Of a DNA stretch of 64,000 bases, positions 1 through 64,000 are shown in pieces. Source of the DNA: Multifurca ochricompacta (Eukaryota > Basidiomycota > Agaricomycetes > Russulales > Russulaceae); NCBI GenBank assembly GCA_022496185.1, contig WTXG01000144.1, forward strand, positions 1 through 64,000, given 5' to 3'. Below the pieces are notes generated by a model. That model searched no databases. It saw nothing but the letters and a program-made list of their open reading frames with translations, and was not told the DNA's origin. The first letter of the stretch is position 1, and the number at the start of each line of letters is the position of its first letter. The translations under genes were made by a program, and so were the position numbers.

Positions 1-311
1 GCATCTAAAGATAAGATAGCACCGAGTCATGTGGGCCTGAATATACGAAAGCGAAGGGCGTAAAGCCTGGCTTCTGATAGGGAATTAAGTAAGTGTCCGG
101 TCGTAATGATAAGAGATAAGAGATAACGGATAAGGAGCCAATCATAGGCAAAGCAATATAAACAAGGACAAAGTCAGTCACGGGGAAGGAAGCAAGGCAT
201 GTGACGGGTCCCAGGAAGGGGATGTGATCAGGAAATGTAAAGTAGGGGGACAGGTGGGGTCGTCACTGGGGATCGTGAAGGAAAGCGGGTTGCTAGGCAG
301 GGGTCGTAACA
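1..311 (-). mobile_element. Partial gypsy LTR (element K), start-proximal part
   Basis: The sequence is the reverse complement of the start-proximal half of a chromoviral LTR. It shares blocks with the LTRs at 48063-48639 and 54932-55504, such as GGCGTAAAGCCTGGCTTCT and TAAGTAAGTGTCCGGTCGTA, and ends at 311 with GTAACA, the inverted LTR start. The rest of the element lies left of the window. It abuts a copia leader fragment at 312, so K inserted into copia J; the target duplication cannot be checked. Confidence 0.8.
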
Positions 312-515
312 CTCATCACCTCTTGCAAGAATCCCCTGAGGGACTAGCCAGACAGATCAAGGTGGGCACATAAAGTGCACCACCTTGTGGACAGTTAAGG
401 GCAAGAGAGAAAGAAATAGAAGCTCACTGTGATGGTGATTGGGAAGAAGTGGTCTTGAAGCAGTGAGCTTGAAGAAGAAGGTTGGACTGATCAGAGAAAA
501 GATAGTCAGTAAAGC
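312..515 (-). repeat. Copia J leader fragment (noncoding)
   Basis: Read on the minus strand this matches the untranslated leader that follows the 5' LTR in copia D (25874-26060) and copia H (43788-43950). Shared blocks include CAGTGAGCTTCT and GGCTAGTCCCTCAGGGG against GGCTAGCCCTTCGGGG. The leader resumes at 8430-8453 after the nested solo LTR and gypsy A. I see no coding potential; small ORFs on either strand here are chance. Confidence 0.7.
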
Positions 516-580
516 TGTCACAGTTAGGTGTGGAACTGTGTCGGGGTCGGACGGGAGCAAGTCTTCCAAGTCAAGGCAAG

Positions 581-1163
581 TGTCACGACCTTTGCCAAGC
601 AACCCCATTTTCTTTACTCTCCCCAACGCGAACCCTCTATTGCCGCCTACATTACATTTCTTGATCACATCCCCGTCCTGGGACCCATCACATGCTCTGC
701 TTCCATCCCCATGACTCAGTTTGTACCTGTTGACTTGAAGCTTGTTCATGTTTACCTTCTTATCATCTTATCTCCTTATCTTATGACCGGACACTTACTT
801 AGTACCCTATCAGAAGCCAGGCTTTATGCCATCCACTTTCGTATATTTGGGCCCACCTGACTCCATTATCTTTATCTATAGACGCCCACTAGATTACGTA
901 TATAAGTCCACTGTAACTACATTGTAGACTTCAGACTCAACTTATTGAATACATCGGTGCTTGTCTTCTGGACATCCCTTTGAAGGCCTTGACTCAATCG
1001 TCTCAGTACTTCTGGTACTCCCCATTTAACATTGTCTTAGAGTGCAGCCTCTTTGACTCTGACTCTTCCCATATAACTCCAAGGGACCTTATTGGTTCCT
1101 TATCTGATCACGAGCGAATGCTGTCACACAAGTCGTGTGGAACGTCCCACACCGGACGTAACA
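581..1163 (+). repeat. 5' LTR of gypsy A
   Basis: It begins TGTCACGACC and ends GGACGTAACA. Compared base by base with the 3' copy (7410-7992) I count 14 differences and no indels. All are transitions placing TpG or CpA opposite CpG. Confidence 0.95.
899..943 (+). promoter_or_regulatory. LTR promoter TATA box and predicted transcript start with self-primer
   Basis: TATATA lies at 899-904. AGACTCAACTT at 933-943 begins 34 nt downstream, where the transcript 5' end is expected, and is the exact reverse complement of the site just after the LTR (1166-1176). In Tf1-type elements the first 11 or so nucleotides of the RNA fold back as the reverse-transcription primer; this spacing fits that model. 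The start site is inferred. Confidence 0.7.
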
Positions 1164-1165
1164 TC

Positions 1166-1176
1166 AAGTTGAGTCT
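1166..1176 (+). other. Self-priming primer-binding site of gypsy A
   Basis: AAGTTGAGTCT starts two bases (TC) after the LTR end and pairs perfectly with 933-943. No TGG complementary to a tRNA CCA end directly follows the LTR. In gypsies E and G the same site reads AAGTCGAGTCT with a matching change in the LTR. Confidence 0.75.
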
Positions 1177-1182
1177 CTCATC

Positions 1183-2683
1183 GTGGCTTCCAGCCGCAGT
1201 CAGACCCTGTTTAAAGAAGAACTCATCGAACACAGAGATGAGAATAATCTTTCACAACAAGTACTTGGCTCTGCCGCCTGGAAAGATTTTGAATCCAAGT
1301 TTGGATACTACATTTATCACAACGGAAGATACCAACCGGTAGAATACAACGACGAGAAAAGAGTTTGGTATTGTATCCAATATTTGGAAAGCCGACACTC
1401 TTGGGTCACCACAGGACCTGCACCACCAGAATTTGGACTGGGACGTGGAGAGAAAATCCCCGGCCATTGTTACGGACTCTGAACCAGAAGAGTATGTAGA
1501 AGAGAATAGTGAAGAAGCACTGGTATTAGCATCGACTATCCCCCAGTTGCACCTGCAGTTGTCACGATCAGAGCCCCTGCTTTGACAACTCCTCAGATAT
1601 CCATACAATCTACCAACACAGTCACCCCGTTTTATCAGAACATGTCCACCATTGCCGCTCAACTCCCTGACCCAGCCCCTCCACCCCCACCACCAGTCAT
1701 GGCACCACCAAATATTCCCCCACCCTCGGATGGCTGTCAGGTGTACTACCCCAGACATTCATGGGGATCGTTCACAAAGCAAGAAGTTTATGTTGGAGTT
1801 CACTACCTTCAAAAACTTCAACCATGACATTGCCCAGATCATTAACCCGTTTCAGCAGGCTAATCTCTTTCTCTCCCTTATCCAAGGAGAGGCAGTAGAT
1901 GACTGGACAATGGAGCAGCTGGAGTGGCTGAACGAACAAATTGAGAGTGGGCAATGAACCACAAGTGAAGGCCTTTGGGAGACAATTGCCCAGAGGTTTA
2001 AGGATGCATTTACTGATGGGCAAGCCAAACAGAAGGCAGCCCGTGAATTGAAGTCTCTAAAAATGGACAAGGAGACCTCAATGCCTATGTCGCTAAATTC
2101 AGAAGTCTGGCCAACAGAGCTGGATACGACACCAACAAAGAGGCCACATTGGACCTCTTCTCTCAAGGGCTACCCAACCCTTTAGTAAAGAACATCATAC
2201 AGTTTCACCACCCCCAGGATTGGGATACCTGGGTTGAGGCTGCCCAATGACAGCAGCAGGATTATCTTGACTTCCAAACAGTTTTGGAGTTGACACCAAG
2301 AAGGGGAAAACCTGAGACCAATGGAAAGCAGCCTTTGGCATCAAACCCACGCATCACCAGAAGGATCCAAATGCCATGGATACCTCAGCAGACAGGACCT
2401 GGGCCAGGGCAACACTCACAGAGGACGAGTGACAGACTTTGATGAAAGAAGGCTGGTGCTTCTGCTGTAAAGCACAAGGACATATGTCCCGAGACTGTCC
2501 AAAGAAGGGAGCATGCGTTGCCGAAGCTACCACCACCCCAGTCCATCCCATCAGCAACCCACCCGTGACAGACAAACGAACCAAGGAAGAGAAGGCCCAG
2601 GATATATGGGCAAATATGATGAAAGAGAGCAGGAAGTGTGCGCCATCCTAGTTGAGAAGGCGTTTGCCAAGAAGGATTTTTAA
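1183..2683 (+). pseudogene. gag pseudogene of gypsy A
   Basis: This encodes the capsid/nucleocapsid polyprotein that packages element RNA in cytoplasmic particles. Conserved text includes AVDDWTMEQLEWLNEQ (about 1890-1940), FSQGLPNPLVKNIIQFHH (about 2155-2210) and a CX2CX4HX4C zinc knuckle (CFCCKAQGHMSRDC, 2458-2499). It ends KKDF-TAA at 2683, overlapping pol. The frame opens with GTG, as in all four sister copies; no ATG precedes it nearby. Breaks include a frameshift near 1440-1460 and TGA stops near 1957, 2248 and 2430; the first two replace CGA codons kept in gypsy G. Confidence 0.9.
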
Positions 2684-2689
2684 TCGGCT

Positions 2690-5600
2690 CTACCCCATCG
2701 GCCTGGGCACGAGCACTCCATGTAACCTCTGTGTATACTAGTCGTTTCAAATCTTTGAAAATACCAGTACATTTCGAAACTACACAGAAGACGGCCGATC
2801 GAGACATCCTGGTTGATTCAGGAGCTACCGATAATTTTATCAGCCCACGATTAGCAAAAACTATGGGGCTGGGGATGCTGGCACTTCCCCAAGAAAAGAA
2901 CATTTGGAACATTGATGGGACAGCCAACCGGGCAGGAAAGATCATGCATTACACTGATCTCAACGTCCAAGTAGGAGAGAGAATGAAGATCATCTGTTTC
3001 CTCTTACCAATCTAGGGGATGAGGATCTCATCTTAGGATATCCATGGCTGGCGGCATTTGAACCAAAGATTAACTGGATGGATGCCACCATGGACAAGGA
3101 ATCTTACCCAGTCTTGATCACGTCTCTGGGGTATGATTACCAGGCCTGGCATACAGCAATAAATGGTACCACTGAGCTGAGAGAGGAGGACCCCGGCTGC
3201 TGCTATGTCACAAAAGCATCGGAACTGGCCCAGAAAGTGGTACAAGGGCAACTGAGAAGACCTTTGAAGAAGTAGTGCCTGTCACCTATCACCGACATTG
3301 GAAGGTATTCTCGGAAGAAGAATTGCAGCGCTTCCCACCAGTGCCCCCTGGGACCATGCTATCGATTTTGTGCCAGAAACGCCAATGGCAATAGATTGTA
3401 AAATCTATCCCCTGTCCCAACAAGAACAAGAAGCATTGACAATGTTTCTCGAGGAGCAGCTGGCGAAAGGGTACATCCATCCATCCAAGTCACAGTACGC
3501 CTCCCCCTTCTTCTTCATTAAAAAGAAGGATGGCAAGCTCTGACCCGTACAAGATTACCGTCGCATAAATGCCTACACAGTAAAGAATGCCTATCCACTG
3601 CCTCTTATTTCAGAACTCATCGACACTATGCAGGACAAGTCACTCTTCTCAAAGATGGATGTCCGATGGGGGTATAACAACGTCCGGATCAAGGAGGGAG
3701 ATCAGTGCAAGGCAGCCTTTAAGACCAATCAAGGCCTGTTTGAGCCGAACATCATGTTCTTTGGTCTTACCAACTCGCCAGCTACCTTCCAATCAATGAT
3801 GAATCACATCTTCCACAACCTTATCCTTACTGGTGAAGTAGTGGTGTACATGGATGACATATTAGTGGCAACTACTGACAATCTCCTACATCACCAAAAG
3901 TGAGTCCACCAGGTGTTGGATATCCTTCAGGAGCACGACCTGTATCTCAAACCGTCAAAATGCTTGTTTGAACAACGGAGTGTCAAGTACTTGGGGGTTA
4001 TCTTGGAGGGCAGCCACATACGAATGGATCTGGTAAAGGTGCAGGGAATCCGAGAATGGCCCACGCCTACATGTGTCAAAGAAGTGAGATCCTTTATAGG
4101 ATTCTGCAACTTCTACCAACGTTTTGTATGAGGATTCTCTGGGATTGCACAACCACTCAATGGGCTGTTAAAGAAGGACATACCTTGGCACTGGGGAAAA
4201 GAGCAACAACAAGCATTTGAACGTATCTGAGATATTGTTGGCTCAGAACCAGTCCTCCTACAGCCGAATTTGGCAAAGCCCTTTGAACTTGAGGTTGACG
4301 CCTCCCACTTTGCCAATGGAGCAGTACTGAATCAGAGGGACACGGCGGGAGTGCTCCACCCAGTGGCCTTTTTCTCCGAAACATTCTCACCAGCCGAACG
4401 AAATTATGACATCTGGGATCGCGAGCTCCTTGCCATTGTAAAAGCCCTACGACATTGGAGACCATATCTAGCAGGAACCCCTCATAAAACCATCATCCAC
4501 ACCGACCACTCCAACCTGTTATATTGGAAGGAACCCCATAAGATTAGTCAACGAGTCGCCCACAAGTCTTGGAACTTGAGGAGTACAACTTCACGTTGAA
4601 ACATATCGCTGGAAGTCGTAATGCCCGTGTGGATGCTCTATCACGAAGAACAGATAAGCAGGGAGGGAAGAAGATAATGAAAACATCACCGTACTCCCCG
4701 AAGAGGTTTTCATGCATACAGCAGTTGTCAGTCTCCATGACATGGATCTATGGGCACAAGTATCACAAAATATGAACCGACAACTCTGCCAGTCCTGGGC
4801 AGAAGCGCATAATCTGAAAGAGATAGAAGGCCTCTGGTGGAAAGACGGGGATCGCCTCATTGTCACCAGTGGCGACAACATTAAGAGGGGGGTGATCCAT
4901 TTTCACCACGACCTCCCCTCTGCTGGCCACCCTGGCATCGCAAATACATATGCCCTTGCCAAACGAGACTATTGGTGGCCAAACATGAAGAAAGATGTAG
5001 AAGAATATGTGAAGGGCTGCGCAGACTGTCAGGCCAATAAAGTAAACATGCACCTGCACCCACCAGCACTGTTCCCAATCACACTGATGGCCTCACTACC
5101 ATTCCAGACCATTGCGATGGACTTTATCATCAAACTCCCCATCTCCAGAGGTTTCGATTCCATCTTGACCATCACCGACCACGACTGTTCCAAGGCGGCA
5201 CTGTTCATACCCTGCAACAAGTCCATCACAGCGGAGGGAGTAGCCAAACTTTACCTGGATCATGTCTACAGACACTACGGCCTCCCAGAGAAGATCATTT
5301 CTGACCGCAACCCACGTTTCACCTCCACATTTGCCAAGGCGCTCTGTAAAACCTTGGACATTACTCAAAACATTTCGACCACCTACCATCCACAGACTGA
5401 TGGACAATCAGAAAGAACGAACCAATGGCTAGAACAATACCTTTGGTTTTGGTGCAACGGACGACAGGATGATTGGGCTGATTGGTTGGCAATGGCAGAG
5501 TTCACACACAACTCATGGCCCAACGGGACCACCAAGACCCCTCCATTCTCACTTATCATGGGATGGACACCACGAACAACCTGGACCAATAAACCAATGA

Positions 5601-6160
5601 ACGTTCCATCAGCTGCGCAGCGTATTGACCAATGGAATGAGGTCAGGAAATCAGCCAATGAGAACCTGCTCAAGGTGCAAAAGGCCTTATCAGAAAGACC
5701 TTCGAAATTCACACCTTATCAGACCAATGACCTTGTTTGGCTGGAAGGGAAGAACATTCACACGTCACACCCAATGGCCAAATTAGCACCCCAACGTCAC
5801 GGACCATTCAAGATAACAAGGAAGCTGTCAGACGTGTCATATGAACTCAAGCTTCCATCCACATGGAGAATTCATCCAGTCTTCCATGCCAAGCTCCTGA
5901 CACCTTATAGAGAAACATCCCTACATGGAGAAAACTTCCCAAAACCTCCCCCTGAATTGATCGATGGGGAAGCAGAATGGGAAGTGGAGCGGATTTTAGA
6001 CTCCCAGCAAAAAGGCCGAGGGCACAAACTGCATTACCTAGTCAAGTGGAAAGGATTCCCAGACTCTGACAACTCGTGGGAGCCAGCCAGGAATATCTTT
6101 GCCCCGGTCCTTATCTCGGAGTTCCATGACCGACATCCAGAAGCGCCCAGAGACAGTTAA
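2690..6160 (+). pseudogene. pol pseudogene of gypsy A (PR-RT-RH-IN-chromodomain)
   Basis: Domains in order: aspartic protease with DSGATDNF (2815-2838); reverse transcriptase with YMDD (3847-3858); RNase H beginning FELEVDAS (about 4282); integrase HHCC zinc domain (about 4900-5035); catalytic core with MDFIIKLP, ISDRNPRF and YHPQTDGQSE supplying the two Asp and the Glu (about 5115-5410); a GPF module (HGPFKI, about 5798); and a chromodomain with LVKWKGFPDSDNSWEP (about 6038-6090). The stretch 4712-6160 is one open frame. Upstream are TGA stops at CGA positions (about 3541, 3901, 4129, 4228) and several frameshifts. The chromodomain is known in chromoviruses to direct integration to marked chromatin. 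Confidence 0.95.
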
Positions 6161-6237
6161 AAGAACCAACCTGCAGACCCCAAGAAATTCCCCAGTACAT
6201 GCTCCCTCAGCAACATCCTACTACCACACAATCAATC

Positions 6238-7378
6238 ATGTCTTTCATCGCTGCCAATGCCGCCGTCGACGCCTTCACCTCTGTGTAGTTGTCGAGAACT
6301 TCCCCTCTGCCCATCCCTCTACACACCCCTCCTCCCCTATTGATTACGAAGCTGCAGAAGTATGAGTCAAAAACCAGTCCCCCAACCCCAATGACGATTT
6401 CGAACACTGTGAGGAACCACACCCAAATGATCTATTGGGTATGGAGCTGGACAACAAGTCCCCGAATTCCCTTCTTTGCAAACAACCGAACTCGTCGATG
6501 TATTTTCCGCTCGAGATCACTATGGCGGATGGAACCACGGCCATAGCTAAGTACATCTTCTATACCAATGGAGGAATGGATGTGGCCGGCTGTATGAAGA
6601 AGAATGGCCCGTGTATGGGGCACCCGTGTATTTGGAGGAAAGGTATACTGGATGCCTCCACCATACGATGAGCGACGAGCAGCTGGCTCACTTGGCTGCT
6701 GAGGATCCCAAGCATTCGCCATGACAAGTAATGAACGACATGCGTCTTCCGCGTCTCAAAGCCGAGGTAATGAGACTGCGTAAGAACCTGATGCTGCGAA
6801 CGACACTCAACAAGCAGTACAAAGAGCATGCGAGGATGATGATGAGGTTGACCAGTGGGATGTTCCAAGTCGAACAAGAGTTGACGGAGATCAGGAAGAG
6901 ATTAGAGATTGGGGACGCATACCAAACTATTGCAGAAAGGTATGCTGACACTTATGCATGACCCCTCCCCCCGTGATCATTGGGAGCTGCCCTGACATTG
7001 CTGCCAAATCGGTTCGAGATGCCACGCATGCATGAAAATCCCCATGGAGAAACATGTTGGTGGTGCGACAGTAAGTACCATATCAGCTGGAACTGTCCCC
7101 TCAACCGCAAGTGGTGCCGCCACTGTGCAGTAACCTGCACTGGAGCCAGTTCTGCATCTTTCGCCGCGTAGGCGTTACCCCAACGATCATCAATCCATCA
7201 GGTTGGTGCAGCAAGTGTCTCCATCACAATTTGGGGCATAGGGAGTTGGACTGCCCCATCCATGACCTCTGTCACTCCTGTGGTCAGCGCGGCCCTTACG
7301 GGTTCCTCCACACCCATAGATGTCCACAAGACTCAGACAAAGAGAACGACACTCTGGATGATCATAATTTGCTTCTAG
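6238..7378 (+). pseudogene. Third ORF (ORF3) of gypsy A, unknown function, zinc-knuckle C-terminus
   Basis: This ORF follows pol by about 80 nt and starts MSFIAANAAVDAF. Visible parts in order: a low-complexity Pro/Ser segment with SPIDYEAAE; a core with LEITMADGT, KYIFYTNGGMDVAGCMKK and PVYLEERYTG; a Lys/Arg-rich probable coiled coil (LKAEVMRLRKNLMLRTTLNK); GDAYQTIAERYADTYA; then a Cys/His-rich tail (CWWCDSKYHISWNCP, WCSKCLHHNLGHRELDCP, LCHSCGQRGPYG). Compared with gypsy E it lost about 43 bp near its end including the in-frame stop, so the frame runs into the LTR. TGA replaces CGA near 6361 and 6958. It is not gag, pol or a recognisable env: I see no signal peptide or membrane segment. Confidence 0.75.
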
Positions 7379-7391
7379 CCGGGTCTGCTAG

Positions 7392-7409
7392 AACCAGAAG
7401 AGGGGGTGA
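7392..7409 (+). other. Polypurine tract of gypsy A
   Basis: CCAGAAGAGGGGGTGA directly precedes the 3' LTR, as expected for the plus-strand primer. The same tract precedes the 3' LTRs of gypsies E, F and G. Confidence 0.85.
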
Positions 7410-7992
7410 TGTCACGACCTTTGCCAAGCAACCCCATTTTCTTTACTCTCCCCAACATGAACCCTCTATTGCCACCTACATTACATTTCTTGATCACATC
7501 CCCGTCCTGGGACCCATCACATGCTCTGCTTCCATCCCCATGACTCAGTTTGTACCTGTTGACTTGAAGCTTGTTCATGTTTACCTTCTTATCATCTTAT
7601 CTCCTTATCTTATGACCGGACACTTACTTAGTACCCTATCAGAAGCCAGGCTTTATGCCATCCACTTTTGTATATTTGGGCCCACCTGACTCCATTATCT
7701 TTATCTATAGACACCCACTAGATTATGTATATAAGTCCGCTGTAACTACATTGTAGACTTCAGACTCAACTTATTGAATACATCGGTGCTTGTCTTCTGG
7801 ACATCCCTTTGAAGGCCTTGACTCAATCGTCTCAGTACTTCTGGTACTCCCCATTTAACATTGTCTTAGAGTGCAGCCTCTTTGACTCTGACTCTTCCTG
7901 TATAACTCCAAGGGACCTTATTGGTTCCTTATCTGATCATGAGCGAACGCTGTCACACAAGTCGTGTGGAACGTCCCGCACCAGATGTAACA
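7410..7992 (+). repeat. 3' LTR of gypsy A
   Basis: 583 bp, same length as the 5' copy, followed by target duplication GCAAG (7993-7997). It contains the TATA box and self-primer sequence in the same arrangement. Confidence 0.95.
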
Positions 7993-8432
7993 GCAAGGCT
8001 CAAAGTTACAATAGAGTCAAGATCTAGTCAAGCCCATGACGAAGTCAGAGGGCACATGCGTGAGATTTGAAGTCGACGGCAGAGACTCTAAGTCCTGCAA
8101 CAAGTTCAAGATGATGAAGGCTCTCCAAGTCACATCTTGGAGAGTTCAAGTGGGGCTCTAACTGAGAGGATTCAATGAAGTCCGAAGCACCTTTGATTGA
8201 ACACAAGAGAACAGACTTCGTCTGTCTCTCTACTCTAGTTGGTCTTTAAATACATGTGGAGCTAGCTATGTCATATTATGTAGAAGCATCTAGTACTATG
8301 ATATAATGTCTAATAGTAGATCAAGCTAGAACTATGGAGAATTAGGAGGGGTTAGGCCCTCAGTAAGCAAAACACCAGTGAAACACAATATCAAGTCATT
8401 AGTAATGTCACAGGGAGAATTCTGTCACAAAA

Positions 8433-8453
8433 GCATGCCCAGGGCCCATAACC
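8433..8453 (-). other. Half-tRNA primer-binding site of copia J
   Basis: On the minus strand, directly after the LTR, the sequence reads GGTTATGGGCCCTGGGCATG. The first 14 bases are shared with copia D (18310) and copia H (43712). They are complementary to the anticodon stem-loop of initiator Met tRNA (CCAUAACC with the CAU anticodon), the half-tRNA primer type known from Drosophila copia and yeast Ty5. Confidence 0.7.
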
Positions 8454-8682
8454 TGTTGAACAGGCATGTGCGCAGCATACTGACTGTGGGTGGTTAGCGT
8501 GTTAGGCTAGAAAGACAAGTTACTTCAGAGGTAGAAGAAACTCTATTATACTATACTACACACCTAGAAAGACAAGTTCTATATACAGAGTTAGTCTAGA
8601 GGTAGTGATGATAGTAGAGAGGATGACTTACACTTCAGAGGTAGAAGAAACTCTGAAGTGTAAGAGACAAAACAGACACCCT
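8454..8682 (-). repeat. Partial copia LTR (element J)
   Basis: This begins TGTTGAACAGGCATG and matches the inverted first 230 bp of the solo LTR at 59162-59660, including the intron-bearing duplication. The match ends at the TA (8683-8684) where the Tc1 palindrome starts; the rest of the LTR is missing on the other side of the palindrome. Confidence 0.85.
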
Positions 8683-9046
8683 TACAGTGCCTCACAAAAC
8701 TGAGTCAATGTTTTGCACTTTTGCACTGTTTGTTGAATATCACATCAGCCAAAACAAATATAAACAAAGTCTTGGTATACCATAAAAGGTACAAGATAAG
8801 GGTTATGTAATGCAACAATAATTATGTAATTCTGATCAAAACCTGTGGAGCTATGCCCATTTCAAATTGGGGACTCATTGACTCAGTTTTGTGAGGGGGT
8901 ATCAGAAATATCAGAATCTGATGCTCCACCAAATGTACAGCAACCAATCCTTAATATATGGTTACCATAGTTATCTTGATATTGATGGGACCTGGAATAG
9001 AGCTATTTAAGCATGGTTTACATTCCCAGAATATTATAATTTCCCA

Positions 9047-9469
9047 ATGCACCCCACCTCCTCTGCTCAGAAAGAAAACATGCTCTCTCTGGCCTCTGAA
9101 GGTCATTCCACTCACACTATTGCCTCCAGACTCAGCCTCAGCCAGTCCAGAGTCTCTAGGACACTCAGAACCCTCCTTCCCAACCATCAGTCACCTCATT
9201 TTGGTCATCCTTCCAAGCTCTCTGCTACCTCTGAACATGCTATCATGATACAAATCACCACAAGAAAGGTTGGCAATGCTGTCCAGGCCACAAAGTACAT
9301 CAATTCCATCATCCCCAACCATGTCTCTTCACAAACTGTGTACTGGGTTCTTAAACAACATTCATTCAAGGCTGTAACAAAGAAGAAAAAGCCACTACTC
9401 TCTGCAGTACATTGCAAGAAGCACTTAGCCTTTGCTTTAAAGTACAGAGAGTGGACTGTGCAGGACTGG
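9047..9469 (+). pseudogene. Tc1-like transposase, N-terminal fragment (left arm)
   Basis: The ORF starts MHPTSSAQKENMLSLASEGH and contains a helix-turn-helix DNA-binding region (HTIASRLSLSQSRVSRTLRT) and a linker typical of Tc1-type transposases. Identity with the right arm stops after about 141 residues at the palindrome centre, before the catalytic domain. The terminal residues encoded up to 9490 come from centre sequence. It cannot make a complete transposase. Confidence 0.8.
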
Positions 9470-9944
9470 CATCTGACCCAAACCTGTTGATTTTGGTCTC
9501 ACCTGACCAAATCACCCTCCTCCAGTCCTCCATAGTCCAGTTTTGGTACTTCAAAGCAAAGGCTAAGTGCTTCTTGCAATGTACTGCAGAGAGTAGTGGC
9601 TTTTTCTTCTTTGTTACAGCCTTGAATGAATGTTGTTTAAGAACCCAGTACACAGTTTGTGAAGAGACATGGTTGGGGATGATGGAATTGATGTACTTTG
9701 TGGCCTGGACAGCATTGCCAACCTTTCTTGTGGTGATTTGTATCATGATAGCATGTTCAGAGGTAGCAGAGAGCTTGGAAGGATGACCAAAATGAGGTGA
9801 CTGATGGTTGGGAAGGAGGGTTCTGAGTGTCCTAGAGACTCTGGACTGGCTGAGGCTGAGTCTGGAGGCAATAGTGTGAGTGGAATGACCTTCAGAGGCC
9901 AGAGAGAGCATGTTTTCTTTCTGAGCAGAGGAGGTGGGGTGCAT
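9470..9944 (-). pseudogene. Tc1-like transposase, N-terminal fragment (right arm)
   Basis: This is the inverted twin of the left-arm gene. It extends a little further through the centre to IWSGETKINRFGSD. This is the first catalytic block of Tc1-type DDE transposases, usually SDE-T/S-KI; here the Asp is Gly (SGE), so the catalytic residue is lost. The frame then runs into the left arm in antisense, giving meaningless residues. Confidence 0.8.
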
Positions 9945-10405
9945 TGGGAAATTATAATATTCTGGGAATGTAAACCATGCTTAAATAGCTCTATTCCATG
10001 TCCCATCAATATTAAGACAACTATGGTAACCATATATTAAGGATCAGTTGCTGTACATTTGGTGGAGCATCAGATTCTGATATTTCTGATACCCACTCAC
10101 AAAACTGAGTCAATGAGTCCCCAATTTGAAATGGGCATAGCTCCACAGGTTTTGATCAGAATTACATAATCATTATTGCATTACATAACCCTTATCTTGT
10201 ACCTTTTATGGTCTACCAAGACTTTGTTTATATTTGTTTTGGCTGATGTGATATTCAACAAACAGTGCAAACATGCAAAACATTGACTCAGTTTTGTGAG
10301 GCACTGTATCTCCTTGGAGCCCGACACAAGGTCCAGGTCCGCACAGACCATAATAACCTACAATATTTCCGAGAACCACAAAAACTCAACCAAAGACAGG
10401 CTCAT

Positions 10406-11664
10406 TGTTACGACCCTACTCTTTTTCCTGGCCCTGCACACCATGCCTTATTCTTTGCACCATCCTTGACTTTCCCCTTCTCTGGACCACTCCCTGATGC
10501 CCTTGGTATGCTGCCTTGGGACCTTCCTGATGCCTGTGGCCTGTGTGCCCAGGACCCTACCCTGATTCCTGTGACATTGTTCATAGGACTGACCTCCCAT
10601 GCCACCATTTACACCTAACCTGCTGGTAGTTAAGCTGCTACACTGTTGGATGTACACCACCCTTCCTTGCTGCCTTGGCTTATGCCTTGGCCACTGCTCC
10701 TGACCCTGTCCCTGTGCTTGACACCCATAGGAACCCCTGACATTGTCCCTGCCAATCTGACCAGTCCAGACAACTAGATGACTTTGGCTTGTACTTGACC
10801 CTCTGCCAGTCATGTGACTCCTGGCCATGTGACCCTTGGCCATGTGATCCTTGACCATGTGATCCCTGACCATGTGACCTTGGACCATGTGATCCCTGAC
10901 CCTGATCACAGCATCTTCATCTGATCATTTACCCTTTCTGATCACATGGCCCATCTGGCTTATCATTCGCTTCTCTGATTCCTGTGGGAGTATTCCCACA
11001 TCCACCCTGACTCCTGTGGGACCTGTTATCTCCCCATTTACCCCTGACCCTGGTGGGAATCCTCCCACACTGATATGACTCCTGTGGGGCTGTCCCACAT
11101 GATTATGCTTCTGATAAGGCTTATCCTTATCATGGACTATCTTTGACATCTTATCTGCTATTGGATGATAAGGACTCTGACCCTGTTCCTGATTAGCTAC
11201 AAACCAGATCCCCATACAGTATATAAGACCCTGTAGACAGTTTGTACAACCCTAGATTTGACCTCTTGGGCCTTCAGCCTAGAGATCTTAGACCCCAATA
11301 CATCAGAAGCCTTTTCCCCTCTTTTTGCGTCCTTGAGATCCCTGCAGGGACCCCCCATTGCCTCTGGCAATGGGTGTGTACCCTTCCCTTTGAACCCCTC
11401 TGCCATTCCCCAGGGCTCCAGTGTGCTTGGTGTGCTTCCGGCACAGCAACTGGGCCCTGTCCCCACTTAACAGCCTTAGGGGATTAGCTCCCTTTGGCTG
11501 GCTCATCCCGTCTCCCTCTGTGCTTGATTATAGCACCAAACCTTAACCGATTCCGAAGCTAGACAGTGCCCAGAGTCTAGCCTTATTGTGCTAGGCTCAT
11601 GGCTGAGGTAATGGACCCACGCCGACCCGTGCACGCCGCACAGAACGCTCCGCTGAGCGTAACA
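10406..11664 (+). mobile_element. Solo LTR, family L (1259 bp)
   Basis: It starts TGTTACGACCC, ends GAGCGTAACA, and is flanked by a perfect 5-bp duplication CTCAT (10401-10405 and 11665-11669). Removing it and one duplication rejoins the gypsy M frame as RQAHWLQELADFDFSLEHVP. TATATAAG near 11219 gives the plus orientation. No other copy is in this window. Open frames inside it are chance. Confidence 0.9.
10811..10900 (+). repeat. 15-bp tandem repeat in LTR L
   Basis: Six units with CATGTGA at 10811, 10826, 10841, 10856, 10871 and 10886 have an exact 15-bp period; unit consensus is about CATGTGATCCCTGAC. CATGTG fits the E-box pattern CANNTG. They lie about 320-400 bp upstream of the LTR TATA box, where transcription-factor sites of LTR promoters usually lie. 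Function is inferred. Confidence 0.8.
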
Positions 11665-11669
11665 CTCAT

Positions 11670-13127
11670 TGGCTTCAGGAATTGGCAGATTTTGATTTCT
11701 CCCTAGAACATGTCCCCGGGAAATTACACACTGTGGCAGACATGCTCTCATGACAACCCGATGCTGATTGCGGAACCAACAACAATGAGAAGGTTATAAT
11801 CCTCCCTAATGAACTATTCCTCAGAATGCTACAGACGGTTAAACACCCCTTCCCATCCAACCTGCTAGCATGATGGGACATTCTCCAACATTATCATGAT
11901 CATGTCCTAGCAGGACACCTGGGTATTGAAAAGACTATGTGAAAGGTGTTAGCCAATTACAATGGCATCAGTCTTAGGGAATTTGTCTGAGAATATGTTC
12001 AGGGTTGTGTGACATGTCAAGAAAATAAACCAAAGTTAACTAAGAAAGCCCCTATGTTTCCATTCGACGTACTGGCCTCAGCCGGCCCCTTTCAGTATGT
12101 CGCGATGGATCTTATCACAGATCTCCTGCCCTTGGGGCGTTACAATGCAGTACTCACAATTGTGGATCAAGGCTGCTCAAAATCAGCAAAATTTATTCCC
12201 TGCTCAAAAGATATCATGGGTGAAGGGATTGCTACCCTGTATTATTGACATGTTTTCCCGACCTTTGGTGTCCCACAGCATATCATCTCCAATCATGATC
12301 CCTGGTTTACCTCACACTTTTCCTGTGAACTTGCCTGCATACTGGGTATCCAGCAAAACCTGTCAACTGCTTTTCATCCCCAAATGGATGGCTTGAGCAA
12401 ATGTATGAACCTATGGCTCAAACAATACCTCCACCTTTGGCTTGGTGACAATCAATATCGATGGCCAGACTACTTGCTGTTAGCCGAATTTGTCCATAAT
12501 TCATGGACACACAACAAATCCAAGCTGTCACCGCATACACTAATACACAGCATTTCATTTGATTGGAACAGACAATTGTCCAAGTCTAGTGTTCCCCAAG
12601 TCGACACCCGTCTCTGTGACCTCCAGGCTGCATGTACCCATGCTGAACTAGTGTTTTGAGCCCCCATGCGCCACCTGATGCAACCTCCTCTTGTGGTGGG
12701 CACCCAGGTTTGGTTAGAGGGGCGAAACCTGAAGACCCATTTCCCATCTGCTAAGTTAGCCCCCTGTCGTTACGGCCCCTTCCACATTCTGGACTGTATC
12801 TCCCCTGTGGCATATCGCTTGTCCCTGCCTTCCCACATGAATATCCATGATGTGTTTCATATTGATCTTCTATCTCCCTATCTAGAAACTGATGCACATG
12901 GCCCCAATTACCTCAGGCCCCCACCAGAGCTTGTTAATCAGGAAGAAGAATATGAAGTGGCAGCTGTCCTGAATCACCAGCTCCATGGGCGTTCTAAGAA
13001 GCTCCAATTTCTGGTCAGCTGGGTCAGATATCCTGCCAGTGAGAACTCTTGGGTTGATAGTTCTGACTGTCATGCCCCTGCACTGATCAAACAGTACTAT
13101 GATTCTCTTCCCAGGCATCAGGGATGA
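11670..13127 (+). pseudogene. pol pseudogene of gypsy M (RH end, integrase, chromodomain)
   Basis: RNase H begins at 10309-10405 (VQVRTDHNNLQYFREPQKLN) and resumes after solo LTR L with DFDFSLEHVPGKLHTVADML. Integrase follows: GHLGIEKTM and CVTCQENK of the zinc domain, VAMDLITDLLP, DQGCSKSAKFIPC, and a core too mutated to show all catalytic residues; the third acidic block reads FHPQMDGLSK, where sisters have DGQSE. The last open stretch (12666-13127) carries the GPF module (YGPFHI) and a chromodomain (LVSWVRYPASENSW). TGA stops near 11751 (R-to-stop in LSRQ) and 12246 and frameshifts inactivate it. Confidence 0.85.
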
Positions 13128-13457
13128 CGCCACCCTTAAGAAGGGGGTGACTACATGGTTTTCCCATCTCTCTTCTCCCCACACACACCTCTTTCTCTTA
13201 TCATGGCTCACACCAAACGACTTACTTGCCTCTTTTCCCCATGCAAAGGTGTTAAACCAGGACCCAGAATGTCTACCACACGCTGACCTACCAACATTCA
13301 GCCTTCACCCTCCACCCCAGACCCTATTTTCAGAGACCAGTTTGCTGCTGCTGCTGCTGATGCAGCAAACCTGGGTGCACTCAAGTTCCCACAAGATGCC
13401 CCTACACTTCCAACCACACCAGCTTCATCAACCCCTCCTTCACATTTTTCCTTTACA

Positions 13458-14378
13458 ATGTCCGACAATCCTATCCAAACTCTCACCAATGCCATTTCTA
13501 TTACAGCATCTGTGAATCAAAATCTAGACCCAGCTGTCTGTAACCGTGTATTGACCATGCTACAGGAGACACGTTCATGCTTAGAGGCCAATGCCACTGG
13601 AGGAACTCAGACCCAGAATGGTACTGGAGACCAGTGACCACCTACCCCAGAACTGGAATGTCTGCCTGGTGATGCTGCTGCTACCCGACAATCACCCATT
13701 CCTTACACTTATCCAGGCCCCCCATTTATCCACAACCACATGCATAACACTTGCCACTATTTCCCCCATTTAATCACTGACTCACATGGTTATCGAAGGA
13801 TTGCCTGCTACATTGCTTATGACTTTCGACAAGATGAGCCCACTGTTGTCTGCACCATGGGGGCTGATGAGCCCATCTTCCGCTTTCCCCTATATGCACA
13901 GCCTCATGCTTGACACCCAGGTTTCCCTAATCCTATTCTCACACTCTTTCAGCAACAACTTTTTGACCCAGACACAGAGTTTACACCAATTGTTAGTCAC
14001 GCATTGGATGAACTTCAAGATCCAGGTGCTTGTGCAGAAGTTGCCTGCTTCTGCTATGCTACTCAATGACTGGATGGTGCCCTTCACGAACTGGCCCACT
14101 GGAGATGACAGGTTAGCTGAGCTCACCAAGACATCCAGGAGACAGTCCATGCCATGTCCAGGGCTGATGTTTACTATCATCTCTTTCCCTATCTCACTTA
14201 TGTATATGCGCCCACTTGGGACATAGTCCCCACCTCAGCAGAAGCCATGACCTTTGCTCCCACTCCTGAACTCTGTGCAATCCTTCAAGCTGGTGGAGTT
14301 GGCAGTACACACTGCCCTCGCTCCCATTGTCGTCTTACACTACCTCCTCACATGATTACATTCACAGTTGGTCACTGA
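13458..14378 (+). pseudogene. ORF3 of gypsy M, divergent homologue of the A/E/F/G third ORF
   Basis: It lies between the chromodomain and the 3' LTR, where ORF3 lies in the other gypsies. From MSDNPIQTLTNAIS it reaches a core ITDSHGYRRIACYIAYDF, then VVCTMGADEPIFRFPLY. This aligns by eye with ITMADGTIAIAKYIFYTNGG, VAGCMKKDGPVYGAPVY in gypsy E: same order of I-T, G, Y-I-x-Y, V-x-C-x-M, P-I/V-F/Y, P-L/V-Y. Further on, MSRADVYYHLFPYLTYVYAP corresponds to EKGDAYQTIAERYTDTYARP. The Cys/His tail of the other copies is not visible. TGA stops (about 13636, 13911, 14067 and later) break it. Function unknown. Confidence 0.6.
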
Positions 14379-14413
14379 GCTTGGGGGCAAGCTGAACCAT
14401 ACAAGGGGAGTGA

Positions 14414-14942
14414 TGTGATGGATTCTACACTGACCAAGGTGACATGTGACTGACTGACAAAGAAATGGACTTATTATTTGAAACACTACATTACTGTTGC
14501 TTACTGAGGGCTCAACCCCTCCACATTCTCCTTGGTTCTAGCTAGTTCTACTGCGCAACCACTAGATCATACATCATAGTACCAGAACCTTCTACCCACT
14601 ATGACATAGCTAGACCCACCTGTATTTAAAGTGCAGTAAAGTAAAGAGACAGACCTAAGTCTGTTCTCTTGTGTTCAATCCAAGGTGCTCTGGACTTCAT
14701 CAAATTCCTTCAGAATTGAAACCCCACTTGAACTCTCCAAGACGTGACTTGGAGAGCCTTCGATCCCCTTGAACTTGTTGCAGGACTGAGCATCTCTGCT
14801 GTTGACTTTGACTCTCATGTGCATGCCCTATCAACTTTGTTGAGGGCTTGAACTGAACTTGCTCTTGCTGTGACCTTGAATCTTGACTAGTCTTGTTTCC
14901 TCTTGTTCAACTTTGACACAGTTCCTGCACCTAACTGTGACA
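14414..14942 (+). repeat. 3' LTR of gypsy M
   Basis: 529 bp, from TGTGATGG to CTAACTGTGACA, preceded by a purine run ACAAGGGGAGTGA. TATTTAAAG near 14624 is a probable TATA element. The family is shared with 516-8429 and 61762-62313. Confidence 0.9.
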
Positions 14943-15117
14943 GTGGGTGTTTGGGAAAAGTAAAATCTTGATCAATGTTGGGGGTTCTGATCCTTTCAGC
15001 CACTTCGGTGGCCGCATTGTAATCAATAGGAGACAGTGGATGAGAAGGAGCATGAGCAGTAGGAAGTAGGGGGAACACATCAATGGTGGCAGAGGAGTGA
15101 ATGTTGAATGAAGACAT
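14943..15117 (-). pseudogene. ORF3 of gypsy C, N-terminal fragment
   Basis: Starting MSSFNIHSSATIDVF at 15117, about 60 nt after the pol stop, this carries HPLSPIDYNAATEVAER, matching SSPIDYEAAEARVKN in gypsy E. It is cut off by the gypsy M LTR. It shows that ORF3 exists in a third gypsy lineage. Confidence 0.65.
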
Positions 15118-15177
15118 GGAGTTGGTAGTGAACCTTTCTGGGGAAAGTGTACTGGGGAGTAGGCACATTGAAGTGTC

Positions 15178-17327
15178 TTATTTATCTGCCTCTGGGTGGT
15201 GCCTATAGAAGTCTTTGATTAACTTGGGCACAAAGATGTCTGCAGCAGGTTCCCACAAATTGTCAGTGTCAGGGAAGCCTTTCCATTTGATCAAGTAGTG
15301 GAGTTTGCACCCCCATCCTCTTCTTTTCACATTGGCAATACATTCTACCTCCCATTCTGGTTCCCTGTCAACTAATTCAGGGGGTGGTCTTGGGAAGTTC
15401 TGCCCATGTATGGAAGTTTCTTTGTATGGTGTGAGAAGGTTGGCATGGAAAACAGGGTGGATCTTCCATGAGGGTGGTAATGTGAGCCTGTACATAACAT
15501 CTGACAGCTTCTGTTCAATTGCAAATGGGCCATGGCATCTAGGAGTGAGTTTTGCCATTGGATGGGAAGTATGAATGTTGTGCCCTTCTAACCAAACCTG
15601 ATCTCTGACATGGTAGGGTGTAAACTTTGTGGGCTTCTCAGCCAGGGTCTTTTGTGCCTTAAGAAGATTTCTATTGGCTGATTCTCGAATCTCCTCCCAT
15701 TGGTCAATATGCTGGGCTACAGATGGTATGTTGGTGGGTTTGTCTGTCCAAGTAGTGTGAGGGTTCCATCCCATAATAAGAGAGAATGGAGAGGTCTTTG
15801 TCATTCCATTTGGCCAGCTGTTATGTGCAAACTCAGCCATTGCCAACCATTCTGCCCAGTCATCCTGTCACTCATTGCACCAGAAATGAAGATACTGTTC
15901 TAACCACTGGTTTGTTCATTCTGACTGACCATCTGTCTGAGGATGATATGCTGTGGAGATATTTTGTTGGATATCAAGATGCTTGCAGAGGGCTCATGCA
16001 AACATGGATGTGAATTGCAGATCTTGGTCAGAGACAATTTTCTGGGGGAGTCCGTAGTGTTGATATATGTGGTCCAGGTAAAGTTTTGCAACTCCTTTGG
16101 CTGATATTGTCTCGTTGCAGGGGATGAAAAGTGCAGCTTTTAAACAGTCATGGTCCATGATGGTGAGTATTGAGTCATATCCCTGTGACTGTGGCAGTTT
16201 GACAATGAAATCCATAGTGATGGTTTGGAAGGGAGCTGTTGCAATTGGTGTGATGGGTGAAAGTGCTGGCAGTTTTGGGTGCATGTTTACTTTATTTGCC
16301 TGACATTCTGCACATCCCTTGACATACACCTCTACATCCTTCTTCGTACTTGGCCACCAGTAGTCATGTTTGGCAAGAGCGTATGTATTTGCAATGCCAG
16401 GGTGTCCTGCAGAGGGAAGGTCATGGTGAAAATGAATCACCCCCCTCTTAACATTGTCGCCACCAGTGACAACCAATCTGTTGTTGTCTTTCCACCAAAG
16501 GCTGTTTTTCATCTTTAAATTGTGAGGTTCCACCCAGGATTTGCATAGCTCCTGGTTCATGTTCTGTGTCACTTGGGCCCACAGATCCATATCATGAAGG
16601 CTGACAACTGTTGTTTTTGCAAAGACATCCTCAGGTAAGACCACAATGTTATTATTGTTGTCCTCCCCTTTATCACTATTGGTCAGTCTTGACAGGGCAT
16701 CTGCTCAGGCGTTGCAGGCTCCAGGAAGGTGTTTAAGTGTAAAGTTGTATTCCTCAAGTTCTAGGACTTCTCATGCTACACACCAACTGATCTTATGGGG
16801 TTCTCACCAGTAGAGGAGGTTGGAGTGGTCAGTATAGATGACAGTCTTGTGTGGGGATCCAGCCAAATATGGCTGCCAGTGTCACAATGCCTTTATGATA
16901 GCCAATAATTCTCTGTCCCAGATGTCGTAATTTCTTTCTGCTGATGAAAATGTTTCCAAATAGAATGTGACCAGGTGAAGGATTCCCATGCTATCCTGTT
17001 GTGATAGAACTGCTCCATTAGTGTACATGGAGGCGTCAACTTCAAGTTCAAAAGGCTTTTCTAGGTCTGGTTGAATGAGGACAGGTTCAGAACTGATGAT
17101 TGCCTTTATTTGCTCAAATGCCTTCTGTTGTGGTGTGTCCCAATGCCAAGGCACATCCTTTTTTAAAAGGTCATTGAATGGTCTGGTGATGGCAGAAAAT
17201 CCCTTGACAAAATGCCAATAAAAGTTGCAAAAACTGATGAACAACCTGATGTCTTTGGTACACAGAGGAGTTGACCATTCCCAAATGCCTTGTACCTTTA
17301 CAGGGTCCATGCATACTTGACCCCCTT
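15178..17327 (-). pseudogene. pol 3' half of gypsy C (RT end, RNase H, integrase, chromodomain)
   Basis: From 17327 downward: end of RT (VKVQGIWEWSTPLCTKDIRL), RNase H (FELEVDASMYTNGAVLSQQD, AERNYDIWDRELLAI), an integrase zinc domain (HHDLPSAGHPGIANTYALAK, CAECQANK), core (MDFIVKLPQS) and the open stretch 15846-15178 with HGPFAIEQKL and chromodomain LIKWKGFPDTDNLWEP. Stops between the blocks (about 15990, 16700, 16880) break the frame. The opposite-strand ORFs here are shadows. Confidence 0.9.
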
Positions 17328-17795
17328 CTAGGTGATGAACAGGCATGTGCGCACAGTGATACTGACTGTGGTTAGCGTGTAAGGCTAGAAGGACAAGTTA
17401 TACTTCAGAGGAGAAGAAAACTCTATTATACTATACTACACACCTAGAAGGACAAGTTATCTACATGAGACAGTTAGTCAAAGGTAAAGTAGTAAGTAAG
17501 AGATAAGTGGGACTTACACTTCAGAGGAGAAGAAAACTCTGAAGTGTAAGAGATGAAATAGACCTCCTTTTATAATCCTACAGGATGGTCTGTGCACAAT
17601 GGAATGTGCTAGAATATACTACTGAGGGACAAAGGCCATTGGCCAGTGAGATATCACATGCTACACAGGATTAGTAAGGTACATCAGTCAGCTGCTGTGC
17701 ATCGCGAGAAAGAAAGTAATAATGATATAGTAAAAAGTCCGAAACTCCGAGTCTATATCTAATCTAATCTTGCACAGCTTAGACCCTAACCTAGA

Positions 17796-18309
17796 TGTTG
17801 ACACAGGACGTGTCTGGAGATGCTTCAGGCATCTAAGGTTCGCTTCAGCTGTAGATTAGATTAGATTAGATTCCGGAGTATCGGACTTTTTATGTTATCT
17901 TTATTACATTTCTTTCTCACCTTACTCAGCTGATTAGTGATGGACTTAGTAATGCGCAGTAAGCATGTGATATCTCTTTGGCCAATGGCCTTTATCCCTC
18001 TCTGTTTATTGTCCGGCACTTGTGGACTTATTCCCAGTGTGCACAGACCATTTCCCCTGGCCCCCATGGGTATATAAGGGTGTCTGTTTCGTCTCTTTCA
18101 CTTCAGAGTTCTTCTACCTCTGAAGTGTAAGTCTTTCCTTTACTGTACTATTCTTATACCTTTAACTAACCGTCTTATGTAGACTATCTGTTTTCTAGGT
18201 CAGTAGTATAGTTAATATAGAGTTCTTCTACCTCTGAAGTACTATCTGTTTTCTAGCCTAACCTGCTACTAACCACAGTCAGTATAACCAGCAGCATGTT
18301 TGTTTGACA
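17796..18309 (+). repeat. 5' LTR of copia D
   Basis: 514 bp, starting TGTTGACACAGG and ending TGTTTGACA. TATATA at 18071-18076 lies about 34 nt upstream of the first copy of the intron-bearing duplication (18105). Confidence 0.95.
18105..18256 (+). promoter_or_regulatory. LTR duplication: intron-bearing copy followed by intronless copy
   Basis: Segment X (22 nt, AGAGTTCTTC to TCTGAAGT) is at 18105-18126. A 56-nt stretch with GTAAGT at its start, CTAAC 18 nt before its end and TAG at its end is at 18127-18182. Segment Y, ACTATCTGTTTTCTAG, is at 18183-18198, and a 20-nt spacer runs to 18218. X recurs at 18219-18240 and Y follows directly at 18241-18256. X2-Y2 is exactly what splicing of X1-intron-Y1 would give. 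X1 with the preceding ACTTC can form a hairpin at the predicted RNA 5' end. The same plan is in all other copia-type LTRs here that span the region. Confidence 0.8.
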
Positions 18310-18325
18310 GGTTATGGGCCCTGCC
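18310..18325 (+). other. Half-tRNA-iMet primer-binding site of copia D
   Basis: GGTTATGGGCCCTGCC directly follows the LTR and is complementary to the anticodon arm of initiator Met tRNA rather than to a tRNA 3' end. Confidence 0.7.
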
Positions 18326-18388
18326 ACTCATACTGATCTGTAAATTCCCTTTTGTTCATTACAGCCCAACTCGCTTTTTTGCACACAA

Positions 18389-18980
18389 TGTTACAATCCT
18401 TACCAACCAACCCCATTTTCTTCCACCTCCCCAATAGCGACCCATCTTTACCACCCACTCTCCACTTCATGATCATGTCCCTGTCCTGGGACCCATCACG
18501 TGCCTTGCTCCCCTCCCCGTGACTTACTTTGGACTTGTTGACATGCTGTATACCTATGTTTGGTCCTTTATCTCTTATCTCGTTATCTCTTTATCTTTAC
18601 GCTCGGACACTTACTTAATACCCTATCAGAAGCCTGACTCTACGCCGTCCGCTTCCGTATATTTGGGCCCACTTGACTCCGATTCCTTATCTCGTAGACG
18701 CCCATCCGATTACGTATATAAGTCCGCTGTAGCTACACTGTAGACCTCAGACTCGACTTATTGAATCCATCGGTGCTTGTCTTCTGGACATCCCTTTGAT
18801 CTCTGAACTCGTCCGTCTTGGAGTTTCTGACTCTTTTCCACTCAACATAGTCTCAGGGTACAGCCCCTTTGACTTTGACTCATCCCATCTCACTCCAAGG
18901 AACCTTATTGGTTTCTTATCCAGTCCCAAACAGTATGCTGTCGCACAAGTCGTGCAGTGCGTCCCGCACCAGACGTAACA
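18389..18980 (+). repeat. 5' LTR of gypsy E
   Basis: Starts TGTTACAATCC and ends CCAGACGTAACA. TATATA is at 18715-18720. The self-primer AGACTCGACTT is at 18749-18759, 34 nt downstream as in gypsy A. Confidence 0.95.
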
Positions 18981-18982
18981 TC

Positions 18983-18993
18983 AAGTCGAGTCT
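18983..18993 (+). other. Self-priming primer-binding site of gypsy E
   Basis: AAGTCGAGTCT, two bases after the LTR, is the exact reverse complement of 18749-18759. Relative to gypsy A, both partners carry the compensating base (CG/CG here, TG/CA in A). Confidence 0.75.
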
Positions 18994-18999
18994 CTCACA

Positions 19000-20509
19000 G
19001 TGGCTTCCAGCCGCAGTCAGACCCTCTTCCGAGAAGAACTCATCGAACGCAGAGACGAGAATAATCTTTCACAGCAAGTACTTGGCTCTGCCGCCTGGAA
19101 AGACTTTGAGTCTGAGTTTGGATACTACGTCTATCACGACGGAAGATACCAACCAGTAGAATACGACGACGAAAAGAGGGTTTGGTATTGCATCTGATAC
19201 TCGGACAGCCGACACTCTTGGGTCACCACAGGACCCGCCCCACCCGAATTTGGACTAGGCCCGTGGAGAGAAAACCCTCCGGCCATTGTCACGGACTCCG
19301 AACCAGAGGAGTATGTAGAAGAACCCAGTGAAGAAGAAGCACCGGCATTAGCAGCGTCTACGTCTCCGGTTGCACCTAGAGTTGTCACGTTCAGAGCCCC
19401 TGCTTTGACAACTCCCACGATATCAGTACAATCCACGAACACCGTCACCCCATTCCACCAAACCATGTCCACCATTGCCGCCCAACTTCCAGACCCTGCC
19501 CCACCAGCCCCAGTGGCGGCACCACCAAATATCCCTCCCCCGTCTGGATGACTATCAGGAGTGTTGCCCCAAATGTTCGCCGGGGACCGCTCACAGAGCA
19601 AAAAGTTTATGTTGGAGTTTACGACCTTTAAAAACTTCAATCACGACGTCCCACAAATTGTCAACCCATTTCAACGCGCCAATTTGTTCCTTTCACTAAT
19701 TCGAGGAGATGCGGTTGATGACTGGACTATGGAGCAGCTGGAGTGGCTGAACGAACAGGTCGAGAGTGGATGCCGTACCACAAGCGAGGGTCTTTGGGAG
19801 ACCATCGCCGAGCGATTTAAAGACGCATTCATGGATGGGCAGGCCAAACAGAAGGCAGCCCAAGAGTTAAAATCCCTTCGGATGGAGAAGGGCGAGTTGG
19901 ACGCATACGTCACCAAGTTCAGAAGCCTGGCGAATAGGGCCGGCTATGACACAGACAAAGAGGCCACACTGGATCTCTTTTCGCAAGGGTTGCCCAACCC
20001 GCTAGTCAAGAATATAATCCAATTTCACCATCCCCATGACTGGGATAGCTGGGTCGATGCCGCCCGCCGACAACAGCAGGACTACCTCGATTTCCAAACA
20101 CGCTTTGGGATCGACACCAGAAAGGGGAAGACTCAAGATCAATGGAAGGCGGCCTTTGGAGTAAAACCTGCCCACCACACTCAGAGGGATCCAAATGCCA
20201 TGGACACCTCTGCAGACTGAGCCCGAGCCCGGGCGATGCTCACAGAAGACGAGCGACAAACACTGATAAAGAGGGACGATGCTTCCGCTGTAAAGCGCTA
20301 GGACATATGTCCCGGGACTGTCCCAAAAAGGGGGTGCGCATCGCCGCTGTCACCATAGCAGAAACCCCCATCCAGAATAATCCACCTACTGTGGATAAGC
20401 AGTCAAAAGAAGAAAAGCTCAGGACATATGGGCTAATATGATGAAAGAGAGCGAGGAAGTGCGTGCCATATTGGTAGAAAAGGTGTTTGCAAAGAAGGAT
20501 TTTTGTTAG
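19000..20509 (+). pseudogene. gag pseudogene of gypsy E
   Basis: Starts at GTG (19000) with ASSRSQTLFREELIERRDEN. Capsid is largely open from 19561 to 20220 (AVDDWTMEQLEWLNEQVESG, FSQGLPNPLVKNIIQFHHPH). The zinc knuckle CFRCKALGHMSRDC lies about 20281-20322. TGA stops at about 19196, 19549 and 20218 each replace a CGA kept in gypsy G, and a frameshift follows near 20266. It ends at TAG 20507-20509; the pol frame overlaps in -1 register. Confidence 0.9.
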
Positions 20510-23500
20510 GCTCAACCCCATCGGCCTGGGCACGAGCACTCCATGTTACCTCTGTGTATGCTAGTCAATTCAAGTCATTAAAAATACCAGTCCATTTTGA
20601 AACTACACAGAGGACGGCCAATCGAGACATTCTAGTGGACTCCGGAGCCACAGATAACTTCATTCACCCATGACTAATCAGAACAATGGGTTTGGGAAGG
20701 CTGGCACTTCCCCAGGAAAAGAATATCTGGAATATTGACGGAACAGCCAATCGCGCTGGAAAGATCACTCACTACACAGACCTGAAGGTTCAGGTTGGAG
20801 AAGTTACGAAGAATATTCGTTTCCTGATTACGGATCTAGGAGACGAAGATCTTATTCTGGGATACCCATGGCTCGCTGCTTTCGAACCCAAGATCAACTG
20901 GGCTGACACGATGATGGATAAAGAATCATATCCCACCATTATCACGTCCATAGGCTATGATTATGCAGTCAGACATCGGACAATAAAGCCACAAGTACAG
21001 AAGAAGAAGACCCAGGTTGCTGTTATGCCACCAAAGCATCAGAGCTAGCCCAAAAAGCAGTACGAGGGCAGACAGAAAAAACATACAGCGACGTAGTGCT
21101 GAGTACCTACCACCGGCATTGGAGGGTGTTTTCTGAAGAAGAATCCCAGCGCTTTCCACCCTCCAGACCATGGGATCACGCCATAGACCTACTTCCTGAC
21201 ACGCCGACAGCATAGATTGCAAAATCTATCCGCTATCCCAGTCCGAGCAGATGGCACTAATGGAATTCCTTGAAGAACATCTGGCAAAGGGATACATTCG
21301 CCCATCCAAGTCGCAGTACGCCTCGCCATTCTTCTTCATCAAAAAGAAGGATGGCAAGCTGCGACCGGTTCAGGATTACCGGCGAATCAACGCATACACC
21401 GTGAAAAGCCTACCCCTTACCGCTCATCTCTGAGCTCATTGACACCATGAGGGATAAGGCCCTCTTCTCGAAGATGGACGTGCGATGGGGTTACAACAAT
21501 GTTAGAATCAAGGAAGGTGACCAGTGCAAGCGGCGTTCAAGACAAACCAAGGGTTGTTCGAGCCCAATGTTATGTTCTTTGGTCTCACGAACTCGCCAGC
21601 GACATTCCAGTCTATGATGAATCACATCTTCCGCGATCTCATCCTCACGGGGGAAGTAGTGGTTTACATGGACACATCCTAGTAGCCACCCCAGACAATT
21701 TGGATCATCACCGAGATCGTGTGCATCAGGTGTTGGACATCTTGCACGAACATGACCTATATCTCAAACCCGCCAAATGTTCCTTCGAACAGCGAAGGTT
21801 GAGTACCTGGGGGTTATCCTGGAGGAAGGACAAGTGCGCATGGATCCTGTTAAAGTACAGGGGATCCGGGAATGGCCTGTCCCAACCTGTGTCAAGATGT
21901 CAGGTCATTCATTGGATTTTGCAACTTTTACCGACGTTTTGTCAAGGGGTTCTCAGGTATGCGTGACCACTGAATGATCTATTGAAGAAGGATGTACCAT
22001 GGCACTGGGACTTGACACAGCAGCAGGCATTTGAACAGATTAGGGACCTAGTCGGCTCGGAGCCAGTACTCATCCAACCAGATCTAAGTCGCCCCTTTGA
22101 ACTGGAAGTGGATGCCTCTCACTTTGCAAACAGAGCTGTACTCTACCAGAGGGATGCCGCACAAATCCTTCACCCAGTAGCATACTACTCTGAACCTTCT
22201 CTCCGGCCGAACGAAATTATGACATCTGGGATAGGGAGCTCTTGGCCATAGTTAAAGCATTACGACATGGCGACCTTACCTGGCAGGAGCTCCACATAAG
22301 ACCATCATCCACACCGACCATTCCAACCTATTGTACTGGAAAGAACCCCATAAAATCAGTCGACGCGTGGCACGAGAAGTCTTAGAGCTAGAAGAGTACG
22401 ATTTCACCTTGAAACACATTGCCGGAAGCCAAAATGCCAGAGCAGATGTGTTATCACGCAGACCAGATATGCATACAGGCGAGGACGACAACAATGACAT
22501 CACTGTCCTCCCAGAAGAGGTGTTTGCAAAGACCGCTGTTGTCAGTCTCCATGATATGGACCTATGGGCACAGGTCTCACAAAATATGAACCCCTCACTC
22601 TGCCGCTTATGGGCTGATGCACATAATTTGAAAGAAGTCAATGGCCTCTGGTGGAAAGACAGAGATCAACTCGTTGTCACCGGTGGCGACAACATTAAGA
22701 GGGGGGTGATCCATTTTCACCACGATCTCCCCTCCGCCGGCCACCCAGGCATTGCCAATACCTATGCACTTGCCAAGCGCGATTACTGGTGGCCCAATAT
22801 GAAGAAGGATGTTGAGAACTACGTACAGGGATGCGCAGCATGTCAAGCTAACAAGGTCAACACACACCCGAAAGTCCCGCTGATGCACCCCATTACTCCC
22901 GTCTCGTCAACCCCCTTTCAAACCATCGCCATGGACTTTATTGTCAAATTACCCAAGTCACAGGGTTTCGACACCATCCTCACGATCACCGACCACGATT
23001 GCTCCAAAGCGGCCCTGTTCATCCCCTGCAATGAGACCATTACAGCTGAAGGAGTAGCGAAGCTGTACCTGAATCATGTATATCGCCACTATGGACTCCC
23101 CAGGAAGATTATATCCGACCGAGACACCAGGTTCACATCGGCATTCGCTAAAACCCTGTGCAAGACGTTAGATATCGCACAAAATATCTCAACAGCTTAT
23201 CACCCACAAACAGACGGGCAGTCCAAATGAACAAACCAGTGGCTGGAACAATACCTTCGGTTCTGGTGCAATAGTAGACAAGATGACTGGGCGGAATGGC
23301 TATCAACCGTGGAGTTTGCCCACAATTCATGGCCCAACGGGACTACAAAAACCACCCCCTTTTCCCTTATCATGGGTTGGACCCCACACACCACATGGAT
23401 AGCTAAGCCCACCAATGTCCCATTGGTAACCAAACAGATAAGCCAATGGGAGGAACTGCGGCAACCGGCCAATGAAAATCTGGTAAAGGCGCAACAGCTT

Positions 23501-23974
23501 CTGGCAGCACAGCCAAGCACATTCACACCTTATCAGACCAATGACTGGGTATGGCTCGAGGGCAGGAACATTCACACGTCACACCCCTCAGCCAAACTAG
23601 TGCCCCAACGTCACAGACCCTTCCAGATCACAAGGAAGCTGTCAGACGTATCCTATGAACTGCAGTTGCCGCCGAAATGGAAGATCCACCCAGTCTTCCA
23701 TGCCAAGCTCCTGACCCCTTATAAGGAAACCTCCATTCATGGAGAAAACTTCCCAAGACCCCTGCCTGACCTTATCGATGGCGAAGAAGAATGGGAAGTG
23801 GAGCGTATTCTAGACTCCAAGCAACAAGGCCGAGGGCGTAAACTGCACTACCTAATCAAGTGGAAGGGATTCCCAGACTCTGACAACTCGTGGGAACCAG
23901 CCGGAGATATCTCTGCTCCAGCCCTTATCTCGGAATTCCACATCCGACACCCAGAAGCGCCTAAGAATGCTTAA
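20500..23974 (+). pseudogene. pol pseudogene of gypsy E
   Basis: Protease is recognisable by the DSGATDNFI block (about 20638). RT shows [11 protein letters not shown] and KPAKCSFEQ. A single-base deletion falls inside the YMDD codons at about 21673, wrecking the catalytic motif and the frame. RNase H (FELEVDASHFANRAVL) follows; integrase is largely open from 22331 to 23230 with HHCC zinc domain, MDFIVKLPKS, ISDRDTRFTS and YHPQTDGQS, then a TGA at 23228 where gypsy A has an Arg codon. The open 23309-23974 frame carries the GPF-type module and chromodomain (LIKWKGFPDSDNSWEP). Confidence 0.92.
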
Positions 23975-24050
23975 AAGAAACACCCCTCGACCCCGTCAAT
24001 TCCCCCAGTACATGCTCTCTCAGCAACGTTCTAACACCATCCAGTCTATC

Positions 24051-25245
24051 ATGTCTTTTGTCGCTGCCAACGCCGCCATTGATGCCTTCACGCCACCGTT
24101 GCAGTGGTGGAAAACTTTCCTTCCGCTCATCCCTCCACACGTCCCTCCTCCCCCATTGATTACGAAGCTGCTGAGGCCCGGGTTAAGAACCAGTCTCCAA
24201 ACCCGAACGATGACTTCAAACACAGCGAAGAACCGCACCCAAATGACCTACTGGGTATGGAGTTGGATGATGAGGTACCGGAATTCCCGTTCTTCACTAA
24301 CAACCCCAACTCCTCGACCTATTTCCCCCTCGAAATCACCATGGCTGACGGAACCATCGCCATCGCCAAATATATATTCTACACCAATGGAGGAATGGAT
24401 GTAGCAGGCTGTATGAAGAAGGATGGCCCTGTCTATGGGGCCCCGGTCTACTTAGAAGAAAGGTATACAGGACGTCTCCACCACACCATGACTGATGAGC
24501 AGCTTGGACATTTGGCTGCCGAAGACTCTCGTGCCTTTGCCATTGACGAGGTGCTGATGATATGCGCCTTCCGCGTCTCAAAGCTGAGGTGATGAGACTG
24601 CGGAAGAATCTGACGTTGCGCACAACGCTTAACAAACAATACAAAGAGCACGCGAAGATGATGGCAAGGCTGACGAACGGGATGTTCCAAGTGGAACAGG
24701 AGTTGGTGGAAATCAGGAAGAGGCTGGAGAAAGGGGACGCGTATCAGACTATCGCCGAACGGTACACCGACACGTATGCACGACCCCTTCCCCACGATCG
24801 TTGGGGGCTGCCCCAAGGCTGATACCAAACCGATTTGAAATGCCGCGTATGCACGAGAACCCTGTGGAGAGACATGCTGGCGATGCGATAGTAAGTACCA
24901 CATTAGCTGGAACTGCCCCCTCAATCGCAAGTGGTGTCGCATTGTCGCAGCAACCTCCACTGGAGCCGGTTCTGTATCTTCCGCCGTGTGGGAGTTGCCC
25001 CAACAATCGTCAATCTGTCAGGATGGTGCGGCAAGTGCCTCCGCCACAACTCCGGACATCGTGAGCTGGACTGTCTGATCCATGACATGTGCCGCCTATG
25101 TGGCCAGTGCGGCCCATACGGGTTCCTTCGCACCCACCAATGTCCACAGGACTTGGACAAGGAGAATTACACATTGGACGATCGTAATGTAGCCGATGAT
25201 TACCTGGACTTAGTGCAGGATGATGATGGTACGAGTCGTTTCTAG
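24051..25245 (+). pseudogene. ORF3 of gypsy E, complete in length but frameshifted
   Basis: This is the best plus-strand reference for ORF3: about 395 codons from MSFVAANAAIDAF (24051) to DDDGTSRF-TAG (25243-25245). Parts: Pro/Ser-rich N-terminus with SPIDYEAAEARVKNQ; core LEITMADGTIAIAKYIFYTN, VAGCMKKDGPVYGAPVYLEE; RLHHTMTDEQLGHLAAEDSR; Lys/Arg-rich probable coiled coil (LKAEVMRLRKNLTLRTTLNK); EKGDAYQTIAERYTDTYARP; and a tail with regularly spaced Cys/His ending WCGKCLRHNSGHRELDC and CRLCGQCGPYGFLRTHQC. Frameshifts lie near 24105, 24560, 24820 and 24935. The Cys pattern suggests nucleic-acid binding; that is inference. Confidence 0.75.
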
Positions 25246-25276
25246 CCGGGTCTGCTAGAACCAGAAGAGGGGGTGA

Positions 25277-25868
25277 TGTTACAATCCTTACCAACCAACC
25301 CCATTTTCTTCCACCTCCCCAATAGCGACCCATCTTTACCACCCACTCTCCACTTCATGATCATGTCCCCGTCCTGGGACCCATCACGTGCCTTGCTCCC
25401 CTCCCCGTGACTTACTTTGGACTTGTTGACATGCTGTATACCTATGTTTGGTCCTTTATCTCTTATCTCGTTATCTCTTTATCTTTACACTCGGACACTT
25501 ACTTAATACCCTATCAGAAGCCCGACTCTACGCCGTCCGCTTCTGTATATTTGGGCCCACTTGACTCCGATTCCTTATCTCGTAGACGCCCATCCGATTA
25601 CGTATATAAGTCCGCTGTAGCTACACTGTAGACCTCAGACTCGACTTATTGAATCCATCGGTGCTTGTCTTCTGGACATCCCTTTGATCTCTGAACTCGT
25701 CCGTCTTGGAGTTTCTGACTCTTTTCCACTCAACATAGTCTCAGGGTACAGCCCCTTTGACTTTGACTCATCCCATCTCACTCCAAGGAACCTTATTGGT
25801 TTCTTATCCAGTCCCGAACAGTACACTGTCGCACAAGTCGTGCAGTGCGTCCCGCACCGGATGTAACA
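25277..25868 (+). repeat. 3' LTR of gypsy E
   Basis: 592 bp, preceded by the polypurine tract CCAGAAGAGGGGGTGA and followed by target duplication CACAA. Confidence 0.95.
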
Positions 25869-25873
25869 CACAA

Positions 25874-26732
25874 GCTCACAAAAAGCTTCAAAGTCTTTCC
25901 CACCGCTTTCTTCCAGTGAGCTTCTTATTTACTGTCTGTGCACCTTAACACCCCACAGGATGATGCAGTTTACTGCTCATCCTGAACTGTTTGGCTAGCC
26001 CTTCGGGGTTCTTGCAAAAGGTGATGAGGGACCCTAAGTGGGTGAAACACCTTGAGCTCCTTGAGTGTGCACTAGGTATTAGTAACTTCATAGTTGTAGC
26101 TGGGTTTTCGTCCCATAGATAGTCTTAGTAGGCCTATAGCCAGAAGCTTGTGGCTTTAAGTCCAGTCAATGCTTGGCTCTATCTGTAAGCCAGGTTTAGC
26201 GACCTGCATGTGGAGTTTAGGGTCTAGAACAAGGCATGGGTAGTCACTCCCATGACGCTTGGGCTCGATACAAGTAGGCTGCACTACTATAGTCTTTACA
26301 TAGTAGATATAGTCTTCATCTCTGGGCATAAGTATCCGTTGCCTTTGTAGGGTAACCACGCCCTACCAGAGACAGACTAGACATCTACTTAGTCATGGCC
26401 CCAATCATCTAGGGCTTAATCATGGACTCCACCACCAGCATTAGAGGAAGGGCTATACACCCTTTGTCTCTAATGGAACTTGCAGTTGGCTCCTCCATGA
26501 CATGACTCCCAGTCTTGTTTACACTAGACACTCTGGCTAGTCTACCAGAGCTTATGTCTAGTTGCAGGATTGCGCTAGACAGCTTTACTATACCTAGAAA
26601 GTCGCACAACAGAGGCAGGACCTTCTAGGTTCTGAAGCATAGTGCCACAGTAGGGGTGGCACTCTTAAGCGAGACCTGGGCACTGGTTCTAACTGCTCCT
26701 TGGAACCAGGAACACTCTTATAACATCTCACA
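25874..26732 (+). other. Copia D 5' leader, noncoding
   Basis: With 18326-18383 this forms a leader of about 0.9 kb between primer site and gag ATG, nearly identical to copia H 43788-44649 and partly to the J fragment at 312-515. I see no conserved ORF. TTCATTACAG at about 18350-18359 resembles a 3' splice site. Conservation probably reflects packaging or translation signals; none can be named. Confidence 0.75.
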
Positions 26733-29700
26733 ATGCCGTCCTCAATTGTCTTCCCCCCTCCTCCAAGATGGAGCGTCTCGATGGCTCCAACTGGCAGGTT
26801 TGGTCTGCCAATTTCAATGCCCTTTTGAGGATGAATGGGCTCAGAAGGCACATTATTACACCTTACCCTGATATGCCCCTCCTCCCAGAGGACAAGGAGG
26901 AGAAGGAAAAATGCAGAAGGAAGTAATTGACCCCATCCTTAGGGAATGGATGGGTGAAGAGGAAATGCTTATTGGGCTCCTCTTTCTTAATGTAACCCAA
27001 GAGGTCTACTCCCAAGTAGCCTCTGATGCCAATTATCCTTCTCTTAGTGAGAAGTATAATAAGTTGGAGCGGCTTTATGGCTCTGTAGGTAGCATGGCCA
27101 CATATAATTTGTGGCTTGCCCTGGTGTCCTTCCATCTTGATGAAGGACAGTCATTCAGAACCCAATTACAAAAGGTTCTGGATGCCAGGAGTACCCTTAG
27201 GGAGAACGGGATGGAGGTCAATGACCTCCAGATGAGCTTCATATTATTAAAGCTCTCCCAGACTCCTACAGTGCCATTGCCAGCTCCATACTGGCCTCTG
27301 GCGACCCAGAGCGTCTTTCTCCTCAGGACCTTGTGCAGAGGTTCCTAAATGAGGAGAGTCGTCTGGCTGGTCCATCGGGAAGTGGTAGTGCAGTCCTGTC
27401 TAAGGCTGCACCTGTCAAATCAAAACCAAAAACTACAAATTTATCACCACTTCCCGCTGCTGCCCCTGGTTCACAAGGGGTGGTCTGCTTCTACTGCCAA
27501 AAGCCTGGACATAAGTCCAATGCTTGCGCAAAGAAGAAGAAGGACCTGGAGAATGCCAAAAAGGGCAAGGCAGGGAACAAGAAGAGGGCTGAGGCCCAAC
27601 ATGTACATACTATAGCCACTGTAGTTAATGGTAGTGGCAAAATAGAGGAGGTGCAAGAAGCACCTCGCATTGCCTTTATGCACAACCTATAATCTGGATA
27701 TCAACTCAGATTATTGGATGCTTGATAGTGGAGCAACGTCTCATTTCAGTCCAAACCTTGAAGACTTTGATACATATAAAGTTGACAGTACCCATGAAGT
27801 ATCACTAGGTGACAACTCCATAGTCAAAACAAGTGGAGTTGGCACTGTGATCATCAGGACTGATCAAGGTTTTGACTTGGAATTGAGAATGTGCTACATA
27901 TGCCGGAGGACATAAAATACTCTCCGCCAGTGCCCTAGTAGAAAAAGGGGCAACTGTGTTCTTAGATAATAAGAAGGCAACAATTAAATATGGCGACAAT
28001 ATAATAGCGGAAGCATGGAAGTTTGGCAAACTGTATTGGGTACTAGGCAAACACGTCCTAAAAGTATCCATACATCTGCATCTGCCTCACTAGAAATCTG
28101 GCATCAAAGAATGGGCCATATGTCTAAAGAAGCCCTGAAGAGATATGCTCCTGAGGCGGTTAAAGGCCTCAAGATTAATAATAGCCAAGTGGAAGACAAG
28201 CCATGTTATGGCTGTGAAATGGGCAAGTCCCATTGTCTTCCATTTCCCCCATCTTCAAAGCGCGCATCAGCCCCCCTTGAGATCCTTCATAGTGATCTTG
28301 TAGGTCCCTTGCAGTGCAGTTCAATACAAGGGAATCTATACTTTGCCACCTTCTTGGACACTTTAGCAGATACGCTCTAATCGTTCCAATGAATCCAAAG
28401 ATCTGTTTACACCAGTTTTTAATAAACTGAAGACACTACTTGAAAACAAATTTAATCACAAAATCAAGTGTCTTCATACAGATCGTGGTGGCGAGTATGT
28501 GAACAAGGCGCTGAAGGCAACACTTGAAGATTTGGCATAGAGCATAAACTTACGATGCCGTACAGTCCACAACAGAATGGAAGGGCCGAGAGGTTCAATA
28601 GAACCATTATGGAAAAAGGCACTAGCATGCTGCATGATGCAGGCCTGTCCTCGGTTTTTGGGAGTGTGCTGTCGAGACAGCATGTCATATATATAACAGA
28701 ACTCCCATTCGTTCTAATAAGTGGAAAACTCCGCTTGAGCTTCTGGTTGGGAACAAACCAGATGTCTCATACTTTAAGGTCTTTGGTTGCAAAGCCTATT
28801 ACATGTTCCAGAGGGCAAGCGGCGTAAATAGATCCCAAAGCCAGGGAAGCCGTCTTTGTGGGTATGAGCCCACTTCTAAGGGCTATACACTTTGGGATAG
28901 TGTACCCGGTCTCTCATCTCTTCACGAGATGTTACATTTGATGAGAGTCCTTCCCATCCCCTCTGATAAGGACAACAGAGCAGAGAAATCCATAGAGCAA
29001 CCTAGTCAAGGTGGCTCATTTACTTTACCTGGTGGCAATGTCCAGTCACCACCAGCAACAGCTACGCATGTTCCTGAGGCTCCTCAGCATGAGGAAGACC
29101 TGGAAGAGGAACAGGAGGACATCGTACCTCCTCAATTAGCACCACAGCCTACCACACCCACATGTAATGAAGACACCACACACCCTCAGACTATATATCA
29201 GACCCCTCCATCTCAAATCATGGAACCATCCTCCCCTCCCAAAAGAACCAAAGCAATCAGAAAATCACAAAGGATTGCAGACAGAATTCCTCAACCTAAT
29301 TTTCAGAGGACAAGTCCACGCTCTGAACGACGAGATAGGGCAATCCAAGAAGATTTAGACTTGGATACTGCATGTCCCAATCGAATCGTCGTCTGAATCC
29401 TCGCTTCTACAACGAGGATAATGCGGAGTTTGTGCAAGGTTCTTCCAGACTTGGTCAGATGGATCTGCTTAATGCTGCAGGATTGCCTTATAGGGATCCT
29501 CTTACATTTAAAGAAGCAATGGAGTCTGATAATGCCAGTGATTGGCTTGAGGCATGTCAATATGAAATTGATGCCTTAGAAAAACTTAAAGTGTGGGCCT
29601 TGAAGACCTTCCTGAAGGTAGAAAGGCTGTAAAGTCCAAGTGGGTCTTTAAATTGAAAGCAGATGGACGCTTTCGTGCTAGGCTTGTAGCAAAAGGGTTC

Positions 29701-30945
29701 ACCCAAATAGAGGGGGTGGACTTCGATGAAACTTTCTCCCCAGTCGCCAGATTTGAGTCTCTTAGACTATTATTAGTGTTGGCCGCGCTTGAGGATTGGG
29801 AAATCCATCAGATGGATGTCAAATCGGCATTCCTACATGGCGATCTGGATGAGGAGATTTATATGGAGCAACCTGTTGGTTTCGTCGTTGCTGGACAAGA
29901 GTCCAAAGTTTGTAGGCTACAGAAGGCTCTGTATGGCCTCAAACAAGCTTCCTGAGCATGGAACTTGCAATTCCATGCAGTTCTCAATGAACTGAGCTTT
30001 ACTCGGACGTACTCTGATGCAGGAGTATATGTGTATCATCACCAAGAGGGGGATGGTTCACTTTTCATCATTTTATATGTTGATGACATCACTATACTTG
30101 GGTCCTCCACTAAGAAGATTCAATGGCTGAAGGACTCTCTATCTAGCCGATATGAGATGACCGATCTTGGCGAAATCCAGTCCTACCTTGGAGTTAATAT
30201 CACCAGGGATCATCCTAACAAGACACTGAATATCAACCAGACAGCCTATGTATCATCCATAGTTGAGAGGTTTGGAATGGGGGATTCCAACCCAGTATAT
30301 ACTCCTCTACCCTCTGGCGTGGATGTTCATTTGGTCAAGTTTGAAGACCAGGCATCTACCTCTGACATTAAGAGGTATCAGCAGTTAATGGGGTCTCTGC
30401 TTTGGGTGCAGATTGGAAGCAGACCTGACATTAGTTTTGCTGTTGCACGCCTTAGCCAATTTGCTTCCAACCCTTCCCAGCAGCACATGCAACTAGCAAA
30501 GTATGTCTTAGCCTATCTAAATGCTACAAAAGACTACAAGTTGCGCTATTCTGGAGGGAATGGTGAAGTTGGCCTTCATGGCTTTGCGGATTCCTCATGG
30601 GGAGATCAAGAGGACCGCCACTCCACCTCTGGCTATGTCTTTTTCCTTGCTAATGGAGCCATTAGTTGGTGCTCCAGGAAACAAAAGACAGTAGCACAGT
30701 CCACCACAGAAGCCGAGTATATGAGCCTTGCTGAGGCTTCAAATCAGGCAGCGTGGTATAGGACATTTATGCAGGAATTGGGGTATGAAGTTACTTCACC
30801 CATACAACTGCATTGTGACAACAAGGGTGCAGTAGATCTTGCATTAAACCCAGTCACAGGAAGGCGATCAAAGCACATACCAATAAAGTACCATGCCATT
30901 AGGGAGTATGTAGAATCACACCAGATTGACTTGATCATCTTTTGA
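26733..30945 (+). pseudogene. gag-pol pseudogene of copia D
   Basis: It starts MPSSIVFPP at 26733 but is soon frameshifted relative to copia H. Parts: gag with YNKLERLYGSVGSMATYNLW, zinc knuckle CFYCQKPGHKSNAC (27486-27527), protease DSGATSHF (27724-27747), integrase zinc domain (WHQRMGHMS, CYGCEMGKS; about 28095-28220) and core (LHSDLVGPLQ, YSPQQNGRAERFNRT), then RT open from 29593 with YVDD (30076-30087; TGA at 29955), then RNase H (GFADSSWGD, STTEAEYMSLAEA). An internal deletion near 30935 removes the C-terminal MLADGLTK block kept in copia H and I. Several frameshifts make it nonfunctional. Confidence 0.92.
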
Positions 30946-31234
30946 TCACATGGTAACTGGATTTGGACTAGTGCTGGAATGAAGGAGCTGGAATCTGGAG
31001 ACTTTGTTCACCAGTTTCACTTTCCCACCATGCCACATGAGCACGTTCTTGACCTCGAGAGTGACGCAAGAGGTGTGTAGACTTGCATAAGCGAATCTAC
31101 AACTCGTACGCAAAGCTCACAAAGAGTTAGAGAAGTTGGATCTCTGGCTGGCGATATGTTAGTTCAATTGTGAACAGCAGTGTGCTCATTCAATTCATTT
31201 CAACCCAATGATTGATGCCTTCACCATGGAGGGA

Positions 31235-31746
31235 TGTTGACACAGGACGTGTCTGGAGATGCTTCAGGCATCTAAGGTTCGCTTCAGCTGTAGATTAGAT
31301 AGATTAGATTCCGGAGTATCGGACTTTTATGTTATCTTTATTACATTTCTTTCTCACCTTACTCAGCTGATTAGTGATGGACTTAGTAATGCGCAGTAAG
31401 CATGTGATATCTCTTTGGCCAATGGCCTTTATCCCTCTCTGTTTATTGTCCGGCACTTGTGGACTTATTCCCAGTGTGCACAGACCATTTCCCCTGGCCC
31501 CCATGGGTATATAAGGGTGTCTGTTTCGTCTCTTTCACTTCAGAGTTCTTCTACCTCTGAAGTGTAAGTCTTTCCTTTACTGTACTATTCTTATACCTTT
31601 AACTAACCATCTTATGTAGACTATCTGTTTTCTAGGTCAGTAGTATAGTTAATATAGAGTTCTTCTACCTCTGAAGTACTATCTGTTTTCTAGCCTAACC
31701 CGCTACTAACCACAGTCAGTATAACCAGCAGCATGTTTGTTTGACA
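31235..31746 (+). repeat. 3' LTR of copia D
   Basis: 512 bp, preceded by CACCATGGAGGGA and followed by CTAGA. It carries the same intron-bearing duplication as the 5' LTR. Confidence 0.95.
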
Positions 31747-31792
31747 CTAGATGCCTGAAGCACCTCAAGACACATGCCGTGTCAACACTAGG

Positions 31793-33656
31793 ATAATGCC
31801 CAAGTATTCAATGCTTGTCTGTTCAAAGGAGCACTTGGCTGGTTTCAAATAGAGGTCATGTTCCGTCAAGATGTCAAGTACTTCATGGACTTGAGTTCAA
31901 TGGTGGTTAATGTCACTTCCTGTAGCCACCAAAATGTCATCCATATACATGACTACCTCCTCTGTAAGGATAAGATCTTGGAAGATATGATTCATCATCA
32001 ATTGAAAGGTTGCCAGTGAGTTCATTAAGCCAAAGAACTGTCAAACAATCATGCTGCTGGTTATACTGACTGCAGTTAGTTAGCGGTTTAGGCTAAAAGA
32101 CAAGTTAAACTTCAGAGGAAGAAGAACTCTTTAATACTATACTACTGACCTAAAAGACAAGTTAACTACACAGAGAATGTTAGTCAAAGGAAAAGTAGAA
32201 AGTAAAGTAAAGACGACTTACACTTCAGAGGAAGAAGAACTCTGAAGTGTAAAGGACAAAACAGACACCCTTATATACCCATGGGGGCCAGGAGAAATGG
32301 TCTGTGCACACTGGGAGTAAGTCCACAAGTGCCAGACAATAAACAGAGAGGGATAATGGCCATTGGCCAAGGAGATATCACATGCTTACTGCGCATTACT
32401 AAGTCCATCACTAATCAGCTGAGTAAGGTGAGAAAGAAATGTAATAAAGATAACATAAAAAGTCCGATACTCCGGAATCAAATCTAATCTAATCTACAGC
32501 TGAAGCGAACCTTAGATGCCTGAAGCATCTCCAGACATGTCCTGTGTCAACAAGAACATGATGTTGGGTTTGAAGAGTCCTTGATTGGTCTTGAAGGCGG
32601 CCTTAGGCTGGTCACCCTCTCAAATACAGATGTTGTTATAACCCCAACAGATGTCCATCTTTGAAAACAAGGCTTTATCGCACATTTTATTGATGATTTC
32701 TGAGATTAGGGGAAGTGGATAGTTGTTTTTCACCATTAACTTGTTAATCCATCTGTAGTCCTGTACCGGTCACAGTTTCCCATCTTTCTTTTTGATAAAG
32801 AAGAATGGTGAGGCATAAGGGGAGTTGGATGGTTGTATGTACCCCTTAGCCAAATGTTCTTCCAGGAAGGTAGAAAGTGCCTCTTTCTCAGGCTGAGACA
32901 GCAGGTAGATTTTACAGTCAACTGCCTGTGGAGTGTCCAGTATGAAGTCAATGGCATGATCCCATGGTCAAGAGGGAGGGAAACGTTGCAACTCCTCTTC
33001 TGAGAAGACCTTTCAGTGCTGATGATATTCTGTAGGGACTATTTCTTCGAATGTCTTTTCTGGGTTCTTCTGTGCCTCTGCCTGTGCCAGCTCTGATGCC
33101 TTTGTAACATAACAGTATACCTGATCTACAGGTTCTACATCACTCCAGGTGACAGCAGATCCCATGACAATGGCATGGGTGAGAGGGTGCCATGCAGCAT
33201 AATCATACCCCAAAGATGTAATGAGGACTGGGTAGAAGTCTTTATCCATGGTTGCTTCTGCCCAGTTAATCTTTGGTTCGAATGCTGCTAGCCAGGGATA
33301 TCCCAGAACCATGTCTTCATCCCCTAGATCTGTGATGAGGAAACAAAGTTGTTTAGTTTGCTCCCCAACCTGTACTTCCAAGTCACAGCAATGTGTGATC
33401 TTCCCAGCCTTGTTTGCTGTCCTGTCTATATTCCAAATATTTTTCTCTTGGGGGAGTAATTGCATCCCCAGTCCTAACACTTTCTGGAGTCTTTGGCTGA
33501 TAAAATTGTCTGTTGCTCCAGAGTCAATTAATATTCATCTGTTGGCCATCTTCTGTCTGGTTTCAAAGTGTACTGGTATTTTTAAAGACTTGAAACAACT
33601 AGTGTACACAGAAGTAACATGGAGTGCTCTTGCCCAGGCCAATGGGGTCGAGCCAA
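31793..33656 (-). pseudogene. pol 5' half of gypsy C (protease and RT)
   Basis: On the minus strand: protease region near 33540-33480, then open 33480-33013 (LPQEKNIWNIDRTANKAGKI, ITDLGDEDMVLGYPWLAAFE). RT continues at 33000-32558 and, after the solo LTR at 32039-32552, at 32038-31793 with YMDD (31947-31936) and the conserved KPAKCSFEQ-like block. It continues at 17327 beyond the nest. A TGA in the protease-proximal part (about 33537), other stops and frameshifts break it. Confidence 0.88.
32039..32552 (-). mobile_element. Copia-type solo LTR with intact target duplication
   Basis: 514 bp, from TGTCAAACAATC to CTGTGTCAACA, flanked by AGAAC on both sides (32034-32038 and 32553-32557). Removing it restores the gypsy C RT sequence. 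On the minus strand the intron of the duplication is 32221-32166 (GTAAGT to GTAG, CTAAC present). Confidence 0.93.
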
Positions 33657-34483
33657 TCAAAAATCCTTCTGGCCAAAGGCCTTCTCCACCAATATGGAGC
33701 ATACCCCTTCATCCTCATTCATCATGCTATGCCAGAGGGCTTTGGCTTTCTGTTCTTTAGTTTTTGGGGTCAACAGCAGGTTTTCCTTGACAGGAGTGGG
33801 CAATGGGGCTGTGGATACTGTGGTAGAGGTGGTAGCCACTGTAGCTTCTGCTGCATGAACTGTTTTCTTCAGACAAAAGTGGGACATATGCCCTTGTGCT
33901 CGGCAGTGGAAGCAGCACCTTTCTTTCATAAGGGTTTTCTTTTCATCGTCAGTTAGTGCTGCATGAGCTCTGGTGCAGTCTGCTGATGTGTCCATAGCAT
34001 TGGGATCTTGTGGTGCCACAGGCTTCACCCCAAAGGCCGCCTTCCACTGCTCTCAGGTTTTTCCCTTTTTGGTATCTATGCCAAAGCGCATCTGGAAATC
34101 CAGATAATCCTGCTGCTGTCTCCTAGCAGAATTTGTCCACTGGCTCCACAATTCAGGGTGATGGAATTGGATGATGTTTTTCACCAGGGGGTTAGGCAAG
34201 CCCTGGGAAAAGAGGTCAAGAGTGGCCTCTTCATTTACATCGTACCCTGCCTGCTTAGCCAGATTGCAAAACTTGGCTACATATCCATCCAAGTTGCCTC
34301 TCTCCATCTTCAGAGTTTTCAACTCTCTGGTGGCCTTCTGCTTGGCCTGCCCATCTGTAAAGGCATCTCTAAATCTTTGTGCCACTATATCCCACAGATC
34401 CTCATCTGTGGTCTGAGTTCCAGCTGTGGCTTGGTCATTCAACCACTCAATTTGTTCCATGGTCCAATCATCAACTGCATCTC
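33657..34483 (-). pseudogene. gag pseudogene of gypsy C, 5'-truncated
   Basis: Reads DAVDDWTMEQIEWLNDQ, LKTLKMERGNLDGYVAK and FSQGLPNPLVKNIIQFHHPE (34483-34053). After a stop comes the zinc knuckle CCFHCRAQGHMSHFC in the open stretch 34028-33657, ending KAFGQKDF. The N-terminal third is missing: the LTR of gypsy F begins at 34484. Confidence 0.88.
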
Positions 34484-35066
34484 TGTTATGTCCAGTGCAG
34501 GACGTTCCACATGACTTGTGTGACAGCGTTCGCTCATGATCAGATAAGGAACCAATAAGGTCCCTTGGAGTTATACAGGAAGAGTCAGAGTCAAAGAGGC
34601 TGCACTCTAAGACAATGTTAAATGGGGAGTACCAGAAGTACTGAGATGATTGAGTCAAGGCCTTCAAAGGGATGTCCAGAAGACAAGCACCGATGTATTC
34701 AATAAGTTGAGTCTGAAGTCTACAATGTAGTTACAGCAGACTTATATACGTAATCTAGTGGGCGTCTATAGATAAAGATAACGGAGTCAGGTGGGCCCAA
34801 ATATACGAAAGTGGATGGCATAAAGCCTGGCTTCTGATAGGGTACTAAGTAAGTGTCCGGTCATAAGATAAGGAGATAAGATGATAAGAAGGTAAACATG
34901 AACAAGCTTCAAGTCAACAGGTACAAACTGAGTCATGGGGATGGAAGCAGAGCATGTGATGGGTCCCAGGACGGGGATGTGATCAAGAAATGTAATGTAG
35001 GTGGCAATAGAGGGTTCATGTTGGGGAGAGTAAAGAAAATGGGGTTGCTTGGCAAAGGTCATGACA
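34484..35066 (-). repeat. 3' LTR of gypsy F
   Basis: Plus-strand left LTR, TGTTATGTCCAG to GTCATGACA, 583 bp; the polypurine tract (inverted) follows at 35067. Confidence 0.95.
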
Positions 35067-35099
35067 TCACCCCCTCTTCTGGTTCTAGCAGACCCGGCT

Positions 35100-36248
35100 A
35101 GAAGCAAATTATGATCATCCAGAGTGTCGTTCTCTTTGTCTGAGTCTTGTGGACATCTATGGGTGTGGAGGAACCCGTAAGGGCCGCGCTGACCACAGGA
35201 GTGACAGAGGTCATGGATGGGGCAGTCCAACTCCCTATGCCCTGAATTGTGATGGAGACACTTGCTGCACCAACCTGATGGATTGATGATCGTTGGGGTA
35301 ACGCCTACGCGGCGAAAGATGCAGAACTGGCTCCAGTGCAGGTTACTGCGACAGTGGCGGCACCACTTGCGGTTGAGGGGACAGTTCCAGCTGATATGGT
35401 ACTTACTGTCGCACCACCAACATGTTTCTCCATGGGGATTTTCATGCATGCGTGGCATCTCGAACCGATTCGGCAGCAATGTCGGGGCAGCTCCCAATGA
35501 TCACGGGGGGAGGGGTCATGCATAAGTGTCAGCATACCTTTCTGCAATAGTTTGGTATGCGTCCCCAATCTCTAATCTCTTCCTGATCTCCGTCAACTCT
35601 TGTTCGACTTGGAACATCCCACTGGTCAACCTCATCATCATCCTCGCATGCTCTTTGTACTGCTTGTTGAGTGTCGTTCGCAGCATCAGGTTCTTACGCA
35701 GTCTCATTACCTCGGCTTTGAGACGCGGAAGACGCATGTCGTTCATTACTTTGTCAATGGCGAATGCTTGGGAATCCTCAGCAGCCAAGTGAGCCAGCTG
35801 CTCGTCGCTCATCGTATGGTGGAGGCATCCAGTATACCTTTCCTCCAAATACACGGGTGCCCCATACACAGGGCCATTCTTCTTCATACAGCCGGCCACA
35901 TCCATTCCTCCATTGGTATAGAAGATGTACTTAGCTATGGCCGTGGTTCCATCCGCCATAGTGATCTCGAGCGGAAAATACATCGACGAGTTCAGGTTGT
36001 TTGCAAAGAACGGGAATTCGGGGACTTTGTTGTCCAGCTCCATACCCAATAGATCATTTGGGTGTGGTTCCTCACAGTGTTCGAAATCGTCATTGGGGTT
36101 GGGGGACTGGTTTTTGACTCATACTTCTGCAGCTTCGTAATCAATAGGGGAGGAGGGGTGTGTAGAGGGATGGGCAGAGGGGAAGTTCTCGACAACTACA
36201 ACAGAGGTGAAGGCGTCGACGGCGGCATTGGCAGCGATGAAAGACATG
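35100..36248 (-). pseudogene. ORF3 of gypsy F
   Basis: Minus-strand homologue of the gypsy A and E third ORF. 36049-35516 is open: LEITMADGTTAIAKYIFYTN, VYGAPVYLEERYTG, LKAEVMRLRKNLMLRTTLNK, GDAYQTIAERYADTYA. After a stop, 35497-35100 carries the complete Cys/His tail in one frame (CWWCDSKYHISWNCP, WCRHCRSNLHWSQFC, WCSKCLHHNSGHRELDC, LCHSCGQRGPYGFLHTHRC), the clearest view of the zinc-knuckle-like array. It shares with gypsy A the deletion that removes its native stop. Confidence 0.78.
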
Positions 36249-36325
36249 ATTGATTGTGTGGTAGTAGGATGTTGCTGAGGGAGCATGTACTGGGGAATTT
36301 CCTTGGGGTCTGCAGGTTGGTTCTT

Positions 36326-39300
36326 TTAACTGTCTCTGGGCGCTTCTGGATGTCGGTCATGGAACTCCGAGATAAGGACCGGGGCAAAGATATTCCTGGC
36401 TGGCTCCCACGAGTTGTCAGAGTCTGGGAATCCTTTCCACTTGACTAGGTAATGCAGTTTGTGCCCTCGGCCTTTTTGCTGGGAGTCTAAAATCCGCTCC
36501 ACTTCCCATTCTGCTTCCCCATCGATCAATTCAGGGGGAGGTTTTGGGAAGTTTTCTCCATGTAGGGATGTTTCTCTATAAGGTGTCAGGAGCTTGGCAT
36601 GGAAGACTGGATGAATTCTCCATGTGGATGGAAGCTTGAGTTCATATGACACGTCTGACAGCTTCCTTGTTATCTTGAATGGTCCGTGACGTTGGGGTGC
36701 TAATTTGGCCATTGGGTGTGACGTGTGAATGTTCTTCCCTTCCAGCCAAACAAGGTCATTGGTCTGATAAGGTGTGAATTTCGAAGGTCTTTCTGATAAG
36801 GCCTTTTGCACCTTGAGCAGGTTCTCATTGGCTGATTTCCTGACCTCATTCCATTGGTCAATACGCTGCGCAGCTGATGGAACGTTCATTGGTTTATTGG
36901 TCCAGGTTGTTCGTGGTGTCCATCCCATGATAAGTGAGAATGGAGGGGTCTTGGTGGTCCCGTTGGGCCATGAGTTGTGTGTGAACTCTGCCATTGCCAA
37001 CCAATCAGCCCAATCATCCTGTCGTCCGTTGCACCAAAACCAAAGGTATTGTTCTAGCCATTGGTTCGTTCTTTCTGATTGTCCATCAGTCTGTGGATGG
37101 TAGGTGGTCGAAATGTTTTGAGTAATGTCCAAGGTTTTACAGAGCGCCTTGGCAAATGTGGAGGTGAAACGTGGGTTGCGGTCAGAAATGATCTTCTCTG
37201 GGAGGCCGTAGTGTCTGTAGACATGATCCAGGTAAAGTTTGGCTACTCCCTCCGCTGTGATGGACTTGTTGCAGGGTATGAACAGTGCCGCCTTGGAACA
37301 GTCGTGGTCGGTGATGGTCAAGATGGAATCGAAACCTCTGGAGATGGGGAGTTTGATGATAAGTCCATCGCAATGGTCTGGAATGGTAGTGAGGCCATCA
37401 GTGTGATTGGGAACAGTGCTGGTGGGTGCAGGTGCATGTTTACTTTATTGGCCTGACAGTCTGCGCAGCCCTTCACATATTCTTCTACATCTTTCTTCAT
37501 GTTTGGCCACCAATAGTCTCGTTTGGCAAGGGCATATGTATTTGCGATGCCAGGGTGGCCAGCAGAGGGGAGGTCATGGTGAAAATGGATCACCCCCCTC
37601 TTAATGTTGTCGCCACTGGTGACAATGAGGCGATCCCCGTCTTTCCACCAGAGGCCTTCTATCTCTTTCAGATTATGCGCTTCTGCCCAGGACTGGCAGA
37701 GTTGTCGGTTCATATTTTGTGATACTTGTGCCCATAGATCCATGTCATGGAGACTGACAACTGCTGTATGCATGAAAACCTCTTCGGGGAGTACGGTGAT
37801 GTTTTCATTATCTTCTTCCCTCCCTGCTTATCTGTTCTTCGTGATAGAGCGTCCACACGGGCATTACGACTTCCAGCGATATGTTTCAACGTGAAGTTGT
37901 ACTCCTCAAGTTCCAAGACTTTGTGGGCGACTCATTGACTAATCTTATGGGGTTCCTTCCAATATAACAGGTTGGAGTGGTCGGTGTGGATGATGGTTTT
38001 ATGAGGGGTTCCTGCTAGATATGGTCTCCAATGTCGTAGGGCTTTTACAATGGCAAGGAGCTCGCGATCCCAGATGTCATAATTTCGTTCGGCTGGTGAG
38101 AATGTTTCGGAGAAAAAGGCCACTGGGTGGAGCACTCCCGCCGTGTCCCTCTGATTCAGTACTGCTCCATTGGCAAAGTGGGAGGCGTCAACCTCAAGTT
38201 CAAAGGGCTTTGCCAAATTCGGCTGTAGGAGGACTGGTTCTGAGCCAACAATATCTCAGATACGTTCAAATGCTTGTTGTTGCTCTTTTCCCCAGTGCCA
38301 AGGTATGTCCTTCTTTAACAGCCCATTGAGTGGTTGTGCAATCCCAGAGAATCCTCATACAAAACGTTGGTAGAAGTTGCAGAATCCTATAAAGGATCTC
38401 ACTTCTTTGACACATGTAGGCGTGGGCCATTCTCGGATTCCCTGCACCTTTACCAGATCCATTCGTACGTGGCTGCCCTCCAAGATAACCCCCAAGTACT
38501 TGACACTCCGTTGTTCAAACAAGCATTTTGACGGTTTGAGATACAGGTCGTGCTCCTGAAGGATATCCAACACCTGGTGGACTCGCTTTTGGTGATGTAG
38601 GAGATTGTCAGTAGTTGCCACTAATATGTCATCCATGTACACCACTACTTCACCAGTAAGGATAAGGTTGTGGAAGATGTGATTCATCATTGATTGGAAG
38701 GTAGCTGGCAAGTTGGTAAGACCAAAGAACATGATGTTCGGCTCAAACAGGCCTTGATTGGTCTTAAAGGCTGCCTTGCACTGATCTCCCTCCTTGATCC
38801 GGACGTTGTTATACCCCCATCGGACATCCATCTTTGAGAAGAGTGACTTGTCCTGCATAGTGTCGATGAGTTCTGAAATAAGAGGCAGTGGATAGGCATT
38901 CTTTACTGTGTAGGCATTTATGCGACGGTAATCTTGTACGGGTCAGAGCTTGCCATCCTTCTTTTTAATGAAGAAGAAGGGGGAGGCGTACTGTGACTTG
39001 GATGGATGGATGTACCCTTTCGCCAGCTGCTCCTTGAGAAACATTGTCAATGCTTCTTGTTCTTGTTGGGACAGGGGATAGATTTTACAATCTATTGCCA
39101 TTGGTGTTTCTGGCACAAAATCGATAGCATGGTCCCAGGGGCGCACTGGTGGGAAGCGCTGCAATTCTTCTTCCGAGAATACCTTCCAATGTCGGTGATA
39201 GGTGACAGGCACTACTTCTTCAAAGGTCTTCTCAGTTTGCCCTTGTACCACTTTCTGGGCCAGTTCCAATGCTTTTGTGACATAGCAGCAGCCGGGGTCC

Positions 39301-39805
39301 TCCTCTCTCAGCTCAGTGGTACCATTTATTGCTGTATGCCAGGCCTGGTAATCATACCCCAGAGACGTGATCAAGACTGGGTAAGATTCCTTGTCCATGG
39401 TGGCATCCATCCAGTTAATCTTTGGTTCAAATGCCACCAGCCATGGATATCCTAAGATGAGATCCTCATCCCCTAGATTGGTAATGAGGAAACAGATGAT
39501 CTTCATTCTCTCTCCTACTTGGACGTTGAGATCAGTGTAATGCATGATCTTTCCTGCCCAGTTGGCTGTCCCATCAATGTTCCAAATGTTCTTTTCTTGG
39601 GGAAGTGCCAGCATCCCCAGCCCCATAGTTTTTGCTAATCGTGGGCTGATAAAATTATCGGTAGCTCCTGAATCAACCAGGATGTCTCGATCGGCCGTCT
39701 TCTGTGTAGTTTCGAAATGTACTGGTATTTTCAAAGATTTGAAACAACTAGTATACACAGAGGTTACATGGAGTGCTCGTGCCCAGGCCGATGGGGTAGA
39801 GCCGA
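36326..39805 (-). pseudogene. pol pseudogene of gypsy F
   Basis: 39758-38943 is one open frame spanning protease (DSGATDNF) to early RT. RT YMDD is at 38639-38628 within the open 38858-38355 stretch. RNase H is open 38216-37932. Integrase zinc domain lies in 37773-37318; catalytic core, GPF module and chromodomain are open 37321-36326. Few breaks remain: TGAs near 38940, 38356 and 37931 at CGA positions, and a short deletion near 37345 in the first catalytic block. It is better preserved than gypsy A. Confidence 0.92.
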
Positions 39806-41314
39806 TTAAAAATCCTTCTTGGCAAACGCCTTCTCAACTAGGATGGCGCACACTTCCTTGCTCTCTTTCATCATATTTGCCCATATATCCTGGGCCTTCT
39901 CTTCCTTGGTTCGTTTGTCTGTCACGGGTGGGTTGCTGATGGGATGGACTGGGGTGGTGGTAGCTTCGGCAACGCATGCTCCCTTCTTTGGACAGTCTCG
40001 GGACATATGTCCTTGTGCTTTACAGCAGAAGCACCAGCCTTCTTTCATCAAAGTCTGTCACTCGTCCTCTGTGAGTGTTGCCCTGGCCCAGGTCCTGTCT
40101 GCTGAGGTATCCATGGCATTTGGATCCTTCTGGTGATGCGTGGGTTTGATGCCAAAGGCTGCTTTCCATTGGTCTCAGGTTTTCCCCTTCTTGGTGTCAA
40201 CTCCAAAACATGTTTGGAAGTCAAGATAATCCTGCTGCTGTCATTGGGCAGCCTCAACCCAGGTATCCCAATCCTGGGGGTGGTGAAACTGTATGATGTT
40301 CTTTACTAAAGGGTTGGGTAGCCCTTGAGAGAAGAGGTCCAATGTGGCCTCTTTGTTGGTGTCGTATCCAGCTCTGTTGGCCAGACTTCTGAATTTAGCG
40401 ACATAGGCATTGAGGTCTCCTTTGTCCATTTTTAGAGACTTCAATTCACGGGCTGCCTTCTGTTTGGCTTGCCCATCAGTAAATGCATCCTTAAACCTCT
40501 GGGCAATTGTCTCCCAAAGGCCTTCACTTGTGGTTCATTGCCCACTCTCAATTTGTTCGTTCAGCCACTCCAGCTGCTCCATTGTCCAGTCATCTACTGC
40601 CTCTCCTTGGATAAGGGAGAGAAAGAGATTAGCCTGCTGAAACGGGTTAATGATCTGGGCAATGTCATGGTTGAAGTTTTTGAAGGTAGTGAACTCCAAC
40701 ATAAACTTCTTGCTTTGTGAACGATCCCCCGTGAATGTCTGGGGTAGTACACCTGACAGCCATCCCGAGGGTGGGGGAATATTTGGTGGTGCCATGACTG
40801 GTGGTGGGGGTGGAGGGGCTGGGTCAGGGAGTTGAGCAGCAATGGTGGACATGTTCTGATAAAACGGGGTGACTGTGTTGGTAGATTGTATGGATATCTG
40901 AGGAGTTGTCAAAGCAGGGGCTCTGATCGTGACAACTGCAGGTGCAACTGGGGTGATAGTCGATGCTAATACCAGTGCTTCTTCACTATTCTCTTCTACG
41001 TACTCTTCTGGTTCAGAGTCCATAACAATGGCCGGGGGATTTTCTCTCCACTGTCCCAGTCCAAATTCTGGTGGTGCAGGTCCTGTGGTGACCCAAGAGT
41101 GTCGGCTTTCCGAATATTGGATACAATACCAAACTCTTTTCTCATCGTTGTATTCTACCGGTTGGTATCTTCCGTTGTGATAAATGTAGTATCCAAACTT
41201 GGATTCAAAATCTTTCCAGGCAGCAGAGCCAAGTACTTGTTGTGAAAGATTATTCTCATCTCTGTGTTCGATGAGTTCTTCTTTAAACAGGGTCTGACTG
41301 CGGCTGGAAGCCAC
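39806..41314 (-). pseudogene. gag pseudogene of gypsy F
   Basis: One open frame runs 41314-40535 from GTG (ASSRSQTLFKEELIEHRDEN), through a Pro-rich segment, to EQIESGQ and a TGA where gypsy G has Arg. Capsid continues 40444-40241, and the zinc knuckle (CFCCKAQGHMSRDC) lies in 40051-39806, ending AKKDF. The GTG start is shared with gypsies A, E and G. Confidence 0.9.
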
Positions 41315-41320
41315 GATGAG

Positions 41321-41331
41321 AGACTCGACTT
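41321..41331 (-). other. Self-priming primer-binding site of gypsy F (one mismatch)
   Basis: Read on the minus strand it is AAGTCGAGTCT, two bases after the 5' LTR. The LTR partner at 41564-41554 reads AGACTCAACTT, so one pair (A-C) is lost, at a CpG. Confidence 0.7.
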
Positions 41332-41333
41332 GA

Positions 41334-41916
41334 TGTTATGTCCGGTGCGGGACGTTCCACATGACTTGTGTGACAGCATTCGCTCATGATCAGATAAGGA
41401 ACCAATAAGGTCCCTTGGAGTTATATGGGAAGAGTCAGAGTCAAAGAGGCTGCACTCTAAGACAATGTTAAATGGGGAGTACCAGAAGTACTGAGACGAT
41501 TGAGCCAAGGCCTTCAAAGGGATGTCCAGAAGACAAGCACTGATGTATTCAATAAGTTGAGTCTGAAGTCTACAATGTAGTTACAGCAGACTTATATACA
41601 TAATCTAGTGGGCATCTATAGATAAAGATAACGGAGTCAGGTGGGCCCAAATATACGAAAGCGGATGGCGTAAAGCCTGGCTTCTGATAGGGTACTAAGT
41701 AAGTGTCCGGTCATAAGATAAGGAGATAAGATGATAAGAAGGTAAACATGAACAAGCTTCAAGTCAACAGGTACAAACTGAGTCATGGGGATGGAAGCAG
41801 AGCATGTGATGGGTCCCAGGACAGGGATGTGATCAAGAAATGTAATGTAGGCGGCAATAGAGGGTTCGTGTTGGGGAGAGTAAAGAAAATGGGGTTGCTT
41901 GGCAAAGGTCATGACA
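41334..41916 (-). repeat. 5' LTR of gypsy F
   Basis: 583 bp, TGTTATGTCCGG to GTCATGACA on the plus strand. Copia I sequence (GGGTCTCTGC) starts at the next base. Confidence 0.95.
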
Positions 41917-42563
41917 GGGTCTCTGCTTTGGGTGCAGATTGGAAGCAGACCTGACATTAGTTTTGCTGTTGCACGCCTTAGCCAATTCGCTTCCAACCCT
42001 TCCCAGCAGCACATGCAACTAGCAAAGTATGTCTTAGCTTATTTAAATGCTACAAAAGACTACAAGTTGCGCTATTCTGGAGGGAATGGTGAAGTTGGCC
42101 TTCATGGCTATGCAGATTCCTCATGGGGAGATCAAGAGGACCGCCACTCCACCTCAGGCTACATCTTTTTCCTTGCTAATGGAGCCATTAGTTGGTGCTC
42201 CAGGAAACAGAAGACAGTAGCACAGTCCACCACAGAAGCTGAGTATATGAGCCTTGCTGAGGCTTCAAATCAGGCAGCATGGTATAGGACTTTTATGCAG
42301 GAATTGGGATATGAAGTCAATTCACCCATACAACTGCATTGTGACAATAAGGGTGCAGTAGATCTTGCATTAAACCCTGTCACAGGAAGGCGATCAAAGC
42401 ACATACCAATAAAGTACCATGCCATTAGGGAGTATGTAGAATCACACCAGATTGACTTGGTGCAAACTCCCACTGGAGAGATGCTTGCAGATGGCCTTAC
42501 AAAGTCTCTGCCTAGATCATCTTTTGATCTTATGGTAACTGGATTTGTACTAGTGCTGGAATG
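41917..42563 (+). pseudogene. RNase H end of copia I, 5' part lost
   Basis: About 215 codons open from SLLWVQIGSRPDISFAVARL to the stop at 42564. It includes GYADSSWGD, STTEAEYMSLAEA, HCDNKGAVDLALNP, a KHIPIKYHAIRE block and the C-terminal MLADGLTK. Everything upstream (gag, protease, integrase, most of RT, 5' LTR) is absent; the gypsy F LTR sits at the break. Confidence 0.9.
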
Positions 42564-43199
42564 AAGGAGCTGGAATCTGGAGACCTTGTACACCAGTTTC
42601 ACTTTCCCACCATGCAACATGAGTATATTCTCGACCTCAAGAGTGACGCAAGTGGTGTGAGCATGCCAGAAGTAGGCATTCAAATATGTCAGGCATTTCA
42701 GCTTGCATAAGCGAATATACAACTCATATGCAAAACTCACAAACCGCACTTGAGAGTTAGAGAAGTTGGATCTCTGGCTGGTGACATGTTCATTCAATTA
42801 TGAACAGCAGTGTGCTCATTCAATTCATTTCCACCAATGATCGATGCCTTCACCATGGAGGGATGTTGACACATGATGTGTCTAGAGATGCTTCAGGCAT
42901 CTAAGATTTACTTCAGCTGTAGATAAGATTAGATTAGGTTCCGGAGTTTTGGACTTTTACAATATCTTTATTACATTTCTTTCTCTCCTTACTCAGCTGA
43001 TTAGTGATGTACTTAGTAATGCACAGTTAGCATGTGATATCTCTTTGGCCAATAGCCTTTATCCCTCTTTGTTCATTGTCCGGCACTTGTGGACTTATTC
43101 CCAGTGTGCACAGACCATTTCCCCTGGCCCCCATGGGTATATAAGGGTGTCTGTTTCATCTCTTTCACTTCAGAGTTCTTCTACCTCTGAAGTGTAAGT

Positions 43200-43711
43200 T
43201 GTTGACACGGGACATGTCTGGAGATGCTTCAGGCATCTGAGGATCACTTCAGCTGTAGATAAGATTAGATTAGGTTCCGGAGTTTCGGACTTTTTACGAT
43301 ATCTTTATTATGTTTCTTTCTCACCTTACTCAGCTGATTAGTGATGCCCTTAGTAATGCGCAGTAAGCACGTGATATCTCCTTGGCCAATAGCCTTTATC
43401 CCTCTAAGTTTATTGTCCGGCACTTGTGGACTTATTCCCAGTGCGCACAGACCATTTCCCCTGGCCCTCATGGGTATATAAGGGTGTCTGTTTCGTCCTT
43501 TACACTTCAGAGTTCTTCTAACATCTGAAGTGTAAGTTCCTTCTAGTTTACTCTCTACTTCCTTTAGACTAACGCTTCTTATAGTACTTGTCTTTTCTAG
43601 GTCAGTAGTGTAGTAATACAGAGTTCTTCTAACATCTGAAGTTACTTGTCTTTTCTAGCCTAAACCGCTACTAACCACAGTCAGTATAACCAGCAGCATG
43701 ATTGTTTGACA
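43200..43711 (+). repeat. 5' LTR of copia H
   Basis: Starts TGTTGACACGGG and ends TTGTTTGACA, with TATATA at about 43475-43480. Confidence 0.95.
43509..43658 (+). promoter_or_regulatory. LTR duplication with intron (copia H variant)
   Basis: X1 is 43509-43531 (AGAGTTCTTC to ATCTGAAGT); the intron is 43532-43584 (GTAAGT, CTAAC, ATAG; 53 nt); Y1 is TACTTGTCTTTTCTAG at 43585-43600; spacer; X2 at 43620-43642; Y2 at 43643-43658. X and Y differ from those of copia D (TAACATC against TACCTC), yet X1 equals X2 and Y1 equals Y2 here. Confidence 0.8.
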
Positions 43712-43727
43712 GGTTATGGGCCCTGCC
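43712..43727 (+). other. Half-tRNA-iMet primer-binding site of copia H
   Basis: GGTTATGGGCCCTGCC directly after the LTR, identical to copia D. Confidence 0.7.
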
Positions 43728-44649
43728 GCTCATACTGATCTGTAATTCCCTTTGTTCATTACAGCCCAACTCGCTTTTCGCACACAAGCTCACAAAAAAG
43801 CTTCAAAGTCTTTCCCACCAGCTTTCTCCTGTGAGCTTTCCTATTTACTTTCTGTGCACCTTAACACCCCACAGGATGAAGCAGTTTACTGCTCATCCTG
43901 AACTGTTTGGCTAGCCCTTCGGGGTTCTTGCAAAAGATGATGAGGGACCCTAAGCGGGTGAAACATCTTGAGCTCCTTGAGTGCGCACTAGGTATTAGTA
44001 ACTTCATAGTTGTAGCTGGGTTTTCGTCCCATAGATAGCTTTAGTAGGCCTATAGCCAGAAGCTTGTGGCTTTAAGTCCAGTCAATGCTTGGCTCTATCT
44101 GTAAGCCGGGTTTAGCGACCCGCATGTGGAGTTTAGGGTCTAGAACAAGGCATGGGTAGTCACTCCCATGACACTTGGGCTCGATACAAGTAGGCTGCAC
44201 TACTATAGTCTATACATAGTAGATATAGTCTTAATCTCTGGGCATAAGTATCCGTTGCCTTTGTAGGGTAACCACGCCCTACCAGAGACAGACTAGTCAT
44301 CTACTTAGTCATGGCCCCAATCATCTAGGGCTTAATCATGGACTCCACCACCAGCATTAGAGGAAGGGCTATACACCCTTTGTCTCTAATGGAACTTGCG
44401 GTTGGCTCCTCCATGACATGACTCCCAGTCCTGGTTACACTAGACACTCTGGCTAGTCTACCAGAAGCTTATGTCTAGTTACAGGATTGCGCTAGACAGC
44501 TTTACTATACCTAGAAAGTCACACAACAGAGGCAGGACCTTCTTAGGTTCTGAAGCATAGCGCCACAGTATGGGGTGGCACTCTTAAGCGAGACCTGGGC
44601 ACTGGTTCTAACTGCTCCTTGGAACCAGGAACACTCATAACATCTCACA
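43728..44649 (+). other. Copia H 5' leader, noncoding
   Basis: This leader of about 0.9 kb is nearly identical to that of copia D but lacks gypsy E; a single CACAA (43783-43787) marks the empty site. No conserved ORF is seen. Confidence 0.75.
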
Positions 44650-47600
44650 ATGCCGTCCTCAATTGTCTTCCCTCCCTCCTCCAAAATGGAGCGCCTTGAT
44701 GGCTCCAACTGGCAGGTTTGGTCTGCCAACTTCAACGCCCTTCTGAGGATGAACGGGCTCAGAAGGCACATCTTACGCCTTACCCTGATATGCCCCTCCT
44801 CCCAGAGGACAAGGAGGAGAAGGAGAAAATGCAGAAGGAAGTAATTGACCCCATCCTTAGGGAATGGATGGGTGAAGAGGAAATGCTTATTGGGCTCCTC
44901 TTTCTTAATGTAACCCAAGAGGTCTACTCCCAAGTAGCCTCTGATGCCAATTATCCTTCTCTCAGTGAGAAGTATAATAAGTTGGAGCGGCTTTATGGCT
45001 CTGTAGGTAGCATGGCCACATATAATCTGTGGCTTGCCCTGGTGTCCTTCCGTCTTGATGAAGGACAGACATTTAGGACCCAATTACAAAAGGTCCTAGA
45101 TGCCAGGAGTACCCTTAGGGAGAATGGGATGGAGGTCAATGACCTCCAGATGAGCTTCATACTGCTGAAAGCTCTCCCAGACTCCTACAGTGCCATTGCC
45201 GGCTCCATACTGGCCTCTGGCGACCCAGAGTGTCTTTCTCCTCAGGACCTTGTGCAGAGGTTCCTGAATGAGGAGAGTCGCCTGGCTGGTCCCTCGGGAA
45301 GTGGTAGTGCAGTCCTGTCTAAGGCTGCACCTGTCAAATCAAAACCAAAAATTACAAATTTATCACCACTTCCCGCTGCTGCCCCTGGTTCACAAGGGGT
45401 GGTCTGCTTCTATTGCCAAAAGCCTGGACACAAGTCCAATGCTTGCGCAAAGAAGAAGAAGGACCTGGAGAATGCCAAAAAGGGCAAGGCAGGGAACAAG
45501 AAGAGGGCTGAGGCCCAACATGTAAACACTATAGCCACCGTAGTTAATGGTAGTGGCAAAATAGAGGAGGTGCATGAAGCACCTCGAATTCGCCTTTATG
45601 TGCACACCTATAATCTGGATATCAACTCAGATTATTGGATGCTTGATAGTGGAGCAACGCTCATTTCAGTCCAAACCTTGAAGACTTCGATACATATAAG
45701 TCGATCACACCCACGAAGTATCATTAGGTGACAACTCCATAGTCAAAACAAATGGAGTTGGAACTGTGATCATCAGGACTGATCAAGGTTTTGACTTGGA
45801 ATTGAGCAATGTGCTCCATATGCCTGGAGGACATAAAATACTCTCCGCCAGTGCCCTAGTAGAAAAAGGGGCAACTGTGTTCTTTGATAATAAGAAGGCA
45901 ACAATAAAATATGGCGATAACATTATAGCGGAAGCATGGAAGTTTGGCAAATTGTATTGGGTACTAGGCAAACACGTCCTAAGCAGTATCCATACACTGC
46001 ATCTGCCTCACTTGAAATCTGGCATCAAAGAATGGGCCATATGTCTAAAGAAGCCCTAAAAAGATATGCTCCTGAGGCGGTAAAAGGCCTCAAAATAATA
46101 ATAGCCAAGTGGAAGACAAGCCATGTTATGGCTGTGAAATGGGCAAGTCCCATCGTCTCCATTTCCCCCATCTTCAAAGCGCGCATCAGCCCCCTTGAGA
46201 TCCTTCATAGTGATCTCGTAGGTCCCTTGCAGTGCAGTTCAATACAAGGGAATCTATACTTTGCCACCTTCTTGGACGACTTTAGCAATATGCTTTAATC
46301 GTTCCAATGAAGTCTAAAGATCTGTTCACACCAGTTTTTAATAAACTGAAGACACTACTTGAAAATAAATTTAATCACAAAATCAAGTGTCTTCATACAG
46401 ATCGGGTGGAGAGTATGTGAATAAGGCGCTGAAAGCAACACTTGAAGATTATGGCATAGAGCATAAACTTACAATGCCGTATAGCCCACAACAGAATGGA
46501 AGGGCCGAGAGATTAATAGAACCATTATGGAAAAAGGCACTAGCATGCTGCACGATGCTGGCCTGTCTCTGGTTTCTGGGAGTGTGCTGTCAGACAGCAT
46601 GTCATATTATAACAGAACTCCCATTCGTTCTAATAAGTGGAAAACTCCACTTGAGCTTCTGGTTGGGAACAAACCAGATGTCTCGTATTTTAAGGTCTTT
46701 GGTTGCAAAGCCTATTACCATGTTCCAGAGGGCAAGCGGCGTAAATTGGATCCCAAAGCAGGGAAGCCGTCTTTGTTGGGTATGAGCCCACGTCTAAGGG
46801 CTATACACTTTGGGATAGTCGTACCCGATCTCTCATCTTTTCACGAGATGTTACATTTGATGAAAGATCCTTCCCATCCCGCTCTGATAAGGACAACAGA
46901 GCAGAGAACCTGTAGAGCAACCTAGCAAGGTGGCTCATTTACTTTACCTGGTGCCATGTCCAGCCACCACCAGCAACTGCTACGCAGTTCCTGAGGCTCC
47001 TCAAGATGAGGAGACCTAGAAGAGGAACAGGAGGACATCGTACCTCCTCAATTAGCAGCACAGCCTACCACACCCACACGTAATGTAGACACCACACACC
47101 CTCAGACTATATATCAGACCCCTCCATCTCAAATCATGGAACCATCCTCCCCTCCCAAAAGAACCAAAGCAATCAGAAAATCACAAAGGATTGCAGACAG
47201 AATTCCTCAACCTAATTTTCAGAGGACAAGTCCACGCTCTGAACGACGAGATAGGGCAATCCAAGAAGATTTAGACTTGGATACTGCATGTCCCAATCGC
47301 AATCGTCGTCTGAACCCTCGCTTCTACAATGAGGATAATGCAGAGTTCGTGCAAGGTTCTTCCAGACTTGGTCAGATGGATCTACTCAATGCTGCAGGAT
47401 CGCCTTATAGGGATCCTCTTACATTTAAAGAAGCAATGGAGTCTGATAATGCCAGTGACTGGCTTGAGGCATGTCAATATGAAATTGATGCCTTAGAAAA
47501 ACTTAAAGTGTGGCGCCTTGAAGACCTTCCTGAAGGTAGAAAGGCTGTAAAGTCCAATGGGTCTTTAAATTGAAAGCAGATGGACGCTTTCGTGCTAGGC

Positions 47601-48062
47601 TAGTAGCAAAAGGGTTCACCCAAATAGAGGGGGTGGACTTCGATGAAACCTTCTCCCCAGTCGCCAGATTTGAGTCTCTTAGACTATTGTTAGCGTTGGC
47701 CGCGCTTGAGGATTGGGAAATCCACCAGATGGATGTCAAATCGGCATTCCTACATGGCAATCTGGATGAGGAGATTTATATGGAGCAACCTGTTGGTTTC
47801 GTCGTTGCTGGACAGGAGTCCAAAGTTTGTAGGCTACAGAAGGCTCTGTATGGCCTCAAACAAGCTTCCCGGGCTTGGAACTTGCAATTCCATGCAGTTC
47901 TCAATGAACTGAGCTTTACTCGGACGTACTCTGATGCAGGAGTATATGTGTATCATCACCAAGAGGGGGATGGTTCACTTTTCGTCATTTTATATGTTGA
48001 TGACATCACTATACTTGGGTCCTCCACTAAGAAGATTCAATGGCTGAAGGACTCTCTATCTA

Positions 48063-48639
48063 TGTTACGTCCGGTGTGAGACGTCCTGCACGACTTGTGC
48101 GACAGCTTCGTTCGTGTATTCAGATAAGAGGTCAATAGGACCTCTTGGAGTCTAGATGGATGAGTCAACGTCAAAGGGGCTGTTCCCTAGTGACGATGTT
48201 GAGCGGAAAGTGCCGAAAGCACTGAGACGATCGAGTCAAAGGGTCCAGGGGAAGTCCAGAAGACAAACACCGATGTATTCAATAAGTCGAGTCTGAGGTC
48301 TACATGGTAACTACAGCGGACTTATATATGTAATCGAATGAGCGTCTAAAGATAAGAATCACGGAGTCAAGTGGGCCCAAATATACGAAAGCGGAGGGCG
48401 TAAAGCCTGGCTTCTACTGATAGGGAATTAAGTAAGTGTCCGGTCGTACGATAAGAAGATAAACGATAAGCAAAGATAAGGGCAACCAAAGATACATAAA
48501 CAAGCTGGTCACGGGGATGGGCGGAGAGCATGTGACGGGTCCCACGATGGAGACGTGATCTGATAGTGGAGAGTGGGCGGCAGGGAAGGGTCATCGTGAG
48601 GTAAGAGAAAGAATACGGGCATGGATGGGGTTCGTAACA
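48063..48639 (-). repeat. 3' LTR of gypsy G
   Basis: 577 bp, TGTTACGTCCGG to GGTTCGTAACA on the plus strand, followed by the inverted polypurine tract. Confidence 0.95.
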
Positions 48640-48670
48640 TCACCCCCTCTTCTGGTTCTAGCAGTCCTGG

Positions 48671-49856
48671 CTAGAAACGACTCATACCATCATCATCCTG
48701 CACCAGCTCTAAGTAGTCATCAGCTACATTACGATCGTCCATTCGATACGTCTCCATTTCCTGCGGGCATGCATGGGTACGGAGGAAACCATACGGGCCG
48801 CGCTGACCACAGGCGCGGCATAGGTCGTAGACGGGGCAGTCGATTTCTTTGTGCCCGGCATTGTGACGAAGGCACTTGCCGCACCAGCCCGACGGGTTAT
48901 TGATGGTCGGGGTCACCCCTACGCGTCGGAAGATGCAATGCCGACTCCAATGAAGATTGCTGCGGCAGTGTCGACACCACTTGCAGTTGAGGGGGCAATT
49001 CCAACTGATGTGATACTTGCTATCACAGCGCCAGCAGGTTTCCCCACGCGGATTCTCGTGCAACCGCGGCATCTCGAGTTGGCTCGGTAACAGTGTCGGG
49101 GCGGCTCCCAGCGTACGAGGAGGGAGAGGTCGAGCATAGGTGTCGGCGTACCTTTCAGCGATTGTCTGATATGCATCTCCTGCCTCCAACCTCTTCCTAA
49201 TGTCAACAATCTCCTGCTCCAATTGGAACATCCGTTCGTCAGCCTGGCCATCATTTTTGCATGCTCTTTGTACTGCTGGTTCAACGTCCTCCGTAGGGTG
49301 ATACTCTTCCGTAGCCTCATGACCTCCGCCTTGAGGCGTGGCAACCTCATGTCGTTCATTACCTCGTCGATCGCGAAGGCACGACAGTCCTCCGCGAAAG
49401 ATGACCCAGCTGTTCATCAGTCATCGTGTGGTGAAGCCGTCCCGTATACCTTTCCTCCAAATAAACTGGGGCCCCATAAACTGGCCCATCCTTCTCATAC
49501 ATCCCGCCACGTCCATCCTCCGTTGGTGTAGTAGATGTACTTGGCAATAACCTTGGACCGTCTGCCATCGTGATCTCCAAGGGGAAGTACATTGAAGAGT
49601 TGGGGTTGTTGGGAATGAAGGGAAACTCCGGGGCCTCATCATCAATCTCCCCATGGAGTAGGTCATTGGGGTGGGGTTCTTCACAGTGGGTAAAGTCATC
49701 GTTCGGGTTGGGGACTGATTCTTGACGCGGGTCTCAGCAGCTTCATAGTCGATGGGAGAAGAGGGACGAGAGGAGGGGTGAGCGGAAGGGAAGTTTTCAA
49801 CGATGGTCATTGGGGAAGCGAAGGCGTCAATGGCAGCGAGGCGCGATGAAGGACAT
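48671..49856 (-). pseudogene. ORF3 of gypsy G
   Basis: Starts with ATG at 49856 and ends DDDGMSRF-TAG at 48671-48673, the same C-terminus as gypsy E. The C-terminal half is intact in one frame: MFQLEQEIVDIRKRLEAGDA, YQTIAERYADTYARPLP, then CWRCDSKYHISWNCP, WCRHCRSNLHWSRHC, WCGKCLRHNAGHKEIDC, LCRACGQRGPYGFLRTHAC. The N-terminal half has frameshifts (near 49400, 49500 and 49830). Cysteines align with those in gypsy F and E, supporting real constraint on the tail. Confidence 0.78.
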
Positions 49857-49934
49857 GATAGACAGTTCGGTGGTAGTAATTTGCTGAGAGGGCATATACT
49901 GGGGAAATCGTCTATGGGTTGAGATTGCTCCCTT

Positions 49935-52900
49935 TTAACTATTCCTGGGCGCTTCTGGATGTCGGGCATGGAATCCGAGATAAGGACCGGGGCAGAGATA
50001 TCTCCGGCTGGTTCCCATGAGTTGTCAGAGGCTGGGAATCCCTTCCACTTAATCAGGTAATACAGTTTGCGCCCTCGGCCCTGTCGTTTCGAGTCTAGAA
50101 CCCGTTCTACTTCCCATTCTTCTTCTCCGTGATAAGGTCAGGAGGGGGTCTCGAGAAGTTTTCTCCATGTAGAGGTGTCTCCTTGTAGGGCGTAAGCAGC
50201 TTGGCGTGGAAGACCGGGTGAATGCGCCATGTGGGGGGGAGCTCGAGTTGGTATGACACATCCGACAGCTTCCTTGTTATCTTGAAGGGTCCGTGACGTC
50301 GGGGCGCTAACTTGGCGGTTGGGTGTGACGTGTGGATGTTCTTCCCTTCCAACCATACCAGGTCATTGGTCCGATAAGGTGTGAACCTTGTGGACTTCTC
50401 AGCCAGGGTCTTTTGCGCCTTCAACAGGTTTTCATTGGCCGATTTCCTAATCTCCTCCCATTGGTCGATACGTTGTGTAGCCGAAGGGACATTCGTTGGT
50501 TTCCTGTCCATGTGGCTCGGGGTGTCCATCCCATGATAAGTGAGAATGGGGAGTGTTTCGTGGTACCATTGGGCCAAGAATTGTGGGCAAATCTGCTGTC
50601 GCGAGCCAGTCAGCCCAATCGTCCTGCTGTCCGTTGCACCAGAACCGAAGGTACTGTTCGAGCCACTGGTTTGTTCTTTCCGACTGTCCATCCGTCTGTG
50701 GATGATACGCCGTAGAGATGTTCTGGGCAATGTTCAGTGTTTTACAGAGCGCTCTGGCAACACAGATGTAAAGCGTGGGTCGCGGTCTGAGATAATCTTT
50801 TCAGGGAGGCCATAGTGTCTGTAGACGTGATCCAGGTAAAGTTTGGCCACTCCTTCCGCTGTGATGGACTCATTGCAGGGTATGAACAACGCCGCCTTTG
50901 AGCAGTCGTGATCAGTGATGGTCAGGACTGAGTCAAAGCCTCTGGAAATGGGGAGTTTGACGATGAAATCCATGGCAATAGTCTGGAATGGTTGTGAGGC
51001 CGTCGGCGTAATGGGGAATGGTGCGGGTGGCTGCGGGTGCGTGTTCACTTTGTTGGCCTGGCAGTCTGCGCATCCCTTCACATACTCCTCCACATCTCTT
51101 TTCATGTTTGGCCACCAGTAGTCGCATTTGGCAAGAGCGTAAGTGTTGGCAATGCCAGGATGTCCTGCAGAGGGGAGGTCGTGGTGAAAATGGATCACCC
51201 CCCTCTTAATGTTGTCGCCACCGGTGACAACGAGCCGATCCCCGTCCTTCCACCACAGGCCGTCCATCTTCTTTAGATTGTGTGCATCGGCCCATGCTTC
51301 GCATAATTGCTGATTCATATTCTGGGACACTTGGGCCCATAGATCCATATCATGAAGACTGACGACCGCTGTCCTTGCGAAGACCTCCTCTGGGAGTACT
51401 GTGATATTAGTGTTATCCTCCCCGCCATTGTTCAGGTCTGGCCGTCGTGACAGTGCATCTGCTCGTGCGTTGCGACTTCCTGCAATGTGTTTAAGCACGA
51501 AGTTGTATTCTTCCAATTCTAAGACTTCGCGAGCAACTCGTCGACTGATCTTGTGGGGTTCCTTCCAATACAGCAGATTAGAATGATCGGTGTGAATAAT
51601 AGTCTTATGAGGAGTTCCCGCTAGGTAGGGTCGCCAATGTCGCAATGCTTTCACAATGGCCAGTAATTCCCTGTCCCAGATGTCATAATTTCGTTCCGCC
51701 AGCGAGAATGTTTCCGAGTAAAAGGCTACAGGATGAAGGAGTCCCGCCGTATCCCTTTGATTCAAGACAGCACCATTCGCGAAGTGGGATGCATCAACCT
51801 CAAGTTCGAAAGGTTTCTGTAAATCTGGTTGTAACAGGACCGGTTCTGAGCCAATAATGTTGCGAATTTGTTCGAAAGCTGTCTGATGTTCTTCTGCCCA
51901 ATGCCAGGGGACGTCTTTCTTTAGTAATCCGTTCAGCGGTTGAGCGATCCCTGAGAAGCCTCGGACAAAACGTCAATAGAAGTTACAGAACCCAATGAAA
52001 GATCGCACATCCTTGACACATGTGGGTACTGGCCATTCCCGAATTCCTTGCACCTTCACGGGGTCCATTCAGACCTGTCCTCCTTCTAATATGACTCCCA
52101 GGTACTCTACACTGGTTTGTTCGAACGAGCACTTGGCGGGCTTAAGGTATAAATCATGTTCGTGTAGAATGTCTAGTACCTGATGTACTCGTTCTCGGTG
52201 ATGGATCAGATCGTATTCAGTGGCCACCAGTATGTCGTCCATGTAAACCACTACTTCGCCGGTAAGAATGAGGTCACGAAATATGTGATTCATCATCGAT
52301 TGGAAGGTGGCAGGTGAGTTAGTAAGGCCAAAGAACATGACGTTCGGTTCAAAAAGTCCCTGATTGGTCTTAAAGGCCGCTTTGCACTGATCCCCTTCTT
52401 TAATCCGAATGTTATTGTAACCCCAGCGGACGTCCATTTTGGAAAACAAAGATTTATTCCTCATGGTGTCAATAAGTTCGGAGATGAGTGGCAAGGGGTA
52501 GGTGTTCTTTACAGTGTAGGCGTTTATCCGTCGGTAATCCTGAACAGGTCGAAGTTTGCCGTCTTTCTTCTTAATGAAGAAGAATGGCGACGCATAGGGT
52601 GATTTCAATGGACGGATATACCCTTTTGCAAGATGTTCCTCGAGGAATGCCGTGAGCGCGGTCTGTTCTGCCTGTGACAATGGGTAAATTTTACAGTCGA
52701 TTGCTGATGGGGTGTCGGGTATGAAGTCAATGGCATGGTCCCATGGTCGTATAGGGGGAAAACGTTGCGATTCCTCCTCCGAGAACACTTTCCAGTGTCG
52801 ATGGTATTCCGCCGGCACCACCTCTTCGAATGTTTTCTCTGTACATCCTCCACTGCTTTCTGCGCAAGTTCCGATGCTTTGGTGACGAAACAGTATCCCG

Positions 52901-53407
52901 GGTCCTCCTTGCCTACTTCTGCCTTGTGTGCCAAGGAGTGCCGGACTGCGTAATCGTACCCTATTGACGTGATGAGCACAGGGTAAGAGTCCTTGTCCAT
53001 TGTCGCATCGCCCCAATTAATCTTTGGTTCGAATGCGGCGAGCCAGGGATATCCCAGGACCAAGTCTTCTCCACCTAGGTTGGTGACTAGGAAGTGTATG
53101 ACTTTTGTCCTTTCTCCTACTTGGACGTTGAGGTCGGTATAATGTGTGATTTTTCCAGCCCGATTGGCGGTTCCGTCTATGTTCCAGATATTCTTTTCCT
53201 GGGGAAGTGCCAGCATTCCCAATCCCATAGTCTTCACCATTCGCGGGCTGATGAAGTTGTCGGTAGCTCCTGAGTCAATCAGGATATCGCGATCGGCCAT
53301 CCTCTGTGTGGTTTCGAAATGTACTGGTATTTTCAAAGATTTGAAGCGACTAGTATACACAGAGGTTACATGTAATGCTCGTGCCCAGGCCGAAGGGTTT
53401 GAGCCGA
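49935..53407 (-). pseudogene. pol pseudogene of gypsy G
   Basis: 53360-52605 and 53016-52069 cover protease (DSGATDNF) and RT with YMDD at 52245-52234. 51765-50734 is one open frame of 343 codons with RNase H (AERNYDIWDRELLAIVKALR) and integrase (HHCC domain, MDFIVKLPIS, ISDRDPRFTS). A short loss near 50757 shifts the frame before the third catalytic block. GPF module and chromodomain follow to the TAA at 49937-49935. It has mostly small indels and few nonsense changes, consistent with youth. Confidence 0.92.
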
Positions 53408-54912
53408 TTAAAAATCCTTTTTTGCGAATGCCTTTTCTACCAAGATAGCTTGCACTTCTTCACTTTCCTTCATCATATTTGCCCATATCTCTTGCGCCTT
53501 TTCTTCTTTGTCGGTGACTTTTATTGACAGTCGGCGGGTTGTTATGGATCGGTGTAACAGTTGCTTCCGCCGCCCATACCCCTTCTTTGGGCATTCCTTA
53601 GACATGTGCCCTTGTGCCTTGCAGCGAAAGCACCGCCCTTCCTTCATCAGGGTCAGCCTTTCATCCTCCGTAAGTGCAACCCGTGCTCTGGTTCTGTCGG
53701 CTGAGGTATCCATGGCATTTGGATCCCTCTGACTGGCGTGTGTGGGTTTGACTCCGAAGGCGGCCTTCCACTGGTCGCGGGTTTTTCCTTTCTTCGTATC
53801 GACTCCAAAGCGTGTTTGGAAGTCCAAATAATCCTGTTGCTGCCGCCGAGCAGCGTCTACCCATGTGTCCCAGTCATTAGGATGGTGGAATTGAATAATG
53901 TTTTTCACCAGTGGGTTGGGCAACCCCTGGGAGAAAAGGTCCAATGTGGCCTCTTCATCGGTGTCGTAGCCGGCCCTGTTGGCTAGGCTCCTGAACTTGC
54001 GACATAAGCATCAAGTTCTCCTTTCTCCATCCTAAGGGACTTGAGCTCTCGAGCAGCCTTCTGCTTGGCCTGCCCATCCGTGAATGCATCTTTAAATCGT
54101 TGGGCGATGGTTTCCCACAGCCCTTCACTCGTGGTGCGACGACCACTCTCAACTTGTTCGTTCAGCCACTCCAGCTGTTCCATGGTCCAGTCGTCCACAG
54201 CCTCTCCTCGGATCAGCGAGAGGAAGAGGTTTGCACGTTGGAAGGGGTTAATAATCTGGGGGACGTCATGATTGAAATTCTTAAAGGTCGTGAATTCCAG
54301 CATGAATTTTTTGCTTTGTGATCGTTCCCCTGTGAACGTTTGGGGTAGTACTCCCGACAACCGCCCCGATGGTGGGGGAATGTTGGGTGGTAATGTGGCT
54401 GGCGGGGGTGCCGGTGCTGGGTCTGGGAGCTGGGCGGCGATGGTAGACATGGTTTGATAAAATGGGATAATGGTGTCGGTGGATTGTATTGAAATCTGGG
54501 GAGTTGTCAAAGCAGGGGCTCTGGACGTGACAACTGCGGGTGCAACTGGGGTTGTAGTCGACGCTAATACCAGTGCTTCTTCACTATGTTCTTCTACGTA
54601 CTCTTCTGGTTCAGAGTCCGTAACAATGGCCAGGGGGTTCTCCCTCCATGGTCCTAATCCAAATTCAGGAGGGGCAGGTCCTGTGGTGACCCAAGAGTGT
54701 CGGCTGTCCGAATATCGGATGCGATACCAAACTCTCTTCTCGTCGTCGTATTCTACCGGTTGGTATCTTCCGTCGTGATAGACGTAGTATCCAACCTCGG
54801 ACTCAAAATCTTTCCAGGTGGCAGAGCCAAGTACTTGCTGTGAAAGATTATGCTCGTCTCTGCGTTCGATGAGTTCTTCCCGGAAGAGGGTCTGACTGCG
54901 GCTGGAAGCCAC
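53408..54912 (-). pseudogene. gag of gypsy G (nearly intact)
   Basis: 54912-53983 is open from GTG (ASSRSQTLFREELIERRDEH) through the Pro-rich linker and capsid (AVDDWTMEQLEWLNEQVESG), then one frameshift near 53998 and open again 53944-53408 with FSQGLPNPLVKNIIQFHHPN and zinc knuckle CFRCKAQGHMSKEC, ending AKKDF-TAA. Just before the stop the minus strand reads A-AAA-AAG (53423-53417), a possible -1 slip site; pol continues in the -1 frame. Confidence 0.9.
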
Positions 54913-54918
54913 TGTGAG

Positions 54919-54929
54919 AGACTCGACTT
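54919..54929 (-). other. Self-priming primer-binding site of gypsy G
   Basis: AAGTCGAGTCT on the minus strand, two bases after the 5' LTR, exactly complementary to the LTR segment at 55161-55151. The TATA box is at 55195-55190, 34 nt upstream of that segment. Confidence 0.75.
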
Positions 54930-54931
54930 GA

Positions 54932-55504
54932 TGTTACGTCCGGTGTGAGACGTCCTGCACGACTTGTGCGACAGCTTCGTTCGTGTATTCAGATAAGAGG
55001 TCAATAGGACCTCTTGGAGTCAGATGGATGAGTCAACGTCAAAGGGGCTGTTCCCTAGTGACGATGTTGAGCGGAAAGTGCCGAAAGCACTGAGACGATC
55101 GAGTCAAAGGGTCCAGGGGAAGTCCAGAAGACAAACACGATGTATTCAATAAGTCGAGTCTGAGGTCTACATGGTAACTACAGCGGACTTATATACGTAA
55201 TCGAATGAGCGTCTAAAGATAAGAATCACGGAGTCAAGTGGGCCCAAATATACGAAAGCGGAGGGCGTAAAGCCTGGCTTCTACTGATAGGGAATTAAGT
55301 AAGTGTCCGGTCGTAGATAAGAAGATAAACGATAAGCAAAGATAAGGGCAACCAAAGATACATAAACAAGCTGTCACGGGGATGGGCGGAGAGCATGTGA
55401 CGGGTCCCACGATGGAGACGTGATCTGATAGTGGAGAGTGGGCGGCAGGGAAGGGTCATCGTGAGGTAAGAGAAAGAATACAGGCATGGATGGGGTTCGT
55501 AACA
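54932..55504 (-). repeat. 5' LTR of gypsy G
   Basis: 573 bp; with the left LTR it defines the element. Confidence 0.95.
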
Positions 55505-56653
55505 ATCTAGCCAATATGAGATGACCGATCTTGGTGAAATCCAGTCATACCTTGGAGTTAACATCACCAGGGACCGTCCTAACAAGACACTGGATATTGA
55601 CCAGACAGCCTATGTATCCTCAATAGTTGAGAGGTTTGGAATGGGGGATTCCAACCCAGTATATACTCCTCTACCCTCTGGCGTGGATGTTCATTTGGTC
55701 AAGTTTGAAGACCAGGCATCTACCTCTGATATTAAGAGGTATCAGCAGTTAATGGGGTCTCTGCTTTGGGTGCAGATTGGAAGCAGACCTGACATTAGTT
55801 TCGCTGTTGCACGCCTTAGCCAATTTGCTTCCAACCCTTCCCAGCAGCACATGCGACTAGCAAAGTATGTCTTAGCATATCTAAATGCTACAAAAGACTA
55901 CAAGTTGCGCTATTCTGGAGGGAATGGTGAAGTTGGCCTTCATGGCTATGCGGATTCCTCATGGGGAGATCAAGAGGACCGCCACTCCACCTCAGGCTAT
56001 GTCTTTTTCCTTGCCAATGGAGCAATTAGCTGGTGTTCCAGGAAGCAGAAGACAGTAGCACAGTCCACCACTGAAGCCGAGTATATGAGCCTTGCTGAGG
56101 CTTCAAATCAGGCAGCGTGGTATAGGACGTTTATGCAGGAGTTGGGGTATGAAGTTACTTCACCCATACAACTGCATTGTGACAACAAGGGTGCAGTAGA
56201 CCTTGCATTAAACCCTGTCACAGGAAGGCGATCAAAGCACATACCAATAAAGTACCATGCCATTAGGGAGTATGTAGAATCACACCAGATTGACTTGGTG
56301 CGAACTCCCACTGGAGAGATGCTGGCAGATGGCCTTACAAAGTCTCTGCCCAGATCATCTTTTGATCTTATGGTAACTGGATTTGGATTAGTGCTGGAAT
56401 GAAAGAGCTGGAATCTGGAGACTTTGTTCACCAGTTTCACTTTCCCACCATGCCACATGAGCACGTTCTCGACCTCGAGAGTGACGCAAGAGGTGTGTAG
56501 ACTTGCATAAGCGAATCTACAACTCGTATGCAAAGCTCACAAAGAGTTAGAGAAGTTGGATCTCTGGCTGGTGATATGTTCATTCAATTGTGAACAGCAG
56601 TGTGCTCATTCAATTCATTCCACCTAATGATCGATGCCTTCACCATGGAGGGA

Positions 56654-57165
56654 TGTTGACACGGGACGTGTCTGGAGATGCTTCAGGCATCTGAGGATCG
56701 CTTCAGCTGTAGATAAGATTAGATTAGGTTCCGGAGTTTCGGACTTTTTACGATATCTTTATTATGTTTCTTTCTCACCTTACTCAGCTGATTAGTGATG
56801 CCCTTAGTAATGCGCAGTAAGCACGTGATATCTCCTTGGCCAATAGCCTTTATCCCTCTAAGTTTATTGTCCGGCACTTGTGGACTTATTCCCAGTGCGC
56901 ACAGACCATTTCCCCTGGCCCTCATGGGTATATAAGGGTGTCTGTTTCGTCCTTTACACTTCAGAGTTCTTCTAACATCTGAAGTGTAAGTTCCTTCTAG
57001 TTTACTCTCTACTTCCTTTAGACTAACGCTTCTTATAGTACTTGTCTTTTCTAGGTCAGTAGTGTAGTAATACAGAGTTCTTCTAACATCTGAAGTTACT
57101 TGTCTTTTCTAGCCTAAACCACTACTAACCACAGTCAGTATAACCAGCAGCATGATTGTTTGACA
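56654..57165 (+). repeat. 3' LTR of copia H
   Basis: 512 bp, preceded by CACCATGGAGGGA and followed by the target duplication TAAGT. Confidence 0.95.
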
Positions 57166-57346
57166 TAAGTTCCTCTTTTACTATACTGTTCTCTTACCTT
57201 TAACTAACTGTCTTATGTAGACTACCTGTTTTCTAGGTCAGTTGTATAGTTAATACAGAGTTCTTCTACCTCTGAAGTACTACCTGTTTTCTAGCCTAAC
57301 TGCTACTAACCACAGTCAGTATAACCAGCAGCATGATTGTTTGACA

Positions 57347-58120
57347 TCTCCCTCATCCATACCTTCAACTTCTCCAAGTGTACCCACTTCTGATCCAGTT
57401 GCATGGGCAATCATCAAGGAATATGCAGGAACTGAGATGTCATTTATAGATGCCAAAGCTCACTTGCAGGCATACCTGGGCTCTCAATTTCAATTTGCAG
57501 ACTGGAAGTCAGCCTTTGATATTGTTTTCGAAGCTGAAGAAGACATACCAGCTGCAGCAGCTGCAATTGAAAAAATGGCCACCCAAGCCATCAGGTCCTC
57601 TCCAGCCACCACATCTTTGTCATCACCACCACCTGCTGCACCTGCACCATCAGCCAATCCATCCATAGCACCCTTCAGCCAACTTCAAGACTTGGAAGTG
57701 GAACTCATGTGTGCTGTTGACAACTTGCAGCAATGCAAGCACATCTGGGGCACTGCCCCAACACTTGAAGATCTTCTCAATCCAATTGAGGAGACTGAGA
57801 TTGGCCATTTCAATTACCAGTTCCCTGTTGGTGATGATGATATCATTGCAGAAGCTCTCTGCATGACTACAGACACCCCAGAGGAGGATATGGATGATGA
57901 TGAAGAGGAAGGGAGTGGAGACAAAGGGCTATCAGCAAAGGAGGGACAGGGACTTTGCGAGCAGCTTGAGAAACTCTGCTTGCATTACTCTAATGCAGAG
58001 GGTGTCTCAACACTAATTCTACAGCAACAACTGTGCAAGTTACATGCTCATTTGCACCAATTAGAGTTTACTACACAAACTCAAGTTACTTTGGACAAGT
58101 TTTGGAGTGCCCCCCCTTAA
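57347..58120 (+). pseudogene. C-terminal ORF remnant with PCNA-box-like end, possibly pogo/Tigger-like transposase
   Basis: About 257 codons are open from the border of the copia I LTR to a TAA at 58118-58120. There is no native start: the N-terminus was lost when copia I inserted or at the later rearrangement. Contents: Ser/Pro-rich start; WAIIKEYAGTEMSFIDAKAH; Ala/Pro-rich linker; LEDLLNPIEETEIGHFNYQF; an acidic stretch (EEDMDDDEEEGSGD); a Leu-rich segment (QQQLCKLHAHLHQLEF); and a C-terminal TQVTLDKFWSA. The last fits the PCNA-interacting box Q-x-x-L-x-x-aromatic-aromatic. Acidic C-termini with such a motif are known from pogo-type transposases; no catalytic domain is present, so the family is a guess. 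Confidence 0.45.
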
Positions 58121-58421
58121 TTATAATACTTCTATCACATCTTAGACCTTCTATACGAGCACTGAGGTGCTAGCAATGTAAAAATTTTCGAAAAATGTCA
58201 CATTTTGTCACATTTGTCACAAATATGATCATGCATAAAATCCCATCATGCATAGCAGGAGGCTGGAATGAGGGCTATGCATTATGAGAATGTCAACTGT
58301 AGATACTTAGGACATACATCTAAGTGATAAGATCAAAAATGCATTCACAATTAATTAGACACAAGTGATAAAATCAACTTTGCATAACCCTATATATAAT
58401 ATATTGTGTGATTTTACTAGT
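58121..58421. other. No gene seen
   Basis: AT-rich sequence with short repeats of TGTCACA (58196-58220). No ORF, RNA or element end recognised. Confidence 0.6.
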
Positions 58422-58981
58422 GAGGCTGGGTGGCTCAATGGTTAGAGCACCAGACTGAGTGTGTACCCAGAGGTCTTGGGTAGTGATGTTCCGGCCTGGC
58501 TTGGCCCAAAAGCCACAGCTTTGGCTCAGCCTGAGGCAGCTCTGGCTTTCCTGAAGTCTGGGCCAAGCCAAAGCCACCACAGATGGCTTGGCCCTGGCCT
58601 GGCTTGGCCCAAGCCACAGCTTTTGGCAGAGAAAGTTTTATGACATATAACCAGTAGTTATAGTTCAGCTAATCCAAATCTGACTTAGTGTGTTACATAT
58701 TGCAAAGCTATATCAAAGAAAAAGTTTGAAATGCTGCAATAAACATGATCATGTGACCCAAATCAACCACTTTGTGATCAGATTTCTACTGATTTTGATG
58801 ATTGCTATTGCACTTGTATGTGCTGTTGAAAGCCACAGCCTGAGCCAGTGGCTTTGGCTTTTAGTTTCTCTGAGCTGGGCCAAAGCCCTTGCTGGGCCGT
58901 CACAATGGCCTGGCTTGGCCTGGCTTCCAGCTTTGAGCCAGGCCAGGCACATCACTAGTCTTGGGTTCAATCACAGATATT
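58422..58981 (+). repeat. tRNA-like sequence (possible tRNA-derived SINE), split by a MITE
   Basis: 58431-58446 reads TGGCTCAATGGTTAGAGC, which can form a D-arm (GCTC with GAGC) and resembles an A box. After the MITE and one duplication are removed, CTTGGGTTCAATCACAG gives a weak B-box-like element. The acceptor and anticodon stems do not fold convincingly, so this is not a functional tRNA; a tRNA-derived SINE or tRNA relic is more likely. Confidence 0.4.
58481..58957. mobile_element. hAT-type MITE with 8-bp target duplication
   Basis: 477 bp with terminal inverted TAGTGATG/CATCACTA and a perfect 8-bp duplication GTCTTGGG (58473-58480 and 58958-58965), the hAT signature. Both subterminal regions are crowded with GGCTTGGCC and GGCCAAGCC in both orientations, as expected for transposase-binding repeats. 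No transposase ORF, so it is non-autonomous. Confidence 0.8.
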
Positions 58982-59081
58982 GCCATTTATTTTCTGGCAT
59001 GCTCTTTGATAAATATCATCCTCATTATGATATGATTATTACTACACTACTATAACCCTATTACATAATTTTCATATTGTA

Positions 59082-59755
59082 GGACCAGTTCAGACCAGTT
59101 GTGGACTGGCAACTGGACCAAAAAGGACCGTTTTTCAGTCTTTAGGCAGTCCAGTCCAGTTTGTTGAACAGGCATGTGCACAGCATACTGACTGTGGGTG
59201 GTTAGCATGTTAGGCTAGAAAGACAAGTTACTTCAGAGGTAGAAGAAACTCTATTATACTATACTACACACCTAGAAAGACAAGTTCTATATACAGAGTT
59301 AGTCTAGAGGTAGTGATGATAGTAGAGAGGACAACTTACACTTCAGAGGTAGAAGAAACTCTGAAGTGTAAGAGACAAAACAGACACCCTTATATACTTC
59401 AAGGGATGGTCTGTGCACACTGGGAATAAGTCCACAGGTGCCAGACAAAGTCCAAACAGTAAACATGAGGGAGAAAGGCCATTGGCCACTACAGAAATCA
59501 CATGTTACATGATGTATCAGTCAGCTACTGTGGAATGTGAGAAAGAAAGTAATAATGATATAGTAAAAGTCCGAAACTCCGGTATCTAATCTAATCTACA
59601 AAGTAGCTAATCTAATCACCTGATGCCTGAAGCATCACCGAACATCTTCTGTGTTCAACACAGTTATCTGGACATAAGGTGCAACTGGCAACCAGTTGCA
59701 GTTGCTGGTTGTGTCCCATTATGGTCAAAAAACCAGACCAGACCAGACCTTTAAA
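59082..59755. repeat. GGACCAGTT-rich repeat, split by a solo LTR
   Basis: 59082-59161 and 59666-59755 are rich in CCAGTT, GGACC and CAGACC motifs in both orientations (CTGGCAACTGGACC; CCAGACCAGACCAGACC). This resembles a MITE with subterminal repeats, but I could not fix its ends or a target duplication. Confidence 0.35.
59162..59660 (-). mobile_element. Copia-type solo LTR
   Basis: 499 bp, TGTTGAACAGGC to TGTGTTCAACA, with target duplication CAGTT (59157-59161 and 59661-59665). Same family as 8454-8682 and 59907-60405, including the intron-bearing duplication on the minus strand. Confidence 0.93.
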
Positions 59756-59906
59756 CACTATTCCTGAGCATGGAACTTACAATTCCATGCAGTTCTCAAT
59801 GAGCTGAGCTTTACTCAGACATACTCTGATGCAGGAGTATATGTGTATCATCACCAAGAGGGGGATGGTTCACTTTTTGTCATTTTATATGTTGATGACA
59901 TCACTA

Positions 59907-60405
59907 TGTTGAACACAGAAGATGTTCGGTGATGCTTCAGGCATCAGGTGATTAGATTAGCTACTTTGTAGATTAGATTAGATACCGGAGTTTTGGACTT
60001 TTACTATATCATTATTACTTTCTTTCTCACATTCCACAGTAGCTGACTGATACATCATGTAACATGTGATTTCTGTAGTGGCCAATGGCCTTTCTCCCTC
60101 ATGTTTACTGTTTGGACTTTGTCTGGCACCTGTGGACTTATTCCCGGTGTGCACAGACCATCCCTTGAAGTATATAAGGGTGTCTGTTTTGTCTCTTACA
60201 CTTCAGAGTTTCTTCTACCTCTGAAGTGTAAGTCATCCTCTCTACTATCATCACTACCTCTAGACTAACTCTGTATATAGAACTTGTCTTTCTAGGTGTG
60301 TAGTATAGTATAATAGAGTTTCTTCTACCTCTGAAGTAACTTGTCTTTCTAGCCTAACACGCTAACCACCCACAGTCAGTATGCTGTGCACATGCCTGTT
60401 CAACA
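59907..60405 (+). mobile_element. Copia-type solo LTR
   Basis: 499 bp, TGTTGAACACAG to CCTGTTCAACA, with target duplication CACTA (59902-59906 and 60406-60410), inside the RT fragment. TATATA is near 60171. It is the inverted counterpart of the solo LTR 250 bp away. Confidence 0.93.
60205..60352 (+). promoter_or_regulatory. LTR duplication with intron (third variant)
   Basis: X1 60205-60227 (23 nt, with AGAGTTTCTTC), intron 60228-60280 (GTAAGT, CTAAC, ATAG; 53 nt), Y1 AACTTGTCTTTCTAG at 60281-60295, spacer, X2 60315-60337, Y2 60338-60352. X and Y are again identical within the LTR but differ from copia D and H. Confidence 0.8.
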
Positions 60406-60556
60406 CACTATACTTGGGTCCTCCACTAAGAAGATTCAATGGCTGAAGGACTCTCTATCTAGCTGATATGAGATGACCAATCTTGGTGAAATCCAGTCCT
60501 ACCTTGGAGTTAACATCACCAGGGATCATCCTAACAAGACACTGGATATTGACTAG

Positions 60557-60840
60557 GGCTGCATGCCATCTGTTTGACAGTGACAGCCGTCTATTTGACA
60601 GTGAGGGACAGGTATGGCTGACCCATAGACCTACCATTTTTGGTACTCACTGGATCGCTTACGGTATGGTATGGGTATGGTATGGCCATTTTACAGTATA
60701 CGGTAGTAGACAGTATTACTAAAGAAAATAAAGTTGAGCTAGGTAGCATGAGCAAGAAGCTAAAAGCGATAAAGAAATGGATAGGTGTATTCTTGGGGCT
60801 ATTCTACACCCTTTTTATGTAGTTTATGAGTACAATACCC
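60557..60840. other. Unassigned sequence, possible truncated MITE
   Basis: Begins TAGGGCTGCATGCC directly at the end of the RT fragment, like a hAT-type terminus, with repeated TTTGACAGTGA (about 60580-60605) and GGTATGG runs (60663-60683). No matching right end or 8-bp duplication was found. Confidence 0.3.
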
Positions 60841-61756
60841 AACAATCAACTTTACCAGTCATAATCTGAAACTCATAGAGGGACTTCAAGTGTTGTCTTT
60901 GCTTCCATGAGCATGAGTAGTGTAAATAGGGCATACTGGAACATGAACTCCCTCAATAAATGTAATTGTAGATACATTATCACAAAAGAGACATCAGAGA
61001 AGCAATATCAAAACATGCCCCAAAAGGGTATGGAAACAGGCATGGCACAGGCTTGTACCTAGATGCTATAATACTATTATCTATCTCACCTTGTTAGCTT
61101 ATAGACTTAGATGCTTGCGGTAATGCGATAGCAACTGCTTTATCTATAGCAGCTATACAGTGGTTTTATATACAATTTAGATGTATTATATTGCTACTAA
61201 ATTAGCGTTATCTCGCTTGTTTATGAATGTGATTTGATCACATAATCAATCTGAGATGTATATACTCAATATCTAATTAATGACACGTTTTTGATCTCAT
61301 CAATTATGCTATCTATCTATCTATACACAATCACAATTATGTTGGACTGCTATCCCAGTACATGCGAGCATACCTCCATCTGGACTCTGGCAGACCAACA
61401 TGATGAGATTATAGATGCAAAATAAGACAAGTGGGAATGTGCAAGAGGGTTTTAGAAGTGTAGCATAAATTGTATAAAAACTTCTAAGTTCAATAGGAGT
61501 CCTTTTAAAATATTATGAAGTTGCGCTTGTATACAAGCGAAAATGACGGAGAAATGAGAAGTCGTACAATAACACAATAGCATAACAGGAGTCTGTAGAA
61601 TGTGATGCAAGTCAATCAACAATTGAATCTTTGGATACAAGTTATTTTCCTCAAGCGGTGACCAGAGAATTAAGCAGGTGCAATTTGAGTGCATTGTATG
61701 GCATCACAAAACCAATTTACATTAAGGCATAAATGAAACATCTAGACTAATTGACA
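60841..61756. other. AT-rich sequence without a recognised gene
   Basis: Short ORFs only, a small ATCT tandem run (about 61310-61325), and no element ends. It could be original host sequence. Confidence 0.5.
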
Positions 61757-61761
61757 GCTCA

Positions 61762-62313
61762 TGTGACGGAATTTGAACTGACAAAGGTGACGTGGCTGAC
61801 TGATGACATTAACGGACTTGTTGTTCTGAAACACTACTTACTGTTTGCTTACTGAGGGCTCAACCCCTCCATATTCTCCTTAGTTCTAGCTAGTTCTATT
61901 GCGCAACCACTAGATAATACATCATAGTACTAGAATCTTCCATCTACTATGACATAGCTAGGTCTACCTGTATTTAAAGCACAGTAAAGTAGAAGAGACA
62001 GACTAAGTCTGTTCTCTTGTGTTCAATTCAAGGTGCATTAGACTTCTCTGAACTCTCCCTCTCTGTGAAAGAACTCCACTTGAACTCTCCAAGACGCGAC
62101 TTGGAGAGCCTTCGACCCTCTTTGTACTAGTTGCGGGACTGAGTGTCTCCGCCGTCGACTTCGACTCTCGCGCGTGCCCTATCGACCTTGTTGAGGGCTT
62201 GAACTGACTTGACTCTGCTATCGACTTGGAGTCTTGACTTGACTTGGATATATCTTGACTTGGAGGCTAGCTCCTGATCGACGTTCGACACAGTGTCACA
62301 CCTAACTGTGACA
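61762..62313 (+). mobile_element. Solo LTR, family M, at the stop codon of the hAT gene
   Basis: 552 bp, TGTGACGG to CTAACTGTGACA, target duplication GCTCA (61757-61761 and 62314-62318). The right duplication contains the TGA stop codon of the hAT gene on the other strand (62316-62318), so the coding sequence was preserved but its 3' UTR replaced. TATTTAAAG near 61971 is a likely TATA element. Confidence 0.93.
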
Positions 62314-62315
62314 GC

Positions 62316-64000
62316 TCAACGGCCCAGTGAAGTATCAGCTTGCATGCGTGCAAGATGCAACCACTTCTTGACAAGCATCAGTGTACGGATGGTATTTGCA
62401 TTGAGACTAGCGCGATGGAGGGAGATCGTGTTGCATCCACCAGAGAATATTCTCTCAATGGCAACAGCAGAACCTATGTCAGGTTCAGTCCATTAATAAG
62501 AAGAAGATTATTATTAAGTTTAAATTACTCACCAGGAATGCATAGAATGTCACACACCAAATGAAGGAGGTTTGGGAACTGCGCACATCAACCCATCCAC
62601 CAATGAATTGGATTACAAGTGTCAAAATCTTCAGCAGGGAGTTTGAAATATTCTTTGAGTTCATTGGTAGAGCTCTTCTCTTTTCTGCGATACTGAGCAG
62701 TGAAGGATTTCTGAGGAGGTGATCCCAAAATTGGCAGTGATGTGACAGGCAAAGATGATGCTGAAGATGATGTATGATCATCTGCCTTCACATAATTTCT
62801 ATTGAAATAATCAAAGAGACTTGACTTAGAATGTTCAAGGTGATCTGAGAGTGCTGGATCATCATCATAGTCCACCCTCATGCCCTCGTATGAGATTCGC
62901 GGATCAAGCACTAGTGAGATATACAGTTAGTGAGTAACCAATTTAATAATCATTGACGCACATGCAGCCCAAGTGTAGAAGGGAGATGTGTCATACTGGT
63001 AGTAATAATCACTAAGCTTCCGGTGTGCATCTGTGAGACCAAGTTTGATTCTAGGTGATGCTGAGCCAGGAAGGTCACGAAGAGTATTTCTAATATCATC
63101 TTGCAAGCCTCGAAATATGGCATGTGTCATTGAAAGCATTGGAATTTTTGTGGCAGACATCTCAGTAGTAGCAGCTCAAAATGATTTCAGCCAAGATGTC
63201 ACAAGAGCAATGGATTCCCAGTCACTGTTACTGAGTTCAAGGGCATGGAGGTCCTTGTTTCGAGAAACATAAGAGTTGATAGTTTTGCGATAATCAAGGG
63301 CACGCCCTATAACATGCCAGTCAGAAACCTCATACAAACAACCATGATAACTTATGAAGCATTTGATGCGTTGACGACCATTGGGTTCTCACATCAAGAA
63401 TGAGTATATGTGGTGCAGTGCAGTCACCTAACATCCTGCCTCCTTCAAGTTGCACAAACTGAATTTCACGAGCCCAAGATTGACAACGTTGGGGGCTTGA
63501 ACGGACAGCCTTGATTATTTTCCGAAGCTGACCAGAATGTTACAGTTTAGTTGGTGAAGAATGGACCCATTACTTACCCTTTCAATAGCAGGCAGTGCAC
63601 TGTCAGCTGCATCGACATCAGCTGTATAAGTATCTGTGTCTGGTATGTCTATGACACTCTCATCGTCCTCGCTATCACCTGCTGTGTCATTGTCATGTTC
63701 ACACGAGAGTGGAATTGTAACGTTGTCTTGGTAGTTGCCACTACACATGGTGGCTTTTTTCCCTTCAGCCTTTGAGATCGCCCCAATTCCTTCGAGAAGC
63801 TCACATTTAAAGATTAGATATGACAACAGTAATAAATATAATTTTATGTAATACCTTGATCGCAGCCAAGTGGATGGTATGTGGCATGCAATGCAACTGT
63901 GCATCTTGCACTGAGAATGGTACCCCCCGTTGTTGACATCGCCACTCCAGTGATTTAACTAGAGTGTTGTTATTGCTAGCATTATCCATTACAAGGGCAA
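62316..64000 (-). pseudogene. hAT-family transposase gene, 3' part, decaying
   Basis: Minus-strand gene running off the window. Order: MDNASNNNTLVKSLEWRCQQ and HCMPHTIHLAAIK; acidic insert (DSEDDESVIDIPDTD); REIQFVQLEGGRM, LILDVRTQWSSTHQML; ALDYRKTINSYVSRNKDLHA; PMLSMTHAIFRGLQDDI; LDPRISYEGMRVDYDDDPAL; NELKEYFKLPAEDFDTCNPI then HWWMG, the C-terminal dimerisation region; last exon AIERIFSGG to TSLGR-TGA. Introns by eye: 63854-63800, 63577-63528, 63355-63307, 62961-62911 and 62532-62474. Four are GT-AG; 63355-63307 starts AT-AAGT, consistent with a mutated donor after C. In-frame TGA codons lie near 63224 (KSF-stop-AATTEM) and 62587 (WWMG-stop), both where Arg is expected. It probably once supplied a hAT transposase. 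Confidence 0.8.

Follow-up and report, generated by a model that had tools for sequence, protein, structure and literature searches.

A unit split by a candidate intron and its intron-free copy within the long terminal repeats of a copia-type retrotransposon in Multifurca ochricompacta

A sequence that replicates through spliced RNA would normally be expected to lose its introns. The long terminal repeats (LTRs) described here raise the question of how a retrotransposon could hold, side by side in each LTR, a unit interrupted by an intron-like segment and a second unit which is exactly what removal of that segment would leave, and of how the two units are kept alike. The LTRs were found in a stretch of 64,000 nucleotides of the basidiomycete Multifurca ochricompacta (positions 1 to 64,000 of contig WTXG01000144.1, assembly GCA_022496185.1), which is referred to as the window. 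Their order is U3, X1, intron 1 (GTAAGT..CTAAC..TAG), Y1, spacer, X2Y2, and U5; X1Y1 is called unit 1 and X2Y2 unit 2.

The two-unit LTR in the window and in the genome

Copia D occupies positions 17796-31746 of the forward strand, has LTRs of 514 bp that are 99% identical to each other, and is flanked by the target site duplication (TSD) CTAGA (at 17791-17795 and 31747-31751). In its 5′ LTR (TGTTGACA..TGTTTGACA, 17796..18309), U3 (17796-18104) includes a TATA box (18071..18077) that lies 34 nt before X1. X1 (exon 1, 18105..18126), the first base of which is the probable 5′ end of the RNA, is followed by intron 1 (18127..18182, 56 nt), Y1 (exon 2, 18183..18198), a spacer (18199-18218) and X2Y2 (18219..18256, with X2 at 18219-18240 and Y2 at 18241-18256), which is the spliced copy of X1Y1 and 100% identical to it. 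The spacer and X2Y2 together make up a proposed intron 2 of 58 nt (18199..18256), with the donor GTCAGT and, as its acceptor, the TAG in which Y2 ends. U5 (18257..18309, from its probable boundary) completes the LTR. The primer binding site (PBS) GGTTATGGGCCC, which we take to resemble the half-tRNA-iMet site of Drosophila copia, stands directly after it (18310..18321). In the 3′ LTR (31233..31746), X1 to Y2 extend from 31542 to 31693 (31542-31693).

The coding remnants of copia D (26911..30945, forward strand) are arranged in the copia-type order: gag (gag_2), zinc knuckle, pre-integrase (gag_pre-integrase), a weak integrase (rve_3), and reverse transcriptase (RVT_2). In the domain search, gag_pre-integrs was found at 2.7e-11 and RVT_2 at 9.5e-50 and 2e-22; gag_2 (24.1 bits) and rve_3 (21.5 bits) of this copy fall under the curated cut-offs of 27 and 26.5, and gag_2 of copia H has an E value of 8.9e-14. 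The elements have copia-type gag and RVT_2 with integrase upstream of the reverse transcriptase, direct LTRs with TG..CA ends about 6 kb apart, a short TSD (5 bp), and a PBS beside the 5′ LTR; of 19 LTR pairs on the same strand, 17 have this PBS behind the first LTR. The two-unit element is a Ty1/copia LTR retrotransposon.

The other LTRs of the window have the same two-unit structure. Copia H, on the forward strand, has a 5′ LTR at 43200..43711 (X1 43509-43531, intron 1 43532-43584, Y1 43585-43600, X2Y2 43620-43658) with the PBS at 43712, and a 3′ LTR at 56654..57165. Its insertion, with the TSD TAAGT, split the LTR of copia I (forward strand), of which X1 (43172-43193) and the GTAAGT of intron 1 are at 43172..43199, and the rest of intron 1, Y1, the spacer and X2Y2 resume after H at 57166..57294. 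Solo LTRs are present at 32039..32552 (reverse strand; XY variant TTCCTC / TTAACTTGTCTTTTAG), 59162..59660 (reverse strand), 59907..60405 (forward strand), and 17333..17790 with the rest at 31747-31787 (reverse strand). The span 17333-31787 is thus one solo LTR interrupted by the insertion of D (TSD CTAGA). A partial LTR at 8454..8684 (reverse strand) has the entire two-unit region. These ten LTRs (both LTRs of D and of H, the split LTR of I, the four solo LTRs, and the partial one) were aligned as 11 pieces and read by eye. The X and Y sequences vary among them, and in all ten unit 2 is unit 1 without the GT-AG segment, to the base, as the first-pass annotation had claimed.

New copies are found within the X1/intron 1 region of older family LTRs: H lies after the GTAAGT of copia I (43195-43199 / 57166-57170), and elsewhere in the genome a full LTR runs straight into a fragment that begins in X1 (L075) or in intron 1 (L076). 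There may be a preference for inserting near the place where the RNA of resident copies starts. The window also contains four related 7.4-kb elements (581-7993, 18388-25868, 34483-41916, and 48062-55504) with LTRs of about 580-600 bp, two of which interrupt copia D and H. The element at 581-7993 is of the Ty3 type, with an integrase, a chromodomain and a Tf2-like SH3 domain. The two-unit design was absent from the three Ty3-type LTRs tested, one of which had a single 15-nt repeat at 87% and two of which had nothing.

Genome-wide (53.8 Mb, 605 contigs), the X1 palindrome with its donor gave 1,520 exact matches, compared with 0 for a backwards control pattern, and X1|intron|Y1|GTNNGTAG gave 1,439 exact-pattern matches. 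The LTRs were then parsed in two ways. The first parse, in which only TGAAGTGTAAG was forced, gave 131 unique hits: 35 were the palindrome on the other strand, 5 were rejected LTR stretches (three with small changes, one truncated, and one split by an insertion), and 91 were parsed. The second forced GTAAG, GTNNGTAG and [TC]AG, and left the equality of the units, the lengths, the branch motif and the variable donor bases unforced; its 118 hits gave 91 unique LTRs after removal of duplicates. As these 91 LTRs include element pairs and possibly segmental duplicates, they do not represent 91 independent insertions.

In the second parse, X1Y1 and X2Y2 are exactly equal over 37-41 nt in 81 of the 91 LTRs, and in the ten others the units differ by one or two edits. 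The 81 equal LTRs vary among themselves, with 14 sequences of X, 30 of Y, and 40 of XY; it had been stated that X and Y differ between variants and are the same in both units of the copies compared, and this extends to most of the LTRs parsed from the genome. A comparison of unit distances within and between copies, which the first-pass annotation had proposed, gave a summed difference between unit 1 and unit 2 of 13 edits over the 91 LTRs, compared with at least 436 edits when the units were re-paired at random (2,000 re-pairings), which excludes chance. Divergence between LTRs is 0.24 per base in intron 1 vs 0.144 in XY. The borders of the identity, as taken from the first parse, are sharp: it starts at (C)AGAG in 88 of the 91 LTRs, and it ends exactly at the TAG before GTNNGTAG (TAG|GTNNGT) in 85. 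The last exon base is also mirrored: L081 has CTGAAGC|GTAAGT in unit 1 and CTGAAGC|TAAC in unit 2. An X1 of CTGAAG|GTAAG, guessed for X2Y2 variants read as CTGAAG|CTAAC, had 0 matches; the real X1 ends in CTGAAGC|GTAAGT, and once the junction is placed at CTGAAGC the spliced-copy rule is upheld in L081. Its sister copy L082 has GCATAAG at donor 1 instead of GCGTAAG (a CpG-type change) and an intact unit 2; in L067 the junction is off by one G. The two-unit observation is confirmed, and is stronger than first stated.

Two candidate introns and a proposed replication cycle

Intron 1 has the sequence features of a spliceosomal intron (GT donor, branch site, AG acceptor, short length). It is 50-57 nt long in the 91 LTRs, its donor is GTAAGT in all of them (GTAAG and the AG acceptor having been forced by the parse), and its branch motif, which was not forced, is CTAAC in 84, CTGAC in 5, and CTAAT in 2. 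X2Y2 is the exact exon-exon junction predicted for removal of intron 1. There is a strong case that this intron is spliced from the RNA. The spacing from TATA to AGAG is 34 nt in 85 of the 91 LTRs and 33 nt in four, with the TATA match absent in two; the distance of about 34 nt that had been noted in copia D recurs in most of the LTRs parsed. Because of this spacing and the sharp left border of the identity, the start of the RNA is placed, as the probable position, at AGAG (the first base of X1).

Since the identity ends at TAG|GTNNGT and Y2 itself ends in a TAG acceptor, a second intron can be proposed, which would comprise the spacer and X2Y2. This intron 2 would be 56-60 nt long, compared with 50-57 nt for intron 1. 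Its donor is GTCAGT in 62 LTRs, GTGTGT in 26, GTATGT in 2, and GTTAGT in 1 (the GT..GT frame being forced in the second parse only). The TAG that ends the unit is followed by GTNNGT in copy 1 and by C in copy 2, i.e., the same unit end reads as an exon-intron border in copy 1 and as an intron-exon border in copy 2. Y2 often resembles a branch site, pyrimidines and TAG in succession, and the proposed intron 2 ends, for example, in CTAACTTGTCTTTTAG, which is like a branch site, pyrimidines and acceptor. At the X|Y junction, many variants have a TAAC-like branch motif and others a weaker one (e.g. GTACTATC); in several variants TAAC is completed only across the junction, and others (ACTATC) are poor. 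There are good grounds for thinking that this candidate intron 2 is also spliced from the RNA. Removal of both introns leaves X-Y-U5, which is letter for letter the X2Y2-U5 of the LTR.

A replication cycle with two splicing events, which we consider probable as a whole, would connect these features as follows. The terminal repeat R would be XY (37-41 nt in equal copies), split at the 5′ end of the RNA. Element RNA would begin at X1, and its 5′ leader would lose intron 1 (joining X1 to Y1) and intron 2 (joining Y1 to U5), thereby giving X-Y-U5-PBS. Reverse transcriptase would copy the doubly spliced leader into the minus strong-stop XY-U5. The RNA of the 3′ LTR would stay unspliced, so that a contiguous X2Y2 would remain there as the landing site (3′ R); a putative poly(A) site lies near the end of Y2. 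The strong-stop would pair with X2Y2, a step for which the sequences also give good grounds, and would be extended through the spacer, Y1, intron 1, X1, and U3. The new LTR would consist of U3-X1-intron 1-Y1-spacer, followed by an X2Y2-U5 rewritten from the spliced X1Y1-U5. In this manner both introns and both units would be kept, and unit 2 would be a slave copy whenever a spliced template was used. Replication of unspliced RNA, which would leave unit 2 as it was, could also occur, so that splicing may be frequent and not obligatory; the sequences support splicing that is frequent relative to mutation.

The first-pass annotation had suggested that strong-stop cDNA from spliced 5′ RNA ends is built into the LTR in each cycle. 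The rewriting of unit 2 in this way, though perhaps not in each cycle, fits the data well: it would account for the exact copies in 40 different sequences, for the borders of the units at the expected RNA 5′ end and at splice sites, and for their near-equality at insertion (see below). The removal of a single intron fits less well, however. A leader from which only intron 1 was removed (XY-spacer-XY-U5) is expected to give LTRs with a third unit or with a deletion of intron 1, and neither was found: exact patterns for intron 1 missing alone (X1Y1 followed by donor 2, in U3 context) and for any XY followed by donor 2 (a third unit or loss of intron 1) each had 0 matches in the genome. It is conceivable, if unlikely, that only intron 1 is spliced, that XY-spacer-XY-U5 rewrites unit 2, and that reverse transcriptase restores the two units by jumping between XY repeats. 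Such a scheme would account for the exact copies without the second splice event, and reverse transcriptase is well known to recombine direct repeats. Yet the expected LTRs with a third unit or without intron 1 number 0, compared with 1,439 canonical ones (exact pattern), and there would be no reason for the unit to end at TAG|GTNNGT in 85 of 91 LTRs, or for Y2 to resemble a 3′ splice site.

LTRs that look fully spliced (U3-XY-U5) are present at 49 places with 31 XY sequences (exact pattern, genome), and LTRs missing only unit 2 at 4 places (exact pattern, genome). Deletion between the X repeats (22-23 bp) or the Y repeats could give these short and unit-2-less forms, so they are not counted as proof of the cycle with two introns. 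L077 and L078, the two read of four places with one common XY, have the same flanks and thus belong to a duplicated segment. The short form might instead be the ordinary, ancestral LTR, from which the two-unit form was derived via an intron-bearing duplication, with the short copies as relics. This is very improbable: one bona fide element does have two short LTRs (L073 and L074) with a PBS and the TSD TAAAG, but the 49 short copies contain 31 XY sequences, 10 of which recur among the 91 long LTRs sampled, as would fit short forms arising repeatedly from long ones. Moreover, the proposal concerns the origin of unit 2, not how it stays equal to unit 1.

In the favoured cycle, intron 1 has to be removed at the 5′ end of the RNA and retained at the 3′ end. 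X1 and the bases just upstream of it form an inverted repeat which takes in donor 1 (in copia D, 18095..18131 of the forward strand, with arms at 18095-18108 and 18118-18131 that are 93% complementary). If the RNA starts at AGAG, the 5′ arm is absent from the 5′ leader and present in the RNA of the 3′ LTR. A hairpin between U3 and donor 1, which could not form fully in RNA beginning at X1, would thereby retain intron 1 at the 3′ end. Folding of three LTRs predicted a hairpin of -15.4 to -20.1 kcal/mol. The mean predicted pairing probability of donor 1 was 0.59 for RNA from AGAG, 0.80 with 40 nt of U3, and 0.64 with shuffled U3 (90 controls, from 30 of the 91 LTRs), and the rise exceeded 0.2 in only 47 of the 91 LTRs. 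Each of the six bases of CACTTC, which precedes AGAG, is kept in at least 90 of the 91 LTRs. Position -7, which faces the T of the donor, varies (A in 54, T in 29, C in 8), so that the stem has a mismatch there in the 37 LTRs in which it is not A. Donor 2 is predicted to be equally paired at both ends (0.745 and 0.738), and therefore the fold gives no help for intron 2. Plausibly, and with moderate confidence, the hairpin keeps intron 1 in the 3′ LTR. The furthest-reaching form of the proposal (that the host spliceosome makes the terminal redundancy, that the two splicings are obligatory in reverse transcription, and that the U3 hairpin confines splicing to the 5′ end) is tentative, and we give it slightly less than an even chance.

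Equality at insertion, decay, and direction of copying

When the two units become equal can be addressed with elements that have both LTRs. Among 20 candidate element-pair regions, 19 gave two parsed LTRs (the second LTR of L040 being truncated), and two of these (L033 and L045), in which the first LTR is not followed by a PBS and the two LTRs probably do not belong to a single element, were dropped, leaving 17 pairs. In these, the LTRs differ from each other by 81 edits in 7,915 bases (1.0%) and the units by 9 in 1,310 (0.7%); with identical copies removed (14 pairs), the values are 71 in 6,513 and 8 in 1,076. Independent divergence of X1 and X2, which the first-pass annotation had named as evidence against repeated rewriting, is thus no higher than that between paired LTRs. 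It follows that the units were mostly equal at insertion and then decayed independently, like the LTRs. Equality at insertion followed by ordinary decay is the signature of a replication cycle, not of upkeep in place.

Upkeep in place would mean DNA-level gene conversion between the units of one LTR, with the GT-AG segment looped out. Such conversion would give equality within LTRs (81 of 91) and could produce the matched changes of both Y copies per LTR seen in L034, L035, and L037. We nevertheless consider it highly unlikely: conversion would have to cover tracts of 16-23 bp precisely to their last base and yet leave the 55-nt loop next to them untouched, the divergence of the units is of the same order as that of the LTRs, and L039 and L042 were inserted with unequal units that are still unequal in both LTRs. 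Furthermore, in L037 intron 1 and U5 changed together with both Y copies, fitting exchange of a whole R-U5 block. That the GT-AG segment is no longer spliced, a single ancestral splicing having made unit 2 and selection keeping the units alike, is scarcely credible: present-day splicing is indeed read here from patterns in DNA, but there are 40 XY sequences, each common to its own two units, and re-pairing the units raises their summed difference from 13 edits to at least 436. This counter-evidence led us to reject both DNA-level conversion and selection alone as the main causes of unit equality.

The cycle with two introns, in its simple form, does not predict all of the pairs. In three of the 17 elements (L034, L035, and L037) XY differs between the 5′ and the 3′ LTR, each LTR being self-consistent; in L037 the differences are confined to intron 1, both Y copies, and U5, with no change in the stretch of U3 compared. 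The pattern suggests exchange of an R-U5 block by recombination, or mixed templates.

The direction of copying can be followed through single changes. The change of CTTTTAG to CTTATAG in Y1 is present in 13 copies, 11 of which have it in both units and two in unit 1 only. These two are the two LTRs of one element, in which Y2 keeps the old CTTTTAG. The converse (CTTATAG in unit 2 alone) had 0 matches. This fits unit 2 following unit 1. At a second site, a change is found in unit 2 only in three places; the CTTCGTC that unit 2 has there occurs in both units of L067. In two of the 17 elements (L039 and L042) the units were unequal already at insertion, in both LTRs. In view of these and of the changes in unit 2 only, the direction from unit 1 to unit 2 is not strict. 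The hybrids with unequal units could have arisen by transfer of the strand between two different RNAs packaged in one particle. A unit-2-only variant (Y1 TTTGTCTAG, Y2 TTCGTCTAG) stands at C53:84557 and at C390:30885, with identical local sequence, and could be inherited or a duplicated segment.

Known systems and what the design would mean

In DNA, X1 and Y1 are split by intron 1 and X2Y2 is contiguous. Compared with other Ty1/copia elements, with which it shares copia-ordered domains, LTR ends, TSD and PBS, the family differs in that its 5′ R would come into being only once an intron had been removed, and in that a second, intron-free copy lies within the LTR. We know of no copia element with such a split R plus an intron-free copy, and the two-unit design was not found in the open-licence literature as covered by titles and the beginnings of abstracts. 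As far as searched, this way of handling R is new. The two-unit pattern had 0 matches in viral_contigs, and none of the 311 stretches there that were picked up as gag relatives was confirmed by tblastn. The protein collection contained 21 gag relatives, 9 of which were aligned with the query. An Rfam search of the 64-kb window gave no hits, and a scan for sigma-70 promoters and terminators was irrelevant here. The vector design described in PMC5542766 is unrelated.

Foamy viruses offer a working analogy. According to the available part of one study, their major splice donor lies inside R, and in the 3′ LTR it is reported to be masked by a structure that needs additional RNA upstream (U3 nucleotides), SHAPE having been compared for +1 to +198 and -13 to +198, and U1 binding suppresses the 5′ poly(A) site independently of splicing (PMC3694450). 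The likeness, on the part of the source available, would be a donor in R that is recognised at the 5′ end and that, in RNA of the 3′ LTR, is presumably concealed by U3 nucleotides absent from the 5′ end. The difference is that a spliced copy of R is present here, whereas none is mentioned in that part of the source (PMC3694450), and that here the donor's own intron precedes its spliced product, unlike the foamy virus R as described there. The elements have copia gag and reverse transcriptase and not spumaretroviral pol/env, and the comparison is one of working, not of kinship.

Penelope-like elements that retain introns were reportedly described by Arkhipova et al. in 2003. In the portion available of a later source, the route by which these elements keep introns is still debated, an antisense template being favoured and an unspliced sense one not excluded (PMC3846280). 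They are alike in being retroelements whose retrotransposition allows retention of introns; they have another class of reverse transcriptase and other ends, and that part of the source has no spliced R landing on a second copy. The present elements have RVT_2 and integrase-type domains, and a GIY-YIG endonuclease was absent among the domain hits. Introners (repeated introns) share with this family the presence of similar short introns in more than 1,000 places. In this family the intron spreads, as far as observed, as a component of an LTR.

Two LTR introns have apparently been kept in more than 1,000 LTR copies, with the spliced product stored beside the unspliced one and used as the landing site for transfer. 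If this is true, reverse transcription would include splicing as a functional step, and transfer of the first strand would be traceable by sequence, as unit 2 would record the spliced 5′ end of the previous cycle. Genomic DNA would then reveal the start of the RNA, the splice junctions, and the co-packaging of different RNAs. If, in addition, the host spliceosome makes the terminal redundancy, introns in an LTR would be stably inherited through an RNA intermediate, and the primary transcript would have no R as such at its 5′ end.
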